Origin: Sinomonas sp. ASV486
GTDB lineage: Bacteria; Actinomycetota; Actinomycetes; Actinomycetales; Micrococcaceae
Reading direction: 5' to 3'
Length of the DNA stretch: 64,000 nt
Assembly (NCBI RefSeq): GCF_030908215.1
Contig: NZ_JAVFJK010000003.1
Coordinates: 309,883-373,882 of the forward strand
Under the pieces are notes generated by a model. That model searched no databases. It was not told where the DNA came from and worked only from the letters and a program-made list of their open reading frames with translations. Positions 1 to 64,000 of this stretch are shown here, piece by piece. Made by a program: the position numbers and the translations under genes. How positions within the stretch are numbered: the stretch's first letter is position 1; every line of letters starts with the position of its first letter.

Positions 1-194
1 CCGTCCTGGTCGATCAACCCGGCATCGATGAGCTGGACCAGCAGGCGCCGCACCGTGCTCGGCGGCAGCCCCGCGCACTTGGCGATCTCCCCCAGCGTCA
101 GCTCGGACTTCGCCGCCGAGAAGGCGAAGAGGACACCCGCCGCCCTCGCAATCACGGCGTTCCGTTCAGTGGAACGAGTTTCATTCAGTGGCAT
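1..194 (-). CDS. IclR-family transcriptional regulator, N-terminal part
   Basis: The ATG at 194 opens a frame that runs off the left edge of the window, so only about 64 residues are visible. They form an IclR-type winged helix-turn-helix: an alanine-rich first helix, then SELTLGEIAKCAGLPPSTVR and a recognition helix with LLVQLIDAGLI. IclR proteins pair this domain with a C-terminal effector-binding domain, which lies outside the window. Such regulators often control nearby catabolic genes, and the catabolic block starting at 989 is the obvious candidate, but no operator was identified. The family call is good; the target is inference. Confidence 0.75.
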   Translation of the reverse strand, partial: MPLNETRSTERNAVIARAAGVLFAFSAAKSELTLGEIAKCAGLPPSTVRRLLVQLIDAGLIDQD

Positions 195-988
195 GTGGCA
201 AGTATCACCGGGAAACCTGCAAAGATCAAGGCCCGCGAAGCGGGCCGCCGACGCGCTCGGGCAACATCAGCCCGCAGGCCGGGTCAGAACGAAGTGGGCG
301 GCGCGCCAGCCAATACTGCTCAGCGGCTCGGGCGACCTCAGCACCGCCACTCCGCCAGAGGATGAACGCCTGGCCCGGAGAATCCCGCAGCGCCTCCCGC
401 TAACGGTTCCTTTGACGAGACATTCAGGAGCCCCGTGCTCGGGGGAGAGTCCATGGGGAAATCCGACGAGTTCTGCGGCCCCTGCCTGTCTCGACAATGT
501 GTCTCGCGCCAGATTCTCAGAAACGAACTCGATTGAGCCTTTCATTGGACACCGGCCCCTCCCGGTTCGGCTGCACCTCTTGTCAGTTTCCCAGGACCTC
601 CCCAAAAGAAATCCAAGTCGTCTTCAAGTTTCCCTAAGTCCTCTGCACAGTCCGATGGCAACGGGGCGTGCGCCATAGATGCCTGCGCATGTGCGGTGGT
701 GCGCGGTCAAGTTGAAGTCCGGCGCCGGCCCCCGACTTCCGAAGTGCCGTGTTGCGAGGATTGATTGCAGGCCGACGCCGGGGGGCTATGGATTCTGGCA
801 ATCCGGGTGCGTGGATGATCTCAGGATGAACCGAACTGAGTTCTGTGGCCGCCCCTACGCGGGCTCCGTGAGCGGCCTCGGAAGAGGTGCCCGCCATTGC
901 CGCAGAGCTCGTTACGTCCGAGGGGGCCGCGCAGGGTAGTCATCGGCTCATCCGTGGAAGCGGCTTTCTCGAATTGGAGAGCGCTGGC
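195..988. other. Gene-free stretch
   Basis: About 800 bases separate the IclR-type gene from the end of the acyl-CoA synthetase gene. Open frames exist on both strands, but none shows a recognisable domain, a ribosome binding site or sustained coding character. No tRNA, insertion sequence or clear hairpin was seen. It may hold the promoter of the IclR gene and decayed sequence. Confidence 0.5.
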
Positions 989-2515
989 TCAGCTCGCGTA
1001 CTGACGGCGAAGGTCAGCCTTGCGGATCTTGCCGCTGGCAGTTCGCGGCATCTCGCTAACGAAGACCACCGTCTTGGGGACCTTGTAGCGGGCGAGGCGG
1101 CGGTCAAGGTGGGCCCGGACCTGGTCCTCGGTCAGGCTGGCGCCGCTCCGAACAGTGATGACGGCGCGAGGCACTTCGCCCCATTTTGCGTCCGGTACCC
1201 CGATGACCGCGACGGCTGCGACTGCTTCGAGCTCGGCAATGGCCGACTCGACCTCTGCTGGGTAGATGTTCTCTCCACCCGAGATGATCATGTCCTTGAG
1301 CCGGTCGGAGACGAAGAGGAAGCCTTCATCGTCCCCGTATCCCATATCACCCGAGCGGAACCAGACCCCGTCAGCGTAGGCGTCCCGCGTGGCGTCCGAG
1401 CGGTTCCAGTATTCGCACATGACGTTCGGGCCCGAGATCTGGATCTCGCCCACGTCGCCAGGCCCTGCGGTGAGGCCGAGCGGGTCGACAATGCGCATCT
1501 GGGTGAAGAAATGGGTCAGCCCCGCAGATCCGGCCTTCTCGAGGGACCGCTCTGCGGGGAGCATTGTCACTCCGGGGGCGGTTTCGGTCATGCCGTAGCA
1601 GCTGGTGAAGTGGATCCCGCGGGACTCGTAGGCCTCGAGGACCCGACCCGTGACGGGCGAGCCTCCGCAGGTGAGCTTCTGGAGGGAGCTCAGGTCTGCG
1701 CTCGGCCAGTCCGGGTGCTCGGCGATCATCTGGAAGGTCGTCGGGACGCCGTTGAGCGTGGTGACGCCGTGTCGTTGGATGAGGGCAAGAGCGCGAGAAG
1801 GGTCGAACTTCTCTTCGATCACTATGGTTGCGCCCTTCAGGAGCATGGGCAGAAGCCCCATGTCGAGGGAAGCGACGTGGAAGAGCGGGGAAATCAGGAG
1901 CGCCACGTCGTCTCTGCTCAATTCCATGTCGATGAGGACGTTGATGCAGTTCCAGGTGATGTTACCGTGCGTGAGCAGGGCTCCCTTGGGTTTGCCGGTG
2001 GTGCCGGAGGTATAGAGGATGATCGCCCCGTCGTCCAGGCCGACCTTCTCCTGGATCGGGTCGGCCGGCGCAGCGCCCAATGCGGCCTCGTGTGATCCCG
2101 CCACTTTCGCGTCCGGATCCTTATCGACACTCAGGCGGGTCCGAACGCCGGTGCCGTCCGTGGCCGCGACCGCGAGCGTGTCGAGTTGCGCGGAGTGGAC
2201 GAGGAGGGAGACACCGCAGTCGTGCAGCTGGAACTGCAGTTCGGGCGCCGTCAGGCGGGTATTCAGTGGGACGAAGATCGCGCCGAGAAGCCCGCAGGCA
2301 AAAAAGGTCTCGAAGAAGGCAGGGTGGTTCTCGCCGAGATATGCCACCCTGTCGCCGCGAGCGACGCCGCGTCGCTGGAATGCGTTGGCGAGCCGTTCGG
2401 TCCGCTCTGCGAGATCGGCATAGCTTGTCCTCTGCTCGCCTGAGAGCAGCGCGGTCTTGCTGCCGCTCTTGGGCAGTCGGCGGCGCAGCCAGGACCCCAC
2501 TCCGATGTTGTCCAA
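989..2515 (-). CDS. AMP-forming acyl-CoA synthetase
   Basis: A 508-residue member of the ANL adenylating superfamily, which activates a carboxylic acid with ATP to an acyl-adenylate and then to acyl-CoA. The phosphate-binding loop YTSGTTGKPKG lies at residues 168-178, the YGMTE motif near 307, the RSGDMGY hinge region near 385 and the catalytic lysine of SGKIRK near 496. Length and motif order are full. The start is a TTG with GGAGG about 9 bases upstream. It is the last gene of a minus-strand run with dehydrogenases and a MaoC protein, so it probably primes the substrate or an intermediate for beta-oxidation-like breakdown. Chain length or aromatic preference cannot be read. Confidence 0.9.
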   Translation of the reverse strand: MDNIGVGSWLRRRLPKSGSKTALLSGEQRTSYADLAERTERLANAFQRRGVARGDRVAYLGENHPAFFETFFACGLLGAIFVPLNTRLTAPELQFQLHDCGVSLLVHSAQLDTLAVAATDGTGVRTRLSVDKDPDAKVAGSHEAALGAAPADPIQEKVGLDDGAIILYTSGTTGKPKGALLTHGNITWNCINVLIDMELSRDDVALLISPLFHVASLDMGLLPMLLKGATIVIEEKFDPSRALALIQRHGVTTLNGVPTTFQMIAEHPDWPSADLSSLQKLTCGGSPVTGRVLEAYESRGIHFTSCYGMTETAPGVTMLPAERSLEKAGSAGLTHFFTQMRIVDPLGLTAGPGDVGEIQISGPNVMCEYWNRSDATRDAYADGVWFRSGDMGYGDDEGFLFVSDRLKDMIISGGENIYPAEVESAIAELEAVAAVAVIGVPDAKWGEVPRAVITVRSGASLTEDQVRAHLDRRLARYKVPKTVVFVSEMPRTASGKIRKADLRRQYAS

Positions 2516-2590
2516 GGGTTTCCTCCCATGGTCTGGGCCGAAGCAGCCGGGTCTTCTGCGTCTGCGCAGTATGCCGGTGCGGCGTGGTGG

Positions 2591-3637
2591 TCAGAAGTGA
2601 AGGAGGACCTTCCCTGAGGCCGCAGAGTCCTTTGCCGTCGCAAAGGCATCAAGGGCATCGCGGGCGGGGTACTCATGCGTGATGACCGCGGAGGCGTCGA
2701 GCGTGCCGTCGGCAAGCGCGGCGATCACCTCGTCGATCTCGTCGTTGAACCTGAAGGAGCCAAGAAGCTCCAGCTCTCGGGTGATAGCGAGGGAGATGGG
2801 CACGGGCTGGTCGCCCGAGGGGATCAGCCCGAGGAGCACGACGCGTCCTCCTCGCATGGTCCCCCTGATCGCCGATGCGAGACCTTTGGTGCTTCCGGAG
2901 GACTCGATAGTCACGTCTGCTTCGACCGCCGCTACGGCGTCGGTGCCACGGGCGTCGATGGTTGACGTCGCCCCAACCCGACGGGCTATCTCAAGGGGTC
3001 TTTGGTGCAGGTCAACGGCCGTGATCTCGCTTGCCCCGGCTCTCTTCAGGGCTGCGATGACCAGTGCGCCGATCGGCCCGCTGCCGATGACGAGCGCCCG
3101 CGCGCCTCTTACGTCCCCGGCCCGCGCGACGGCGTGCCATGCGACGCTCGCGGGTTCGATCAGGGCGGCGGTCCTCAGTGGCAGGTCTGGCGGGAGCGTG
3201 CGGAGCATACGCGCGGGCAGAATCGCGTAATCGGCGAATGCGCCGTCGGTATGCGGCCAGGTCGCTGCGCTTCCCAGGTAGGTGCAGCCCGGCGAGAGGT
3301 TTGGCCGGTCGGCAGGGTATCGCGCACCGGTTCCGCCGGGCGATGCCGGGTGGACGGCCACGGGTGTCCCCGCCGATGGCCCGCTGCCGTCCTCCGCTGC
3401 GGACCAGACGGTTCCAACAACCTCGTGTCCAAGGACCATCGGCGCCCTGAGGATCGAGTCGCCCGCAGCGCCATGGCTCCAGTAGTGCAGATCCGAACCG
3501 CTGATCCCCCCATAGGCGATGCGGACTACCGCTTCGTCAGGCGCGGCGGCCCTCAGCGGACGCTGCTCGACGCGAAGGTCTCCGGCGGTGTGGACGACGA
3601 CGGCGCGGGCGTATGCGGCCGCGGGCTTCTGGTTCAC
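2591..3637 (-). CDS. L-idonate 5-dehydrogenase-like MDR enzyme with altered zinc sites
   Basis: A 348-residue medium-chain dehydrogenase closest in pattern to IdnD, which interconverts L-idonate and 5-ketogluconate with NAD(P). It keeps SDLHYWSHG, PMVLGHEVVG, the Rossmann motif GSGPIGALV and the C-terminal GSFRFNDEID. The usual catalytic Cys of GGICGSD is Ser here (GGISGSD), and the four structural-zinc Cys are replaced by Gly, Gly, Pro and Ser in the segment PASPGGTGARYPADRPNLS. Loss of the structural site is compatible with an active enzyme in this family; loss of the catalytic Cys is more striking. The start is GTG, preceded by GGGAG. It lies 30 bases downstream of the SDR that resembles IdnO. 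Confidence 0.8.
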   Translation of the reverse strand: MNQKPAAAYARAVVVHTAGDLRVEQRPLRAAAPDEAVVRIAYGGISGSDLHYWSHGAAGDSILRAPMVLGHEVVGTVWSAAEDGSGPSAGTPVAVHPASPGGTGARYPADRPNLSPGCTYLGSAATWPHTDGAFADYAILPARMLRTLPPDLPLRTAALIEPASVAWHAVARAGDVRGARALVIGSGPIGALVIAALKRAGASEITAVDLHQRPLEIARRVGATSTIDARGTDAVAAVEADVTIESSGSTKGLASAIRGTMRGGRVVLLGLIPSGDQPVPISLAITRELELLGSFRFNDEIDEVIAALADGTLDASAVITHEYPARDALDAFATAKDSAASGKVLLHF

Positions 3638-3667
3638 TTCTCCCTTTCCGGTGGTGAGTTCGGGCGG

Positions 3668-4480
3668 TCAGACGACGACGGACATGCCACCGTCTACGAA
3701 GATGGTCTGGCCGTTGACGAAGTCCGAGGCGGACGACGCGAGCCACACGGTCGGGCCGACGAGGTCCTGGGGTGATCCCCACCGCGCCGCGGGCGTGCGC
3801 CCCAGAACCCAAGAGTTGAACTTCTCGTCTTCGGTGAGGGCCCTGGTCATCTCCGTGCTGATGTAGCCGGGTGCGATGCCGTTGGCCTGGATACCGCTCG
3901 AGGCCCACTCGGCGGTCATTGCACGGGTGAGGTTCCGCAGGCCTCCCTTGGATGCGGTGTACGCACCGATCGTGGGGCGGGCCAGTTCCGACTGGATCGA
4001 GCACACGTTGATGATCTTTCCCCGGCCCCGCGAGGCCATGTTCCGTGCGGCCTCACGGCCGACCAGGAAGGCACTGGTCAGATTGGTGCTCAGCACCCTG
4101 TCCCAGTCCTTCCGGGCGAGGTCGAACAAGGCCACACGGTGCTGGATTCCGGCGTTGTTGACAAGGATGTCGATCGGTCCGAGGCTGCGCTCGAGGTGGT
4201 CGATCGCGCCCGAGACCTGCATTTCGTCTGTCACGTCGAATGCCGACGAGACCACCCGGTCGGGGCCGACCTCTTCCTCGAGCCTCGCGCGTGCGTCTTC
4301 GAGCCGGTCCGTGTCCTGGCCGTTGAGGATGACCGTGGCTCCGGCCCGCGCGAGACCCGAGGCAAGGGCGTAGCCGATGCCGCGGCTGCTGCCGGTGACG
4401 AGAGCAGTGCGTCCGGTCAGGTCGAAGAGGGCAGCACCGGTCGCATCACGGGTCTCAGTGGCCGGGGGCAACCGGGACAC
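3668..4480 (-). CDS. SDR oxidoreductase, gluconate 5-dehydrogenase-like
   Basis: A classical short-chain dehydrogenase of about 270 residues with the cofactor motif TGSSRGIG, the NNAGIQ motif, catalytic Ser in NVCSIQSE and the YTASK pair. It resembles IdnO/Gno, which reduces 5-ketogluconate to gluconate. With the IdnD-like neighbour and gluconokinase at 21433 it would give idonate, ketogluconate, gluconate and 6-phosphogluconate. The open frame extends further upstream, but the conserved domain begins with LFDLTGRTALVTG, so a GTG at 4480 (or 4486) is preferred. This start lies inside the 3' end of the VOC gene, a 26-base overlap that implies translational coupling. Confidence 0.82.
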   Translation of the reverse strand: MSRLPPATETRDATGAALFDLTGRTALVTGSSRGIGYALASGLARAGATVILNGQDTDRLEDARARLEEEVGPDRVVSSAFDVTDEMQVSGAIDHLERSLGPIDILVNNAGIQHRVALFDLARKDWDRVLSTNLTSAFLVGREAARNMASRGRGKIINVCSIQSELARPTIGAYTASKGGLRNLTRAMTAEWASSGIQANGIAPGYISTEMTRALTEDEKFNSWVLGRTPAARWGSPQDLVGPTVWLASSASDFVNGQTIFVDGGMSVVV

Positions 4481-4949
4481 CTTCACCCGAATCGGCGAGT
4501 TCCTTGAGGCGCCGCTCGGCGGTCTCGTGGTCCAGCCAGCAGATGAACTCGATGAAGTAGCCGTCCGGGTCTGCGACGTAGATCTGCTCGACGTCATCGG
4601 CGCGGACGCGCGGACCGCCCACGGGGGCCACGCCGTTCCGGCGCAGGGTCTCGCGGACATCGTCGAGGGAATCGACCTTCAGAGCGAAATGCACGCTGTA
4701 GCCTGTGCGTACCTCCTCCGGGGACCAGTCGGGGGCGAGGGCGGCGGTGCGGCCGTTCTCGGTCTCGACGACCACGTGCACCTCGGCGGTGCCGAGCCGG
4801 AAGTAGGCCCCGGGGAATACGAAATCGGCCGGACGCGCGATCTCCTCCATGCCGAGGACGTCTGTGTAGAACTTCCGGGTCTTCTCGAGGTCGCTCACGT
4901 ACAGGGCTACGTGGTGCAGGGAGACGCTGCCGTTCGCTGAGGATGTCAT
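4455..4949 (-). CDS. VOC-family (glyoxalase/dioxygenase fold) protein
   Basis: A 164-residue single-module vicinal-oxygen-chelate protein. It opens with LHHVALYVSDLEKTRKFYTD, the typical first beta-alpha-beta unit with a metal-binding His, and ends its second unit with DPDGYFIEFICW, where the Glu is the usual metal ligand. VOC enzymes act as lyases, isomerases or extradiol dioxygenases; this one cannot be assigned further. The ATG at 4949 has GGAG about 10 bases upstream and is preferred over a longer frame. It heads the block that continues into the IdnO-like and IdnD-like genes. Confidence 0.82.
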   Translation of the reverse strand: MTSSANGSVSLHHVALYVSDLEKTRKFYTDVLGMEEIARPADFVFPGAYFRLGTAEVHVVVETENGRTAALAPDWSPEEVRTGYSVHFALKVDSLDDVRETLRRNGVAPVGGPRVRADDVEQIYVADPDGYFIEFICWLDHETAERRLKELADSGEGVPVAPGH

Positions 4950-5089
4950 CGTCAAACTCCATCGGTGGGTTGGTGCCGCTGAAGGCACGGGTGATGTTGG
5001 GATGGGAGACGCCCGGGGGCGCGGTCCCCGGGCAATGGCCCGAGGTGGTGTACCGGGGGAGCCCGGACGGGGGCAGGTTGTGCCCGGTG

Positions 5090-5611
5090 TCAGGCGCTCA
5101 GCACCCCCGCGGTGCCGAACTCATGGGTCGATGCCGCACGCTGGTCCTCGGTGAAGGCGACCTTCCAGAGGAGGAGCCGGAGGGTCTCCACCTCTGCCGG
5201 GGTCAGCGCTGAGAGGGAGACCGCTGTTGCCCTGGCGACTGCCGCGGTTGCGGTTGCATAGAGCTCCTCCCCTTTCGCTGTGGCGATGACGATCTTCGAT
5301 CGACGGTCCCGGACGTCGGCCCGTCGTCTGACCAGCTTCCGCTTCTCGAGGTCATCGACGATCGCGACAATCTGGCTCGGGTCCAGTCGAAGGAAGTCAG
5401 CCAGCTCCCGCTGGGACGGGTGTTCGCCGCTGCAGGCAAGCGACAGCACGGAGTAGGGGCGGACTCTGAGACCGAACTCCTCCAGAGCAGTGTTGGCCTT
5501 GGACGATCCAATGGCACGGGCCCGCGCTGCCAGGAATTCGACGTTGGCTGCGAGGTCGACGCTCAGGAATCGGTTGGCCGATCTGTTGGGCTCGGCTTGT
5601 GGGCGGCTCAT
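5090..5611 (-). CDS. MarR-family transcriptional regulator
   Basis: A 173-residue winged-helix protein with the MarR layout: a helical dimerisation region, the recognition part SQRELADFLRLDPSQIVAIV, then the wing with VRRRADVRDRRSKIV. It probably senses an acidic or aromatic ligand, as many MarR proteins do. It sits between two catabolic sub-blocks on the same strand and is a reasonable local repressor. A short perfect palindrome GTGATCAC lies at 5660-5667 just upstream, but it is too short to assign as the operator with confidence. Confidence 0.88.
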   Translation of the reverse strand: MSRPQAEPNRSANRFLSVDLAANVEFLAARARAIGSSKANTALEEFGLRVRPYSVLSLACSGEHPSQRELADFLRLDPSQIVAIVDDLEKRKLVRRRADVRDRRSKIVIATAKGEELYATATAAVARATAVSLSALTPAEVETLRLLLWKVAFTEDQRAASTHEFGTAGVLSA

Positions 5612-5668
5612 CGCTGTGCCTTCCTTCCACTGGCTCCGTAGGGCCAGACCGTTGAGACTGTGATCACT

Positions 5669-6580
5669 CTAGGACCTCAGCGCATGTCTGCTCCGTTCCT
5701 CCACGAACGCCCTCGTCACCGAGATGTCCTCGTCGCCGTGGCCTGCCCTCACGAGTTCCGTGAAGGCCGACCGCAGATAGTGCAGTTGGCCGGCCTCGAT
5801 GCTGACCAGGGTTGCGGCGTCCTCTGCGGAGGCCAGGTCCTTGACCATGAACCTCGCCATGCCGGACGGCGAGTAGTCCTCCTCGGCGAACCTGCGGGCG
5901 CGGGTCTGGAGAATGCGGCTAGCGGCGTATCCGCCCGAGAGGACGTCCAAGAGCTCCGCGACGTCAAGCCCGCTGCGATGGGCAATTGCGGCGGCCTCAC
6001 CGATAGCCATCACTTCGGCCGCCACGATCATCTGGTTGCAGGCCTTGGCCACGGCCCCGGCGCCCAGGGGGCCGAGGAGGCGCGGGTGTCCGAAAGCCTT
6101 CAGGACTCTGGCCACACGCTCGTAGTCGTCGTGCGTGCCGCCGGCCATGATCGAGAGTGTTCCCTCACGCGCCCCTTCTTCGCCGCCGCTGACGGGCGCG
6201 TCCACGGTGCGCAGGAGGCCTGCGGTCTCCGCAGCTGCGGCGTCGGCGATGGAGCGGACGTCACGGGCCGATACGGACGAGCAGACCACGAGCGTTGTGG
6301 GGGCGCTGATTCCGTGGACGATCCCGTCAGGTCCGGTGAGGGCGCCGAGGATCTGCCGGGTGTCGGCGAGCATGACGACGATGGTGCGGCACTGGCGCGC
6401 CATGTCCGCGGGCGTTGCCGCCCAGAGGGCGCCTTCCGCGGTGAGGTCGGCGACGCGGTCGGGGCCGCGGTGGGTGATGACGGCCTTCATCCCGGTGGCC
6501 ATGAGGTTCCTGGCCATCGGTTTGCCCATGATCCCGAGGCCGATGAATCCGACCGGGGTTCCCGAAGAGGCCTTGGTCAT
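5669..6580 (-). CDS. Beta-hydroxyacid dehydrogenase (GarR / 3-hydroxyisobutyrate dehydrogenase family)
   Basis: A 303-residue NAD(P)-dependent enzyme. The N-terminal Rossmann motif is VGFIGLGIMGKPMARNL, the substrate-binding signature appears as DAPVSGGEEGAREGTLSIM, and the catalytic Lys is in GAVAKACNQMIV. Relatives reduce tartronate semialdehyde or oxidise 3-hydroxyisobutyrate. The gene overlaps the upstream 2-hydroxyacid dehydrogenase gene by 4 bases, showing coupled translation. Two hydroxyacid dehydrogenases side by side point to processing of small hydroxyacids from sugar-acid or branched-acid breakdown; the exact substrate is not readable. Confidence 0.88.
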   Translation of the reverse strand: MTKASSGTPVGFIGLGIMGKPMARNLMATGMKAVITHRGPDRVADLTAEGALWAATPADMARQCRTIVVMLADTRQILGALTGPDGIVHGISAPTTLVVCSSVSARDVRSIADAAAAETAGLLRTVDAPVSGGEEGAREGTLSIMAGGTHDDYERVARVLKAFGHPRLLGPLGAGAVAKACNQMIVAAEVMAIGEAAAIAHRSGLDVAELLDVLSGGYAASRILQTRARRFAEEDYSPSGMARFMVKDLASAEDAATLVSIEAGQLHYLRSAFTELVRAGHGDEDISVTRAFVEERSRHALRS

Positions 6581-7614
6581 TGCTTCACCTTGGTCTGGCT
6601 GCGGAGGCGCCCCAGGAAGGCCTCCTGTTCAAGGACCGGTCGGTTGACGACATATTTGGGTGCTGTGCCGTTGAGGGCGTCTATGACGGCCTGCACGGCT
6701 GAGCTTCCGTTGCCGAGGGACATCTCGTCGGTCCAGGCGACGGAGTGGGGGGTGAGGATGACGTTGTCCATGTCGAGCAGCGGGTTCTGGGCCGCGACGG
6801 GCTCGCTCTCGAAGACGTCGAGTGCGGCTGCGGTGATGGTGCCGTTCCGGAGGGCGTCGGTGAGGGCGGCCTCGTCGACGATCGGTCCGCGGGAGACGTT
6901 CACCAGGTGGGCGGTGGCCTTCATCCTGTTCAGGAAGGAGGTGGAGACGAGGTGGCGGGTTTCGTCGGTGAGCACCGTCATCACGACCACGACGTCGGCC
7001 CCGGCAGCGAGGTCGTCGAGCCCCACGAGTTCCACGCCGAGGTCGGTCGCGCGCTGTGCCGGGCAGTAGGGGTCGTAGGCGAGCACCTTGGTCTGGAAGG
7101 GCCTAAGGAGTTCAACGAGGTCGGTCGAGGTGTTCCCGAGTCCGATCAGGCCGACTGTCCTGCCGGTGAGTCCGCGTCCCATCCATTCGGTACGCCTGTC
7201 CCAGTCGCCACGGCGGATGATGCGGTCCTTGGCGATGAGGTTGTGGAAACTGGCCAGGATCATTGTCAGTGCGGCGGTCGCGACCGGCCTGCGGGCGCCG
7301 TCGGGTGTGATGGTCGCTGCGACGCCGTTCGCGGTGCAGGCGTCGAGGTCGACCGAGTCGTAGCCGACGCCGAAGCGGGCAAGGACGAGCGGGGGCTCGG
7401 CGACGCCGTCGAAGGTGCGGGCCGTGACGGCCGGGTTGGCGAAGATGACCGCGGGGCGGCCGTCGACCTGTTCCGGGGTCAGCTCGGGGAGGTCTTCGGG
7501 GAGATATTCCCAGGGGATGCCCGCCTCGTCGAGGCCGGCGAGGCCGATGTCGCCCCAGACGTTGTTGCCTCCCGGGTCGAGGAAGTCGCGGGAGATGCCG
7601 ACAGGTCGCTGCAT
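6577..7614 (-). CDS. D-isomer-specific 2-hydroxyacid dehydrogenase
   Basis: A 345-residue enzyme of the phosphoglycerate dehydrogenase/formate dehydrogenase-like family. The catalytic triad is present: Arg in NVSRGPIVDE, Glu in ALDVFESEP and His in LTPHSVAW. The nucleotide-binding motif reads GLIGLGNTS, so the third glycine of the usual GxGxxG is replaced, a mild oddity. The family reduces 2-keto acids with NAD(P)H. The gene follows the cyclase gene by 10 bases and overlaps the GarR-like gene, so it belongs to the operon that starts at the SDR ending at 10208. Confidence 0.85.
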   Translation of the reverse strand: MQRPVGISRDFLDPGGNNVWGDIGLAGLDEAGIPWEYLPEDLPELTPEQVDGRPAVIFANPAVTARTFDGVAEPPLVLARFGVGYDSVDLDACTANGVAATITPDGARRPVATAALTMILASFHNLIAKDRIIRRGDWDRRTEWMGRGLTGRTVGLIGLGNTSTDLVELLRPFQTKVLAYDPYCPAQRATDLGVELVGLDDLAAGADVVVVMTVLTDETRHLVSTSFLNRMKATAHLVNVSRGPIVDEAALTDALRNGTITAAALDVFESEPVAAQNPLLDMDNVILTPHSVAWTDEMSLGNGSSAVQAVIDALNGTAPKYVVNRPVLEQEAFLGRLRSQTKVKQ

Positions 7615-7624
7615 AGGTGCGCTC

Positions 7625-8590
7625 CTAGAAGATCGCGATGGGGTTGACCGGGGATCCGGTGCCGGTGGGGATGTTCAGCGGGGCAACGACGAAGAGGAAC
7701 TCGTAGCGGCCCTCCTCCCGGCACGCCTGGGAGAGGGCCTCGAGGTCGAGGTTGTCCAGAAGGGGAATGCCCATCGCGGTGATCGAGAGGATGTGGATCG
7801 GTGAGTGGACGCCTTCGAGCGGAGAGGGGCGGACGTCGCTGTCGCCGTCAGAGCCCAGGAGGCTGATGGCCCGCTCGGCGAGCAGCGGCATGGCTTCCAC
7901 GTGCAGGCCGGCACTGGAGTTGGAGGAGTCCCACGGCCCGAGCCTGTTGCGCCGGTTCTTGTGGCCTGTGCGCAGGAGCACGGCGTCGGCCTCGGAGACC
8001 TGCACCCCGAGGGCGCTCTCGGCTTTGAGCAGGTCATCGGCGTAGACAGGTTCGCCGGGCTCGAGCCAGTCGACGCCCCGGGCGGCAGGGACGTCGAGGA
8101 GCACGCCCCGGCCAACGTACGGCCCAAGCTCGGCGACTGTGCCGAAGTGGGCCCCGGACGTGTCCACGACGTCGTGCGCGGTGTTGCCGTCGAAGAGCTG
8201 ACCCCGGTAGGCGATGTGGCTGAGGGCGTCCAGATGGCTGACCGCCTTGCCGTGGTAGTCCACGGCGATGAAGTCCTTGTTGGTGGAAGGCTCGGGGGCC
8301 TCCTTGTCGCCGAGGTCCGTCATGTGGTGGAGTGCGGGCTTGTGGTTGTCCGGGCCTGGCACAGTGTTCCACGGGAGCGCCGTGGTCACGGTCCGGCCAG
8401 TGGTGACGAGAGCGCTTGCCCGCGTCACATGGGACGGCCCGATGCGGTTGTAGGCGCCTCGTCCGGCCTTGTCCCACGTGCCCCAGTTCGACAGCGTGCT
8501 GAAAAGGTCATCGAAGCGTTCCCGGCTGACTGGACGCGTCTGGAGATCGGCTGCCGGCCAGGTGCCGGCAGGGGTTCTGGTTGATTCCAA
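7625..8590 (-). CDS. Cyclase-family (kynurenine formamidase-like) hydrolase
   Basis: A 321-residue member of the metal-dependent cyclase/formamidase family. It carries the metal-binding signature with HLDALSHIAYRGQLFDG and the later LLRTGHKNR. Relatives hydrolyse N-formylkynurenine, isatin or cyclic esters and amides. The start is TTG with GAGAGGAAG about 9 bases upstream. It lies 29 bases after the MaoC gene and 10 before the hydroxyacid dehydrogenase, clearly in one transcription unit. A second, distant relative is encoded at 11656-12492, so two ring-opening or deacylating steps may be needed. Confidence 0.83.
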   Translation of the reverse strand: MESTRTPAGTWPAADLQTRPVSRERFDDLFSTLSNWGTWDKAGRGAYNRIGPSHVTRASALVTTGRTVTTALPWNTVPGPDNHKPALHHMTDLGDKEAPEPSTNKDFIAVDYHGKAVSHLDALSHIAYRGQLFDGNTAHDVVDTSGAHFGTVAELGPYVGRGVLLDVPAARGVDWLEPGEPVYADDLLKAESALGVQVSEADAVLLRTGHKNRRNRLGPWDSSNSSAGLHVEAMPLLAERAISLLGSDGDSDVRPSPLEGVHSPIHILSITAMGIPLLDNLDLEALSQACREEGRYEFLFVVAPLNIPTGTGSPVNPIAIF

Positions 8591-8619
8591 CGTGGGGCTT
8601 CCTCTCGACAGCGTGGCGT

Positions 8620-9081
8620 CTACTTGTAGAAGCGCGCGAGGAACTCGGCGACGACGGCGGGGCGCTCCTGGCCCTCGATCTCGATGGTCGCGTTGACCTT
8701 GATCTGGGCACCGCCCTTGACCTCGGTCACTTCGGCGATGGTGCTGGCCATGCGGACCTTCGAGCCGACCTTGACGGGCGAGGTGAAGCGGACCTTGTCG
8801 AGGCCGTAGTTGACCTTGGCGGTGACGCCCTCGACGTGGAACAGCTCGCCCCAGAACGGGATCACGAGGGCGAGCGTGAGGAAGCCGTGGGCGATCGGGG
8901 CCCCGAAGGGGCCGTCCTTGGCGCGCTCGGGGTCAGTGTGGATCCACTGGTGGTCGTCGGTCGCGTCGGCGAACAGGTTGACACGGTTCTGGGTGATCTC
9001 CATCCAGTCAGTCGTGCCGAGGTCGGCGCCGGCCAGGGTGAGGAGCTTCTCGAAGTCGACGACGAGCCGGGGCTGGGTCAT
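8620..9081 (-). CDS. MaoC-family (R)-enoyl-CoA hydratase/dehydratase
   Basis: A 153-residue single hot-dog domain. The hydratase signature is clear: FADATDDHQWIHTDPERA supplies the catalytic Asp and His, followed by GPFGAPIAHGFLTLAL. It resembles actinobacterial R-specific hydratases that hydrate enoyl-CoA. The ATG at 9081 is chosen; the frame continues upstream but without conserved sequence. The gene lies about 195 bases downstream of the MFE-2-like SDR, which would oxidise the (R)-3-hydroxyacyl-CoA product. The two together resemble the two activities of peroxisomal MFE-2. Confidence 0.88.
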   Translation of the reverse strand: MTQPRLVVDFEKLLTLAGADLGTTDWMEITQNRVNLFADATDDHQWIHTDPERAKDGPFGAPIAHGFLTLALVIPFWGELFHVEGVTAKVNYGLDKVRFTSPVKVGSKVRMASTIAEVTEVKGGAQIKVNATIEIEGQERPAVVAEFLARFYK

Positions 9082-9275
9082 GGTTCCCCCTGAGGGATCG
9101 AAGGTGATGATGTCGTCCGAGGCCTTGGCTCGGCATCTGGTAAGCGCTATGAGGATCGCGGGTTGTGGGTGCTCCTTGGACGCGCCCGTCTTTGGGCGAG
9201 CGGTCGGGGACGCGCCGCGCCGGTGTGAGTGTGAGGGTAGGGGGGCCGGAGGTCGGCGTGGCCTGGCGCGCGGGC

Positions 9276-10208
9276 CTAGCCTTGCGCAGCGGCCGGCTGC
9301 AGCTCGGCCGGGAGCGGGAGGAACTCCTCGCCGACGCTCTGGAGGTGGCCGCCGATGAGCTCGGCGCCCTTCTCCTGGAGGGCCTCGTAGGTCCAGCCGC
9401 CCTCGCGGTAGTCGGTCGTGGCGGGCTCGGGATGGGTCCAGGCCTGGAGGCGGTCGCCGCCGGCGCCGATGGCCTGGCCCGTGATCCCGGCCGCGGCGTC
9501 GGATGCGAGGTACGCGACCAGGCCGGCGACGTCGTCGGCCGTGCCGAAGCCCAGGTCGTGGCGGAAGAACGCGGGCATGGCCTCGCCGTTCTCGTCGGCC
9601 TCGACGGCCTTGGCGAAGTACGGGACGGTCTTGGTCATCGCGGTCGCGGCGACGGGGATGACGGCGTTCACGGTCACGCCGGCCTTCTTCATCTCGAGGG
9701 CCCACGTCCGCACCATGCCCACGATCCCGGCCTTCGCGGCCGCGTAGTTGGTCTGGCCGAAGTTGCCGCGCTGGCCCGTCGGGGAGCCGATCGTGACGAT
9801 ACGCCCGGCGATGCCGTTCTCCTTGAAGTACGCGAACGCCTCACGGACGCACGTGAACGTGCCCTTGAGGTGGACGTTGATGACGAGGTCGAAGTCATCG
9901 TCCGTCATCTTCAGCAGGCTCTTGTCGCGCAGGATCCCCGCGTTCGTGACCAGGATGTCGAGGCGGCCGAACGCGTTCACCGCGCCGTCCACGAGCGCCT
10001 TCGCGGCCTCGGTGCTCCCGACGGGCACGACGACGGCGGTCGCCTTGCCGCCGTCAGCCTCGATCTGCGCCACAGCGGCAGCCGCCGTCTCCGCGTTGAC
10101 GTCATTGACCACGACGGCGGCGCCCTGCCGCGCGAGCTCACGGGCATAGGCGAGGCCGAGACCCTGTCCGCTGCCGGTGACGATTGCTACCTTGCCTACC
10201 AAGCGCAT
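9276..10208 (-). CDS. SDR, (3R)-hydroxyacyl-CoA dehydrogenase-like
   Basis: A 310-residue short-chain dehydrogenase with TGSGQGLGLAYAREL, TNAGILRDKSLLKMTDDDF, catalytic Ser in IGSPTGQ and YAAAK. The segment LVINVHLKGTF is typical of the dehydrogenase domain of multifunctional enzyme 2. It would oxidise (3R)-hydroxyacyl-CoA to 3-ketoacyl-CoA. The C-terminal 60 residues extend beyond the core SDR fold. It starts the minus-strand operon. Two 17-bp palindromes lie 54-98 bases upstream and are candidates for its control. Confidence 0.87.
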   Translation of the reverse strand: MRLVGKVAIVTGSGQGLGLAYARELARQGAAVVVNDVNAETAAAAVAQIEADGGKATAVVVPVGSTEAAKALVDGAVNAFGRLDILVTNAGILRDKSLLKMTDDDFDLVINVHLKGTFTCVREAFAYFKENGIAGRIVTIGSPTGQRGNFGQTNYAAAKAGIVGMVRTWALEMKKAGVTVNAVIPVAATAMTKTVPYFAKAVEADENGEAMPAFFRHDLGFGTADDVAGLVAYLASDAAAGITGQAIGAGGDRLQAWTHPEPATTDYREGGWTYEALQEKGAELIGGHLQSVGEEFLPLPAELQPAAAQG

Positions 10209-10261
10209 GCCCTGCTCCCTTGCATCGTAAGAGTGGGTTCGTTCTCAATGAGACCGCAAGT

Positions 10262-10306
10262 CGTTGAACTTGTCAACGATTAATTCAACCATTGACTTTC
10301 TCAACG
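10262..10306. promoter_or_regulatory. Two tandem 17-bp operator-like palindromes
   Basis: Site 1 (10262-10278) is CGTTGA, five bases, TCAACG. Site 2 (10290-10306) is CATTGA, five bases, TCAACG. Their starts are 28 bases apart. They lie between divergent genes (SDR ending at 10208 on the minus strand; the plus-strand genes from 10327), the expected position for a dimeric repressor. The half-site is of a kind used by MarR and TetR proteins; the binding protein is not known. Confidence 0.55.
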
Positions 10307-10326
10307 ATTTGCCCTGTCATTGGCAT

Positions 10327-10605
10327 ATGAGCGGACGCAGCGCAGCGCACCGAGGCGGCTCGGGCGGTGGCCCTAGGGTCTTCTGGGCGGCGTGGGCCAA
10401 AGCGCTGCGCGGGATTCGCGAACTGGCGTGGACTGACAGCTGGATAGGCCCGGACGGCCGGGAGATCCTCCTTCTGGACGTTCACGGCGCCACGTACGCC
10501 GTCGGCATCCCCTCTGGGCGGGACCACCTGGCCGGACCCGCCGGACCCGGCCCGGGAGACGCCCGGGCCCCCCAATACGACAAGGAAGTTGAGACGGATG
10601 ACTGA
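10327..10605 (+). CDS. Small hypothetical protein
   Basis: A possible 92-residue product. The first third is Gly/Ser/Arg-rich; the middle contains REILLLDVHGATYAVGIPSG, which looks like a beta hairpin. Third codon positions are mostly G or C, as in the neighbours, and the frame overlaps the next gene by 8 bases with that gene's ribosome binding site inside it. No family is recognised and no strong ribosome binding site precedes 10327. An alternative upstream ATG exists at 10264, inside the palindrome region. It may be a leader sequence rather than a gene. Confidence 0.3.
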   Translation: MSGRSAAHRGGSGGGPRVFWAAWAKALRGIRELAWTDSWIGPDGREILLLDVHGATYAVGIPSGRDHLAGPAGPGPGDARAPQYDKEVETDD

Positions 10606-11389
10606 AGAACTGCCTCCCGTGAAGTGGCCGGGCTGGGTCTGTCCCGAGGGCACCGTTGCGATCGTCACTGGAGCCGGCAGCGGTATCGGGCAGGCGACCA
10701 GCGTGCTCGCAGCGCAGCAGGGCCTGAAGGTCGCAGCGTGGGACATCAACCTTGACGGCGCGAAGCGCACCGTGGACCGAGCCGGCGATTTCGGTGGGTC
10801 GATTGCTCCGATCAAGGCCGACATCGGCAGCGAGGAGGCGATCAAGGAGGCTTACGCCGCGACCCTCGAGCAGCTCGGCAAGCCGACTCTCATCGTAAAC
10901 AACGCCGGCCCCACGATCCTTGGCCAGACGCTGCCCTTCGCCGGTGCGATCCAGGAAGCCATCGCGAGCATCCACTGGATCACCGAGCAGTTCCTAGCCC
11001 TCGAACCGGGCCCGGGCGCCAGCGTCGTCAACATCTCGGCCGTCTCCGGCCCGATTGCGGGCGGCACGGGCCACGACCCTCAGGGCGTCGGCTGGTACGC
11101 GGCCGCGAAGGCCGGCATCGCCGGCTACACGAAGTGGTGCGCCACCGAGTTCGCCACTGTCTCCCGGTTCAACGCGATCGCCCCTGGCGGCCCCATCTCG
11201 ACGCCACGCAATGAGAAATTCCTCAACAGCCCGGGGATGCAGGAACGCATCGCTCGGAATCCCATGCGCCGCCCGGGCACCCCGGAGGAGCTGGCCGCGG
11301 GAATCCTCTTCCTCTGGTCCCCTGCCGCGAGCTACGTGAATGGCGAGCTCCTGGTGATCGACGGAGGCCTGACGCTCACCGGCGGCTGA
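10598..11389 (+). CDS. SDR-family oxidoreductase
   Basis: A 263-residue classical SDR: TGAGSGIGQAT cofactor loop, NNAGPTI, catalytic Ser in VNISAVSGP and WYAAAK with the Tyr-Lys pair. The end VNGELLVIDGGLTLTGG is typical of the family. The ATG at 10598 follows AAGGAAG by about 9 bases. It is divergent from the large catabolic operon and downstream of the two palindromes, so it probably belongs to the same regulon. The substrate is unknown; an alcohol or hydroxyacid of the same pathway is the simplest guess. Confidence 0.87.
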   Translation: MTEELPPVKWPGWVCPEGTVAIVTGAGSGIGQATSVLAAQQGLKVAAWDINLDGAKRTVDRAGDFGGSIAPIKADIGSEEAIKEAYAATLEQLGKPTLIVNNAGPTILGQTLPFAGAIQEAIASIHWITEQFLALEPGPGASVVNISAVSGPIAGGTGHDPQGVGWYAAAKAGIAGYTKWCATEFATVSRFNAIAPGGPISTPRNEKFLNSPGMQERIARNPMRRPGTPEELAAGILFLWSPAASYVNGELLVIDGGLTLTGG

Positions 11390-11439
11390 AACCACGCGGG
11401 CACTCCCCTTGCGGAGCCGCCTGCGGCACGCCGAGCAGA

Positions 11440-11474
11440 ACGTGTGGCCGCCCCTTTCGGGGGCGGCCCCACGT
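11440..11474. terminator. Hairpin terminator after the SDR gene
   Basis: A 15-bp stem with a single mismatch and loop TTTCG, with core GGCCGCCCC/GGGGCGGCC. It starts 50 bases after the SDR stop. No U-tract follows, so termination is inferred from position and stem strength. Confidence 0.55.
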
Positions 11475-11587
11475 GCGTGTCCCAGGCGGTCCGCTGCCGC
11501 GGCGCCCCGGTCGCCCTCCGCTGGCAAACTGATCCTGCTCGCGGACGGGCCGGGACGTGGCCCCGACACGCCCATCTCGAGCACGAC

Positions 11588-11624
11588 CAATCGGGGCCGC
11601 CCCCTCAAGGGGCGGCCCCGATTG
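11588..11624. terminator. Perfect 16-bp hairpin between convergent genes
   Basis: Arms 11588-11603 and 11609-11624 pair perfectly around a five-base loop, CTCAA. It lies between the convergent SDR and cyclase genes and could serve both directions. The stem core is the same as in the hairpin at 11440-11474. Confidence 0.65.
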
Positions 11625-11655
11625 TCGCGCTCCGGTGCCCGACCCCCGGCAGCCG

Positions 11656-12492
11656 TCAGGGAATAAGTGCCAGCGGGTTCACCGGTGATCCCGTCCCTCC
11701 CTGGATGCGGAGCGGGGCGAGGACGAATGTGAAGGTGTGGATGCCCTGCCGGGCGAGCTCCCTAAGGTCGAGCATTTCCATGATCTGGATCCCGTTCCTG
11801 GCGATCAGCTCTGCGTGCACGGCCAGCGGCTGAACCGCCGGTGCCGCCTCGAACGGCATAGTGTCCGATCCGACGATGCTCGCACGGAGGCCGCTGAGGT
11901 ACCGCGCGGCCTCCAGCTCGGGACCAGGCTGCGGGCCCGCGAGGAACCGCTGCGGATCCCCGTAGAGCTCGTCCCAGCCCGTGCGCAGGAGCACCGCGTC
12001 GCCGTTCCGGAGGCGGACCCCTTGGGCTGCGGCGCACCCGGCGAGGTGCTCTGGGGTGAGCCGGGTATCAGCGGCGACGCGTCCGCCGAAATAGCGCGGG
12101 AAGTCCAGCAGGACGCCCCTCGCGACTATGGGCTGCAGCTCGACCCGCTGGCTCGCCGAGACTCCGGCCCTGTCGTCCTGTCCGCCGCTGCTGCGGATGT
12201 CTGTGCCGTCCCACAGCAGTCCGCCCTCGGCGACGTGGGCAAGTGAGTCGACGTGCGTCCCCGTGTGGTCCCCGAGCGCGATCGCGTCAGACGCGGATGA
12301 GATGGTCCCTTCGACGATGGGGGTTCCTGGGTCGAAGGCAGCATGCGGATGGTTGAGCCGGTATTCATACGGCGGTGAGACCGGCCCATTGACCGTGCCG
12401 GGCCCGAGGACATGCCCAAGCTGGATGATCTGGGACGGGAAAGCAGCCGACGCGTCGGGGCCGTCCTCGGGCGCTTCGGCCTCGGCGTTCAT
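11656..12492 (-). CDS. Second cyclase-family hydrolase
   Basis: A 278-residue protein of the kynurenine formamidase-like cyclase family. The metal-binding core is LGDHTGTHVDSLAHVAEGG, and LLRTGWDELYGD follows. The C-terminal GGTGSPVNPLALIP closely parallels the end of the enzyme at 7625. The ATG at 12492 overlaps the stop of the upstream SnoaL-like gene by four bases, so the two are translationally coupled. Likely role: hydrolysis of a cyclic ester or amide or a formamide in the same catabolic pathway. The substrate is unknown. Confidence 0.83.
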   Translation of the reverse strand: MNAEAEAPEDGPDASAAFPSQIIQLGHVLGPGTVNGPVSPPYEYRLNHPHAAFDPGTPIVEGTISSASDAIALGDHTGTHVDSLAHVAEGGLLWDGTDIRSSGGQDDRAGVSASQRVELQPIVARGVLLDFPRYFGGRVAADTRLTPEHLAGCAAAQGVRLRNGDAVLLRTGWDELYGDPQRFLAGPQPGPELEAARYLSGLRASIVGSDTMPFEAAPAVQPLAVHAELIARNGIQIMEMLDLRELARQGIHTFTFVLAPLRIQGGTGSPVNPLALIP

Positions 12493-13169
12493 CTCGTCGC
12501 GGCCGTGACGGTCTGGGCTGTGGTGGCCCACCCGAAGCCCTCGTACGTCTCGTATGCAGGGGGGCACGGTGGCACGGGCACCTGGACGGATTCGGGGGTG
12601 TAGGGGTTGTGGAACGTGCTGGGCCGGACGTTCGGGCTCTCCTTGATGGGCCCGCCATGGGTCATGGACAGGTCCTTGACCCATCCGTCTGCGAAAGTGC
12701 TCTTGATCGTGCGGAACCACTGCAGGTGGTGGATCTTCCACGTTCCGGAGATATAGACGAAGTCGGCGGCGTATGCGCCGAACGACCAGAGCGCCACCGG
12801 CCCTCCTCCGTCGGCGGGGCGCACCGCCTCAACTCCGGGCGAACGCCAGACGCCGCGAGCGGTCTTGCCGTCAGCGGCGACCTGGACCATGGGCGTGGCG
12901 ATGAAATGGATGAGGAGGTTGCCCACGGGCTCCATCGGGAAGCTGTCGACGAACAGCTCCCGCAGTCCAGCCTCGCCGACGTAGACGCCGCGGTCGCCGA
13001 TCTCCGCGGACACGTCGGGCAGGTCGAGGGCGAAGAAGTTGATGGCCTGGCCGACCGTCGCCGGGGCGTGGTTCACCGTGTAGCGGCCCATCAGGTTCTG
13101 GATGTCGTTCACGGCATGCGCGCGGAAAAGCTCGTGCTCGAGACGGGCCAAGCGCTCTTCAGTGTTCAA
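12489..13169 (-). CDS. SnoaL-like / NTF2-fold protein
   Basis: About 226 residues beginning at a TTG (13169) with AAAGGAA about 8 bases upstream. The opening EERLARLEHELFRAHAVNDIQNLMGRYTV and the later GTWKIHHLQWFRTIKSTF region are typical of the NTF2-like SnoaL_4 group, often annotated as nuclear transport factor 2 family. Members include small hydratases, isomerases and dehydratases, as well as proteins of unknown role. It is coupled to the cyclase gene. The open frame extends to 13490, but that part lacks the conserved domain. Confidence 0.7.
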   Translation of the reverse strand: MNTEERLARLEHELFRAHAVNDIQNLMGRYTVNHAPATVGQAINFFALDLPDVSAEIGDRGVYVGEAGLRELFVDSFPMEPVGNLLIHFIATPMVQVAADGKTARGVWRSPGVEAVRPADGGGPVALWSFGAYAADFVYISGTWKIHHLQWFRTIKSTFADGWVKDLSMTHGGPIKESPNVRPSTFHNPYTPESVQVPVPPCPPAYETYEGFGWATTAQTVTAATR

Positions 13170-13634
13170 TGGTTCGTTCCTTTCGGGGTCGGATCTGAGG
13201 TGTGGGGCATACGGCCCTATGTGTGCACCGAGTGGGACGACACTGGCGCGGGATTCCTGATCGGCGTATCCATGTCGAACGCATCCGGTGCTGCGATTTC
13301 GATGTGGCTCAATTGGAGATCCAGCGCCGCGAGGTTCACCGCCATCCGGACGGGCCTTGTGGCCCTGGGAGCGGGGCACACCCCGTAGACAGGCATGCGA
13401 GGACCATCTGGGCTGGGACAGCCCCATGGGCTCGAGCACGGCCGGCGCCCCGAGGTCCCGGCCCTGGCCGAGTGGGCTGCAGGACTCCACGGCGGACCCT
13501 GCCTCCCGTGTGTGCCGGGTGAGCGCATTCCTTCGGCGGGCGCCTGGCGTCCACGGGCGTCACGGGCGGGAGCGTGGGACCACGGCCGGACCCGGGGGTC
13601 TTTCGCGCCGTCGGGGCAGCGGGGTTATGCGGGG
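13170..13634. other. Gene-free stretch
   Basis: About 465 bases between the SnoaL-like gene and the end of the MarR gene. Open frames on both strands show no domain or ribosome binding site. It probably includes the promoter of the SnoaL-cyclase pair. Nothing else was recognised. Confidence 0.5.
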
Positions 13635-14120
13635 TTATGCGCCGAGCGCCATCTCGCGTAGTGCGTCCTCCCCCGCATGCGCCGTCAGGTTGCTGAAGCA
13701 GCGTTGCAGCCCGACCCGGAGCTCCTCCTGTTCCTCGGAGTCGAAGCCGAGCGTCATCTGGCGCTCGATGGCTTCGACTTCTTGGCGGACGTCGGCGAGG
13801 AGTCGCTTCCCCTCGTCGGTGAGCGAGATGGTCAGGCGCTTGGCGTGTGCTGGGTCCGGATTCCTGACAATGTACCCTCTGCGCTCGAGCGCAGTGACGA
13901 TGTCGCCCATCGTCTGGGCCGTGACGAACGAGCGCCGCGCAAGCGCCGCTGACGTTAAGTCGTTTCGGTGCTGGAGCACCGTCAGAGCCGTGTATTGGAT
14001 GGTGGTCACGTTGTGCGGCTTGAGCACCGCGTCCATCTGGGCGCGCACGGCGAGCTCGACCTGTTTCACCGCGTACAACAGAGTCGGGCCCATCATTGCG
14101 TCCGCTTCTCGTGCAGCCAT
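13635..14120 (-). CDS. MarR-family transcriptional regulator
   Basis: A 161-residue MarR protein: helical N-terminus, recognition region SAALARRSFVTAQTMGDIV, wing ERRGYIVRNPDPAHAKRL, then C-terminal helices. The ATG at 14120 has AGGAG 7 bases upstream and is preferred over the longer frame to 14186. It is divergent from the ABC transporter operon at 14298, and a perfect 13-bp palindrome lies between them. It probably represses the transporter and possibly itself. Confidence 0.88.
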   Translation of the reverse strand: MAAREADAMMGPTLLYAVKQVELAVRAQMDAVLKPHNVTTIQYTALTVLQHRNDLTSAALARRSFVTAQTMGDIVTALERRGYIVRNPDPAHAKRLTISLTDEGKRLLADVRQEVEAIERQMTLGFDSEEQEELRVGLQRCFSNLTAHAGEDALREMALGA

Positions 14121-14188
14121 GCCACTCCTAACTTCGTTGCCAGGCCGGATCCGATGGGGCTTGCGAAGTCTCACCTCATCGGTCACTA

Positions 14189-14201
14189 TAAGGATACCTT
14201 A
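14189..14201. promoter_or_regulatory. Palindromic operator, probable MarR site
   Basis: TAAGG-ATA-CCTTA is a perfect 13-bp inverted repeat between the divergent MarR gene and the permease operon. A closely related sequence recurs upstream of the binding-protein gene at 18186-18211. Confidence 0.65.
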
Positions 14202-14297
14202 CATATCGTGGAGTCAAATGGCGAGGCCTTTCAGGCCGGGAATCATCGCCATGTCCCACGGGCCATCGACGTCCCAACACCTGAAAGAGGTGACACG

Positions 14298-15155
14298 ATG
14301 ACTGTTGCACTCGAAGCCCCTTCCAACGAGAAAGCCGAGAAGGGGCGCCGGCACAGCGTCCTCCTCGACTACGCCGGACTTGCGCTCGGGCTGGTGCCGA
14401 TCATCCTGCTCTACTTGGCGAGCCGCTTCGCCCCCCTTCCCTTTTCGCCGACGCAGCCGAACGCCGCCGAAACGTCGCTGGCCCCCAGCACCGACCACTG
14501 GTTCGGTACCGATGCCAGCGGGTTCGACGTCTTCTCCCGAACGATCGACGCCGCCGGAATCGACCTCCCGCTCGCCGTTGGCGGCACCCTGCTGGCACTG
14601 GTGATCGGCGTCCCGCTCGGCCTCATCGCCAGCTCAAAGGGATGGGCGGCCAACGTGATCATGCGCGCGATTGACGCCCTGCAGGCGCTTCCCCTGCTGA
14701 TCCTCGCCGTCGCCCTTGTCGCGCTGGCAGGGAACAACATCAGCAGCGTGATCGTCGCGATCGTCCTGGTCAGCGCCCCCGGCTTCGTCCGCCTCGTTAG
14801 GAGCGGGGCCCTCGTGGTCCGGCGGACACGCTATGTCGAGGCAGCGACAGCCATGGGGTGCAGCACTGCCCGCATCCTGCGGGTGCACGTGCTCCCGAAT
14901 GTGATGAGCCTGATCCTCGCCCAGGCCTCCCTCGGAGTCGCCACCGCGATCGTCGTGATCGCGGGCCTGAACTTCCTCGGGGTCGGGACGCATCCGCCGG
15001 ATCCGACCTGGGGATCCATGATCTCCGACGGCGCCGGGGTGATCGCTCAAGGCGACTGGTGGGTGGCGCTCTTCCCCAGCCTCGCCATCGTGCTCGTGAT
15101 CGTGTGCCTCAACGCAGCGGCACGCGCCGCAGAAGACCTCACGAAGGCCAGGTGA
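14298..15155 (+). CDS. Peptide/nickel-type ABC transporter permease (DppC-like)
   Basis: A 285-residue inner-membrane permease with about six hydrophobic segments. The coupling motif facing the ATPase is EAATAMGCSTARILRVHVLP, the EAA signature of this family. The large loop between the first two membrane segments contains HWFGTDASGFDVFSRTI, characteristic of DppC/OppC. The ATG at 14298 follows AAAGAGG. It is first in the operon dppC-dppD-dppF-dppB, unlike the common A-B-C-D-F order. Substrates of this family include oligopeptides and oligosaccharides. Confidence 0.9.
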   Translation: MTVALEAPSNEKAEKGRRHSVLLDYAGLALGLVPIILLYLASRFAPLPFSPTQPNAAETSLAPSTDHWFGTDASGFDVFSRTIDAAGIDLPLAVGGTLLALVIGVPLGLIASSKGWAANVIMRAIDALQALPLLILAVALVALAGNNISSVIVAIVLVSAPGFVRLVRSGALVVRRTRYVEAATAMGCSTARILRVHVLPNVMSLILAQASLGVATAIVVIAGLNFLGVGTHPPDPTWGSMISDGAGVIAQGDWWVALFPSLAIVLVIVCLNAAARAAEDLTKAR

Positions 15156-15160
15156 CAACC

Positions 15161-15946
15161 ATGCTCACAGTGGAAGACCTCAACGTCGACTACACGACCC
15201 GCAGCGGAACGAAGCGCGTTGTGCACAATATGGGCTTCGCCATCGAAGACGGCCAGATGGTGGGACTAGTGGGTGAGAGCGGTTCGGGGAAGTCGGCGGC
15301 CATGCACGCGGTCGCCGGCCTTCCAAGGTCGGTGAAGGCGACCATCACCGGCCGCGTCACGCTCGACAGCAAGGACGTCCTCACGGCGAGCAGTCGCGAG
15401 ATGAAGAAGGTCCACGGGCCCGTGCTGGGATTCATCGGCCAGAACCCCTTCGGGTGCCTGCACCCCATCCAGTCGATCGAGAAGCAGTTCCACCTGATCC
15501 TCACGACGCATGGCAGATCGCACTCCAGGGCCCAGACCCGCGAGCTTGCACTGGCCGCACTCGACTCGGTGGGCATCCCGAATCCCCAGCGAGTCCTCAG
15601 CGGCCATGCGCACCAGCTCAGCGGCGGCATGGCACAGCGCGTGGTGATCGCGATGGCGACGGTGCTCAAACCCCGTCTGCTCATTGCAGACGAGCCCACC
15701 ACGGCGCTCGACCCGACGGTCCAGATCCAGATCCTCGAAGTGCTCACGGAGCTCCGCCAGACCCAGAACGTGGCCGTCCTCGTAGTGACCCATGACCTCG
15801 GGATTGTGGCCAACTACTGCCAGCAGGTCCTGGTCATGAAAGACGGGCGCCTCGTGGAGCAGGGCGGCGTGCAGAAGCTGTTCACCGCCCCCGAGCACCC
15901 CTACACGCGCGAGCTTCTCCTCGAAACAGCCGGAGCCACATCATGA
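15161..15946 (+). CDS. ABC transporter ATP-binding protein (DppD-like)
   Basis: A 261-residue ATPase. Walker A is GESGSGKS, the signature is LSGGM, Walker B is LLIADEPTTALD and the switch His is in VVTHD. It ends at EHPYTRELLLET and lacks the long C-terminal oligopeptide domain of typical DppD proteins (about 320 residues), so it is a short form. It begins 5 bases after the permease stop and overlaps the next ATPase gene by 4 bases. It energises transport with its DppF-like partner. Confidence 0.9.
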   Translation: MLTVEDLNVDYTTRSGTKRVVHNMGFAIEDGQMVGLVGESGSGKSAAMHAVAGLPRSVKATITGRVTLDSKDVLTASSREMKKVHGPVLGFIGQNPFGCLHPIQSIEKQFHLILTTHGRSHSRAQTRELALAALDSVGIPNPQRVLSGHAHQLSGGMAQRVVIAMATVLKPRLLIADEPTTALDPTVQIQILEVLTELRQTQNVAVLVVTHDLGIVANYCQQVLVMKDGRLVEQGGVQKLFTAPEHPYTRELLLETAGATS

Positions 15947-16980
15947 GCGAATCCTCCCCCCGCGAGCCAGTCATCGCGTTCAGGAACGTCACCAAGACGT
16001 TCCAGGCCCCCGACGGCACCACCGTCCGGGCCGTCTCGGACTTCTCGGTCGACATCGCGCGCGGGGAGACTGTTGCCCTCATCGGCGAGAGCGGCTCCGG
16101 CAAGACCACGGTCGGGAAGCTGATGCTGGGCCTGCTCGCCCCCGACACCGGGGAGGTCGCCTTCGAAGGCGCCTCCATGGCAGAGGCCCACGAGTCGGAT
16201 CGGCGCCGGATGCGCGCCAAGCTCCAGGTCGTCTTCCAGGAACCGTACGAGTCCCTCAACCCGCGTCGCAAGATCGCGGCGACGGTCGAGGAGCCCCTGC
16301 TCGTGCACAGGGTCGGCGACCGCGCCAGCAGGCAGAAGCGCGTGTCCGAGGTGCTGGACCTGGTCGGCCTGCCAAAGGACGTCGCCGGACGCTACCCCGG
16401 CGAGCTCAGCGGTGGCCAGCAGCAGCGCGTGGGCATCGCTCGCGCGATCGTAGGCGAGCCGAGCCTCATCGTGCTCGACGAGCCCACCGCATCCCTGGAC
16501 CGAACCATCCGCGCCCAGGTCACCGACCTCCTCAAGGGCCTCCAGCGCGACCTCGGCCTCAGCTACCTGCTGATCACCCACGACATCGGCTCGGTGCGGC
16601 GCATGGCGGACCGAGCAATCGTGATGTTCCGCGGCGAGCAGGTCGAGGTCGGGACCATGGTGGACGTGATCTCCCGACCCGCGCACCCCTACACAAAGGC
16701 GCTGGTCTCCTCAGAGCTCAAGGCGGTCCCCGGCAGCGTCGGGGAACGGTTCAAGCTCATGCCCAGGGCTGCGGGCGCCCCCGCCCCCGAGATCGGCTGC
16801 CCGCTCGCCCCTGTCTGCCCACTGGCGATCGACATGTGCCGCAGCGAGCACCCGCCGCTTCTGGACGTCACAGCCGATCACGTCTCTGCCTGCTTCAGGT
16901 GGCAGGACCTGCTCGGATCATCGTCGACCGGCCAGCCCCAACCCTCTCCTGCCGTCCACGCTCAAGGAAATGCCCGATGA
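15943..16980 (+). CDS. ABC transporter ATP-binding protein (DppF-like)
   Basis: A 345-residue ATPase: Walker A GESGSGKT, signature LSGGQQQRVGIARAI, Walker B LIVLDEPTASLD, switch LLITHD. Unlike its partner it has the C-terminal oligopeptide/dipeptide transporter domain, with a cysteine-containing segment CPLAPVCPLAIDMC and a later Cys, as seen in DppD/DppF proteins that carry an iron-sulfur cluster or metal. It overlaps both neighbours by four bases, so translation is coupled throughout. Confidence 0.9.
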   Translation: MSESSPREPVIAFRNVTKTFQAPDGTTVRAVSDFSVDIARGETVALIGESGSGKTTVGKLMLGLLAPDTGEVAFEGASMAEAHESDRRRMRAKLQVVFQEPYESLNPRRKIAATVEEPLLVHRVGDRASRQKRVSEVLDLVGLPKDVAGRYPGELSGGQQQRVGIARAIVGEPSLIVLDEPTASLDRTIRAQVTDLLKGLQRDLGLSYLLITHDIGSVRRMADRAIVMFRGEQVEVGTMVDVISRPAHPYTKALVSSELKAVPGSVGERFKLMPRAAGAPAPEIGCPLAPVCPLAIDMCRSEHPPLLDVTADHVSACFRWQDLLGSSSTGQPQPSPAVHAQGNAR

Positions 16981-18017
16981 AACAGTTCGTCCCGTTCCTC
17001 TGGCGCCGTCTGCTGCTGATGGTGATCTCGCTCGCGGTGCTCATCTCCGTGACGTTCTTCCTGGTCAACCTGGCCCCCGCCGACCCTGCGAGGGCGGTGG
17101 GAGGGCCGTACGCGACTGCTGATCAGATCGAGCAGATCAGGCACCAGCTCGGCCTCGACCAGCCCCTCTTCGCCCGCTTCTTCAGCTACTGGGGCCAGCT
17201 CTTCCAAGGGAACCTCGGCACGTCGCTCTACAGCCCGGACCGAATCAGCGACAACATCGGCAAGTTCCTCCCCTCAACACTGGAGCTGATCATCCTGAGC
17301 CTGGTCGTCGCGCTTGTCATCGGTCTGGCGCTCGGCATCGTCAGCTCGTACTTCCACCGGCGCTGGCAGGACCGGGTGTCCTCAGGCGTAGTGGGCGTGC
17401 TCCAGTCCGTCCCGGACTTCGTCATGGCGGTGATCGTCATCTATTTGCTCTCCTACGTGCTCAATGCCGCGCCGGGCCCGGAGGGGCAGCTGAGCATTGC
17501 CACAACGCCGCCGCCGACGGTCACGGGCATGATCCTGGTCGATGCCCTCATAGAGGGCGACCCGGCCACCATCACCGACGCGATACAGCACATGGTCCTG
17601 CCGGTTCTCACCCTCGGGCTTGTGCTCGCTGCGGTGTTCGCGCGGATCAGCCGGGCCGCCCTTCGGGAGGCGTTCGAGTCGGAGCAGACGAAGTTCGCGC
17701 GGGCCTGCGGCCTCTCGGAGTGGCGGATCGTCCGGAACGCAATGCTGACTTCCAGAACACCGATTCTGACGTATGGGGCGATCATCTTCGCAGCCGGCTT
17801 CGGTGGGACCGCGATCGTCGAGAAGGTGTTCAACTGGAACGGCGTCTCGCAGTGGGCCGTGCAATCCATGGAGCGCAACGACTACCCCGCCGTCGAGGGC
17901 TTCGTGCTGATCGCTGGAGCCATCACGCTCGTCGTCTACATGCTCCTGGACGTCCTCGTGAACCTCCTTGACCCGCGCATGGACGCCCTCGCCCCGGCGA
18001 AGGCCAAGAAGGCATAG
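16977..18017 (+). CDS. Peptide/nickel-type ABC transporter permease (DppB-like)
   Basis: A 346-residue permease with an N-terminal membrane segment, LLLMVISLAVLISVTFFLVN, the DppB-typical loop with QIRHQLGLDQPLFARF and five further membrane segments. The cytoplasmic EAA-like motif is KFARACGLSEWRIVRNAML. It pairs with the DppC-like protein to form the pore. The ATG at 16977 overlaps the preceding stop by four bases. A strong hairpin at 18042 ends the four-gene unit. Confidence 0.9.
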   Translation: MKQFVPFLWRRLLLMVISLAVLISVTFFLVNLAPADPARAVGGPYATADQIEQIRHQLGLDQPLFARFFSYWGQLFQGNLGTSLYSPDRISDNIGKFLPSTLELIILSLVVALVIGLALGIVSSYFHRRWQDRVSSGVVGVLQSVPDFVMAVIVIYLLSYVLNAAPGPEGQLSIATTPPPTVTGMILVDALIEGDPATITDAIQHMVLPVLTLGLVLAAVFARISRAALREAFESEQTKFARACGLSEWRIVRNAMLTSRTPILTYGAIIFAAGFGGTAIVEKVFNWNGVSQWAVQSMERNDYPAVEGFVLIAGAITLVVYMLLDVLVNLLDPRMDALAPAKAKKA

Positions 18018-18041
18018 CGCCCGGAACCACGCGTGCGGGTT

Positions 18042-18074
18042 GTGGGGCGGATGCGTGCGGCGCATCCGCCCCAC
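18042..18074 (+). terminator. Hairpin after the transporter operon
   Basis: A perfect 14-bp stem (GTGGGGCGGATGCG and its complement) with loop TGCGG, 25 bases after the permease stop. No U-tract follows. It would separate transcription of the permease/ATPase genes from the binding-protein gene. Confidence 0.6.
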
Positions 18075-18185
18075 GAGCGTCTGAGCAGACACTGGGACGC
18101 TTGCACACACGATCCACCGGGAGCCGAATCGGCATCGTCGCCATTTTGGGTTCGGTAAACCCTTGCCAAACTGTGATCCATGCCT

Positions 18186-18211
18186 CAGGATTCCTTGTAT
18201 AAGGAATCCTG
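18186..18211. promoter_or_regulatory. Palindrome upstream of the binding-protein gene
   Basis: CAGGATTCCTT, loop GTAT, AAGGAATCCTG: a perfect 11-bp inverted repeat about 94 bases before the start codon. Its right half, with the loop, matches the MarR-linked site at 14187-14201 at 12 of 15 positions, suggesting the same regulator. It could also be a short leader hairpin. Confidence 0.55.
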
Positions 18212-18304
18212 ATTCAAAGATTCCCCCGGGTTCCTCCTCCACTCCACAGATTGCAGAAGACGCGCCGGCTCTATGGTGAGCCAGGCGCCCGACAAGGAGA
18301 CGAA

Positions 18305-19933
18305 ATGAGCACTGTCCGGTCCGACCGGCGGCGGTCCGCCAAGATGGTGGCCGCGGTAGCCGGCGCACTGGCCCTGGTTGTCGCGACCTCGGCATGCGGT
18401 GGCGGGAAGTCCACCGCCAGCACGTCCCACACGTTCGTGATGGCAACCCAGACCCTGCCGAGCTCCCTTGACGCCACCGCGTTCTCCGGCGGCACCCGCC
18501 CGCTCGAGTCACTCCTGGACTCCGAGCTGTTCAACTACTCGACGAACTCGTGCGACACCGCGCCCTCGGCAGACAAGCTCACGGGAATGCTCGTTGATTC
18601 CTACCAGAGCTCGGCCGACCGGAAGTCCATCACGGTCACGCTCAAGAGCAACATCAAGAGCCAGTACGGCAACGCCCTCACCGCCGACGACGTCAAGTGG
18701 AGCTTCGAGCGCGGGGTGGCCCTGAGCCCGATCGTGAAGTTCCTCTCTTTCAACAGCGCCCACTTCTCCAAGACGAACGCGATCGAGGTCGTCTCGCCGA
18801 CCCAGTTCAAGCTGAACCTCGACCAGCCCACCCCGCTCGACCTGGCGATGTGGACGATCCCGACGTTCTCCATCTACGACTCGACCGAGGCCAAGAAGCA
18901 CACCACGGGCGACGACCAGTGGGCGAAGACCTGGCTCGCGACCAACTCCGCCGGATACGGGCCCTGGAAGGTCGACTCGTTCGACCAGGGCAACCAGATC
19001 ACGGTCAGCAAGAACCCCGGCTGGCCGGGCCAGGTGGGCAACTACGACAGGGTTGTGCTCAAGCAGATCACGAGCTCCTCCGACCAGGCGCAGCTGCTCC
19101 AGTCCGGCAGCATCAACTACGCACGCGACCTGACCTGGAGCCAGTTCAGCGACCTGAAGAGCTCCGGCAAGGTCGACGTCTACCAGTGCTCGCCGATCAG
19201 CCGCGACTGGCTCGTCCTCCAGCAGAAGGACCCGCACCTGGCCGACGTCCGCGTGCGGCAGGCGATCAGCATGGCCATCGACCGCGACGCCCTGGTGAAG
19301 GGCGCATACAGCGGCCTGTCGACTCCGGCACTTGACGGCATGCTCGCCTCCGAGCTTCCCTCGGGCGCAAACGTACAGAAGACCTCGTACAACGTCGAAC
19401 AGGCCAAGCAGCTCATGTCGCAGGCGGGCCTGTCGAACGGATTCGACCTCACCCTGAACTACAACGCCACCCAGCCCGGGTCACAGGTCGACCAGCTGGC
19501 GATCCTGCTGCAGAGCCAGCTCAAGCAGATCGGCATCAACGTCAAACTGAACAAGCTCGCCAGCGGCAACGACCTCCAGAGCACGCATTCCTCGGGCAAC
19601 TATCAGGCTGAGCTGTGGTCCTCGAGCTCCGCACTCCCCTCGGGCTACTTCGATGCGGGCCTGCTCGAGCCGGGTTCGCCGAACACCACATGGGGCTACA
19701 CGAACAAGGACTACACCGACGCCGTCAACGCACTCGGCGCAGCCGTCCCCGGCTCGCCCGAAGCCAATGCCGCCACCGAGAAGATCGCGAACATGAACAT
19801 CTCGGACATGGTCGTCGTCCAGCTCGCCAGCACTCCGAACATCTTCGCGATGACCAAGGGGCTCCAGGGCATCGACAAGGCCCTCGGGACGATCCCGATC
19901 CAGCCTCAGCCAGCAGGGCTCTCTGCACCGTGA
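18305..19933 (+). CDS. ABC transporter substrate-binding lipoprotein (peptide/oligosaccharide type)
   Basis: A 542-residue extracellular binding protein of the SBP family 5 (DppA/OppA type). The signal peptide has a basic start, a hydrophobic stretch and the lipobox-like end ATSAC followed by GGG, so Cys would be lipidated. The family signature region is YGNALTADDVKWSFERGV, and later ADVRVRQAISMAIDRDALV. The ATG at 18305 follows AAGGAG. It serves the dppC-D-F-B transporter, but has its own upstream palindrome and is separated from the operon by a hairpin. The GH1 glucosidase just downstream hints that a glycoside rather than a peptide may be bound. Confidence 0.9.
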   Translation: MSTVRSDRRRSAKMVAAVAGALALVVATSACGGGKSTASTSHTFVMATQTLPSSLDATAFSGGTRPLESLLDSELFNYSTNSCDTAPSADKLTGMLVDSYQSSADRKSITVTLKSNIKSQYGNALTADDVKWSFERGVALSPIVKFLSFNSAHFSKTNAIEVVSPTQFKLNLDQPTPLDLAMWTIPTFSIYDSTEAKKHTTGDDQWAKTWLATNSAGYGPWKVDSFDQGNQITVSKNPGWPGQVGNYDRVVLKQITSSSDQAQLLQSGSINYARDLTWSQFSDLKSSGKVDVYQCSPISRDWLVLQQKDPHLADVRVRQAISMAIDRDALVKGAYSGLSTPALDGMLASELPSGANVQKTSYNVEQAKQLMSQAGLSNGFDLTLNYNATQPGSQVDQLAILLQSQLKQIGINVKLNKLASGNDLQSTHSSGNYQAELWSSSSALPSGYFDAGLLEPGSPNTTWGYTNKDYTDAVNALGAAVPGSPEANAATEKIANMNISDMVVVQLASTPNIFAMTKGLQGIDKALGTIPIQPQPAGLSAP

Positions 19934-19951
19934 TCAAGTCAAATTAGCAGG

Positions 19952-19994
19952 ACGGCGGCGGCTGGACGGACCCTGAGGATCGTCCCGTCGCCGT
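19952..19994 (+). terminator. Probable terminator after the binding-protein gene
   Basis: ACGGCGGCGG (19952-19961) can pair with CCGTCGCCGT (19985-19994) with one mismatch, and a T-rich run TTCTTT follows. The loop is long, so this is a moderate call. Confidence 0.45.
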
Positions 19995-20106
19995 CGTTCT
20001 TTCCGGCTGCGCTGACTGCGTCACAGCCAATCCCTGCCATAAGAGAACCGACGCAGGCTCTCTTCATCCTCGGCTCCATTTGGGGGCCATCAGGAAGGAA
20101 CACACC

Positions 20107-21363
20107 ATGGCTTCGAGCGATTCCCACATGCTGAAGTTCCCGGACCATTTCCTCTTCGGGGCCGCCACGTCCGCCCACCAGACCGAAGGCAACAACACCA
20201 ACTCGGACTGGTGGGATTTCGAGCGTAAGACCGGGACCCCGGTGCGCGAGCCCTCCGGCGATGCCTGCGATTCCTACCACCGGTACCACGAAGACATCGC
20301 AATCGTCCGGGACTTCGGCCTCCAGGCATACAGATTCAGCATCGAGTGGGCCCGCATCGAACCAGCGGAGGGCTTCTTCTCCAATGCCGAACTCGCCCAC
20401 TACCGGCGGATGGTAGAGGCCTGCCGGGAAGCCGGGATCGTACCGGTAGTCACATTCCACCACTTCACCCTCCCGCGCTGGCTGGACGCCGAAGGCGGCT
20501 TCCTTTCCCCCCGCTTCGTCGAACTGTTCGAACGATACTGCGACCGCACCGCCAGAGCGCTTGGCGACCTCATCGGGTGGGCCTGCACCATCAACGAACC
20601 CGAAGGAGCGGGCGACGCCGGATGGGTCGTCGGGGTCCATCCGCCGGGGATCGTCGGCGACGTCCAATCCATGTGGGCGGTCGCCGACAACGTCTTCGAC
20701 GCCCACCGCAAGGGTGCCGCAGCCATCCGGCGGCACACCGACGCTCCCGTGGGAGTGACACTCGCCCTCCAGGACATCCAGTACGTCGACGGCGCAGAGC
20801 CCGGCAGCTCTCCCTGGGAGAACAACACCCGGGTCAGCGACCGCTTCATGGAGGCCTCCGCCGACGACGAATTCGTCGGGATCCAGACCTACACGCGGAT
20901 CGTCATCGGACCGGAAGGCGTCCGAGGACCGGGACTCCAGCCGGACAAGAAGAACGACATCGTCGAAACGGATTGGACGACGATGACCGGCTGGGAGCTC
21001 TACCCTGAGGCACTTCGGGGCACGATCCACCGGGCCGCACGGATCTCGGGCGGCAAACCGATCCTCCTGACCGAGAACGGGATCGCGACCCGGGACGACC
21101 CGAAGCGCGCCTACTACATCGACAAGGCGCTCCGCACCGTGCACGAGTGCCTCCAGGAAGGCATCGACGTCCGCGGCTACCTCTACTGGAGCCTTCTGGA
21201 CAACTACGAATGGTCTGGCGGCTACCAGCCCCAGTTCGGCATCTGCGCAGTCGACCGCGAGACCTTCGAGCGAACGCCCAAGCCCAGCGGCTTCTACCTC
21301 GGCAAAATCGCCCAGTCCCGCGCACTCACCCGTGAGCCAATCGCGTGGCCCCAGATGCGGTAG
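20107..21363 (+). CDS. Glycoside hydrolase family 1 beta-glucosidase
   Basis: A 418-residue GH1 enzyme. The N-terminal signature FLFGAATSAHQTEG is present. The acid/base Glu lies in TINEPE and the nucleophile Glu in LLTENGI. YLYWSLLDNYEWSGGY matches the C-terminal aglycone-site region. There is no signal peptide, so it acts in the cytoplasm on an imported beta-glycoside or phospho-free disaccharide. The length is slightly short for the family (about 440-480). The ATG at 20107 follows AGGAAGG. It lies between the binding protein and gluconokinase, tying uptake to sugar use. Confidence 0.9.
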   Translation: MASSDSHMLKFPDHFLFGAATSAHQTEGNNTNSDWWDFERKTGTPVREPSGDACDSYHRYHEDIAIVRDFGLQAYRFSIEWARIEPAEGFFSNAELAHYRRMVEACREAGIVPVVTFHHFTLPRWLDAEGGFLSPRFVELFERYCDRTARALGDLIGWACTINEPEGAGDAGWVVGVHPPGIVGDVQSMWAVADNVFDAHRKGAAAIRRHTDAPVGVTLALQDIQYVDGAEPGSSPWENNTRVSDRFMEASADDEFVGIQTYTRIVIGPEGVRGPGLQPDKKNDIVETDWTTMTGWELYPEALRGTIHRAARISGGKPILLTENGIATRDDPKRAYYIDKALRTVHECLQEGIDVRGYLYWSLLDNYEWSGGYQPQFGICAVDRETFERTPKPSGFYLGKIAQSRALTREPIAWPQMR

Positions 21364-21432
21364 CCGGCCCATTCCTTTCACCCGAAAGAGCCCCGAATCC
21401 TCCGTGGCCGAGCTATTCCCAAGGAGAAAGAG

Positions 21433-21963
21433 ATGACTTGCACCCACGTTGTCGTGATGGGCGTCGCAGGCTCAGGTAAGACGACAATCGCCGCAGCCCT
21501 AGCGCCGAGGCTCGGATGGCCTCTGGCTGAGGCCGACGACTTCCACCCTCAGGCCAACATCGCCAAGATGGCCAGCGGCCGGCCCCTAGATGACGAAGAC
21601 CGCTGGCCGTGGCTCTCGCTGATCCGGTCCTGGATGAGCGAGAGGGCCCGCGAGGGCCAAAGCACGGTGCTGACCTGCTCGGCTCTGAGGCGCAGCTACC
21701 GCGACTTCCTCAGCAAGGCCGACGGGAGGGTTGTATTCGTGCACCTCGACGGATCGCCCGAGCTCCTGCAGGCGCGAATGGCCTCGCGCGTCGGACACTT
21801 CATGCCTTCGACACTGCTGCCGAGCCAGCTCGCCGCCCTGGAGCCCCTAAGCCCAGACGAGCGTGCGCGCGCCAGCCTGAGCCTCGACCTCGCCAAGACA
21901 CCAGAGCACTTGGTCGATGCAATTGTGTCCTCCCTCAGGCAGGCGGGGGTTCAAGCTCCATGA
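21433..21963 (+). CDS. gntK: Gluconokinase
   Basis: A 176-residue GntK-type kinase that phosphorylates D-gluconate to 6-phosphogluconate with ATP. The P-loop is MGVAGSGKTTIA, and the family hallmark ADDFHPQANIAKMASGRPLD with DRWPWL follows; TCSALRRSYRD and GHFMPSTLLPSQ are also typical. The ATG is preceded by AAGGAG. It would complete the idonate/ketogluconate route encoded at 2591-4480, or use gluconate formed from glucose released by the GH1 enzyme. Confidence 0.93.
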   Translation: MTCTHVVVMGVAGSGKTTIAAALAPRLGWPLAEADDFHPQANIAKMASGRPLDDEDRWPWLSLIRSWMSERAREGQSTVLTCSALRRSYRDFLSKADGRVVFVHLDGSPELLQARMASRVGHFMPSTLLPSQLAALEPLSPDERARASLSLDLAKTPEHLVDAIVSSLRQAGVQAP

Positions 21964-22160
21964 TCGAACCAGAGTCTGCCGCGTCGAAGGACAACGGCGA
22001 CTTTCCAGCCCGAGCAACCGAAGCGCATGGTCTGAGCGGGAAGGCGACCGACGACGGGTGCACGCACAGGGTCATCCTTCGCTGGTCAACGCCAAGCCAC
22101 ACCCGCGAAGTGATTCTGGGTGCTAAACAGGACGACCTCAATGCGGGCCTGGAGGGTTAG
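21960..22160 (+). CDS. Possible small protein coupled to gntK
   Basis: A 66-codon frame whose ATG overlaps the gntK stop by four bases, the arrangement used by coupled genes. The product is polar, with no recognisable domain or membrane segment. Beyond it the sequence lacks genes for 700 bases and then enters decayed DNA, so it may be an accidental frame. Confidence 0.22.
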   Translation: MIEPESAASKDNGDFPARATEAHGLSGKATDDGCTHRVILRWSTPSHTREVILGAKQDDLNAGLEG

Positions 22161-22855
22161 CGCGAACTGGCCCTCGACGCCCTGGTCGGGCAGTGAGGGA
22201 CTGACCGCATTGCAGCCGCGGCGGGCCAGAGTGATGGCTGCCGTCGACCATTAACACGACTTGGGTCCTTCCTGGGTTTGGGGTCGGGTGCACCTGCCAG
22301 TCAGCTGAATGCAGAGCGCATGCCCAAGCCACCAGTCCTCGCGTCACCGCTGCTGGGCCCTCGCCGATCACTGCGGTGGAACTCGAGACGCTCGCCAGGT
22401 CCCCGCCGGCCCGCGCTCAGATCGTCGAGACCCTCCCGTACCCCACACGCATGCCCCGAATGTACACATAACAGGAGACACCAAAACAAAGGCGCGTACA
22501 CGGCGACCGTTACAGGTTTGGTTCCGACGAATCCGCGGGCCTCAAAGGCCGTTTCGGCCGTCTCGCAAACGATCGACATCCTTCCCGCACGCCGAGCAGG
22601 CCCCGCGCTCACCAACGCCTCGTCCTGTCCTGTACCGGTTGCACCTGTCAGCGGGACTCTGTGCCGTGTCGCCACGTGCTGGGGCAGGTGGACCGGCTGA
22701 AGGCGCGGCACATGAGGGCATCGGCCGTAGGGAGGACGGCCTACAGCGCTGGAAGGCCGACTCCGACGGACTCGCCGACGGCCGGATCCGATCGCGACTC
22801 CCTTCCCGAGGGCCCGAGCAACCGGGCGGGCCCGGTCAGGCGGAGGCGGTTCGCG
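22161..22855. other. Gene-free stretch at the border of decayed DNA
   Basis: About 695 bases with only short, uncharacteristic frames on both strands. No RNA gene, insertion-sequence end or strong hairpin was seen. It lies between gntK and the 3' end of a disrupted aldo/keto reductase gene. Confidence 0.5.
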
Positions 22856-23037
22856 TCAGCGGACGGCTCCAGCGGGGGCGAGGTCGGCGGCGGCTGCATT
22901 CGCTTCGAGCTGCGCCACGGTCCTGCATCCTGGAATGACTGAGGTCACCGCCTGCTGCCGGAGGCACCACGCCATCGACCACGAGGCCATGTCCGTGCCC
23001 GGGGGGACCTCATCCTGACGGATCCTCTCGACCTAGG

Positions 23038-24129
23038 TGTACTTCCCCGGCACGTTGTGAACATCTGAGGTAGGCGAAGACCTCCGCGGCAGGATGTGGG
23101 TTACCACACTCACATTCGTCACCACGGAGGCCTTCGTGACCCACGCTAACGCGCCTTTGACGCCGGAAGGGCGTCGTCGTCTCTCTGTCCTGGTCGTCGA
23201 ACACGGCTGGTCGCTGCGGCGAGCGGCGGAGCGGTTCCAATGTTCTCCGGCGACTGCGAAGCGCTGGGCCGACCGGTATCGGGCCGGGCTGGGGTTGACC
23301 GACCGAAGCTCCCGCCCGAAGACCTCGCCATCGCGATTGCCTCGCCGCACCGAACGCCGGATCATCGCCTTGCGCTTCACCCGTCGTTGGGGACCGCACC
23401 GGATCGCCTACCACCTGCGCCTTGCCCGCTCGACGGTCGGCCGCGTCCTGAGCCGATACCGGATGCCGCTTCTGGAAGCCGTGGACCAGTCGACCGGTCT
23501 GCCCGTGCCCAAGCCCAAAACCGAGCGCTACGAGGTCTCCGCGCCGGGCCAGCTCGTGCACGTCGACATCAAGAAGCAGGGCAGGATCCCGGCCGGCGGC
23601 GGATGGCGCGTCCATGGCCGCGGATCCACGCAGGACCGCAAGTCCGATGCCGCCCGTGACCGGGCAGCCCGGGCCGGAGCCGCCGGATCACGCGGCTACC
23701 GCTACCTGCACCACGCGATCGATGATCACTCCCGTGTCGCGTACTCGGAGATCCTTGACGACGAGCGCAAAGAGACCGCGGCGGCCTTCTGGGCCCGTGC
23801 GAACACGTTCTTCGCCACCCTCGGCATCACCGTGACCGCGGTGATGACAGACAACGGTTCCTGCTACCGCTCACACGCATTCGCGAACGCCCTGGGCAGT
23901 ATCAAGCACAAGCGGACCAAGCCCTACAGGCCGCAGACCAACGGCAAGGTAGAACGCTTCAACCGCACCCTGGCCGCCGAATGGGCATACGCCGCCGCCT
24001 ATGACAGCGAACAAGCGCGCGAGGCGACCTATCAGCACTGGATCCACCACTACAATCACCACAGACCCCACACCGGCATCGGCGGCCAAGTCCCCTCAGC
24101 CCGCGTTCACAACCTCACGGGGAAGTACA
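23038..24129 (+). mobile_element. IS481-family insertion sequence
   Basis: A 1,092-bp element with ends beginning TGT. The terminal inverted repeats are about 25 bp and imperfect: TGTACTTCCCCG, a few variable bases, then TTGTGAAC. Flanks are CCTAGG on the left and CATAGG on the right, a six-base near-duplication. IS481 itself is known to target NCTAGN, and the left flank fits this exactly. One transposase gene fills the element. It lies inside the aldo/keto reductase pseudogene. Confidence 0.85.
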
Positions 24130-24134
24130 CATAG
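23136..24134 (+). CDS. IS481-family transposase
   Basis: About 332 residues from a GTG at 23136 preceded by GGAGG. The N-terminal helix-turn-helix region includes WSLRRAAERFQCSPATAKRW. The DDE integrase core shows Asp in LVHVDIKKQG, Asp in MTDNGSCYRSHAF and Glu in GKVERFNRTLAAEW. All three catalytic residues are present, so it is probably active. The frame reads through the right inverted repeat, and its TAG stop lies in the flanking target sequence at 24132-24134, not in the element itself. Confidence 0.9.
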   Translation: MTHANAPLTPEGRRRLSVLVVEHGWSLRRAAERFQCSPATAKRWADRYRAGLGLTDRSSRPKTSPSRLPRRTERRIIALRFTRRWGPHRIAYHLRLARSTVGRVLSRYRMPLLEAVDQSTGLPVPKPKTERYEVSAPGQLVHVDIKKQGRIPAGGGWRVHGRGSTQDRKSDAARDRAARAGAAGSRGYRYLHHAIDDHSRVAYSEILDDERKETAAAFWARANTFFATLGITVTAVMTDNGSCYRSHAFANALGSIKHKRTKPYRPQTNGKVERFNRTLAAEWAYAAAYDSEQAREATYQHWIHHYNHHRPHTGIGGQVPSARVHNLTGKYT

Positions 24135-25006
24135 GCGAGGCGCTGCTGCATCCGTTCCTCAGGACGCCGAGACCGGGCATCGGCAGGATCTGTGAATCGG
24201 GTGCCGGGGGCATACTTGCCGGACAGCAGGCCTCCGGCAGGGCCTCGCGGGCAAGGACGCCCAAATCGTGCCTTTCGCAGGAGGCGAGGACCTCCAGTTC
24301 GGGCTCGGGGTCGAGGCGGCTGTAGACGAGTTGGACCACGCTTGCCTCCACGGCCGTGGCGCGGTCGGTCTGGTGCACGTTGGCGTTGCTGCCGAGGGAG
24401 ATGCCGAGGTGCCGGACCTTGCCGGCCTGCATCTGCGCGCCCAACGCTTCCCAGGCCGCGTCCTGGCCGAAGACCTCGTCGCTGCCCGAGTGGAACTGGT
24501 ACACGTCGATGTAATCCGTGTCCAGAGCGCGAAGAGAACGCTCCAGCTGGGCGACCGACCTCATCGGAAGACCACTCCTCAGTGCGGTCGTCGAGGCCGT
24601 GGAAGCGGTGCCCGAACTTGGTGTCCACCACCCAGTCCTGACGGTTGCGGGCGATCGCCCTGCCGACGAATTCCTCGGACAAGTGGTCGCCGTAGCACTC
24701 GGCGGTGTCGACGAGGTGGATCCCCAGGTCACGAGCGGGCCCCAGGACGGCGTCCACGTCTGGCTGGGAGAAGTACTTCCCCCACTCTCCGCCGAACTGC
24801 CACGTGCCCACGCCCACGGTGGAGACGGTCAGCCCGGTCCTGCTAAGTCGCCTGTACTTCATGGAGTGCCGCTCGCCGGTAGAAATGAGCCGGGAACGTC
24901 GAACCCGCGGACTCGACCTCTGAGTCTGCCGAAGGGCGCCATCCACTCTACGCCCAAGATCACGCTGTGTTCACGATACGCCCCGCCGCGCCAGGGAGGT
25001 GCGGAG

Positions 25007-26460
25007 ATGACGGAACCGTCTTCGGTCTGGATCTCGAAGCCGCCAGCCCTTGCCGGACTGGCCGCTTCCTCCGATCATGCCGTCATGGACAATGAGGTAC
25101 CGGGCTTTAGGGGCGAATTGCTGCGGCCCGGGGATGCAGGGTACCCCGCGGCCCGCCAAATCTGGAACGGCGCCATTGAACGCCATCCGGCCCTCATCGC
25201 CCGCTGTCTCGGCGAGGAGGACGCGGCCGCTGCGCTGGAATACGCCGAGCGCCGGAACCTGCCGCTTGCCGTCCGAGGCGGCGGCCACAACGTCTCCGGC
25301 TCGGCGCTGGCCGAGGGCGGCCTCGTCATCGACTTCTCGGCCTCAGGCAGGTGGCCCTCGAACCGGGCGGAGGGTCTGTCCGTGTCGAGCCCGGGGCACT
25401 GTGGGGTGACGTGGACGCTGTGACCCAGAAGCACGGTCTGGCCGTTCCCGGAGGGATCGTCACCCATACCGGCGTGGCAGGGCTGACCCTCGGCGGCGGA
25501 TTCGGCTGGCTCAGCCGCCGATGGGGGCTCACCTCGGACAGCCTGCTCTCGGCCAGGCTCCTGCTCGCCGACGGCAGCCTGGTCAAAGCATCGGAGGATG
25601 AGAACCCGGAGCTCTTCTGGGCAGTCCAAGGCGGCGGCAATTTCGGCATCGTGACCGAGTTCTGCTTCCGCCCCCACTCCCCGGGCACCCATGTCCTGGC
25701 AGGCCCCATCCTCTTCCGTGCCGAGCAGGCGCGAGAGACCCTCGCCTTCTACCGCGTATTCATCTCCGCAGCCCCTGATGAGCTTTCGGTCTACCTGAAT
25801 CTCCGCACGGCCCCAGCGGTCGACTGGGTGCCAGAGCACCTGCGCGGCACTGACGTGCTGCTGGTGATTCCGTTCTTCGTCGGAGACCGCAGAGTGGGCG
25901 AGGACCTGCTGCGCCCGCTGCGCGAATTCGGCCCGCCCGCGGCCGATCTGGTCCGCTACAAGCCCTACATCGAGCACCAGGGCATGTTCGACGCCGGCGT
26001 CCCCCATCATTGGGGCTACTACTGGAAATCCCACTACCTGCCCCCTCTCACCGACGCCGCCGTCGAGGCCCTGCTCGAACATTCCTGGGCCAAGGCCTCC
26101 CCTGCCTCCTACACGCTGCTGTTCCACCTGGGCGGTGCCATCGCCTCGCGCCCCGAAGGCAGTTCCGCAGCCAGCGGACGAGACGCGGCGCACGCGATCA
26201 ACATCAACGCCGCATGGCCGACCGGCGGCCCCTACCATCCGGACATCGAATGGTGCAGGGGCTACTTCGCGGCGATGGAGCCACACGCCACGGGAGGGGT
26301 CTACGTGAACTTCCTCCACAACGACGAAGGAGAAGCCCGTATCCGCGCAGCCTACGGCGCCCGCTACGACCGCCTCGCCCGGATCTAGGCCCACTACGAC
26401 CCCGACAATCTCTTCCGCTCCAACCAGAACATCAAGCCCTCCCCCGCTGGGCAGAGATAG
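25007..26460 (+). pseudogene. FAD-linked oxidase (berberine-bridge type) pseudogene
   Basis: The ATG at 25007 opens a frame with LPLAVRGGGHNVSGSALAEG, containing the His that normally carries covalent FAD. Near 25345 the frame shifts; the rest (VRVEPGALWGDVDAV, GGGFGWLSRRWGLTSD, VQGGGNFGIVTEF) continues in another frame. The C-terminal BBE motif is broken by a TAG at 26386-26388, followed in frame by AHYDPDNLFRSNQNI, which normally follows Ile-Lys. An AAG to TAG change would explain it. The two lesions leave no complete product. The intact gene would encode about 480 residues of an oxidase for alcohols or sugars. Confidence 0.85.
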
Positions 26461-26571
26461 CCGCCGGTCCGATGCCGAGGGGACCGGGCACGCCACGGGC
26501 CCATGACTCGGGCCTTGAGCCTGCCCACATCAGACGTGCCATCGGCGTCGGCCGAGCCACGGTGAGTGTTA

Positions 26572-26920
26572 TCAGGCGTTCAGCCGCAGCTGACGCCTTC
26601 TCGATGCCTTGCGGACAGCAGAAGCCAATTCAGTCCAGGCCTCGCCCGACGGCCGGTGGGCCCCGATCACCGCGGCCTTACTTTCTCCATCGTCGAACAA
26701 GAGGACCGAGGGGATCGATGTGATGCCGAAATCGGCCGACGTCTCGGGGTTCTCGTTGACGACCACCACCGTTCCCGCGTTCTCCTCCGCCAGTTCCTCA
26801 AGCTCTGGAGAAAGCAGGCGGCAAGGCTGCACCAATCGGCCCAGAAATCCACGATCACCGGCGTGCTCGAACCAGTACCTCGGCGTCGAAGGATGCATCG
26901 GTCACTGCCTCCGTTCCCAT
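26572..26920 (-). pseudogene. Thioredoxin pseudogene
   Basis: Three frames together give a thioredoxin. VTDASFDAEVLVRA comes first, then STPVIVDFWADWC in a second frame, then PCRLLSPELEELAEENAGTV and FGITSIPSVLLFDDGE in a third. The second frameshift falls exactly inside the CxxC active site: one missing base converts what would be WCSPC into a frame change. The cis-proline segment (SIPSVLLF) is intact. The presumed original start is the ATG at 26920. It cannot make an active protein as read. Confidence 0.78.
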
Positions 26921-27059
26921 GACTGAGCGCTCCTCCACAGTGCTTTCTCACTACACCCCTTTTGGCGAACCCGAATCAGATCGAAGATGTCCCAGCGGCC
27001 TTGCGGACTTGACCCCATTGAGGGGTTTTTGAGGTTCTCCGCAAATCGTGGACGGTTGC

Positions 27060-27945
27060 TCAGGCGGCGTCTGCCGTCCGAGTGGTGGCCCGGCGGCCTG
27101 TTTCGGATTGGACCGGGGTCTGGTAGCCCAGCGCCGAGTGCAGGCGCCGCCGGTTGTACACGGCCTTGATCCATGTCCCGACGGCGGTGAGTGCCTCGGC
27201 GCGGGTGGCCCATCTGCGGCGGCTGTAGATCTCGGCCTTGAGCGTAGGCCCGGAGGACTCCTGCATCGCGTTGTCCCAGCACACCCCGGTCCGGCCCACG
27301 GACTGGGCGAGTCCGAGGTCCTGGCATGCCCGGTGCATCTGCTCCGAGGTGAACTGGGTACCGCGGTCGGCGTGGAACACGACCCCGGCCGGGACGCGCC
27401 CGCGCAGAGTGTGGGCCGTGCGCAGCGCGCACACGGTCAGGGCCGTGTTCTGCACGGTGTCCATCGCCTAGGCCGATCACGCGCCCGGAGCACCCGTCCC
27501 GCACGGCGCAGAGGTAGAGCCAGCCCTGCCCCGTGGGCAGGTAGGTGATACCCGCCGTCCAGACCGCGTCCAGCGCCCCGGTGTCCCACTTGCGCCCGAG
27601 GCGGTCCGGGATCCGGTGCACCGGGGCCGTGCCGGCGGCCTTGGCGGGGCGGAACCGGCGCGGGGAGACGCCCTCGAGGCCTTGGCGCCGCATCGAGGCC
27701 GCCACGGGCTTCACATCGGCACAGATCCCGTCCCGGGCCAGCGCGGCCCGGATGCGCGGAGCGCCGGAGACCCCGTCCGAGGCCGTATGCGCCTGCCGTA
27801 CAGCGGCGTCCAGGGCCCGACGCCGCGCCGCGGCCGGCGTCGGGACCCGTTGTGTGCGCTTGGTCCAGGCATTGAACCCCGAGCGGGAGACGCCCAGCAG
27901 CGCGGCCATCCGGCAGATCGGGTAGTTGGCCTTCTCCACGCGCAT
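27060..27945 (-). pseudogene. IS3-family transposase orfB, frameshifted
   Basis: The frame begins MRVEKANYPICRMAALLGVS at 27945 and runs through the first catalytic Asp (LDAVWTAGITYLPTG) to GCSGRVIG. Near 27466 an extra base shifts the frame; the rest, MDTVQNTALTVCALRTAHTL through VFHADRGTQFTSEQ (second Asp) and TLKAEIYSRRRW, is in another frame. The integrase core is therefore split between its first and second catalytic residues. Confidence 0.82.
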
Positions 27946-28275
27946 CAGTTCGAAGCATTCCCGTTCGGATGCCTGGAGGCGAAGAAGGCCGCGGCTTTTC
28001 CCAGGAACTCGTTGTCCATCCGCAGCCTGGCGTTCTCCCGCCGCAGCCGCTCCAGCTCGGCCTTCTCGTCCACCACCGCCGCGGGTGGCCGGGTCCTGCC
28101 GCGCCCGCTCGCCCTTCACCCACCGGCCCAGCAGCGCCTCCCCGACGCCGCGCTCCCGGGCGACCTGCGCGATCGGCCGGCCCGTGTCGATCACCAGCCG
28201 CGCCGCCTCACGCCGACACTCCGGCGTGAACGACCTCGTCGACCTGCCCAGAAGAACACCTTCCCGCAGGACCAT
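27945..28275 (-). pseudogene. IS3-family transposase orfA, frameshifted
   Basis: The N-terminal helix-turn-helix (SFTPECRREAARLVIDTGRP and VARERGVGEALLGRWV) starts at the ATG at 28275. Near 28082 one extra base in a G/C-rich run shifts the frame. The leucine-zipper part VVDEKAELERLRRENARLRM then continues in the new frame to a TGA that overlaps the orfB start (TGATG). Confidence 0.78.
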
Positions 28276-28486
28276 CGGATCCCGCTAACTCAGGTGTCCA
28301 CGGCGAGAGGCTAACCTCATTTTTCAAACCTGATGCTTAGGCCGCGTCCGGGACAGGCCATCCAGAGGACGCGGTGCGAACCCGCCGCCAAACAGAGCTG
28401 GGGTTGGGGTCTGTATTGCCACTGTTCGGGCAAGGTGCCGGTCGCAACCTGTCGAGCCCACGGGAGGCCGGGAATGCCCTGCGGGG

Positions 28487-28506
28487 CGGCTCCGGCTCCG
28501 GAGCCG
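28487..28506 (-). terminator. Hairpin downstream of the relaxase gene
   Basis: CGGCTCCGG and CCGGAGCCG form a 9-bp perfect stem around CT, about 50 bases past the relaxase stop. No T-run follows; the terminator role is inferred. The surrounding 28301-28554 stretch has no gene. Confidence 0.4.
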
Positions 28507-28554
28507 TGCCCCCGGCTCACTTACCTCGCGGCATCCGATTCATCATCGTCTTGA

Positions 28555-31500
28555 TCAGAGGCTCTGGATGCGCTCCTCACGGTCCGATGTACGCCCACGC
28601 ACGGCGAGACGCTCGGCTTCGGCCTGCTGGGCCGTGTGGGCTGCGGCCTTCTGCGCCTCAGCTGCACGGGTGCGCTCGATGCGGACGACGGCGTCGCGAG
28701 GCATCAACGACCTCAGTGATTCGGCCTCAGTTCGCGCGTCTTGGGCGGCCTTTGTCCAACGCCGGATTTCGCGGCCGGGGTTGGCGCCTTCGTACCGCCC
28801 GGCTGCTCGGCGAACGTGCTCGATGCCGAATACGCGGGCCACCGCGGCCAGCCTGTCCTCCCTGAGAGATGGCGTCGGGCGGTGTGTGCCCGACGCGGCC
28901 AAGAGGCCGGCGACGTGGCCCCATTGTGCGGCCGCGCGCTCGGCGGCCTCGGCGCGGGCGCTGAGCGCGGCGATTTCGTCTCGTACCCGCTTTGCTGGGC
29001 CGCTGTCGGTGAGCCCGCGGATGGCTACCCCTGCGCGGTCGGTGGCGAAGGTGAGGCCCCGGTCGGCGCGGTCGCGTTCCATCGCGGCGGTGAACTGTTC
29101 CCGGGCATGGTCGGGGTTCTCGGCGATGACGTGCAGCCGGTTCGCCTGGCGGCCGCGGGTCATGCCGACATATACGGCCGCCGCGCTGGTCTGGTGGGTG
29201 AGCAGCGTGTGCGACGCCGTTGCGGTCGTGCCCTGGACGCCGTAGGCGGTCGCCGCATAGGCAAGGTGCGCGTACTCCGCCACGTAGTCGGCTGGGAGGT
29301 GAACGCTGGTCTCGTGCCTTCGGCCTGTGCCGGTCTCGCGCACCCACAGCGATCCGTCGGCGTCGACCTGCTGCACAGTCCAGTTCTGCCGGTTGGCGAC
29401 GCCGAGGCCGGTGTCGTTGCGTCGGGTCTGGATCAGGTCTCCGGCGCCGATGCTCAGGCCGTCGCTGCCCGTGACTGTTCGGGCGTCGTCGACGACGCCG
29501 CGTTTGATTCGGCGGGCGCGGATGCGCTCGTTGAGGGCAGTGGCTTCCTCGAGGGTCACGACGGTGATCGCGTCGCCGTCGCGGGCGGTGCCGGCGATGT
29601 GCGTCTGGGCGTCGTCCTCGCTCGCGTGGATCCGGACGAGACCGAGTACGGTGAGCTGATCGAACACCTCGCCGGGACCGCGGCCGTCGCGCATCGCGAG
29701 CGTGAGGTCGGTGTAGGCGGGATCGGTGAAGCGGTGCACGCTGGTCATCTGCCAGACGCGGCCGCGGATCTGGGCTGCCATGTCGAGCACTCCCCCGCGG
29801 CCGACTGCGGGCAGCTGCGCGCGGTCGCCGACCAGCGCGACGCTCGCTCCCGACTCCGCGGCGAGGGTAAACAGGGCGAGCGCGGTGTCCTGGTCGAGCA
29901 TCCCGGCCTCGTCGACGACGATCCGCTCGCCCCGGCCGATCCGTGCTTCGGTGGGCGGGCCGTCGTAGCTGCGTCCGGTCTCGGGGTCGATCGCCCCGCG
30001 GGCGAGGCGGGTCCAGACGCCGTCGCCGTTCCACCGCCAGCCGTGCGCGTGCACGAGGGCCGCAACCGAGTCCGCGGGCACGCCGAGTTCCTCGGCCGCG
30101 ACGCGCGCGGCCTTCCTCGTCGGGGCAACGACGCGCACCCGGCGCCCTTCGCGTTCGGAGGCGGCGATCGCGGCGGCGAGCATCGTCGTCTTCCCCGCAC
30201 CGGCGGCTCCCTCGACGACGACGAGCGGATCCGGCGACGCAACGGCCGCGGCCGCCTCGCGCTGGTCCGGATCGAGGCCATCGGCCTCGGCGAGGCCACC
30301 GAGATCGGGGCGCTCGGGCCCGGCATCTGCGACACGGGCGGTCAGGAGGTCGCGAAGCCTCGTCTGGGCCTCGATCACGCGCACGCTCGTGAGGTGCGCG
30401 ACGTGCTCCGGTGCGGGTGCGCCGGGCGGCAGGAGCGAGAAGCAGTCCTCCAACGCGAGCCGGGACGCGAGCCCGACGAACTCCCGCAGCTCCTCGCCGG
30501 TTGCGCGCACACCGTACTCGGTCACCAGGACGGTGACGTGCTCGGTGACCGTGTGCGTGGTCCACGCTGAGGCGCGGGCGGCACACCGGTCGAGGGCGCG
30601 GGATGCGATCTCCTCGATCGAGAGGTCCTCGAGCGCAACCACCGCAGGCGGTGCCGGTCGCTTCAGGGTTGCGGGGTCGTATCCGGCATGCCGGAGCCCG
30701 GCGATCCACGCGGCCTCCTCAGCGAGGCTGGTCGGCTTCTTCGCGGGCCGCTCGTACGCCCACGCCTTCGCCTGCAACCGCGCGGTGACCACCGGTCCCG
30801 GTGTCTCACCGGGGTGCACGGCCTCCCATTCGGCGCTCAGGCGGTCAAGGTTCCGCTCGACCTGGACGGCCCGCTTGCTCATCGCCGCATTGAACGGGTG
30901 CAGCTCGGCGACCTCCCCGGTGACGGGATCCAGCGTCAGCGCGTGCCGGTCGAGCACCTCGGCAAGCGCGGGATGAGCGGCGATGACGGCAGTGCCGAGC
31001 GCGCGGATTGCGCCCTGCTGGGCGAACAGTGCCGCCGTGTCGAGCGCGCGCCAGGCGCCGGCCGCACGCACGCGCGTGCCGATCTGGAGGTGGATGTGCC
31101 GATGTGGGTCCCCGGCGCGGCTCGTGCGGTGGGTGACGGCGACAGTGTGCAGTTCCTCGGCCGGCACGACCTCCTGCGCGCCGCGCGGCCCGACCCGTGT
31201 CACCGAATGCCTGGCGAGCCAGCGGCGGATCTCGGCGGCGGCATCCTGCTGTGCGGCGTCGAGCGCGGCTGACACCTCGGGATGCAGGGCCGCGGCGATG
31301 GAGAGGGACTTCGGTGCGTTGACCACCATCTCTGCGAAGCGCGGCGATCCCAGACGGCCCTCGCCCGCCCGCCGTGGGACACCCAGCTGTTCCCCGGTGA
31401 TCGGGTGCTCCCAGTCGACCCATCCGGCGTACGCGCCCGGGGCGAGGTCTCGGTTCGCAGTGGCCTCGCCGTCGCGGTCGAGCTGGACGAACTCGGCAAC

Positions 31501-31662
31501 GCTTCCGGCTCCGAGGTAGTAGTCATCGGCGCGCGAGCGATCGGATTCGACGTACCGGCGCGCGTCCGCGCCGTCCCCGCGGAACAATGTCACGCCGCCC
31601 CTCACGCCCGCCTCCCTCACCTCTGTGAGAGACAGGTGCGCAGCGCCTACCAGCGGTAGCAT
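28555..31662 (-). CDS. MobF-type conjugative relaxase-helicase (TraA/TrwC-like)
   Basis: About 1,035 residues. The N-terminal relaxase domain has the tyrosines RYVESD and ADDYYLG and the metal-binding histidine cluster GDPHRHIHLQIGTRV. The C-terminal half is a RecD-like helicase: Walker A VEGAAGAGKTTM, Walker B IVVDEAGMLD, later YGVQGTTATASHTLL and VYVGMTRGRQANRLHV. Such proteins nick oriT, attach covalently to the strand and unwind it for transfer. The open frame begins upstream at 31875, but conservation starts around MLPLVGAAHLSLTEV; the ATG at 31662 lacks a strong ribosome binding site, so the start is uncertain. No type IV secretion genes or TraB-like pump lie in the window, so the island is probably mobilisable rather than self-transmissible. 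Confidence 0.88.
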   Translation of the reverse strand: MLPLVGAAHLSLTEVREAGVRGGVTLFRGDGADARRYVESDRSRADDYYLGAGSVAEFVQLDRDGEATANRDLAPGAYAGWVDWEHPITGEQLGVPRRAGEGRLGSPRFAEMVVNAPKSLSIAAALHPEVSAALDAAQQDAAAEIRRWLARHSVTRVGPRGAQEVVPAEELHTVAVTHRTSRAGDPHRHIHLQIGTRVRAAGAWRALDTAALFAQQGAIRALGTAVIAAHPALAEVLDRHALTLDPVTGEVAELHPFNAAMSKRAVQVERNLDRLSAEWEAVHPGETPGPVVTARLQAKAWAYERPAKKPTSLAEEAAWIAGLRHAGYDPATLKRPAPPAVVALEDLSIEEIASRALDRCAARASAWTTHTVTEHVTVLVTEYGVRATGEELREFVGLASRLALEDCFSLLPPGAPAPEHVAHLTSVRVIEAQTRLRDLLTARVADAGPERPDLGGLAEADGLDPDQREAAAAVASPDPLVVVEGAAGAGKTTMLAAAIAASEREGRRVRVVAPTRKAARVAAEELGVPADSVAALVHAHGWRWNGDGVWTRLARGAIDPETGRSYDGPPTEARIGRGERIVVDEAGMLDQDTALALFTLAAESGASVALVGDRAQLPAVGRGGVLDMAAQIRGRVWQMTSVHRFTDPAYTDLTLAMRDGRGPGEVFDQLTVLGLVRIHASEDDAQTHIAGTARDGDAITVVTLEEATALNERIRARRIKRGVVDDARTVTGSDGLSIGAGDLIQTRRNDTGLGVANRQNWTVQQVDADGSLWVRETGTGRRHETSVHLPADYVAEYAHLAYAATAYGVQGTTATASHTLLTHQTSAAAVYVGMTRGRQANRLHVIAENPDHAREQFTAAMERDRADRGLTFATDRAGVAIRGLTDSGPAKRVRDEIAALSARAEAAERAAAQWGHVAGLLAASGTHRPTPSLREDRLAAVARVFGIEHVRRAAGRYEGANPGREIRRWTKAAQDARTEAESLRSLMPRDAVVRIERTRAAEAQKAAAHTAQQAEAERLAVRGRTSDREERIQSL

Positions 31663-31875
31663 GCGTCCATTCAGAAGAGCCTTGTCAGGAACGGGGAAGC
31701 CCGTTCGGCAGGCAATAGACGTCAGCACAGGGCGCTCACGACGACGTCCGTGATGATCTCTTGTGCAGATCCTGGCGCTCCGCGGGTGTTTCAGATGAAG
31801 CACGTTGCGTGCATCTTCATCGGCGCGGGTCCTACGTGCGTAGTTATCGTCAGCGATCTCAACGCACACCCTCAC

Positions 31876-32043
31876 TCAAGAGACGACTTCGATGAGTTTC
31901 ACCCCAGTTGCGAGACGTTCCGCTGCGATAGTTCCAGGAGCAGGGCTCTCCTTGGGAATGATGTATCCCTGAATCAGTCCTTGCCCGGTCTTGCTCACAT
32001 CCAGGGTTCCCCGATCGCCTGGCTTGCTCCCAAATCTCGCCAT
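31876..32043 (-). CDS. Small hypothetical protein upstream of the relaxase
   Basis: A 55-residue frame from an ATG at 32043, with a weakly placed GAGGAAG upstream. The sequence includes RGTLDVSKTGQGLIQGYIIP and looks like a small beta-rich domain. A longer frame starts at 32175. It precedes the relaxase gene on the same strand, where small accessory mobilisation proteins often occur, but it matches no family that I recognise. Confidence 0.33.
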   Translation of the reverse strand: MARFGSKPGDRGTLDVSKTGQGLIQGYIIPKESPAPGTIAAERLATGVKLIEVVS

Positions 32044-32238
32044 ATCCTGATTAGCTTCCTCGATATCGGGTGGGTCGAATTTCAGTGCAGGAGTTCGGGC
32101 AGATAAGCATGCGCATAATACTGGAGAGGCCGGTGGAGGATCCCGGAAATACGCCCAATCCGCGTACACTTCCACACGACGTATATCCGTCGAGGCCCTC
32201 CGCGCCAGAGAAATCGCTTCAGTGCGCGGGCAAGCCCA

Positions 32239-35175
32239 CTAGTAATACTCGCGGATGTAGCTCAGCGCTTTCTCGAAGACGTCGTTGTCACGAATCTTGA
32301 ACTGGACGTAGAGAGTCTTGCGGAGGGCTTGGCGGACTTCTTGGTCGCCCTGGATGGTGGCCTGCCAGCCCTCAAAACGCACCGCACGGACGACTTCGTC
32401 GATGCGGTTGACGATGTTCTCGACGATGATCGGGGTTTCCTCGGTCTTGACCGCCTGGAACAGCTCTGTGAGAGCGGCTTTCCCCTGCTCCTCACGAGGG
32501 ATTTCATTAACGGCCTTCTCGGCTACGACCGTGTCGCGCGCAAGTTCCAGCAGCTCCCGGAGGAAGTCGAGGCTCGACTGCTGGATGTCGGCGTACTTCT
32601 CGCGTAGAGCGTTGAGGCGCTGGCCGAGCTGGATGAAGACCGGGTTGTTTAGGTGCCGGGCGATGCGCGCCGTGATCTGTTTCTCGATCTCTTCCGGCGG
32701 GATGTCCGTGCGCTTGCCCAGCATAAGGTCCTCGATGGTCTGGGCATCGAGGACGATCGTCTCAGCGCCCTCCGGCAGCTCGACTTGGACGTGCTCGTTG
32801 ATCAGATCGATCGTCTTGGCGCCGAGCGCGTGCCAGACCAGGCGTCCGGTTATGTCAGAGGGACGGACGGATTCGTAGACGTCGGTCAGCCAGTGGTAAT
32901 CATCGCGATACGAGGCAAGCATCGGGTCCGGGCTGAGTGCCTCCCACAGTTGAGAGACAACGCTGTATGCTAGGCCGAACGCGTCCTTCGTCGCGTCGTC
33001 GGCAATTGCCGACTGGGCTTGGACCAGGCCCTCGTACCCGCCCACCGTCCGGTCGACGCCGGGGAAGAACGACAGAGCCACGTTGATGGCGGGCTCAAGC
33101 TCCTTCTTGAGCTCCTCGATGTTGGAGATAACTCGCTGCACGGACTTTTCGTCGAACGCCAGCGACTTCGCCACGTCGTCGAAGATTCCGAGGTAATCCA
33201 CCACCAGTCCATGCGTCTTGTTAGGTGGGTAGACCCGGTTGGTGCGAGTGATCGCCTGCAGGAGAGTGTGCTCCGTGAGCGGCTTGTCGAGGTACTGGCA
33301 GTAGAGGATCGGTGCATCGAACCCGGTGAGGAGCTTGGCGGTGACGATGATGATCTTCAGCGGATCCGCAGGGTCGTTGAACCGCGTGAGGACCTGCTCC
33401 AGATCCTCCGCGCCTGGGGTCCACTTCACCCAGTCTGGCGAGTCGCCTCTGGTCTTCGACATGACGATCGTCGAAGCCTCCGGTCCCAGATGCTTGTCGA
33501 GCTCGGCCTTGTACGCCACACATGAGGCCTTGTCGTAGGCGACGACCTGTGCCTTGAAGCCCTCGGGCTCGACCTTGGCGCGGAAGTGTTCGGCGATATC
33601 AGCGGCGATCTTCGCGATTCGCGACGGCGTCTTGATCAGGACCTCGATCGAAGCCGCCTTCCTCGAAAGCGTGATCTTGTCGGCATCGGAGAGGCCACGG
33701 TCGGCAGCAAGCTCTTCGAAGGCGGCATCGATCCCGTCCTGATCGATGTGGATCTCGGACAGGCGCGGTTCGAAATGCAGAGGGAGGGTTGCGCCGTCAC
33801 GGATCGATTCGCCGAAGGAGTACCGCGAAAGGTAGCCGCCCTCGTCCTGAGGCGACCCGAACCACATGAAGGTATTGCGGTCACGTCGGTTGATCGGTGT
33901 GCCGGTCAAGCCGAAGAGGAATGCGTTGGGCAGCGCTTCGCGCATCTTCTGCCCGTAGTCACCCTCCTGGGAGCGGTGGGCTTCGTCGACCATCACAATG
34001 ATGTTTCCACGGGCGTCCAGCACCCCTGGGGCCTCACCGAATTTGTGGATCGTTGTGATGATGATCTTCCGCGCCCCCTGGCTCAGGAGCGCCTGAAGCT
34101 GGGCTCGCGAGTCCGTCGATACCAGGCCGGGGACATCGGAGGCGTTGAAGGTGCCGGTGATCTGCGCATCGAGATCGATGCGGTCCACGACGATCAGGAT
34201 CGTCGGGTTGGTCAACTCGGCCATGGCTCGGAGCTTGAGGGCAGTGAAGACCATGAGCAGAGACTTGCCTGAGCCCTGGAAGTGCCAGATCAGGCCCTGC
34301 TTGACTTCGCCGAGCAGCACGCGCTCGACGATCAGGTTGGTCGCCTTGAACTGCTGGAACCGGGCAATGATCTTGATCTTCCGGTGCTTCTTGTCCGTTG
34401 CGTAGACCGTGAAGAACCGCAGGAAGTCCAGCACGGCGCGGGGCGTGAGGACGCCCTGGACCGCCTCCTGGACAGCGGTGAGCCCGATCTTAGCCGGCGC
34501 GTCCTCGTCGGTGGGCTCTTCGCGCCAAGGTCCCCACAGCTCGATTGGCATGCCGACCGTGCCGTACCGGAAGTCCTTGCCCTCTGTAGCGAACGAGAAC
34601 ACGTTCGGAACGAAGAACTGTGGAACGCTCTGCTCATAGTCGTCATGAATCTGCGCAGCCCCGTCGATCCACGTGTACGCCGGCCGGGTGGGCGACTTTG
34701 CCTCCCCCACAACCAGCGGGAACCCGTTGCACCATAACACCAGATCGAACCGCTTCTCGACTCGGCCCTGTCTGAACGCAACTTCCGTCGAAATCACCCA
34801 GCGGTTCGACGAATCATCATCAAGGTAGTCAAAGTCGACCAGACAGACTGTCGTGTGTTCCCCGTTCGGCCCGAACGGCATCGACTTCTGCCCGGTCAAC
34901 CAACCCATGAACTCCTCGTTGGCAACGATCGGATGCGGACTCGTGCGAGCCGCGATGACGATCGCGCGCAGGTGATGGATGACCTGTTCGGCTTTGTCCG
35001 GATCTGCTGCGATCTCCGGATTCAAACGGATCAGCGCTTCCTTGACCGGTCCTTCCATCAGCACCTCATCGAGGTGTCGCGGAAGCTTGCTGCCCGCTAC
35101 AAACGGGACGTCACGCGACGTCACCAAGTCCCGCACGAAGTCCCGCACCGCGTTAGCCTCACTAAAATTGGTCAT
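32239..35175 (-). CDS. hsdR: Type I restriction enzyme R subunit
   Basis: A 978-residue HsdR. The N-terminal nuclease motif is FDLVLWCNGFPLVVGEAKS, giving the Asp and ExK of the PD-(D/E)xK site. The helicase motor shows FQGSGKSLLMVF (Walker A), VMVDEAHRSQEGDYG (DEAH) and FLFGLTGTPINRRDRN. The C-terminal helical domain is present. It translocates DNA and cuts far from the unmethylated target in complex with HsdM and HsdS. The ATG at 35175 overlaps the hsdS stop by one base (TGATG). No lesions were seen. Confidence 0.93.
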   Translation of the reverse strand: MTNFSEANAVRDFVRDLVTSRDVPFVAGSKLPRHLDEVLMEGPVKEALIRLNPEIAADPDKAEQVIHHLRAIVIAARTSPHPIVANEEFMGWLTGQKSMPFGPNGEHTTVCLVDFDYLDDDSSNRWVISTEVAFRQGRVEKRFDLVLWCNGFPLVVGEAKSPTRPAYTWIDGAAQIHDDYEQSVPQFFVPNVFSFATEGKDFRYGTVGMPIELWGPWREEPTDEDAPAKIGLTAVQEAVQGVLTPRAVLDFLRFFTVYATDKKHRKIKIIARFQQFKATNLIVERVLLGEVKQGLIWHFQGSGKSLLMVFTALKLRAMAELTNPTILIVVDRIDLDAQITGTFNASDVPGLVSTDSRAQLQALLSQGARKIIITTIHKFGEAPGVLDARGNIIVMVDEAHRSQEGDYGQKMREALPNAFLFGLTGTPINRRDRNTFMWFGSPQDEGGYLSRYSFGESIRDGATLPLHFEPRLSEIHIDQDGIDAAFEELAADRGLSDADKITLSRKAASIEVLIKTPSRIAKIAADIAEHFRAKVEPEGFKAQVVAYDKASCVAYKAELDKHLGPEASTIVMSKTRGDSPDWVKWTPGAEDLEQVLTRFNDPADPLKIIIVTAKLLTGFDAPILYCQYLDKPLTEHTLLQAITRTNRVYPPNKTHGLVVDYLGIFDDVAKSLAFDEKSVQRVISNIEELKKELEPAINVALSFFPGVDRTVGGYEGLVQAQSAIADDATKDAFGLAYSVVSQLWEALSPDPMLASYRDDYHWLTDVYESVRPSDITGRLVWHALGAKTIDLINEHVQVELPEGAETIVLDAQTIEDLMLGKRTDIPPEEIEKQITARIARHLNNPVFIQLGQRLNALREKYADIQQSSLDFLRELLELARDTVVAEKAVNEIPREEQGKAALTELFQAVKTEETPIIVENIVNRIDEVVRAVRFEGWQATIQGDQEVRQALRKTLYVQFKIRDNDVFEKALSYIREYY

Positions 35176-36344
35176 CAATTGCCTCCGAAGATTTCGGCAA
35201 GGAGCGATGAACGCACCGATGCGAGGGCATTCATCTCTGCATCGATTGACTTCACCAGAGAATCCAGATGCTCGAGTCGAGCAAGGAGCGCACGCTGGTC
35301 GTCCAGTGAAACAGATGGGAAATCCATTCGTCCCAAAGACTTTCGATTGATCTTGACCATGCTCGTAGCGCTTCCGGCCGCGGTCCTTCGCATATGCGCT
35401 CGTCCATGCGCACTTGCAATCACTGCGACAGCAAACTTGGGCAACACATCGTCGATCAGCCACAGGCGCATCATCGTATCTGGAAACGTGACATCGGAGC
35501 GATCTTCCGTGTAGATCCCGACCCGGCCGACCGCTTCGATGGTGTTAGCTCGAGAAACAAGTAGGTCACCGGTTCGAAGGGTCGCAGTTCGTGATTGTGC
35601 TGAATCCGGGATGTTCTTCAGATTGCCGGGTCGGTATCCCTCAGGGCCGAGAGCCGCCAACGACAGGACATAACGCCCAGTATCCTCGGCGACCGGCGCC
35701 GACGACCAGCCACTCTCCGGCGATCGAGACCAGACAACGGAGAACGAGACCGTCCTATCAGCGACCATTGCCTGAATCCGATCATCCAGCCAGATGTCCC
35801 GAGCTTTCAGCGCAGCATTGCGGAGCGAGGTTTGCGCTCCAGACGCGGCTTCCACAGCCCAGACGAGGTCAGCAATGCGTTTTTGGTCGTCGAGGGGCGG
35901 CAGGTCGAACTCGAACTTAGAAAGGTCTCGCCAGTTCGTGCGAGGTGACAATGAGCCCGCAGAGGTTCCGAGAGCATGGTCGAAGAACTCGTTCGAATGT
36001 GTGAGAAGCGGCAGGAATTCGGGCAGCATCTGGGTCTTGTCTGTCTCAAAGGTGAGGATGTCGCCGGAACAGATGGCGTCGAACTCGGCATACGCCACCT
36101 TGCGCTGGTACGCTCTGCGCTTGCCGAAAAGCGTCTGGCCGGGCTTCACGCGGCGGGTGAAAGTCGTGCCCATATCGAGGGAGCCCCATCGTTGGATCTT
36201 GAGCTCCCCGGGGTCCATATGCTCCATGGCAATCACCCGGTCGATGCCCGCAGTTTCCGGGGCGCGAACGGTGAGGTTGACATTGTTGACCACGTCACCC
36301 AAAGCCACTCGTTTCCAAGTCGATTTGTCGAGGTTCAGGCTCAC
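35175..36344 (-). CDS. hsdS: Type I restriction-modification specificity subunit
   Basis: A 389-residue HsdS with two target-recognition domains. The first half ends with the conserved LPPLDDQKRIADLVW helix start; the second half has its own recognition domain ending with SVSLDDQRALLARLEHLDSL. The two domains read a bipartite DNA target. The start is GTG at 36344 overlapping the hsdM stop by four bases. It lies between hsdM and hsdR and would assemble with either of the two HsdM proteins encoded upstream, or with one of each. Confidence 0.9.
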   Translation of the reverse strand: MSLNLDKSTWKRVALGDVVNNVNLTVRAPETAGIDRVIAMEHMDPGELKIQRWGSLDMGTTFTRRVKPGQTLFGKRRAYQRKVAYAEFDAICSGDILTFETDKTQMLPEFLPLLTHSNEFFDHALGTSAGSLSPRTNWRDLSKFEFDLPPLDDQKRIADLVWAVEAASGAQTSLRNAALKARDIWLDDRIQAMVADRTVSFSVVWSRSPESGWSSAPVAEDTGRYVLSLAALGPEGYRPGNLKNIPDSAQSRTATLRTGDLLVSRANTIEAVGRVGIYTEDRSDVTFPDTMMRLWLIDDVLPKFAVAVIASAHGRAHMRRTAAGSATSMVKINRKSLGRMDFPSVSLDDQRALLARLEHLDSLVKSIDAEMNALASVRSSLLAEIFGGN

Positions 36345-37837
36345 GCTGACACCTCCGCACGAAGCAAGCTCAGAACAGCGGCAGTGGTGGCGTCTGCGGC
36401 GACGGCCGCGGCGCGCCAGTCGGCGAGAGCGTCAAGGAAATCGATCTGCTCGCTGGCGTCCGCGGCCTTGGCGCCAGCGACATAGAGCGGGATAGCCAGG
36501 CTGTATCCCTTCTGGGCGATCTGGTCGAGGGTCGCGACGGCCGCGAACTGGTGAGCGTCTGCGAATCCCCGGTAGGCGTTGAGGATCTTCATCTGGTGGT
36601 TCTCACGCAGGAACGATTGGGCCTGTTCGCGGGCAACGTCGTTGATGGCGTTGATGAAGAGCACCTTGCCTTTGTGTTCGGCGGGCTTGCTGGTGCGGAG
36701 GGTGATGACGACGGCCTCCATGGGCGAGTTGTAGAAGAGTCCCGCGCCTAGGCCGAGGACGCACTCGATCAGGTCCGACTTCACGAGGGCCTCGCGCAAT
36801 TCGGCTTCCTCGCGCCGGAAGAGGATGCCGTGGGGAAAGAGGACCGCGGCTCGGCCAGTCTTGGGATCGAGGCTCTTGGCGATGTGCTGGAAGAAGGCGT
36901 AGTCCGCCCGGCCCTGTGGTGGGACGCCCCATGTGTTCCGGCCATAGGGGTCTTTGGCAAATGCGGCGCGGTTCCACGACCTGATGGAGTAGGGCGGGTT
37001 CGCGAGTACGACGTCGAAGGTCTGCAGATGCCCGTCCGTATCATGGAAGGCTGGCTGGGCGAGGGTGTCACCATGGGCAATGTGTCCGTCAGTGACGCCG
37101 TGGAGGAAGAGGTTCATCCGTGCGATGGCGGAGGTCCCGTAGTTGAGTTCTTGGCCATAGAGGCGCAAGTTCCGCCACTCCTTGCCCTGCCGTTTGACCT
37201 CGGCGGCGGTGGAGATGAGCATGCCGCCGGTCCCGCAGGTCGGGTCGTACACGGACTCGCCGGGTTGCGGCTGCAGCATGAGGGTCATCAGGTGTACAAG
37301 CGTGCGGTTCGTATAGAACTCCTGTGCTGTGTGACCGGAATCGTCGGCGAACTTCTTGATGAGGTACTCGTAGCCGTTGCCGAGCTCGTCCTCGGGCAGG
37401 TTTGCGATCGACAGCGTTTCGGTCGAGAAGTGCTCGATCAATTCGGACAGTGTGGAGTCAGGGAGCAGGTTCTTGTTCCCCCAGTCGCCTTCCCCGAATA
37501 CGCCCGGAAGGGTGTCGGGATTCGCCTTCTCGATGGCTCGCATGGCTTTGAGGATCGTGGCGCCGATGTCCTTGGTGACGGCTCGGATGTCATCCCAGCT
37601 GGCGCCGTCCGGTATGGCGAACCTGTGGTTCTCAGGCAGGTCGGCCAGCGCCTCGTCGCCGTAGATCGCCATGGCAGCGGAGTGTTCTTCCTCGTAGACG
37701 TCGGAGATCCGCTTCAGGAAGACGAGCGGAAAGATGTACTGCTTGTAGTCTCCAGCATCGATGAGACCGCGCAGGACAACAGCAGCGCCCCATAAGTAGG
37801 ACTCCAGCTCACGCTGGGTAATTCGGGTCGAGTTCAT
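36341..37837 (-). CDS. hsdM: Type I N6-adenine methyltransferase subunit, copy 1
   Basis: A 498-residue HsdM. The N-terminal helical domain contains YIFPLVFLKRISDVYEEE, and the SAM-binding motif is YDPTCGTGGML. The catalytic motif NPPYSIRSWN and the downstream region RADYAFFQHI are intact. It methylates adenine in the HsdS target for self-protection. The gene overlaps the upstream hsdM copy by four bases and hsdS by four bases. It is clearly diverged from that copy rather than a recent duplicate. Confidence 0.92.
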   Translation of the reverse strand: MNSTRITQRELESYLWGAAVVLRGLIDAGDYKQYIFPLVFLKRISDVYEEEHSAAMAIYGDEALADLPENHRFAIPDGASWDDIRAVTKDIGATILKAMRAIEKANPDTLPGVFGEGDWGNKNLLPDSTLSELIEHFSTETLSIANLPEDELGNGYEYLIKKFADDSGHTAQEFYTNRTLVHLMTLMLQPQPGESVYDPTCGTGGMLISTAAEVKRQGKEWRNLRLYGQELNYGTSAIARMNLFLHGVTDGHIAHGDTLAQPAFHDTDGHLQTFDVVLANPPYSIRSWNRAAFAKDPYGRNTWGVPPQGRADYAFFQHIAKSLDPKTGRAAVLFPHGILFRREEAELREALVKSDLIECVLGLGAGLFYNSPMEAVVITLRTSKPAEHKGKVLFINAINDVAREQAQSFLRENHQMKILNAYRGFADAHQFAAVATLDQIAQKGYSLAIPLYVAGAKAADASEQIDFLDALADWRAAAVAADATTAAVLSLLRAEVSA

Positions 37838-39402
37838 GCCGACACCCCTTCAAGTGAAAAAGAATCCAGTCCCCACTTGCCCAACTCGACCTCCAAGGCA
37901 GAGCGCGTCTTCGCAGCTTCGATGTGAGAGCTTTCGAGGTTCGCCAAGGCGCTGGCCAGAGTGACCTTCTCGCCCGTATCGGCGGGTGCGACGTAGAGCG
38001 GGATGTTGAGGTTGTAGTCGTTGCCTGCAATCTCGTTCAGATCGACGACTCGGGCAAGCCCGTCGATATCTTTGAACAGCTCGTACGCGTCGAGGATCGC
38101 TTCGGCATGCTCCGGCTCGAGGGTGTTCTGGTTGCGGCCACGCTTGCACAAGTGCTCGCCGTTGATGAAGAGCACTTTGCCTTTTTCGTTGGGCTGCTTC
38201 TGCAGACGAAGGATCAGGACACATGCTGCCAGGCCTGTGCCGTAGAACAGGTTGGGCGCCAGTCCGATCACAGCATCGACGACGTCGGATTTGAGGATGT
38301 GGGTCCGGATCCTCGCCTCCGCACCTTGCCGGAACAGGGCGCCCTGCGGCATGACTACAGCTACCCGGCCGGTCGTGGGTTGGGCTGAGGTGAGCATGTG
38401 CTGCACCCATGCCCAATCGGCATACCCCTTCGGCGGCACACCGCCGAGTGCGCTGCGGCCCCACTTATCGGTGGCCCAACCGGACTCGCCCCAGTTCTTC
38501 AGGGAGAACGGCGGATTTGCGACGACGCAGTCGAATTGGGCCAGCCGGTTGCCGGTGTAGAAAGCCGGGCTGCGCAGGGTGTCCTCGCGGATGATCTTGA
38601 AGTCCTCCACGCCATGCAGCAGCAGGTTCATCCGAGCGATCGCCGAGGTGGCCAGGACCTTCTCCTGCCCGTACAGCTTGCCCCATAGAGTCTTTGGGCT
38701 GCCTCCGTCGGCCTTTACGTGCTCAATGACTTCGATCAGCATCCCGCCCGTTCCACAGGCGGGGTCGTACACGCTCTCGCCTTCGACCGGGTTGAGGATG
38801 TTGATGAGCAGACGGACCACCGAGCGGGGTGTGTAGTATTCACCGGCCTTCTTGTTCGACTGGTCGGCGAACCGTTTGATCAGGTACTCGTAGGCGTTGC
38901 CGAAGACATCGGGGGCGACCGCCGCGTTCGAGAGCGTCTTCGTCGAGAAGTGCTCTATCAGGTTTGCGAGCTTGCGGTCGGGCAGCTTGTCCTTGTTGGT
39001 CCAACTCGCGTTGCCGAAGATCCCGTACAGGGTTTCGGGGTTCGCCTTCTCGATCTCTCGGAACGCGGTCTGCAAGGCCGTACCGATGTTCTCAGCCCGG
39101 TTGCGGATGTTCTCCCAGAGGTGGCCTTCGGGGATCGTGAAGCGATGGTTCTCGGCGAACGATGCGTACTCGTGGTCGCCGCCGGACTCCTCCAGGGCCT
39201 GGGCGAACTCTTCCATGTACACGTCGCTGATCCGCTTGAAGAAAATCAACGGGAAGATGTACGCCTTGAAGTCGGCCTGGTCGATGCTGCCGCGCAGCAG
39301 GTCAGCCGCCTTGGCCAGATAGTTCTCCAGCTCCGACAGCGACAGCGGCTGGACCCCCAACAGGAAGCTGCCGGCGTACGCCCGCGCCTCGTCCTCAGTC
39401 AT
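37834..39402 (-). CDS. hsdM: Type I N6-adenine methyltransferase subunit, copy 2
   Basis: A 522-residue HsdM with YIFPLIFFKRISDVYMEE, SAM motif YDPACGTGGMLIEV, and catalytic NPPFSLKNWGESGW. All methyltransferase motifs are intact. The ATG at 39402 follows a GGGGGAAAG purine run. It shares its architecture with the next gene but many positions differ, including NPPF versus NPPY. Two complete, translationally coupled hsdM genes with a single hsdS and hsdR are unusual; one option is an M1-M2-S complex instead of the standard M2-S. Confidence 0.92.
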   Translation of the reverse strand: MTEDEARAYAGSFLLGVQPLSLSELENYLAKAADLLRGSIDQADFKAYIFPLIFFKRISDVYMEEFAQALEESGGDHEYASFAENHRFTIPEGHLWENIRNRAENIGTALQTAFREIEKANPETLYGIFGNASWTNKDKLPDRKLANLIEHFSTKTLSNAAVAPDVFGNAYEYLIKRFADQSNKKAGEYYTPRSVVRLLINILNPVEGESVYDPACGTGGMLIEVIEHVKADGGSPKTLWGKLYGQEKVLATSAIARMNLLLHGVEDFKIIREDTLRSPAFYTGNRLAQFDCVVANPPFSLKNWGESGWATDKWGRSALGGVPPKGYADWAWVQHMLTSAQPTTGRVAVVMPQGALFRQGAEARIRTHILKSDVVDAVIGLAPNLFYGTGLAACVLILRLQKQPNEKGKVLFINGEHLCKRGRNQNTLEPEHAEAILDAYELFKDIDGLARVVDLNEIAGNDYNLNIPLYVAPADTGEKVTLASALANLESSHIEAAKTRSALEVELGKWGLDSFSLEGVSA

Positions 39403-39513
39403 CTTTCCCCCTGCCTTAGGCGCCTCTCCGTCGTGCCGAGAGCACGTCGAGGTAAACACAACATAGATTCACACCGATTCTTCCAGTTCTGCCTTCCAAG
39501 TGGGCGCAACCCC

Positions 39514-41634
39514 TCAAGCAAGGGTGATCGTGCCCGCTGCAATGGCTTCCACGAGCGCATCACGTGTTTCGGCTGCAGCTCTTAGGACCGCGCCGGCTGC
39601 GGCCTGGAGGCGACGGACTTCGGCGATACTCTCCAGCACCCTGTCCTGTTCCGCGAGAGGCAGAAGTGGGATCTTCAGGTCTTGAAGCCGGACACGCTGG
39701 ATGGCGGCGCCGACTGCCTGCGATTTATTGGCGGCGGTCATGATGAATTCGGCTAGGTATTCCGGTCGGACGACTTCGCCCGTGACGCGCAGCAGTTGAT
39801 AGCTGGGGCTCAGCAGGACGCGGCCGCCTTCGCTGTCCACCCTCGCTGCGAGGCCACCAGTGTTCTGGACAAGGACGTCCCCCGGCTGCGTCATGACTGG
39901 CGTGTGTTCAAGGAGGCCGAGGTTGATGCGGCGGGATTCCATCTCGTTCCGACAGATCCACGCCCCAGTAACTACGGGAGCGCCCTCTACGCCATAGTCA
40001 CTCTCCCGGACACGATCAGTGGTCTTGAGCACGGTGACGCTGGCGGCCTTGACGAGGTCGGCGATACCGACCAGTCGGTGTTCCTGGCCTCCCTTTATCA
40101 GGGAATCAGGGCGCAGCTTCTGAGGAGGCTTGATCTCCTTCGTAGTGCGTAGCAGCGCCTCGACGTGTGTGCGTACTTCGTCGATATCGGACGCTCCGTG
40201 GGATGAGGAGACCCAGCGCTTCGGGGTGAGGTTCGCCCCTTCTCCGATGAGCTCTGAAAGGCTGACTGCTCCGGACGGTAGACTCGAAGGCACCTTGCGA
40301 TGGTCGCGCCAGCCCTGCAGGGCCCCAGCGACGATGTCCACATCGATGTCTTTAATCTGGCTGTGGTCGATCAGCAGCACGCTCTCCGGATCGCTGGTTT
40401 CCCCCGGCCGGGCCAGCACCCATAGGTTCAGCGAGATCTGCGTATGGGAGGCCAGGCCACCGGGAAGGGCAACTATGGCTTCGACGGTGCGGTTCTGCAG
40501 CAACGCGGCACGGATCTTGCCGGCGCTTCCAGCTTCGAAGGCGCTGCCCGCGGGCTGAATGACAATGGCGCGTCCACCTTCGCCGAGATACCACAGGGCG
40601 ATCTGAAGCCAAGCGGTGTCGATGCGCGACTTTGGGGGGGAACCATATGGCAGGCGAGGATTGAGGTAGAGGCGCTCGGGCTGGTGATAGGAGAGCCCAT
40701 AAGGAGGGTCCATAACGACCACTTGCGCCAAGCCACGCTCGAAATAGTCCGTCTCGAAGACATCGCCCACGCGCATTGTGACGTTATCGCGGCCTATTAC
40801 CAAAGCCCGTTGGTTGGCTTGGACACAGGCGGCTAAGTTGACGTCCTGTCCGGTCAGGGCCGTTCGCTCCTCACCCTGGGCGCCAACGGCCAGTAACATT
40901 CGCCCTGAGCCTGCCACAGGGTCATGAACGGGACCAGGAATGCTCCTGGCGACGGCCGCCACAAGATCCACCAGGACTGCACTGGTGGCGAATTCGTCGT
41001 AGCCCCGTAGCGATGAGTTGGTAAGGCGATCGCGGAAGGCAACGAAGATCGTACCGATACTGGCTGCATCGAAGCTGCTGAGGGCCGCCATGACCCGGTG
41101 CAGGAGTTCCGGCCGCCGCGCCGCCTCAATGAGGAGTCTGCGCGCTAGTTGACTGCCGGCGAAGGTCTCGAAGAGCGGGAGCCGTTCCGGATGCGAGTCC
41201 TCGTAGGCCTGCATGCCATGCTCAATCCTGGGAAAGAGGTCATGAGCTACTGAGGCGTCGCGAAGGTACGGCCACCAGGTCTCGGACGGCAGAGTGTTGT
41301 CGAAGCCTGCGGAATCGGGATCGGACACATACCGCCAGACCAGGAGCGCACTGACCAGCTCTCCGCTTTCCTCTGGGCCGCCGAGTCCGCGCAGGCTGTC
41401 CATCGCGTTCCACAGTGTCCGATCGGCTGACAGGTCTCCGACCTCCTTGCCATTGGCCTTGAGCCAGGCGCGGACCGCGGCAGTGTCAAAGCGGGGGCTG
41501 GAAGGACTGCCGCCCGCCGGCTTGGGGAAGTCAGTATGGCGCTGGCGCCAGTTGCTGACGGTGGAACGTCCGACACCAGCCAGCACGGCGATGTCGCTGG
41601 CCGAGATCGTGGGCTTGCTTGCCGGCGTGCTCAT
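39514..41634 (-). CDS. HTH, N6-adenine methylase and TRD fusion protein
   Basis: A 706-residue fusion. Residues about 10-60 form a helix-turn-helix (SASDIAVLAGVGRSTVSNWR). The middle is an HsdM-like methylase with SAM motif HDPVAGSGRMLLAVG and catalytic MDPPYGLSYHQPER. The C-terminal third is HsdS-like: EHRLVGIADLVKAASVTV, GDVLVQNTGGLAARVD and a coiled region after IPLLPLAEQDRVLESIAEV. It thus carries recognition and methylation in one chain, like a type IIG/type I hybrid without the nuclease. It overlaps the upstream NYN gene by four bases, and hsdM follows 111 bases downstream on the same strand. Confidence 0.85.
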   Translation of the reverse strand: MSTPASKPTISASDIAVLAGVGRSTVSNWRQRHTDFPKPAGGSPSSPRFDTAAVRAWLKANGKEVGDLSADRTLWNAMDSLRGLGGPEESGELVSALLVWRYVSDPDSAGFDNTLPSETWWPYLRDASVAHDLFPRIEHGMQAYEDSHPERLPLFETFAGSQLARRLLIEAARRPELLHRVMAALSSFDAASIGTIFVAFRDRLTNSSLRGYDEFATSAVLVDLVAAVARSIPGPVHDPVAGSGRMLLAVGAQGEERTALTGQDVNLAACVQANQRALVIGRDNVTMRVGDVFETDYFERGLAQVVVMDPPYGLSYHQPERLYLNPRLPYGSPPKSRIDTAWLQIALWYLGEGGRAIVIQPAGSAFEAGSAGKIRAALLQNRTVEAIVALPGGLASHTQISLNLWVLARPGETSDPESVLLIDHSQIKDIDVDIVAGALQGWRDHRKVPSSLPSGAVSLSELIGEGANLTPKRWVSSSHGASDIDEVRTHVEALLRTTKEIKPPQKLRPDSLIKGGQEHRLVGIADLVKAASVTVLKTTDRVRESDYGVEGAPVVTGAWICRNEMESRRINLGLLEHTPVMTQPGDVLVQNTGGLAARVDSEGGRVLLSPSYQLLRVTGEVVRPEYLAEFIMTAANKSQAVGAAIQRVRLQDLKIPLLPLAEQDRVLESIAEVRRLQAAAGAVLRAAAETRDALVEAIAAGTITLA

Positions 41635-42164
41635 ACTGCGTCCTTTGTCTCTGTGAACAGGGCGATGACGTTGGAGGGGATGGAGGGTCCGAGTCGGACG
41701 AGGTCGCGTCCTGCGGCCAGCCTCATTTGCTCAGAGAATCCCCTGTCCGGCGATATCACAACGACGCGAATCCCTGCGGCCTTCAAAGCCGCAACGGCGT
41801 AGGCGAAAGCATGATCTCCGGAGGCCAACACCACCTGGTCGTAGTGGGCGGCGACCCACAGGATGTCCTCGATGACCTCGAGCAGTGCAGTGTCAGCCCC
41901 GTCCTTCCCGCTGCGGGCAAGACGCTGGGCGGAACCTGTCCAGCCGAAGTAGGCGGCTGGCGCGTTGTGGTGGCTGACGGCGATTACAGTGTGGTCGCCG
42001 TGCCCGGGCTCCACGGCCGCATGGATTCGAGTTCGGATCCTGGCTACATCTCCGGCACTTGGCTCGCAGGTGCAGGCCATGTTCTCGAGGTCGACCACAT
42101 ACAGGGTCCGACCGCGCAGCCCGCGGACCTTGGTAGCCCTCGACGGGCTGTACTGCCGATCCAT
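41631..42164 (-). CDS. NYN/PIN-like nuclease domain protein
   Basis: About 177 residues. The acidic residues of the NYN fold are visible: Asp25 and Asn28 in LYVVDLENM, Asp88 and Asp91 in SGKDGADTALLEV, and the SGD motif at 115-117 in VVLASGDHAFAYAV. NYN/PIN domains are metal-dependent RNases or, less often, DNases. The ATG at 42164 is chosen for its position just before the domain; a longer frame starts at 42233 and no clear ribosome binding site decides. It is first in the restriction block and coupled to the methylase fusion, so it is probably the effector or regulator of that pair. Confidence 0.75.
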   Translation of the reverse strand: MDRQYSPSRATKVRGLRGRTLYVVDLENMACTCEPSAGDVARIRTRIHAAVEPGHGDHTVIAVSHHNAPAAYFGWTGSAQRLARSGKDGADTALLEVIEDILWVAAHYDQVVLASGDHAFAYAVAALKAAGIRVVVISPDRGFSEQMRLAAGRDLVRLGPSIPSNVIALFTETKDAV

Positions 42165-42718
42165 AAGGATTGTCCGATCCGTGAAGGAGCCCCTACAAGG
42201 AAAGACAATACACATCGATCCACGTGATGTCAAAGCGGGAAGTCAGTTCACAACTGTAGAGGTTGTTCCGATCGGTTTGCACACATCGAATTTGCTGCGG
42301 ACGGATGGTAGTTCTGGGAGCCTCAGCATCGACCAGGTCGAATCATGTAGCCCCCCCCCGCCAAGAGTGCGATGTCCAGGCAGTCGAGGACCCCCGGCGA
42401 AAACACCCGTCGGCACCGGTCTCGACGCCCCGAAGCCCAAGGGAGCGCCCGGTCGTGACGGCTCGGGAGGTCTCGGCAATTAGCCGGCGAGCCGAGGCGT
42501 CACGCGCCAAGGGGCGGGCATGTCGGCGGCAGTGCACCAAGCTGGGAGGTGACTCACCAATGAGGACAACGAGCTGCAAACGGAAGCACCGATATGGGTT
42601 CAGCCTGCCGGGACAGCCGGCCAGCCACAGCACGTACATACGTCGCGTGCATCTGCACCAGACCTCGTCGTGCGGAGGCCTCACGGATCATCGGCCCAGC
42701 GGATAACCCCCAGGTCAC

Positions 42719-42750
42719 ACGGTGGGGCCACCGTGGCCCCACCGTCAAAG
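42719..42750. repeat. Hairpin repeat, copy A
   Basis: GGTGGGGCCA, loop CCG, TGGCCCCACC: a perfect 10-bp stem. With its flanks it matches copy B at 43179-43210 at 25 of 32 positions. Confidence 0.75.
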
Positions 42751-43178
42751 GCGAATGGGAGGACCGGGAACAGGCCGCGTCAGGACAACGGCCCGAAACA
42801 CTCGTACATGGGCCCTGGAACGTATCAGCGAACTGCAGCGCCTCGCCGAGGCTCCCAGCCAACCCGCTGCGCTCCGAGACGGTGCGATCGCGGAACTGGT
42901 GGGGATCGATGCGTCGGGAGCGCGCTGGGCAGGATGCCGGCCCGGGTGCGCGCATCCGAGGCGGAGACCACCAACCCGCCTGGAACATCTCGCCGCCGAG
43001 GCACTCGCCCGCGTCCACGCCGTACAGAAACGCGGCAGCCACCCCCGCCCTGCACGGATACCCGCAGCGGTGACGGTGATGGTCCGGGCGTTGGTGCTGA
43101 CCCTAGGACGAGCTCGCCAAGCTTCCTGCGACGGCGGGGCGTCCCGGTTCGCCGTCGACGGGCATAAGCCGACGTCGC

Positions 43179-43210
43179 ACGGTGCCGCCACGGTGGCGGC
43201 ATCGTCAACG
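43179..43210. repeat. Hairpin repeat, copy B
   Basis: GGTGCCGCCA, loop CGG, TGGCGGCATC. Relative to copy A, two G-C pairs are swapped to C-G and one G-C pair becomes G-T, so the stem is preserved. Confidence 0.75.
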
Positions 43211-43530
43211 CCAATCAGATGACGACGAAGCCCGCTCCCAGTTTCCCACGCAGGTGCGCGGAAGATGGTCGGAGCCTCCATCGTCGGCGTCACGCTCGGC
43301 TGGGCCTTGAGCCCCGAGGACGTGCACGAGCTGACCGTCCCCATTGGTGAAGAGGCCATCACCTGCTCCACCATGATGAGAGATATGGCACCGCTCAGCA
43401 CAGCGTCTCCCGTCCCACGAGTGCCCCCTCACGCCGCCCGATACGATCTTTGCCCACCCGTTGGGCATCGCTTTCGTCCATTGCACTCCGCACCACCCAG
43501 CGTCGCACGCAAGCAGGCAGCCGGGGAAGA

Positions 43531-44712
43531 TCACGCGTCCCTCGCGAACGCACGCTCGAGCATCTCGGCGGTGGCCGGGTTCACCATCTCGTTGCGGCGG
43601 ATGTAGTGCGCGATGGTGATCTTCGGGTCCGTGTGGCCGAGCAGCTCGGCGGCGAGGTCGACCCCGGCCGCGGCGCTGATCGCGGTCGCGACGGTCCGGC
43701 GGAACATGTGCGGGGTGACCCCGGTGATCCCGGCGAGGTCCATCACATGGCGGAGCTGGCGCCGGACGTTGTTTGTCGTCAGCGGCGTTCCCTCCCGGCT
43801 TGAGAACAGCAGGGCATCCAGGGACGGGTCCTTCACCTGCACCAGCCGGCGCCGCACGGCCTCGGCGGTGAACGACGGGATCGCCACGGTGCGGCGCGAC
43901 TTCGCCGTCTTGGGGTGGTCCTGCCGCACGGTCGGCTCGCCACGGTGGCTGACGATCGTGCCGGCGATCCGGATCGAGGGCGGGGCCGCGGTGATGTCGA
44001 CGTCCCGGCGCCGGATGGCCAGGACCTCCCCGATGCGGGCGGACGTGCCGAGCATGACCTCCACGATCGCGCCCAGCTGGCCGTCCGGCCTGGGCCCGGA
44101 GGGGGATCTGCCGGCCTCCCAGTAGGCGATCGCGGCGCGGATCGCGTTGACCTCCGCCGGGGTGAGCGCGTCCGGGGTCCTGACGGGGCGGTGCAGGCGG
44201 GCGACGTGGTCGACGGGGTTCCGCGGCAGGACCTCGTGCCGCACGGCCAGGGCGAGGGCGAGCCGCAGTACGACGCGGGCGTGCTTGGCCTTGGCGTAGG
44301 ACTGCTTGGCGAGCTGCTTGAGGAACTGGTCGCATCGGGCGACGCCGATCTCCCGGAGCGTGAGCCCTGCGAAGGCGGGGAGCACGAGGGTGCGCATGTC
44401 GCGCTCGTAGAGCTGCCGGGTCGCGGTCGCGAGCCGCCCCTCGAGGTCGATGTCCTCGAGCCAGTACTCGACCAGGTCGGGGAACGGGCTGTCCGGCGCG
44501 AGTGTCCCGGTCGTCGGGGCGAGCAGGTTGCGTTCGGCGCATTTGGCCTTCAGCGCGCGGGTCGCGGCCGCGGCGCTGGCGGCGCTGGCCTGCACGAGCC
44601 GCGCGACGCCGTCCCAGTCCCGGTAGCGGGTGCGGGCCTCGACCAGGCCGCTCGGGCGGCGGCGGGTGGTGATCTCGCCGTAGGTGCCGATCGTCACGCG
44701 GGGGCGGCTCAC
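43531..44712 (-). CDS. int: Tyrosine recombinase / phage-type integrase
   Basis: A 393-residue integrase. The N-terminal arm-binding region is followed by a core-binding domain (LVEYWLEDIDLEGRLATATR) and the catalytic domain: Arg in GTSARIGEVLAIRR, Lys in HPKTAKSRRTV, HxxR in TPHMFRRTVATAI, His in LLGHTDPKIT and Tyr in IAHYIRR. All catalytic residues are present. The start is GTG at 44712, five bases past the excisionase stop. It would integrate and, with the excisionase, excise the island next to tRNA-Pro. Confidence 0.93.
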   Translation of the reverse strand: MSRPRVTIGTYGEITTRRRPSGLVEARTRYRDWDGVARLVQASAASAAAATRALKAKCAERNLLAPTTGTLAPDSPFPDLVEYWLEDIDLEGRLATATRQLYERDMRTLVLPAFAGLTLREIGVARCDQFLKQLAKQSYAKAKHARVVLRLALALAVRHEVLPRNPVDHVARLHRPVRTPDALTPAEVNAIRAAIAYWEAGRSPSGPRPDGQLGAIVEVMLGTSARIGEVLAIRRRDVDITAAPPSIRIAGTIVSHRGEPTVRQDHPKTAKSRRTVAIPSFTAEAVRRRLVQVKDPSLDALLFSSREGTPLTTNNVRRQLRHVMDLAGITGVTPHMFRRTVATAISAAAGVDLAAELLGHTDPKITIAHYIRRNEMVNPATAEMLERAFARDA

Positions 44713-44716
44713 CGGG

Positions 44717-44950
44717 TCACCGCCGATCCGGCTGCGGCGCTGGGTCGCGCTGCGCCTCGATCCAGGCGGTCACGTCGTCCACGGCGAACTTGAGGTGCTT
44801 GCCGAACCGGTACGCGCGCGGCCCGAGGCCGCGGGCGCGCCAGTCGTAGACCGTGGAGACCGGGACGCCGAGGTAGGCCGAGAGCTCGCGGATATCGAGC
44901 AGTGCCGGCAGGCCGGTCTGGGGCGTCGGGAGGGGTGCTGGAGTGCTCAT
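44717..44950 (-). CDS. xis: Excisionase-like HTH protein
   Basis: A 77-residue MerR-like helix-turn-helix (HTH_17/excisionase type): LLDIRELSAYLGVPVSTVYD and RAYRFGKHLKFAVDDVTAWI. The start at 44950 is preferred over longer frames because the domain begins soon after. It sits directly upstream of int, the usual arrangement, and bends DNA at the attachment site to favour excision. Confidence 0.82.
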   Translation of the reverse strand: MSTPAPLPTPQTGLPALLDIRELSAYLGVPVSTVYDWRARGLGPRAYRFGKHLKFAVDDVTAWIEAQRDPAPQPDRR

Positions 44951-45073
44951 GCCCGGCAGGTGCGCCGGGCGCCCCTTGCCATCCGGGAGGGTCCGGGAGG
45001 AACGCCGTCGGGCCGGACGAGGGGGCTGCGAGGGCACCTCGCGGGAGGGGTTTTTGATGGGTATTTGATGGCC

Positions 45074-45088
45074 GGTTCAAATCTCACC
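45074..45088 (+). other. Candidate attachment-site core (tRNA 3'-end-like)
   Basis: GGTTCAAATCTCACC resembles the T-arm and 3' part of a tRNA but has no tRNA body on this strand. It lies between excisionase and tRNA-Pro, where an att site is expected. No second copy was found in the window, so the call is tentative. Confidence 0.25.
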
Positions 45089-45097
45089 TACGCAGAA

Positions 45098-45125
45098 GCC
45101 GCGGGAACCCTTGGGTTTCCGCGGC
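45098..45125 (-). terminator. Hairpin downstream of tRNA-Pro
   Basis: A 13-bp stem, GCCGCGGGAACCC against GGGTTTCCGCGGC, with one wobble pair and a TT loop, just after the tRNA 3' end. It probably ends tRNA transcription. Confidence 0.55.
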
Positions 45126-45132
45126 CTCGTGG

Positions 45133-45206
<74 letters not shown>

Positions 45207-45330
45207 AACATCGCCAGCCGTTACCGCTCTCGCGACCCGCCAAGCAACCGCTCCAGCATATAGGAAGGCCGCCGATCACGCGAATCGACAAGGCCCCGGC
45301 GAGCCTCCTCGAAGGCGGCCAGCACATCGG

Positions 45331-45927
45331 TTAAAGGCTTGCCAGAAGGGCCCGCGCGGAGTCGATATAGTACCCGGCAAACTCATGACCGCGGAGCGCG
45401 GACTGGATCGCAAAGCCCTGGATGATTCCCATGACGGCTGGGGCGAGCCGCCTGCCCTCGGCTGCCGCCTCAGCACGATCCAGGCCACGCGCTGAGGACA
45501 GCCACAGCGCGAGGTACGCCTCGATGTGGCCTCCGATTTCGTCGAGGATCCCCCGCCCGATCTCACTGAGCGAGTCGTTGCGCACAGCTTCTCCCCAGAC
45601 CTGGACGGCGACACCGGGGAAGAACTCCGTCTCGATGAGCCCCAGCATGAGCGCAGGGATCGCCTCAGCGGGCGCCGGCATCGGGTCTTGATCGCGAAGC
45701 CGCTCAAGCGCCGTCATGCGCTCTTGGAAGACGCGGCGCCCGACGTCGACGACAAGCTCTTCCTTGCTGCGGTAGTACACGTACACGGCCCCCGCGGACA
45801 GTCCTGCCTCGGCAATGATGTCTGCCATCGAGACGTTCGAGAAGCCCTTGTGGGCCACGCACGCCAAGGCGGCACCCTGGATCCGCTCGCGCATCGCCGC
45901 GCGGTGTTCATCACTGACCTTCGGCAT
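45331..45927 (-). CDS. TetR-family transcriptional regulator
   Basis: A 198-residue TetR protein. The DNA-binding domain has VAHKGFSNVSMADIIAEAGL and SAGAVYVYYRSKEELVVDV. The C-terminal ligand-binding region is all helical. The ATG at 45927 has GGAGGT immediately upstream. It is divergent from a membrane protein gene, with a perfect 12-bp palindrome between them, so it most likely represses that gene and itself in response to a small ligand. Confidence 0.9.
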   Translation of the reverse strand: MPKVSDEHRAAMRERIQGAALACVAHKGFSNVSMADIIAEAGLSAGAVYVYYRSKEELVVDVGRRVFQERMTALERLRDQDPMPAPAEAIPALMLGLIETEFFPGVAVQVWGEAVRNDSLSEIGRGILDEIGGHIEAYLALWLSSARGLDRAEAAAEGRRLAPAVMGIIQGFAIQSALRGHEFAGYYIDSARALLASL

Positions 45928-45952
45928 ACCTCCACGGTACAGGATAAAAAAC

Positions 45953-45964
45953 GAATGATCATTC
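45953..45964. promoter_or_regulatory. TetR-type operator
   Basis: GAATGATCATTC is a perfect 12-bp palindrome between the divergent TetR and membrane-protein genes, of the type bound by many TetR regulators. Confidence 0.7.
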
Positions 45965-46037
45965 TTGACTTCGAACACCTCGCAGGCACAATGGAGAACA
46001 AGCATTCTTTTTCCACCAACCCCGAGAGGCCGCACTC

Positions 46038-47174
46038 ATGTCCACGGCAACCGCACGAGCCGACGCCGAACACCGCTCCAAGCCGGTGTCCGGGCCCCAC
46101 ACGCCCTGGACCCACGCCGTCCGCACCGCTGTCCTCGCGGCCGTGGCCGTGTGCGTGGTCCTGCTCGCCTTCGCCTGGCCGAGCGTCACCGCCAAGGTCC
46201 AGAACCTCCCCGTCGCGGCGGTCGGATCTGCCGAACAGATCGCCCAGATCACCTCGAAGGCGCCCGAGGGCGCGCTCAATGTCAGGACGGCCGCGAGCCG
46301 TGACGAAGCCGTTGACCTCATCCGCCACCGCGAGGTCTACGGAGCGATCGTGCTCGGCAGCGCGCCCGAGATCCTGGTCGCGAGCGCCGGCAGCCCCGTG
46401 GCATCGCAAGCGCTGACACAGATGGGCGCCCAGATGCAGTCCCAGATCCAGAGCCAGGCCATCGCCGCGCTGCAGGCCGCGCTGAAGCAGGCAGCCGCGG
46501 CCGCCCAGCAGGCAGCGGCGGGCGGGCAGGCGCCGTCGTCCGCCAAGGCCCCGCAGTCATCCCAGACCCCGCCGCAGGCGATCCCCACGGTGACCGTGAC
46601 CGACGTCGTGCCCCTCTCCCCCGATGATCCGCGCGGCACAGGCCTGGCCGTAGCAGGCCTCCCGCTCGCGATGGGCGGCATGATCGGCGGCGTCCTCATC
46701 TCGCTTCTCGTCTCGGGGACGTGGCGCCGGCTCGGAGCGATCCTCGCCTACGGCGTCCTCGCGGGGCTGGGCCTGGCGGGCATCCTGCAGGGCTGGTTCC
46801 ACATCCTGCAGGGGGACTTCTCGGCGAATGCCAGCGCCATCGGACTCGGGGTCGTCGCCACGGCCGCGATCATCGTGGGCCTCAACGCGCTCATCGGGCG
46901 GGCGGGCATCGCCCTCGGCGCGGTCATCACGCTCTTCGTGGGCAACCCGCTCTCGTCGCTCACCCAGCCCAAGGAGTTCCTGCCGGCGCCGTGGGGCGAC
47001 CTCGGCCAGTGGCTCGTGCCCGGCGCCTCGGGCACGCTCCTGCGCGACCTCTCCTACTTCCCGGACGCGGCCACGGCCTTCCCGTGGCTCGTGCTGGCGG
47101 GGTGGGCGGTCCTCGGCGCGGTGCTCATCGCCGTCGGGCACTTCCGGAACGAGCCCGCCGTCGCCGACGTGTAG
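46038..47174 (+). CDS. ABC-2/YhgE-like membrane protein
   Basis: A 378-residue membrane protein. One membrane segment near residues 30-50 is followed by an extracellular domain of about 150 residues containing an Ala/Gln-rich stretch (AALKQAAAAAQQAAAGGQAP), then about five membrane segments from MGGMIGGVLISLLV to the C-terminus. This matches the half-ABC-2 permease layout of YhgE/Pip-like proteins and DUF3533 proteins, linked to export or cell-envelope functions. No ATPase gene is nearby. Control by the divergent TetR is likely. Confidence 0.75.
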   Translation: MSTATARADAEHRSKPVSGPHTPWTHAVRTAVLAAVAVCVVLLAFAWPSVTAKVQNLPVAAVGSAEQIAQITSKAPEGALNVRTAASRDEAVDLIRHREVYGAIVLGSAPEILVASAGSPVASQALTQMGAQMQSQIQSQAIAALQAALKQAAAAAQQAAAGGQAPSSAKAPQSSQTPPQAIPTVTVTDVVPLSPDDPRGTGLAVAGLPLAMGGMIGGVLISLLVSGTWRRLGAILAYGVLAGLGLAGILQGWFHILQGDFSANASAIGLGVVATAAIIVGLNALIGRAGIALGAVITLFVGNPLSSLTQPKEFLPAPWGDLGQWLVPGASGTLLRDLSYFPDAATAFPWLVLAGWAVLGAVLIAVGHFRNEPAVADV

Positions 47175-47187
47175 ACGCCCCCACGCA

Positions 47188-47231
47188 CGACGGCGGCGAC
47201 GCACCCCGTGAGGGGAGCCTCGCCGCCGTCG
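47188..47231. terminator. Bidirectional terminator hairpin
   Basis: A 12-bp stem (CGACGGCGGCGA and its complement) with an inner CCCC/GGGG pair, between the convergent membrane-protein and der genes. It shares a 17-base sequence with the terminator at 63604. Confidence 0.65.
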
Positions 47232-47258
47232 CGGTCTCGACGTGGCCTGACGCCGCGC

Positions 47259-48818
47259 CTACTTCTTCTTCGAGCGCCGTTCGCGGACACGCATGCCGAT
47301 CTCGATCGGCGTGCCCTCGAAGCCGAACGTCTCACGGAGACGGCGGGTGATGAAGCGGCGGTACCCGGGATCGAGGAAGCCCGTGGTGAAGAGCACGAAC
47401 TTCGGCGGGCGGCTCTGCGCCTGGGTACCGAACAGGATGCGGGGCTGCTTGCCGCCGCGCAGGGGGTGCGGGTGCGCGGCCACGAGCTCGCCAAGGAACG
47501 CGTTGAGGCGTCCGGTCGGGATGCGCGTGTCCCAGCCGGCGAGCGCCTTCTCGAGCGCAGGCACAAGGCGGTCCTTGTGCCAGCCGGTCTTCGCCGAGAT
47601 GTTCACGCGGGGCGCCCACTCGACGTGCGCGAGGTCCTTCTCGATGTCGCGCTCGAGCCAGCGGCGCCGCTCCTCGTCCATGAGGTCCCACTTGTTGAAC
47701 GCGATGACGAGCGCCCGGCCGGACTCGATGGCGAGCGTCAGGATGCGCACATCCTGCTCGGAGAGCACCTCGTCCGCGCCGAGGAGCACGACGGCGACCT
47801 CCGCCTTCTCGAGCGCGGCCTGCGTGCGCAGGGAGGCGTAGTACTCGGTCCCGTGGGCCATGTGCTGGCGGCGGCGGATGCCGGCCGTGTCCACGAAGCG
47901 CCATGTCTTTCCACCGAGCTCGATGTACTCGTCAATGGGATCGCGCGTGGTACCGGCGAGCTGATTCACGACGGCGCGCTCGGACCCTGCGAGCTTGTTC
48001 AGGAGCGAGGACTTGCCCACGTTGGGCCGGCCGATGAGCGCGACGCGGCGCGGGCCACCGGTGCGCTCGACGCCCGCGATGGCCGAGAACTCGGGGAGCA
48101 CCTCGAGGGCGGCGTCGAGCAGGTCCGCAACACCTCGGCCATGGAGGGCCGAGACGGGCCACGGCTGGCCGAACCCGAGGCCCCAGAGCCCCGCGGCATC
48201 GGCCTCCTGGGCGAAGTCGTCGACCTTGTTGGCAACGAGCAGCACGGGCTTCTTCGACTTGCGCAGCATCCGCATGACGCCCTCGTCCGTCGCCGTGGCG
48301 CCCACGGTCGCATCGACGACGAAAAGGACGGCATCCGCCATGCTCACCGCAATCTCGGCCTGCTCGGCGACCATCGCGTGGATGCCCTTGGCATCGCGCT
48401 CCCAGCCGCCGGTGTCCACGAGCGTGAACTTGCGGCCGTTCCACTCGGCCGGGTACGTGACCCGGTCCCGGGTGACGCCGGGGACATCCTCGACGACGGC
48501 CTCACGGCGTCCGATGATGCGGTTGACGAGCGTGGACTTGCCCACGTTCGGCCGGCCGATGATCGCGAGGACCGGATCCATCCGCGTGGGAGTGTCGGCG
48601 TCCCAGGCCTCGTCCTCGCCGGCGAGGAGACGGGCGTCTTCCTCGTCGAGGTCGTAGTCGTCGAGGCCGGCGCGCAGCGTCGCGGCGCGGTGCTCCGCCT
48701 CGGCGTCGTCCATCGCGGCGAGGTGCTCGGCGACCTGGTCCTCGCCCTCGGGGGTGTAGTCCTCGGCGCCGCCACTCCCGGCTGCCTCGAGGGAGCCTGT
48801 GTCCAGGGAATCGGTCAT
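47259..48818 (-). CDS. der: GTPase Der (EngA)
   Basis: A 519-residue double-GTPase needed for 50S ribosome assembly. The first G domain has [29 protein letters not shown] and ANKVDD; the second has [29 protein letters not shown] and FNKWDL. The C-terminal KH-like domain includes [17 protein letters not shown]. The first 85 residues form an acidic extension common in actinobacteria. It follows cmk by 33 bases in the conserved tyrA-cmk-der order. Confidence 0.96.
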
Positions 48819-48851
48819 GGGAGTCTCCTTGAGAGTGTCAATGGGCGGCGC

Positions 48852-49631
48852 TCACGCACCGGCCGGGCGGCTCACGGCCGCGTGCACGACGCCGAGTACG
48901 GCGTCGACTGTCTGGTCAAAGTCAAGATCGGACGAGTCCACCGTGTAGACCCCGTCCGCTGCCTGGGTGAAGCTCGCGACTGCCGAGTCCTTCGCGTCCC
49001 GCGCGACCACCTGCTCGAGCAGGTCCTCGGCGCTCTGCGTCCCTCCGAGCTGGGCGCCGCGGCGGCGCAGTCGCGCCTCCTCCGAGGCGGTGAGCAGGAG
49101 CCGCACCTCGGCGTCGCGCGCCACGACGGTGGTGATGTCGCGGCCCTCGACCACCATGCGGCGGCCGTGCGCTGCGATGATCGCGCGCTGGCGGCGGATC
49201 AGCTCGTCGCGCACCCCGAGGTTGGTCGCCACGGCGCTGACTGACGCGGAGATGCGCGGCTCACGGATCGCATCCGTCACGTCCGCACCGCGCACGACGA
49301 CGCGCTCCGCGTCTGGGCTTGTGCTCAGCTCGAGGTCCAGGGTGCGGGCGGCCGCCTCGACCAGCTCGCCGTCGTCGAGGTCGACCTCCCGGTCGAGGCA
49401 GTCCCACGCGACGGCGCGGTACATCGCACCGGTGTCGAGGTACGCAAGCCGGAGCTGCCGGGCGACCTCCTTGGACACGCTCGACTTACCGGAGCCGGAC
49501 GGACCGTCGATAGCGACGACCAGCGGTCGGCCGAGCCGCAGGGGCTCAGCACCGGGCGCCGGGGTGTAGCGGACGGCAGTCCCGTGCTCAGTGCTCTGAG
49601 AATTCAGCTCCGTCACTGCAATACCCGCCAT
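48852..49631 (-). CDS. cmk: Cytidylate kinase
   Basis: A 259-residue (d)CMP kinase using ATP to make CDP/dCDP. The P-loop is VVAIDGPSGSGKSSVSKEVA; LAYLDTGAMYRAVAW, RISASVSAVA and VVEGRDITTVV follow, all hallmarks of bacterial Cmk. About 35 N-terminal residues precede the domain. The start overlaps the tyrA stop by 19 bases, so translation is coupled. Confidence 0.95.
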   Translation of the reverse strand: MAGIAVTELNSQSTEHGTAVRYTPAPGAEPLRLGRPLVVAIDGPSGSGKSSVSKEVARQLRLAYLDTGAMYRAVAWDCLDREVDLDDGELVEAAARTLDLELSTSPDAERVVVRGADVTDAIREPRISASVSAVATNLGVRDELIRRQRAIIAAHGRRMVVEGRDITTVVARDAEVRLLLTASEEARLRRRGAQLGGTQSAEDLLEQVVARDAKDSAVASFTQAADGVYTVDSSDLDFDQTVDAVLGVVHAAVSRPAGA

Positions 49632-50713
49632 CCGCGCTCCTCCAGTTCCGCAACCAGTGCATCATGCTTGCTCGGGAGCACGGAGATCTCCACCATGCCC
49701 ACATTGCGCCCCGACGAGTGGTCGAGGCGCAGGTCTTCGAGGTTCACCCCGATCTCGCCGATCTCCGTCAGGAGCCGGGCAATCTGGCCCGGCCTGTCGT
49801 CGACGAGGATGCTCATCCATGCGAAGGCCTGCGGCGGGCCGCCGTGCTTGCCCGGGATGCGGGCTACGCCGGCATTGCCTTCGCTCACGAGCTGGGCCAT
49901 GTCCAGCCGCGCGCCGGGCGCCGCCGGTGCCTCGAGCGTGCGGATGAGGCGCTCGACGTCGTCGCGGACACCGTACAGGTGCTCGACGACCTGAGGCGCG
50001 TTCGCACCGAGGATCTGCACCCAGAGGCCCGGATCACTCGCCGCGATCCGCGTCGTGTCGCGCAGGCCGTTGCCCGCAAGCGCCAGGAGACGCAGGTCGG
50101 TTCCCTGCAGGCGGGACGCGAGCAGGGATGACATGACCTGCGGGAGGTGGCTCACGAGCGCCACGGCCTCGTCGTGCTCTGCGGCGTCGAACTCGATGAC
50201 GTTGCCGCCGAGGTCCGCGCCGAGCGACTTGGCAAGACGGACGGCGTCATGATCGGCCTCCGGCGGCGCGCAGACCACCCACGGCATCGAGGTGAACAGC
50301 TCGCCGCGCGCAGCCACGGGGCCGGACTTCTCCCGCCCGGCCATCGGGTGCGTGCCCACGTACCGGGTGAGGTCGGCGCCCCGCTCGCGCAGTCCGGCCA
50401 GGATCGCGCCCTTGACGCTCGCGATGTCGACCACGACGGCGCGTGGCCACCGCTCGAGGGCCCGCGCGACGACGTCGACCGTCACGTCCGGCGGCGCGGC
50501 GACGACGACGAGCTCAGGTTGGACGCCCGGGTTGGCGTCGAGCTCTGCCACCGGCCTACCCGCTCCGATGTCGACGGCGACCGCTTGGTTGGTGGGCGAC
50601 GTGTCCTCAAGGAAGACGGGCACGCCGCGGTGCTCGAGCCCCAGGCCGATGCTCGCGCCGAGGAGGCCCGTGCCGATCACGACGACCGGGCCGTGCAGGT
50701 GCGTTGCGGACAT
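49613..50713 (-). CDS. tyrA: Prephenate dehydrogenase with ACT domain
   Basis: A 366-residue enzyme that converts prephenate to 4-hydroxyphenylpyruvate for tyrosine synthesis. The nucleotide-binding loop is VVVIGTGLLGASIGLGL; the active-site His is in GTHPMAGREKSG and a second conserved motif is VSHLPQVMSS. A C-terminal ACT domain (SILVDDRPGQIARLLTEIGE) suggests feedback by an aromatic amino acid. It lies between rluB and cmk, as in related actinobacteria. Confidence 0.94.
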   Translation of the reverse strand: MSATHLHGPVVVIGTGLLGASIGLGLEHRGVPVFLEDTSPTNQAVAVDIGAGRPVAELDANPGVQPELVVVAAPPDVTVDVVARALERWPRAVVVDIASVKGAILAGLRERGADLTRYVGTHPMAGREKSGPVAARGELFTSMPWVVCAPPEADHDAVRLAKSLGADLGGNVIEFDAAEHDEAVALVSHLPQVMSSLLASRLQGTDLRLLALAGNGLRDTTRIAASDPGLWVQILGANAPQVVEHLYGVRDDVERLIRTLEAPAAPGARLDMAQLVSEGNAGVARIPGKHGGPPQAFAWMSILVDDRPGQIARLLTEIGEIGVNLEDLRLDHSSGRNVGMVEISVLPSKHDALVAELEERGWRVLQ

Positions 50714-50740
50714 GTGGATATTCTCCCGGCCTCTCCCGGC

Positions 50741-51772
50741 CTAGAGGCCGACCGCGGCCATGAGGTGGCCGATCTCCTGCTTGCCGAGCCTGCGGACCGT
50801 GCCCTGCTTCTGGTCGCCGAGCCCGATCGGGCCGATCTTGGCGCGCACGAGGCGCTGGACGGGGAACCCGACGGCGTCGAACATGCGGCGCACGATCCGG
50901 TTCTTGCCGGAGTGCAGCACGACCTCGACGAGCACGAAGCCCGGCGTCGAGTCCACAAGGCGGAACGAGTCGACCCGGGCAATCCCGTCCTCGAGCTCGA
51001 CACCGTGGCGCAGCTGAGCGCCGATGCCCTGCGGCATGGGGCCGCGGACCTGGACCACATAGGTCTTCGGGATCTCGTAGGAGGGGTGCGTGAGGCGGTT
51101 CGCGAGCTCGCCGTCGTTCGTCAGGAGCAGGAGCCCCTCGGTGTTGGTGTCGAGGCGCCCCACATGGAAGAGGCGCTCGGGCGTGCCCGGACGCAGGTAG
51201 TCCGAGACGCACGGGCGGCCCTCGGGATCATCCATCGTGGAAACCACGCCGCGGGGCTTGTTGAACGCCATGTAGACGAGGTGCTCGTTGGTCTGGACGC
51301 GTACACCGTCCACGTGGATCACGTCCGTCTCCGGGTTGACCCTGGTGCCGAGCTCGGTGACGACCTCTCCGTTGACCTCAACGCGGCCCTCGGCAATGAA
51401 CTCCTCGCACACCCGGCGCGAGGCTACGCCCGCGTTGGCCATGACCTTCTGCAGGCGGATGCCGTCCTCTGCCATCTCGGCGCGGGTGCGGGGCTCGTGC
51501 TTGGGCAGGGGCGCCGGGGACTTGCGGGGGGCTGCGTCCTTGCGGACCGGCCCCAGATTGCGCCCGAAGCGCTCATTCGCAAACGGCGCCGCGCCTGACC
51601 CCTTGGCGAAGGGTCGTTCGCCGCGCTTGTGCTGCGATGCCTTCGGGGCGCCCTTTGCGCCGCCGCGAGCGGCGCCTCCGCGACCTCCTCCGCCGTATGA
51701 GTTGTTGCTGTTGTTCCCCCTGTTGGGGGTGCCCCCGTTGCGTGGTGAACCCTGGCGTCCCGCCTGTGCCAT
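50741..51772 (-). CDS. rluB: 23S rRNA pseudouridine synthase, RluB family
   Basis: About 343 residues. The first 100 are a low-complexity Gly/Asn/Arg/Lys-rich tail (RGNNSNNSYGGGGRGG). Then come an S4 RNA-binding domain (IRLQKVMANAGVASRRVCEE) and the synthase domain with the catalytic Asp in FHVGRLDTNTEGLLLLTNDG. It modifies the 23S rRNA helix near the peptidyl-transferase centre. In related genomes rluB directly follows scpB; here an HNH gene separates them. Confidence 0.92.
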   Translation of the reverse strand: MAQAGRQGSPRNGGTPNRGNNSNNSYGGGGRGGAARGGAKGAPKASQHKRGERPFAKGSGAAPFANERFGRNLGPVRKDAAPRKSPAPLPKHEPRTRAEMAEDGIRLQKVMANAGVASRRVCEEFIAEGRVEVNGEVVTELGTRVNPETDVIHVDGVRVQTNEHLVYMAFNKPRGVVSTMDDPEGRPCVSDYLRPGTPERLFHVGRLDTNTEGLLLLTNDGELANRLTHPSYEIPKTYVVQVRGPMPQGIGAQLRHGVELEDGIARVDSFRLVDSTPGFVLVEVVLHSGKNRIVRRMFDAVGFPVQRLVRAKIGPIGLGDQKQGTVRRLGKQEIGHLMAAVGL

Positions 51773-51933
51773 AACCAATGCCTCTGCAGTATGAAGCAGC
51801 CCTTTCGGGTGCGTGTTTGAAGTGGTGGGGCGAATGCCCACCCTCTAGGATAGCCGATCCTCGCGAGGCCCCGGCACGCGGCTCGAATCAGCGGGCATCT
51901 GAAACCTTTCTCTTCGATGATTCACTTCATAAT

Positions 51934-51949
51934 TCGAAGATATGTTCTA
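51934..51949 (+). promoter_or_regulatory. SOS-box-like site overlapping a leaderless promoter
   Basis: TCGAAG-ATAT-GTTCTA matches the actinobacterial LexA box (TCGAAC, four bases, GTTCGA) at 10 of 12 half-site positions. It overlaps a -10 element TATACT (51948-51953), which lies seven bases before the ATG at 51960, so transcription would start at or next to the start codon. Confidence 0.55.
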
Positions 51950-51959
51950 TACTGGGATC

Positions 51960-53771
51960 ATGAGCGAGTGGTTGCAAGGAAAATGGTCACGGGGGGACGA
52001 GTACTTGGACGAGTACGCCCTGCTCGCGACCCATTTCTCGGCCTCCACGGACTCGTCCGAATGGGGCATCGTCGATGCGGATGGCCTGGATGGGGACGCC
52101 TTCGACGCCGGGTGGTGGGACCGGAACGCTGAAGCCTTGGAAGAGCGGCAGGATGAGCAGGACGACGCAGAGCTGTGGGAGATCGCCGAGTCGTGGAGGG
52201 TCACCGAGGCGAAGGGCCAGGAGCCGGAATCCGCCCCCGCCGATCGTCGTGACGCGTTGGAGTATGCCGCTCTCCTCGTGCGGGCGCTGGAACGGTCCGA
52301 GGCAGCACAGGCCCGCCTCGATGCGGGTCGCATCTGGATCATGGCTGAACTCGTGAAGGCCGAGGGAGGCGCCGATCCCGACCTGATGACGCGACTCGAG
52401 GCTCCAGGGCTGGCCGCCTCGGAGGTCGCCGCTGCGCTGCGCATCCCACAGCGCACCGCGAGGGCGCGGATCGAGGAAGCACGGGCACTCACCGATCGGG
52501 CTATGGCGCCGGTGCTCGAGGGAATGAGGCAGGGACGCTTGAACCGGCAGCGGGCAGCGATTGCGGTCGATGCCGCAGTACCCGTGCCTGCCGGGCGACT
52601 TGCAGACTTCGCGGCGGCCGCAGCCGAGATCGCCGCGCCGACGGATCCGCAGCGCACCCCCACCCCGGGAGCACTGGGCCGGCGACTACGCCGCCTCGCC
52701 GAGGACTACGCGACGGAGCCCCTCGCCGTGCGGAAGTCCAAAGCCGTCGCCGGGCGACGGGTTGATGTCAGCCCAGTCGGGGACGGCATGTGCTGCATCA
52801 CGGCCCTGCTGCCCTTGGAAGACGGTGCGTTGATCGACACCCGGTTGGGTGCGATCGCGCGCTCCCTCCACGGCCCGAACGAGCACCGCACTTTCAACCA
52901 GCTCCGCGCTGACGCCTTCCGCGACCTCGTCCTTGGCTCCGCTTCCCTTGGGATGGGTCCCGTTGGGATGGGTCACCTTGCCACCGGCCCGCTCGGCACT
53001 GACCAGCCCGGCGCTGGGCGCGGTGAGTGGCCAGCGCCCGGGGCACGCGCTGCGGGGCCGGATGCTGGGGGCACCGAGGGGCCCGGCCTTGGTGGGGCGG
53101 GCGTTGAAGGCCCGGGTGCTGCGGACACTCGGTGGCCGCAAGCTCCTCTGGGCGGCGTGCGCATGCAACTGGTCCTCACCGCCGCCGAAGCAACCGTGAA
53201 CGGAACGAGCGACGCACCCGGTGAAATCCTGGGCTACGGCCCGATCGACGCGGAAACGACAAAGAGGCTCGCGGCGCAGACCACCTCCTGGTCGAGGATG
53301 GTGGTCGGGGCGAAGGACGGTGCGCCGCTGTCGATCGGCCGGATCAGCTACGCACCGACGGCATCTATGCGCCGGTTCCTGGCCCTCCGCGACGCCACCT
53401 GTCGGTTCCCGGGGTGCGACAAACCCGCAGCGGCCACCGAAGCCGACCACACCGTGGAATGGCAGCATGGCGGCAACACGGACGTCGCGAACCTTGCGCT
53501 CCTCTGTCCGGAACATCATCGTCTCAAGAGCCTCGGCTACTGGACCGCGCGCCACCTCGCCACCGACACTGCCACCGATGTCACCACGCTCGACGACGCA
53601 TCCGCCGCGGGCGTAGCGCCGGCGGTAGAACTCAGGACAGGATCAGCGTCCGAGCTCGGCGCAGGATCGGAGCCCGTGCCGGCGAGACCGCCCGGGACGC
53701 TCGAATGGAGGGCGCCCTCCGGCCGCACATACATCACCTACCCGCGCAGTGAGGACCCGCCGCCTTTCTAA
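51960..53771 (+). CDS. DUF222 (13E12-type) HNH endonuclease
   Basis: A 603-residue protein. A DUF222 domain covers about residues 80-300 (RRDALEYAALLVRALERSEA, IPQRTARARIEEARALTDRA). A Gly/Pro-rich linker of about 70 residues follows (GAGRGEWPAPGARAAGPDAG). The C-terminal HNH domain is complete: CRFPGCDKPAAATEADHTVE and LLCPEHHRLKSL, with two Cys and the catalytic His residues. Members of this group are repeated in mycobacteria and corynebacteria, and some are LexA-regulated. Opposite in strand to its neighbours, it splits the otherwise conserved rluB-scpB order, suggesting insertion. A leaderless start at 51960 is favoured because no ribosome binding site is present. Confidence 0.9.
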   Translation: MSEWLQGKWSRGDEYLDEYALLATHFSASTDSSEWGIVDADGLDGDAFDAGWWDRNAEALEERQDEQDDAELWEIAESWRVTEAKGQEPESAPADRRDALEYAALLVRALERSEAAQARLDAGRIWIMAELVKAEGGADPDLMTRLEAPGLAASEVAAALRIPQRTARARIEEARALTDRAMAPVLEGMRQGRLNRQRAAIAVDAAVPVPAGRLADFAAAAAEIAAPTDPQRTPTPGALGRRLRRLAEDYATEPLAVRKSKAVAGRRVDVSPVGDGMCCITALLPLEDGALIDTRLGAIARSLHGPNEHRTFNQLRADAFRDLVLGSASLGMGPVGMGHLATGPLGTDQPGAGRGEWPAPGARAAGPDAGGTEGPGLGGAGVEGPGAADTRWPQAPLGGVRMQLVLTAAEATVNGTSDAPGEILGYGPIDAETTKRLAAQTTSWSRMVVGAKDGAPLSIGRISYAPTASMRRFLALRDATCRFPGCDKPAAATEADHTVEWQHGGNTDVANLALLCPEHHRLKSLGYWTARHLATDTATDVTTLDDASAAGVAPAVELRTGSASELGAGSEPVPARPPGTLEWRAPSGRTYITYPRSEDPPPF

Positions 53772-53803
53772 ACGCCTTTCCGACTTTCTAAACGCCTTTC
53801 CGA
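53764..53803. repeat. Tandem 20-bp duplication at the HNH gene end
   Basis: CTTTCTAAACGCCTTTCCGA occurs twice head to tail; the first copy includes the HNH stop codon. Farther on, about 53872-53960, three imperfect copies of a GCACGACCGCGCGAC-like unit follow. Confidence 0.85.
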
Positions 53804-53960
53804 CGAGGACCGTGCTCAGCGCTGGAGCCTAGGAGACCAATGCCCGCACCCATTGAGGCGGTCTGGCTGCGCGCCACGAGCACGAGGCACGACCGCGCGA
53901 CGCGTGCACAAGGCACGACCGCGCGACCCGAGCACGAGACACCACCGCGCGACGCGAAGG

Positions 53961-54515
53961 CTAGTACGCGCCGTCGATCGCCTCGAGCTCGTCGAGGCCC
54001 GGAAGGTGCGGCGAAAGCCGCGGCAAGTCTTCTGCAGATCCGATTCCGAGGCGTTCCAGGAAGTACGACGTCGTCTGGTACAGAATGGCCCCCGACTCCG
54101 GGTCGTTGCCCACATCCTCAATGAGGCCACGGGTCACGAGGGTCTTGACCACCGAGTCGACGTTGACACCGCGGATCGCGGCAACGCGCGATCGGGCCAC
54201 GGGCTGGCGGTACGCAATGACAGCCAGAGTCTCGAGCGCAGCCTGGGTGAGACGCGCGGTCTGACCTTCGAGGACGTACTTCGAGACGATGTCGGCGAAC
54301 TCGGGGCGAGAGTAGAAGCGCCACCCTCCTGCCACCGCACGCAGCTCGAAGCCCCTTCCCTGCGCGGCATACTCAGCCGCGAGGGCAGCCAGGGCATGCT
54401 CAACCTCGGGCTGGGGAACTTCGAGCGTCGCTGCCAGCTCGGCTGCGCTCACGGGCTCGTCGACGACCATGAGGACTGCTTCGAGGGCCGCGCCGATGCC
54501 ACCGTCAGCTTGCAT
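53961..54515 (-). CDS. scpB: Segregation and condensation protein B
   Basis: A 184-residue ScpB made of two winged-helix domains: IGAALEAVLMVVDEPVSAAE at the start and LTQAALETLAVIAYRQPVAR in the second domain, with IRGVNVDSVVKTLVTRGLIE. It forms the kleisin-associated part of the SMC-ScpAB condensin complex. The ATG at 54515 overlaps the scpA stop by 11 bases. Confidence 0.94.
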   Translation of the reverse strand: MQADGGIGAALEAVLMVVDEPVSAAELAATLEVPQPEVEHALAALAAEYAAQGRGFELRAVAGGWRFYSRPEFADIVSKYVLEGQTARLTQAALETLAVIAYRQPVARSRVAAIRGVNVDSVVKTLVTRGLIEDVGNDPESGAILYQTTSYFLERLGIGSAEDLPRLSPHLPGLDELEAIDGAY

Positions 54516-55518
54516 GCTGTTCCTCCCTGTCGCCGATGATGTCCTTGGCCTCTTCCGCACTCTCTCCCGCGGTATCTTCCCCAGGCACCGACTCCGCGAG
54601 CCCTGACGGCGGTGGCGCCCCACCGTCGTCGTACTCCTCGCTCAGGTGCTCCGACGACCATTCCTCCCCCGCCGTCCAGCGCACGCTGAGCTCGGCGAGG
54701 GGGCCAGCCTGTTCGAACGCGACCGCGCGGTCGCGGAACAGCTCGAGCAGGGCGAGGAAGCGGGCCACGACCACGAGCCGCGATTCGGCGTCAGACGTCA
54801 GCGAGCGGAAACTCAGCGGGCCGGACGCCTGAAGCCTGAATCCGAGGAGCTCTGCCTGCTCGCGCACGCTCACGGGCGATGCGTGGAGATGGTCGATCCC
54901 CACCTCGGTGGGCGGGGCCTCCTTCGGGGCGAACGCCTTGGCGGCGAGGTCAGCGAACTCCGCGGGGGTGTGCCGCCAGACGAGTTCGGGCAGGAGTGCG
55001 GCAAAGCCCGCTTCCAGCGTCACCGACCGCGGGAAGCGGCGCGACTCCGCATCGAGGGTCTCGGCGAAGATGCCCGCGATCTCCTTGAAGGCCTTGTACT
55101 GCAGGAGTCGCGCGAACAGGAGGTCACGGGCCTCGAGACGGGCCACGTCCTCTTCGTCTTCGACCTCGCCCTGCGGCAGGAGGCGGGCGGCCTTGAGGTC
55201 GAGCAGGGTTGCGGCGATGACGAGGAATTCGCTTGCCTCGTCAAGGGCCCAGTCTTCACCTTTGGCCCGGAGCGCGTGGGAGTACGCGATGAAGTCGTCC
55301 GTGACCGTGGCCAGCGCGAGTTCGGTGATATCGAGCCGGTGCTTCGCGATGAGCCCGAGCAGCAGGTCGAAAGGACCCGTGAAGTTTGCCAGATGGACCT
55401 CGAAGCCGGCTGCGTTTTGCCCCGCGGTAGCCAACGCTGCGGCAGTCGACCCCGCGACGATCGGCTGAACCGCAGCGGTCTCAGCCGCCTGGGCCGGCTG
55501 AATGTCAGGGAGCTCCAC
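54505..55518 (-). CDS. scpA: Segregation and condensation protein A (kleisin)
   Basis: About 337 residues from a GTG at 55518 that overlaps the parA stop. After an Ala-rich N-terminal extension the kleisin domain begins FEVHLANFTGPFDLLLGLIA and continues with ASEFLVIAATLLDLKAARLL. The C-terminal winged helix (VVVARFLALLELFRDRAVAF) is followed by an acidic tail. It links the two SMC heads. The longer open frame upstream of 55518 runs antisense to conserved parA codons and is rejected. Confidence 0.92.
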   Translation of the reverse strand: MELPDIQPAQAAETAAVQPIVAGSTAAALATAGQNAAGFEVHLANFTGPFDLLLGLIAKHRLDITELALATVTDDFIAYSHALRAKGEDWALDEASEFLVIAATLLDLKAARLLPQGEVEDEEDVARLEARDLLFARLLQYKAFKEIAGIFAETLDAESRRFPRSVTLEAGFAALLPELVWRHTPAEFADLAAKAFAPKEAPPTEVGIDHLHASPVSVREQAELLGFRLQASGPLSFRSLTSDAESRLVVVARFLALLELFRDRAVAFEQAGPLAELSVRWTAGEEWSSEHLSEEYDDGGAPPPSGLAESVPGEDTAGESAEEAKDIIGDREEQHAS

Positions 55519-56428
55519 CGCGGGCCACGAGCTCGCGGGCCAGGCTGCGGTATGCCTCGGCGCCCGGGTGGTTCGATGCGTAGCGCGTGATGGGCTCGGC
55601 GGCCACGGTCGCGTCAGCGAACTTGATGGTGCGCTTGATGACCGTCTCGAAGACCTTGTCGCCAAACGCCTCGACGAGGCGGGCCAGGACTTCTCGGCTG
55701 TGAAGCGTGCGTGCGTCGTACATCGTGGCCAGGACGCCATCCACCGTCAGGCGCGGGTTGAGACGATCCTGGACCTTCTCGATGGTCTCGACCAGGAGTG
55801 CGACGGCACGCAGCGCGAAGAACTCGCAGATAAGGGGGATGATCACGCCGTGCGCCGCGGTCAGCGCGTTGACCGTGAGGAGGCCGAGGGAGGGCTGGCA
55901 GTCGATGAGGATGACGTCGTAGTCGTCCTCGACGGTTCGGAGCGAGCTCGCAAGGACCTGTTCGCGGGCCACCTCATTCACGAGCTGGACCTCGGCCGCC
56001 GACAGATCGATGTTGGCCGGGAGGAGGTCGACATTCGGCTCGTCCGTGTGGCGGATGGCCTCATGGACGTCGACGTGGCGGTCCATCATGACGTTGTAGA
56101 CGGTCGTATCTAGCTCATGGGGGTTGATGCCGAAGCCCGCCGAGGCGGCACCCTGCGGGTCGAAATCGACGAGCAGGACCTTGCGGCCGTACTCGGCGAG
56201 CGCGGCCGCCAGATTGATGGCCGATGTGGTCTTCCCGACGCCGCCCTTCTGATTGACCATCGCGATGATGCGGGCCGGGCCATGGGACTCCAGAGGCGCT
56301 GGCTCCGGGAAGTCCCGCAGGGGTCGGCCGGTGGGGCCGAGCTCAACGCCGTCCTGTCCCTCGTCAAGGGTGTCGGAGATGCCGTCCAGAGTCGCTGCGC
56401 TTTGCTCTGTGCTCACGTATCCATCCAC
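55505..56428 (-). CDS. ParA/Soj-family ATPase
   Basis: A 307-residue ParA-type ATPase. After about 50 N-terminal residues the deviant Walker A is MVNQKGGVGKTTSAINLAAA, followed by LLVDFDPQGAASAGFG and VILIDCQPSLGLLTVNAL. This copy sits next to scpA rather than beside parB at the origin, an arrangement common in actinobacteria, so it is probably a chromosome-organising paralogue. It overlaps scpA by 14 bases. Confidence 0.92.
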   Translation of the reverse strand: MDGYVSTEQSAATLDGISDTLDEGQDGVELGPTGRPLRDFPEPAPLESHGPARIIAMVNQKGGVGKTTSAINLAAALAEYGRKVLLVDFDPQGAASAGFGINPHELDTTVYNVMMDRHVDVHEAIRHTDEPNVDLLPANIDLSAAEVQLVNEVAREQVLASSLRTVEDDYDVILIDCQPSLGLLTVNALTAAHGVIIPLICEFFALRAVALLVETIEKVQDRLNPRLTVDGVLATMYDARTLHSREVLARLVEAFGDKVFETVIKRTIKFADATVAAEPITRYASNHPGAEAYRSLARELVARGGAP

Positions 56429-56670
56429 ACTTTCGATTCGTTAGCGGCGTTTGGCATGCCTGCAGCCTCCTTGACACCACAGCCTACACACGGGCGACAC
56501 GGACCATGCGGACCTTGACAAGTGCCCCACCGGCGCGCCTTACCCTCAAGTTGAACTTCAAGGTTGGTCTCTTCTCGCCGTCCCGGACGCGCCTGAAGGT
56601 CACCTCCCGAGGCTCATTGTGCGGACAATGACCTACGGGAGATGACCTCCAGAAGGATCTGGATTCCGGA

Positions 56671-56708
56671 CCCGGATCTGGGTTTCAGACCCGGATGCGG
56701 GTTTCAGA
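56671..56708. repeat. Tandem 19-bp repeat
   Basis: Two adjacent units, CCCGGATCTGGGTTTCAGA and CCCGGATGCGGGTTTCAGA, differ at two positions, with a degenerate third unit just before. They lie at the 3' end of dctA. The rest of 56429-56670 has no gene. Confidence 0.8.
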
Positions 56709-56715
56709 CTGCTGC

Positions 56716-58125
56716 TCAGACGCGGCTGAGCTCCTCGCCGGCAGGGCCGGGCGTCGCCGCCGCACTCGGTCCCGTGAGGCTCTCGTCCTCGGACGCGCCG
56801 CCGTGGCCGTGGCCCGCGAGCATCGTGGTCTCGTCGAACGGCCGGCGGCCGCCGAGGACGTCGCCCACGCGGTCGCGGTCGATCTCCTTGGTCCACGTGC
56901 CCATGAGCACGGTCGCCACCGCGTTGCCGGTGAAGTTCGTCAGCGCGCGGGCCTCGGACATGAAGCGGTCGATGCCCACGATGAAGGACACGCCGCCCAC
57001 AAGCTGCGGGGCGTGGGCCTGCAGGCCGCCGGCGAGGGTAGCGAGACCGGCGCCGGAGACGCCCGCCGCACCCTTCGAGGCGATGATCATGAACACGAGG
57101 AGCCCGATCTGCTCGCCGAGGGCGAGAGGCTGGCCCATGGCGGAAGCGATGAACAGGGAGGCCATCGTCAGGTAGATCGCGGTGCCGTCGAGGTTGAACG
57201 AGTAGCCGGTCGGGACCGTCACGCCGACCACCGGCTTCGACACACCGAGGTGCTCCATCTTGGCGATGAGGCGAGGAAGGGCGGCCTCGGACGAGGACGT
57301 CGACACGATGATGAGGTACTCGCGGCCCAGGTACTTCATGAGCTTGAAGATGTTCACGCCCGAAACAACCTTCAGGATCGTGCCGAGAACAACGACGACG
57401 AACAGGATGCACGTGATGTAGAACGCGATCATGAGCGTCAGAAGGCTCAGGACGGCCTTCCAGCCGGTAGCGCCCACCACAGCGGCGATGGCACCGAAGG
57501 CGCCGATCGGCGCGAGCCACATGACCATGATGAGGATGCGGAACACGAGCACCTGCGCCTGTCGGATGAACTCGAGCAGCATCGCGCCGGTCTTGCCCAT
57601 GCGCTGGAGCGCGAAGCCGACAAGGAGCGCCACGAACAGCGTCTGGAGGATCTGGCCCGACGTGAGCGAGGACAGCAGCGTGTTCGGGATGATGCCCAGG
57701 AGGAAGTTCGTCGTGTCAGCAGACTCGGTCGCCTTGTAGGTTGCGTCCTTGAGGTTCAGGCCTTCACCGGGATGGACCACGTTGCCCACCACGAGACCGA
57801 TCGCGAGGGCGAACGTGCTCATGACCATGAAGTACACCAGGGCCAGGCCGCCGACCTTGCCCACCGTCGTCGCCTTGGCGATCGAGCCGATGCCGAGCAC
57901 GATCGTGCAGAAGATGACCGGCGCGATCATCATCTTGATGAGGGCCACGAAGCCGTCGCCGAGCGGCTTGAGGTTCGCGGCGAGTCCGTCCTTGCCGGGG
58001 AAGACGAGGCCGACGACGACGCCGAGGACCACGGCGACGATGACGGCGATGTAGAGCCAATGCGTGCGGTCGGCCGGCTTCTTCTTGACCGGTGACGCGT
58101 CCGGTGCCGTTGGCGACAGTGCCAC
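56716..58125 (-). CDS. dctA: C4-dicarboxylate/proton symporter (DAACS family)
   Basis: A 469-residue DctA. The first membrane segment is HWLYIAVIVAVVLGVVVGLV, and KPLGDGFVALIKMMIAPVIF follows. The transport signature is complete: STSSSEAALPRLIAKMEHLG, TGYSFNLDGTAIYLTMASLF and the final GIDRFMSEARALTNFTGNAV. It imports succinate, fumarate or malate. The start is GTG with AGGAG upstream. It is divergent from a CitA/DcuS-type sensor operon that probably induces it; repeats between them may be the regulator's sites. Confidence 0.95.
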   Translation of the reverse strand: MALSPTAPDASPVKKKPADRTHWLYIAVIVAVVLGVVVGLVFPGKDGLAANLKPLGDGFVALIKMMIAPVIFCTIVLGIGSIAKATTVGKVGGLALVYFMVMSTFALAIGLVVGNVVHPGEGLNLKDATYKATESADTTNFLLGIIPNTLLSSLTSGQILQTLFVALLVGFALQRMGKTGAMLLEFIRQAQVLVFRILIMVMWLAPIGAFGAIAAVVGATGWKAVLSLLTLMIAFYITCILFVVVVLGTILKVVSGVNIFKLMKYLGREYLIIVSTSSSEAALPRLIAKMEHLGVSKPVVGVTVPTGYSFNLDGTAIYLTMASLFIASAMGQPLALGEQIGLLVFMIIASKGAAGVSGAGLATLAGGLQAHAPQLVGGVSFIVGIDRFMSEARALTNFTGNAVATVLMGTWTKEIDRDRVGDVLGGRRPFDETTMLAGHGHGGASEDESLTGPSAAATPGPAGEELSRV

Positions 58126-58247
58126 GGGGTGCTCCTAGGGTAGGTTCGGTGACTTGATACCTTGACGGTTGACCCCTGTGGGCCAGAACACGGTCCACTC
58201 TGGTCGATGCTGTGACAGACCTCACCGTTGCGGTCATATTGGTCACA

Positions 58248-58300
58248 GCCGTTCGATCCAGATTGGTCCAACGCCGTTCGATCCAGTGCAGTCCGATCCA
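58248..58300. promoter_or_regulatory. Direct repeats between dctA and the two-component operon
   Basis: GCCGTTCGATCCAG occurs at 58248-58261 and 58273-58286, exactly 25 bases apart, and a one-mismatch GTCCGATCCA copy lies at 58291-58300. The position and spacing fit binding sites for the response regulator encoded at 60019. Confidence 0.6.
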
Positions 58301-58351
58301 AAGCAGGGCGAACGACACCGCTGCGTCAACCACGAGGAGGTCAGAGATCCG

Positions 58352-60022
58352 ATGCGCCCCCTGAGCCTCGCCGCACGGATGCTCTGGACCCTCGTGCTCG
58401 CCGTCGTGCTCCTCACGGCGTTCGTCGGGACGGCCATGTACGTCGACGCCCGCGACCAGTCGCAGCAGCAGGCTGCCAAGCGGACGCTGGCGGTCGCGGC
58501 CGCGATCGCGGACAGCCCCTTGGTCCGCGATGCCGCGACTCGCGCGCGGGCGGTCGATCCGACCACCGCCCTCCAGCCGTACGCCGTCCAAGTGACCCGG
58601 GATGCGGGCCTCGACTTCATCACGATCATGGCCCCGGACGGCACCCGCTGGACCCATCAGAATCCTGCCGAGATAGGCGGGAAGTACATCGGAAGCATCG
58701 ACGAGGCGCTCGCCGGCCACCCGTTCACGGAGGAGACCGCGGGCACTCTGGGCCCGTCGGTGCGCACGATCGTGCCGATCATGGAAGGCACCACGGTCGT
58801 GGGCATGGTCGCCGCCGGCGTCAAGGTGAGCGCCATTGAGGTGGCCACGGCGGGCCGCCTGCCGGCCCTCCTGGCGATCGCCGCCGTCGTGCTCGCTCTC
58901 GGCTCCCTCGGCGCGCTCGCCGTGGGACGCTACCTCTCGAGGGTGACTCGCGGCTATGGCCCAGAGCAGCTCGGCCAGCTCTTCGCCTACTACGAGTCGG
59001 TGCTGCACTCGGTCCGCGAGGGCGTGATCCTCGTGGATGGGAAGGGGCAGGTGGTGATCCGCAATGACCAGGCCTCGCGGCTGCTGGGCATTCCGGACGA
59101 CGACGCCGGCTCGCGCAACTACCCCCCGCGCAACGACCCCCGGCGGCCCGCGCCGCGCTCCGGCACCGGTCTGCCTGCACCGCTGCCCACTCTGGGCAGC
59201 CTCGGCATCCCCGGTAGCCTCCGCGAGCTGCTCGCGAGCGGGCGCACGGCACGAGACGAGATCCACCTGACGGGCGAGAGGGTCCTCGTGGTCAACCAGG
59301 AACCAGCGGTCTCGCAGGAGGGGCGCCGCGGCAGGGTACTCGGAGCCGTCGCGACTCTGCGCGACCAGACGGAGATCGAGGCCCTCGGCAGCGAGCTCCA
59401 GACCATGAGGACGCTCTCGGACGCACTCCGCAGCCAAACGCACGAGCACGCCAACCGCCTGCACACGATCGTCTCGCTCCTCGAGCTCGGGCAGACGGAG
59501 CGGGCGCTCGCCTTCGCGACCGACGACCTGCGCCTGAGCCAGTCCCTCGCCGACGAGCTTGTCGTCTCGGTCGACGAACCCATCGTCGCCGCACTCATCA
59601 TGGGCAAGGCAGCCCAGGCCAATGAGCGCGGGATCCGGCTCGACGCGGAGGCCACTGCGTCGGTGGCCGGCTCGGGCCTCGCACCGGCAGACCTCGTCAC
59701 GATCGTCGGCAATCTCGTCGACAACGCAATCGACGCTGCCGCAGCGGGCAGCACCCCCCGCTGGGTGTCCCTTGAGATCGTCGAGCACGAGGGATCGATC
59801 GTCATAGAGGTCGCAGACTCCGGGCCGGGCATCCGCGAGAAGGAGACCGACGAGATCCTCAGGTTCGGGTATTCGACCAAGCCCCAGACGGGCCATGGAC
59901 GGGGGCTGGGCCTCGCGCTCGTCAAGCGCTCGGTGGAGCGCCTCGGGGGGAGCCTCACCGTCTCCCGCCGGGCCGGCGCCGTGTTCACCGTGGTCCTGCC
60001 CAGGAAGGAGTCCGCAGCATGA
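58352..60022 (+). CDS. CitA/DcuS-type sensor histidine kinase
   Basis: A 556-residue membrane sensor. A membrane segment at about 10-30 is followed by an extracytoplasmic PAS-like domain (GLDFITIMAPDGTRWTHQNP), a second membrane segment (LLAIAAVVLALGSLGALAVG), a cytoplasmic PAS and the kinase. The phospho-acceptor His is in LRSQTHEHANRLHTIVSLLE, typical of DcuS. The N box is VGNLVDNAIDAA, and DSGPGI and GRGLGLALVKR follow. GAGGAGG precedes the ATG at 58352. It probably senses C4-dicarboxylates or citrate. Confidence 0.92.
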   Translation: MRPLSLAARMLWTLVLAVVLLTAFVGTAMYVDARDQSQQQAAKRTLAVAAAIADSPLVRDAATRARAVDPTTALQPYAVQVTRDAGLDFITIMAPDGTRWTHQNPAEIGGKYIGSIDEALAGHPFTEETAGTLGPSVRTIVPIMEGTTVVGMVAAGVKVSAIEVATAGRLPALLAIAAVVLALGSLGALAVGRYLSRVTRGYGPEQLGQLFAYYESVLHSVREGVILVDGKGQVVIRNDQASRLLGIPDDDAGSRNYPPRNDPRRPAPRSGTGLPAPLPTLGSLGIPGSLRELLASGRTARDEIHLTGERVLVVNQEPAVSQEGRRGRVLGAVATLRDQTEIEALGSELQTMRTLSDALRSQTHEHANRLHTIVSLLELGQTERALAFATDDLRLSQSLADELVVSVDEPIVAALIMGKAAQANERGIRLDAEATASVAGSGLAPADLVTIVGNLVDNAIDAAAAGSTPRWVSLEIVEHEGSIVIEVADSGPGIREKETDEILRFGYSTKPQTGHGRGLGLALVKRSVERLGGSLTVSRRAGAVFTVVLPRKESAA

Positions 60023-60744
60023 GCCCGCGGACCGGAGCAGGGCCGGACGCCACCCCGATTCGCGTCCTCGTGGTCGAGGACGAGCCGATCGCGGCTGAGG
60101 CGCACGCCACCTATGTGGGGCGCGTCCCCGGTTTCCTCCACATCGGGACGGCGCACGACGGCGCGTCCGCCCTCCGGCTCGCAGGCCAGCTCGCCGCCGC
60201 GGGAACCCCGGTGGACCTCGTGCTGCTCGACATGAACCTCCCCGACCTGCACGGTCTCGATGTGGGACGCCGTATGAGGGCTGCCGGCCACGCGGTGGAC
60301 ATCATTGCGATCACCGCGGTGCGCGAGCTGCCAGTGGTGCGGCGCGCCATCTCCGTCGGCGTCGTGCAGTACCTCATCAAGCCGTTCACGTTCGCGGCCT
60401 TCGCCGAGCGCCTGGAGCACTACCGCGTCTACCACGAGGCCCTCGCCGGGGCCGGCGGACAGACCTCGCAGGCGGCCGTCGATGGCGCACTCGCGGCCCT
60501 TCGCGCCCCCATTGCCCGGCCGCTGCCCAAGGGCCTCTCCGCGGGCACCCTCGAATCGGTGCGCGAGTTCCTGCGCACGCACCGTGGTGCCGCCTCGGCG
60601 GCCGAAGTCACGGAAGCCGTCGGAGTCTCCCGGGTGACGGCCCGGCGCTACCTCGAACACCTCGCAGATACGGGCGAGGTGGCAAGATCCGCGCGCTACG
60701 GCGCGCCGGGCCGGCCCGAGAACGAGTACCGCTGGAACGGATGA
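60019..60744 (+). CDS. CitB/DcuR-type response regulator
   Basis: A 241-residue regulator. The receiver domain has VLVVEDEPIAAEAH, the phospho-acceptor Asp in VLLDMNLPDLHG and the Lys in LIKPFTFAAF. The C-terminal helix-turn-helix includes AAEVTEAVGVSRVTARRYLE. It overlaps the kinase gene by four bases. The divergent dctA gene is its probable target. Confidence 0.93.
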   Translation: MSPRTGAGPDATPIRVLVVEDEPIAAEAHATYVGRVPGFLHIGTAHDGASALRLAGQLAAAGTPVDLVLLDMNLPDLHGLDVGRRMRAAGHAVDIIAITAVRELPVVRRAISVGVVQYLIKPFTFAAFAERLEHYRVYHEALAGAGGQTSQAAVDGALAALRAPIARPLPKGLSAGTLESVREFLRTHRGAASAAEVTEAVGVSRVTARRYLEHLADTGEVARSARYGAPGRPENEYRWNG

Positions 60745-60882
60745 GCACCACGACACGAAGGGGACCTTCCGCCTCCTGTCCCAGCGCGCCAAACAAGCCT
60801 AGATTTGAAGCAGGAAGCCGCTGTCCGATCGCTGTTCTGCAGAGTATCTTCCGCAGGGGCTTCCCAACCGAAGGGAGTCGCC

Positions 60883-61017
60883 ATGAGCGAGAACATCCAG
60901 GGCGTCGTCGAGAACGTTCAGGTGCGCATCGAACTCGACGTCGGATCCATTCCGGACGGGTCCGGCAACGACCGGGACCCGGATGAGATCGATACCGAGC
61001 GCTTCGACGCGGGCTGA
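60883..61017 (+). CDS. Small acidic protein 1
   Basis: A 44-residue product from an ATG with AAGGGAG upstream. The first half is VENVQVRIELDVGSIPDG and the second half is Asp/Glu-rich (DRDPDEIDTE). There is no signal peptide, membrane segment or known domain. It lies 48 bases before a second acidic small gene on the same strand. Both have ribosome binding sites, so expression is plausible. The function is unknown. Confidence 0.5.
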   Translation: MSENIQGVVENVQVRIELDVGSIPDGSGNDRDPDEIDTERFDAG

Positions 61018-61065
61018 GCCCAGCGAAGCCTCACCACCCCCGGGGGGACACGAGAGAGGATCGAT

Positions 61066-61266
61066 ATGACCCACAGCCTGGACTTCGGCAACACCGAGGA
61101 CGATGACCTCACCGAGCCTTTGGATGGCAGGGACAGCCAGGCGCCCGAGGGATCGAGCGACAACCCGGAGACGATGGACGAGCTCGATCCGCTCCACGAT
61201 CCGCGACGTCTCATCGAGTTGGATATCGAAGAAGAGAACCCCGACGTCGAACTCGGTATGGACTGA
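61066..61266 (+). CDS. Small acidic protein 2
   Basis: A 66-residue, strongly acidic product (for example LIELDIEEENPDVELGMD at the C-terminus) with GAGAGG upstream of its ATG. It is probably unstructured, and no family is recognised. It may be co-transcribed with the 44-residue protein gene before it. The cold-shock gene begins 220 bases later. Confidence 0.5.
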   Translation: MTHSLDFGNTEDDDLTEPLDGRDSQAPEGSSDNPETMDELDPLHDPRRLIELDIEEENPDVELGMD

Positions 61267-61486
61267 ACGGCGCATGTCGCTGCGGCGGGACAAATGCCGC
61301 GCCGCACTCGCTCCAGCGTGCCGGATTCCTGTACGGTTAAGCATGTAGTCGTTGTGTTTCACGTTGTGCCTGTACGGTGCCTGCCTCCGCCGGAGGTTTT
61401 CGGTGCGTGCGCGCCATGCGGTATACGGACACCGCTGCGCGCAGTTCCCGACGGTCGGGATCTGCACTGTCCAAGGAGGACATAGA

Positions 61487-61690
61487 TTGGCAACTGGCAC
61501 CGTCAAGTGGTTTAACAGCGAAAAGGGCTTCGGCTTCATCGCTCCCGATGACAACTCTGCGGACGTCTTCGTCCACTTCTCCGCGATCGAGTCCAAGGGC
61601 TACCGCGAGCTCCTCGAGGGCCAGAAGGTCGAGTTCGAGACCCAGCAGGGTCCGAAGGGTCTTCAGGCCGCGAACGTTCGCCCGCTCTGA
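61487..61690 (+). CDS. Cold-shock protein (CspA family)
   Basis: A 67-residue OB-fold nucleic-acid-binding protein. RNP1 is KGFGFIAP and RNP2 is [20 protein letters not shown] is the family start. It melts RNA secondary structure. The start is a TTG with the strong AAGGAGGA seven bases upstream. The 220-base leader contains a small CCTCC-GCC-GGAGG hairpin followed by TTTT at 61384-61400, which could end upstream transcription or regulate translation. Confidence 0.95.
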
Positions 61691-61730
61691 TTCCCAGAGG
61701 CTCCCGCCGCGGAGACTCTTGATCGCCCGG

Positions 61731-61759
61731 AGGGCCGGCAGTCTAGGCCTGCCGGCCCT
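61731..61759 (+). terminator. Terminator after the cold-shock gene
   Basis: A perfect 11-bp stem, AGGGCCGGCAG with its complement, a seven-base loop and a short TT run. The remaining bases to 61994 hold no gene; a TTGACA -35-like element lies at 61897-61902. Confidence 0.7.
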
Positions 61760-61994
61760 TTGGCGTGCCTTGGGACGGGTCGGAAGACCTCCATTCGAGC
61801 GTTGCACAAGCGTCCAGTGCAAGCTCCAGGACCTGAGAGCCGGCAACACTGCGCACATCGAGCGACTGTCTGGATCCTCAGGCGGCGCATAGGTTCTTGA
61901 CAAGACATTGCCAGCTGTCCTCTGGGAACATGGGTTCACGAGCGGGCGCGTCCAGTGCACGCACAGTCGACACACAGGAGCCGGGGGGGTAGAC

Positions 61995-62654
61995 GTGAGA
62001 CGACCGGAGAACGGAGCACTCGCCAGCGGCGCTGCCCTCGCAGTCGCCGCGGTCCTCGCCAGCGGCTTCCTCTCGGCCGATCAGGACCCGCACAGCCAGT
62101 CACAGGCTGACCGTGTCGTGGTCGTGGGCGATTCGCTCAGCACCGGCTACGGCACTTCCGCCCGGTGGGCGTGGCCCCTCCTGCTGTCCGAGGGCGAACA
62201 GGGCCGGCTCAACGTGGTCAACGCGTCCGAGAACGGCGACGGCTACCTCTCCATCGGTACCGAGGGCGGCACGTTCGGTTCGCACGCAGCGGCGGCCGTA
62301 ACGCCGGATACGAGCATTGTCGTGTTCTTCGGCTCGGAGAACGACATGGACGAGGATCTCGCCAGCATCACGGATGCAGCGGTCACTACGCTCCAGGCGG
62401 CACACGAGACGGCGCCGTCGGCCCGGATCGTCGTGGTCGGACCGACTGCATTCACCGACGACCCCGAACCCGAGCGCCTCGCGGTCCGCGATGCGCTCGA
62501 AGCGGCGGCCTTCCAGACCGGCGCGGAATTCGTCGACCCGCTTGCAGGCAAGTGGCTCGCGGCCAGCGAGTACGAGGGTCCCGACGGGGACCACCCGACC
62601 GTCGCCGGCCAGGAACAGCTGCGCGAGGAGATGTCGCGCGCGCTCGGCCTCTAA
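61995..62654 (+). CDS. SGNH/GDSL-type hydrolase
   Basis: About 219 residues from a GTG at 61995 preceded by a G-rich run. An N-terminal hydrophobic stretch (SGAALAVAAVLASGFLSA) suggests export or anchoring. The catalytic blocks are VVGDSLSTGYG (nucleophile Ser), GSENDMDED (block III Asn) and DGDHPTVAG (Asp-His). It probably acts as an esterase or lipase outside the cytoplasm; the substrate is unknown. Its 3' end overlaps the convergent epimerase gene by four bases. Confidence 0.85.
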   Translation: MRRPENGALASGAALAVAAVLASGFLSADQDPHSQSQADRVVVVGDSLSTGYGTSARWAWPLLLSEGEQGRLNVVNASENGDGYLSIGTEGGTFGSHAAAAVTPDTSIVVFFGSENDMDEDLASITDAAVTTLQAAHETAPSARIVVVGPTAFTDDPEPERLAVRDALEAAAFQTGAEFVDPLAGKWLAASEYEGPDGDHPTVAGQEQLREEMSRALGL

Positions 62655-63496
62655 GCGTGGTCCCGCCACGAGTGCTGCGGGTCGTACCCGAGAAGCCGGC
62701 GGGCCTTTTCGATCCCCAGCAGGGTCTCATGCTCTGAGAGGTCCCGTGTGAGGCGAACGTCCGGGAACACCTCGGCGGCGAGCGACGCGGAGCTGCGGGA
62801 CATCACCGTGTCCGCGGCCGCGATGATGTAGGCCTCGAAGCCTGGGCGGCCCGCCTCGAGTGCGCGCGCCACGGCCTGGGCGCCATCCCTCGCATCGATG
62901 TAGCCCCACAGGTTCCACTTCCGCAGGGAGGGATCGGCGTCGAAGGAGGGGAACGCCGCATAGTCTTCAGGCACCATGACGTTGGAGAACCGGAACCCAC
63001 TGATGCTCAGCTCGGGGTCCCAACGGCACAGCTGGATGGCCATCTGCTCTTCGAGATGCTTGACGAGCGAATAGGTGCTTTCCGGACGCGCCGGGTACTC
63101 CTCATCGACGGGGATGTACGGCGGCGGGGCATCGAAGGGCAGGCCGAGCACGGTCTCGCTGGACGCATAGACGATGCGCTTGATGCCCGCACGCCGTGCG
63201 CCCTGGAACACGCTGTAGGTCGAGAGCATGTTGTTGCGGAACGTCGCCGCGTCAGGCTGGAGCCCGGGCGCGGGGATCGCGCCGAGATGCACCACCGCGT
63301 CAACACCCTCATGACGGTCGTCGATGCCCTGCAGCGCGTCAGCGACCTGACCGTAGTCGGTGAGGTCAGTGCGGATGAAGCCACGGTCCCGCTCCCCCAC
63401 CAGGTCGAGATTCCATACCGTGTGGCCGGCCTCGCGCAGGTGGGCGAGCACCACCCGCCCCAGTTTGCCGCTTCCGCCCGTGAGTGCGATCTCCAC
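62651..63496 (-). CDS. NAD-dependent epimerase/dehydratase
   Basis: A 281-residue extended SDR: LTGGSGKLGRVVLAHL cofactor loop, VVHLGAIPAPG, catalytic YSLVK, and RFSNVMVPEDY in the substrate region. It resembles UDP-glucose 4-epimerase-like and uronate dehydrogenase-like proteins; the substrate cannot be decided. The start is GTG at 63496. Confidence 0.85.
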   Translation of the reverse strand: MEIALTGGSGKLGRVVLAHLREAGHTVWNLDLVGERDRGFIRTDLTDYGQVADALQGIDDRHEGVDAVVHLGAIPAPGLQPDAATFRNNMLSTYSVFQGARRAGIKRIVYASSETVLGLPFDAPPPYIPVDEEYPARPESTYSLVKHLEEQMAIQLCRWDPELSISGFRFSNVMVPEDYAAFPSFDADPSLRKWNLWGYIDARDGAQAVARALEAGRPGFEAYIIAAADTVMSRSSASLAAEVFPDVRLTRDLSEHETLLGIEKARRLLGYDPQHSWRDHA

Positions 63497-63603
63497 GTCT
63501 GACTCCCTTCGCCGGCCTCAGCAGCCGTCCATCGTCATGGTTCCAGCGATCATGCTTCCAGCGATCGGCGGCGCTGGCTACCCCGTAACGCCACGCAGAC
63601 GCG

Positions 63604-63653
63604 CGACGGCGGCACTCGGGTGAGCTTGAAAGCTCACCCGAGTGCCGCCGTCG
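63604..63653 (-). terminator. Perfect 24-bp terminator palindrome
   Basis: Arms 63604-63627 and 63630-63653 are exact complements around a GA centre. It lies 50 bases past the stop of the FMN reductase gene. On the minus strand it shares a 17-base sequence with the terminator at 47188. Confidence 0.75.
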
Positions 63654-63703
63654 TGCGTGGCGGTGCGCCGAGTTTCAGGGGCGACCGTCGTTCAACGAGG
63701 AAA

Positions 63704-64000
63704 TCAGGCGACGGCAGCGGCCGCGCGCACAGACTCGAGGGCCTTGGTCCAGCTCACGAGCTGGTCGAGCATCGGATCGACCGAGGCGGCCTGCATCTCC
63801 GTCGGCTTGAAGGTCGAGAAGTTCTCGAAGTCGCCGAAGAGCGAGAACATGCCGGTCTTCTGGACGTGGGCGATCTGGAGCTCGGAGAGGATGCCGCGGA
63901 GGTGCTCGACGGCGCGCACGCCGAAGGCGGAGCCGTAGGAGACGATGCCGGCGGCCTTGTTGGCCCATTCCGCATTGAGGTAGGAGAGGGCGTTTGCCAG
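63704..64000 (-). CDS. NADPH-dependent FMN reductase, C-terminal part
   Basis: Only the last 98 residues are in the window; the gene runs off the right edge. AEWANKAAGIVSYGSAFGVR followed by AVEHLRGILSELQIAHVQKT matches the C-terminal half of flavodoxin-fold NAD(P)H-dependent FMN reductases, in which the SYG region borders the flavin. The stop is at 63704. The role (flavin or quinone reduction) is not decided by this part. Confidence 0.75.
   Translation of the reverse strand: MANALSYLNAEWANKAAGIVSYGSAFGVRAVEHLRGILSELQIAHVQKTGMFSLFGDFENFSTFKPTEMQAASVDPMLDQLVSWTKALESVRAAAAVA

Follow-up and report, generated by a model that had tools for sequence, protein, structure and literature searches.

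The type I restriction-modification (RM) locus of Sinomonas sp. ASV486 raises the question of why one operon should carry two hsdM genes and whether the four hsd genes are the whole of it. We refer to the entire 64,000-nucleotide stretch that was analyzed as the window, and positions are given within it.

Operon layout

The original prediction described an hsdM-hsdM-hsdS-hsdR operon joined by overlaps of 1 to 4 bases. The open reading frames (ORFs) give overlaps of 4, 4, and 1 bases for hsdM1/hsdM2, hsdM2/hsdS, and hsdS/hsdR, respectively, and the gene order stood (Table 1). The extent did not, since the operon very probably has six genes and begins some 2.8 kb upstream of the hsdM1 start, where an NYN gene is followed by a methylase-like fusion gene that we call HTHM. 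The HTHM ORF overlaps the NYN ORF by 4 bases. HsdR matches TIGR00348 with 473 bits against a cut-off of 284.55.

The relaxase and integrase genes probably belong to a mobile element carrying the operon, with the tRNA-Pro 3' end as its att site. A whole-genome search found the 37-bp perfect copy of this 3' end at C13:305138-305174, 4.7 kb left of the window, and the window itself contained no att repeat of at least 14 exact bases.

Table 1. Genes and sites of the operon and its putative carrying element, with window coordinates
Feature	Coordinates	Strand	Description
MobF (TrwC) relaxase-helicase	28555..31875	-	Pfam TrwC 2.3e-38
hsdR	32239..35175	-	978 aa; translocase/endonuclease; HSDR_N + SWI2_SNF2 (Pfam)
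hsdS	35175..36344	-	389 aa; GTG start
hsdM2	36341..37837	-	498 aa; HsdM_N + N6_Mtase (Pfam); AQEF, NPPY; closest solved chain 7vru_B
hsdM1	37834..39402	-	522 aa; HsdM_N + N6_Mtase (Pfam); AGEY, NPPF; closest solved chain 7vru_A
HTHM gene	39514..41634	-	HTH-like N terminus + type I M-like methylase domain + S-like TRD; N6_Mtase 1.9e-29
NYN gene	41631..42233	-	NYN-domain (LabA-like) predicted ribonuclease; Pfam NYN 1.2e-7
Tyrosine integrase, near tRNA-Pro	43531..44712	-	Pfam Phage_integrase 7.4e-19
tRNA-Pro 3' end, putative att site	45130..45166	.	37-bp perfect copy elsewhere on contig

The two HsdM subunits

As predicted, the two hsdM genes are intact and diverged: the proteins are 50% identical over 471 positions, and both keep the SAM motif (motif I; DPACGTGGM in HsdM1 and DPTCGTGGM in HsdM2) and the catalytic motif (motif IV; NPPF and NPPY). 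Among solved structures, both proteins are closest to PacII M1M2S (7vru), each to a different M chain. HsdM1 scored 512 bits against PacII M1 (7vru_A) versus 467 against PacII M2 (7vru_B), and HsdM2 scored 562 bits against 7vru_B versus 398 against 7vru_A. The available part of the PacII paper (PMC9613975) states that M1 makes m6A and M2 makes m4C, that the crystallized complex is a heterotrimer in which TRD1 pairs with M2 and TRD2 with M1, and that an earlier study (its reference 12) discovered two-M m6A/m4C type I enzymes. These matches support the earlier suggestion of a mixed M1-M2-S methylase, with each M assigned to one recognition domain, which we take as the best reading of the proteins.

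In HsdS, a PADLOC type I S model spans residues 7 to 388, and Pfam Methylase_S covers residues 9 to 165 only. Its TRD1 resembles the CCC-binding TRD1 of PacII and keeps KRRAYQRK, with PacII H94 replaced by D. TRD1 identity was 75 to 81% in four actinobacterial relatives and fell to 38 to 42% in three that are more distant; in all seven, TRD2 is variable, at 15 to 25%.

In our alignment, NPPF was present in all seven M1 rows and NPPY in all eight M2 rows. In a 20-row tree, the eight M2 rows, including PacII M2 and Exiguobacterium M2, were separated from the rest by a branch with 100/100 support; the best tree did not unite the M1 rows in a clade, and an M1 clade was not rejected (p-AU 0.162). 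A first, poorly resolved tree of 25 rows, which also held L075_M, L037_M, L099_M, L105_Ma, and L105_Mb, did not resolve the M2 rows. The 50% identity and shared domains would also fit an ordinary type I system of m6A chemistry whose hsdM gene was recently duplicated to give a redundant copy, but this explanation is highly improbable given that the sampled M2 rows, PacII and Exiguobacterium included, group apart from the M1 rows and that the NPPF/NPPY split held in every sampled pair.

The pocket motifs in the sampled actinobacterial rows are AGEY (M1) and AQEF (M2), as in the window; those of Exiguobacterium are AGEF and AQEF, and the available part of PMC9613975 gives AGEF (M1) and AAEF (M2) for the group. 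HsdM2 R23 corresponds to R29 of PacII M2, and an equivalent arginine occurs in all eight M2 rows and is absent from PacII M1. Six of the seven M1 rows carry the arginine too, so that it does not mark M2 here.

From these comparisons, the M1-M2 enzyme very likely has m6A/m4C chemistry, with hsdM1 most likely encoding the predicted m6A subunit and hsdM2 the predicted m4C subunit. HsdM1 (NPPF) would methylate adenine in the half-site that TRD2 reads, HsdM2 (NPPY) would methylate cytosine N4 in the half-site that TRD1 reads (predicted to be C-rich and CCC-like), and HsdR would cut DNA that lacks the modification. The original prediction had not named this chemistry. Taken jointly, the two chemistries and the six-gene operon are likely. 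The M1M2 pair belongs to the already described m6A/m4C kind of type I system and is not new in kind. A two-chemistry enzyme is most likely the answer to the puzzle of the two hsdM genes, and with this operon the kind gains an actinobacterial lineage whose pocket motifs are shifted and whose TRD1 is conserved, which is of use in tracing how M2 gained the ability to accept cytosine.

The NYN and HTHM proteins

The AlphaFold model of the NYN protein had a mean pLDDT of 75.4, and its best PDB matches were 2qip and the MARF1 NYN domain, with TM-scores of ~0.44 to 0.66. Residues D48, E50, N51, D114, and D140 were invariant in all 13 aligned sequences. Model confidence is low over residues 1 to 38, so translation probably starts at an internal codon. 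We found no PrrC homology in this protein: Pfam gave only NYN (E<=0.001), and the top fold-search matches include NYN domains.

The window HTHM carries DPPY and DPVAGSG, and its C-terminal part consists of one S-like TRD, which matched PADLOC type I S models (1.4e-7), and a long helix. The HTH part is assigned from weak profile matches in the window copy (HTH_23, 0.036; PADLOC mad1, 2.5e-4), from a better HTH_23 match in the HTHM of a relative, L152 (3.9e-5), and from the structural model. The HTHM model had a mean pLDDT of 74.7, with structural matches to 7eew, 3lkd, and 7vru. EPP[FLY] replaces [DN]PP[YF] in 13 of the 15 HTHM copies linked to both NYN and RM genes, and 5 of the 9 copies that precede type I genes without NYN have NPPF or NPPY.

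Given DPPY and an intact-looking motif I, the window HTHM may be an active methylase rather than a silent reader. One alternative builds on this: HTHM as an active third methylase, an M plus half an S that would act as a homodimer on a symmetric site and provide a second specificity, with NYN a loosely linked nuclease. The intact-looking DPPY and DPVAGSG and the structural matches to type I M chains and 7eew fit such an enzyme, but we regard it as distinctly unlikely in view of the EPP[FLY] motif in most RM-linked relatives with NYN, for which the EPPL of METTL14 is a precedent as an inactive site (PMC5023411, in its available part).

Distribution of the NYN-HTHM pair

Type I operons with NYN-HTHM at their head were found at 17 loci; nine of these are M1M2 systems (some cut, interrupted, or variant). 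Of 15 NYN-HTHM pairs in overlapping NYN-driven samples of 394, 397, and 396 genomes, 6 stood before a complete type I operon. The pair also heads a type I operon in L099, on plasmids L037 and L039, and in 8 of the 80 loci of an HTHM-driven scan made from an alignment of relatives. A contig scan with the window HTHM alone confirmed none of 41 pattern matches, and a phylum search with a single HTHM returned mostly other methylases; part of its loci were followed further.

The M1-M2-S-R order is itself recurrent. It was found in G661, G307, and G325, on a Streptomyces hirsutus plasmid and an Exiguobacterium plasmid, and in six contigs of named genomes (hsdR is cut at the contig end in L158, and its match is split over two ORFs in L155), and the arrangement is therefore not chance. 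Among the five M1M2SR loci with enough sequence in the 394-genome sample, NYN-HTHM lies upstream in the window, G661, and G624 and is missing upstream in G307 and G325. L040, L096, L097, and L102 likewise have M1M2SR without the pair.

The association of the pair with RM genes might reflect the clustering of defense genes on islands and nothing else. The pair also occurs without RM genes and the locus looks mobile, as such clustering would have it, but the explanation is improbable because the arrangement is alike in order, strand, and position at all 15 loci where NYN, M, and R were counted together (hsdM1 is interrupted in one) and because of 4-base overlaps with hsdM in six loci, namely HTHM/hsdM1 in five M1M2 operons (L152, L153, L155, L158, and L160) and HTHM/hsdM in L128.

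NYN-adjacent HTHM copies lacked RM genes in 11 of 29 cases (one, L154, at a contig end), and in nine loci an HTHM without NYN stands directly before type I M-S-R; neither link is therefore obligatory. In 12 of 16 loci compared, the overlap between the NYN and HTHM ORFs is 1 or 4 bases; in the other four it is larger as called, the first start codon having been taken. No HTHM was found beside NYN in L085, L087, L089, L090, L095, L100, L101, L131-L144, L147, L148, L150, L151, or at the second NYN match of G624 (L083); contig ends truncate L133 and L144. By their annotations, plasmid loci L042-L044 have NYN with no HTHM neighbor. These neighborhood counts leave out G412, G452, and G465 (weak matches) and plasmid rows H56 and H58.

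Possible roles of NYN-HTHM

Identity matrices over 16 loci correlated closely for NYN-HTHM (r=0.92) and M1-R (0.99). Cross-module correlations were weak (HTHM-M1, 0.37; NYN-M1, 0.31; HTHM-R, 0.38), but not nil, being reached by 4, 7, and 2 of 2000 shuffles. G624 and Dietzia are 88% identical in NYN and 82% in HTHM, against 39% in M (compared with a piece of M1) and 30% in R; one module therefore precedes different kinds of RM genes. In our best reading, NYN-HTHM is a separately evolving front module that has joined type I operons more than once.

The nine NYN-free copies directly before type I M-S-R could suggest that HTHM is a transcriptional control protein only, with its HTH on a promoter and its TRD on an operator, while NYN trims the operon mRNA or is a passenger. 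Its HTH-like N terminus has invariant columns in all eight RM-linked copies, albeit with weak Pfam HTH matches, and RptR is a known dedicated repressor of an Escherichia coli type I locus (PMC12255303, in its available part). We consider this role unlikely, as a pure RM regulator leaves unexplained both the tight co-divergence of NYN and HTHM and the pairs without RM genes.

The short ORF overlaps, the RM-free pairs on two plasmids, and the probable mobile element with integrase and relaxase would also suit a toxin-antitoxin pair that does not sense phage and through which the RM operon or the element becomes addictive. This too is rather unlikely: simple addiction does not predict repeated joining to RM genes, and an antitoxin as large as 650 to 720 aa, with a methylase domain and a TRD, would be atypical to our knowledge.

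We tentatively propose, at less than even odds, that NYN-HTHM is an RM guard or addiction module. HTHM, built as an HsdM fused to half an HsdS, would bind DNA or the RM enzyme and restrain the NYN RNase. If restriction or modification then failed, for example when an infecting phage brought in an anti-restriction protein, the RNase would be freed and growth would stop, much as PrrC acts for EcoprrI. The full form of this proposal is an undescribed type I guard in which an M-S mimic, usually catalytically dead (EPP[FLY], METTL14-like), would use its TRD to watch the enzyme or the sites it methylates and would release the NYN RNase if modification or restriction were subverted, the module being exchanged between ordinary and m6A/m4C systems; in all its parts, it is somewhat unlikely. 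Our searches of open-license papers gave no description of an NYN-HTHM pair beside type I RM genes: the one paper with both NYN domains and type I restriction has them solely in its reference list, and NYN was not found in the main text of an open-license paper on restriction-modification (PMC8547433). This accessory pair, recurrent next to such operons in actinobacteria, matters more than the M1M2 core. A nuclease and an HsdM/HsdS mimic that came to head type I operons more than once suggest a means by which actinobacteria shield restriction systems from anti-restriction, or control them.

Comparison with known systems

M1, M2, and S of the window all match PacII (7vru/7vs4) best among solved structures, and PacII likewise has two different M subunits with NPPF/NPPY and one S with a similar TRD1. 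The window differs in its AGEY/AQEF pocket motifs, in the D at H94 of TRD1, and in TRD2, which is 23% identical over the 62 PacII positions compared. The upstream NYN-HTHM is a feature of the window, PacII having been compared by its M1, M2, and S proteins. The plasmids of S. hirsutus (NZ_CP109265; M2 81% identical) and Exiguobacterium (NZ_CP101463; M2 58.6% identical) share the M1-M2-S-R order but have no NYN-HTHM upstream. About 2 kb upstream in S. hirsutus, on the other strand, a 183-aa ORF gives a weak HTHM profile match (42 bits).

The MADS (methylation-associated defense) label was rejected for this locus. HTHM matches PADLOC mad2 (8.3e-18) as well as mad1 (2.5e-4), and M1 and M2 match mad2, but the NCBIfam MAD2 scores of 86.5 (M1) and 56.4 (M2) bits are far below the cut-off of 720, as is the MAD5 score of 27.2 bits on HsdS against 400. 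HTHM had no NCBIfam MAD2 match at E<=0.001.

Cellulomonas massiliensis (L161; NZ_HE978588) shares the whole six-gene order and has DPPF, not EPPF, in HTHM. Its HTHM (45% identical) and NYN (50%) are the closest to those of the window among the 16 loci compared, but both are far more diverged than M1 (80%), M2 (83%), and R (84%). PrrC/EcoprrI resembles the window in having an RNase gene within a type I hsd locus and in its proposed action upon RM failure, according to the available parts of PMC12707154 and PMC2610378. Unlike PrrC/EcoprrI, the window, known from its sequence, pairs an NYN nuclease with an HsdM/HsdS-like fusion partner.

RESULTS

A two-hsdM type I core preceded by two further genes

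We found hsdM1, hsdM2, hsdS and hsdR on the minus strand of the window, joined by overlaps of 4, 4 and 1 bases, as originally predicted. The products M1 and M2 are 50% identical, and motif IV is NPPF in 7/7 M1 rows and NPPY in 8/8 M2 rows of an alignment with the solved m6A/m4C type I enzyme PacII and sampled relatives, confirming two diverged hsdM genes. HsdR scored above the cut-off of its NCBIfam model, and the scores for the hsdM equivalog (234.6 bits for M1 and 178.4 for M2) were both below the cut-off of 242.75. The operon limits of the original prediction (32239-39402) were correct for the four hsd genes and overlooked two genes upstream, one encoding a predicted NYN-domain ribonuclease (NYN) and the other a fusion of HTH, HsdM-like methylase and S-like recognition domain (HTHM). 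G+C content was 0.56 to 0.65 over 31800-42600 and mostly higher elsewhere, although the stretch at 18-22 kb of the window was also at 0.64 to 0.65.

Features of the operon and its surroundings in the window
Feature	Position	Strand	Remarks
IS481-like transposase	23094-24134		near operon
IS3-like transposase ORF	26902-28275		near operon
TrwC-type relaxase	28555-31875
hsdR	32239-35175	minus	Pfam as expected
hsdS	35175-36344	minus	Pfam as expected
hsdM2	36341-37837	minus	Pfam as expected
hsdM1	37834-39402	minus	Pfam as expected
HTHM	39514-41634		upstream of hsdM1; 706 aa; HTH-like N terminus, N6_Mtase, S-like C-terminal part, long final helix
NYN	41631-42233		upstream of HTHM; 200 aa; NYN protein
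Tyrosine integrase, small HTH_17 gene and tRNA-Pro	43531-45206		integrase and HTH_17 gene lie beside the tRNA

The mixed M1-M2-S methylase that had been proposed as possible was supported by sequence matches to solved structures. The best PDB sequence matches of M1, M2 and HsdS were 7vru_A (512 bits), 7vru_B (562 bits) and 7vru_C, the chains of PacII M1M2S. Passages of the PacII study (PMC9613975) assign m6A to M1 subunits (NPPF) and m4C to M2 subunits (NPPY), describe TRD1 holding CCC for M2 and TRD2 holding GCAAT for M1, give the assembly order as M1 to S first and then M2, and credit the group's discovery to an earlier study (its reference 12). The eight M2 rows (actinobacteria, Exiguobacterium and PacII) fell on one side of a 100/100 branch in a 20-row tree, made by dropping five rows from a 25-row set whose tree was poorly resolved and did not recover the M2 group. 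The M1 rows were not one clade in the best 20-row tree, and an M1 clade was not rejected (p-AU 0.162). The pocket motifs are AGEY and AQEF in the window versus AGEF and AAEF in PacII, and the Arg equivalent to PacII M2 R29 is also present in 6/7 M1 rows. An already described type of enzyme most probably accounts for the two hsdM genes. On a Halorientalis plasmid (L105), an archaeal type I locus has the order M-S-M-R, its two M carrying NFPF and NFPY instead of NPPF and NPPY.

TRD1 of the window HsdS is 75 to 81% identical to those of four relatives (L082, L096, L097 and L083) and 38 to 42% identical to those of L040, L102 and PacII; TRD2 is 15 to 25% identical to all seven (PacII over 62 positions only). 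The stretch KRRAYQRK, which holds the PacII TRD1 contacts R75, R76, Y78, Q79 and K81, is intact in the window, the four relatives and PacII, nearly intact in L102 (KRRSYQKK) and absent from L040; the window has D at the position of PacII H94. From these identities and the kept contact stretch, we predict a C-rich TRD1 half-site carrying m4C made by M2 and a freely exchanged m6A half-site.

NYN-HTHM is a separately evolving module

The NYN gene and HTHM overlap by 4 bases in the window, and by 1 or 4 bases in 12 of 16 compared loci. HTHM is separated from hsdM1 by 111 bases in the window and overlaps hsdM1 by 4 bases in L152, L153, L155, L158 and L160, and hsdM in L128. The NYN model (mean pLDDT 75.4) resembles 2qip and the MARF1 NYN domain, and residues D48, E50, N51, D114 and D140 are invariant in 13/13 aligned sequences. 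The HTHM model (mean pLDDT 74.7) resembles 7eew and type I M chains. Its N6_Mtase match is strong (1.9e-29), and its S-like part was picked up by PADLOC S models (1.4e-7) with no Pfam match. HTHM may be a control protein. The window copy gave a weak HTH match (HTH_23, 0.036), and relative L152 a clearer one (3.9e-5).

Across 16 loci, identity matrices correlated at 0.92 for NYN-HTHM and 0.99 for M1-R, and only weakly between modules (HTHM-M1 0.37, NYN-M1 0.31, HTHM-R 0.38). Even so, no more than 4, 7 and 2 of 2000 shuffles, respectively, gave correlations as high. Median identities in the nine M1M2SR operons were 82% for M1, 83% for R, and 38% for both HTHM and NYN. Genome G624, with M1M2SR, and a Dietzia plasmid, with a single-M operon, share NYN (88%) and HTHM (82%), versus 39% for M (against a piece of M1) and 30% for R. 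The weak cross-module correlations and these identities argue that NYN-HTHM has been joined more than once, in the same position, to different type I systems. On contig C22 of G624 (L084:10039-11673 to L083:12975), about 18.7 kb separate two pieces of hsdM1, an element having integrated in the methylase gene. A serine recombinase gene (Pfam Resolvase, 4.1e-17) lies right at one break.

The six-gene order recurs

NYN matches occurred in 20/394 genomes of the class (E≤1e-5), 5/397 of the order of G624 and 20/396 of the window's own order (both E≤1e-10); these samples overlap one another. Among the neighborhoods fetched, HTHM adjoins NYN in 15 loci, window included, and a complete type I operon with the same gene order directly follows in six (window, L082 of genome G661, G624, L128, L129 and L145). 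L088 continues with M-S only. In L099, from a phylum sample, an extra half-S gene sits between HTHM and hsdM, and the Dietzia and Mycolicibacterium alvei plasmids carry NYN-HTHM-M-S-R. In an HTHM-driven scan of named genomes, 511 candidates were confirmed, and 9 of the best 80 have NYN. Six of these have NYN-HTHM-M1-M2-S-R: Nocardioides marmorisolisilvae, Microbacterium lacus, MAG SZAS-7 (hsdR match split over two ORFs), Microbacterium sp. BWSM_13 (hsdR truncated where the contig stops), Curtobacterium sp. 9128 and Cellulomonas massiliensis. Of the other three, Mycobacterium sp. E1747 carries NYN-HTHM-M-S-R, Microtetraspora combines HTHM-M-S-R with a divergent NYN, and L154 breaks off at its contig end. 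At least 17 loci (6 + 3 + 8) thus have NYN, HTHM and a type I operon, at least nine with M1M2. Because the scan's query alignment came from copies linked to restriction-modification (RM), which biases it, 6/15 is the fairer frequency. M2 matched in 10/394 genomes (E≤1e-100); five have whole or near-whole M1M2SR, with NYN-HTHM upstream in three (window, G661 and G624) and not in G307 or G325, whose contig shows just 728 bases before hsdM1. G298 has only a piece of M1M2SR.

By gene-distance rules, 15 of 101 HTHM copies were classed with NYN, M and R (a single M in six of them and two M in the other nine, one of which has an interrupted hsdM1), 1 with NYN and M without R (L088), 9 with M-S-R without NYN, 3 with M only, 60 with neither NYN nor RM, and Microtetraspora (L172) as its own class. 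Another 12 had NYN without called RM, a class that takes in L099 (half-S gene) and L154 (contig end); NYN-HTHM may be a plain toxin-antitoxin pair. Five loci of one family from large genomes (f94; L091-L094 and L149) have divergent NYN and HTHM (NPPF, motif I intact) without RM. On a Rhodococcus plasmid (L038:10261-12339), the gene after NYN-HTHM encodes a 692-aa non-RM protein with a P-loop-like match (AAA_22, 3.5e-4, under its cut-off). HTHM may also work with RM on its own, since it lies directly upstream of M-S-R with no NYN found in nine loci (L159, L169, L175, L183, L195, L197, L202, L205 and L207).

HTHM motif IV is EPPF, EPPY or EPPL in 13 of the 15 NYN+M+R loci (13/18 when L099, DPPY, and L172 and L088, NPPF, are added) and DPPY or DPPF in the window and C. 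massiliensis. The nine HTHM with M-S-R and no NYN have NPPF/NPPY (5), EPPF/EPPT (3) or HLPF (1). In METTL14, EPPL replaces the DPPW of METTL3 and the degenerate site was judged inactive (PMC5023411); by this analogy, HTHM probably acts as a reader rather than a writer in most copies that are linked to both NYN and RM. The window HTHM may still be active, as a third methylase. It groups with L038, L099 and the NPPF copies (99/98) in a tree with several long branches, whereas the majority of EPP copies fall elsewhere; both lineages therefore appear to have encountered M1M2SR.

An integrated mobile element probably carries the operon as cargo, given the integrase next to tRNA-Pro, the TrwC relaxase and a second, perfect 37-bp copy of the tRNA 3' end at C13:305138-305174. 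This copy is on the same contig at a distance of about 49.9 kb and falls 4.7 kb to the left of the window.

DISCUSSION

Our searches of open-licence papers found no description of this six-gene arrangement, which we regard as a new variant. In the mechanism that we propose, R would restrict DNA, M1M2S would protect it by asymmetric m6A/m4C, and NYN-HTHM would form a putative guard or addiction unit at the front. We favor this putative role because the RNase-like gene and the HsdM/HsdS-like protein diverge together, the two also occur as a pair in loci lacking RM, and type I operons have acquired them at the head more than once. The front genes may instead encode a control protein or a simple toxin-antitoxin pair, or, in the window, HTHM may be an active third methylase. 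In PMC12707154, PrrC and PARIS figure as guardians that detect RM inhibition.
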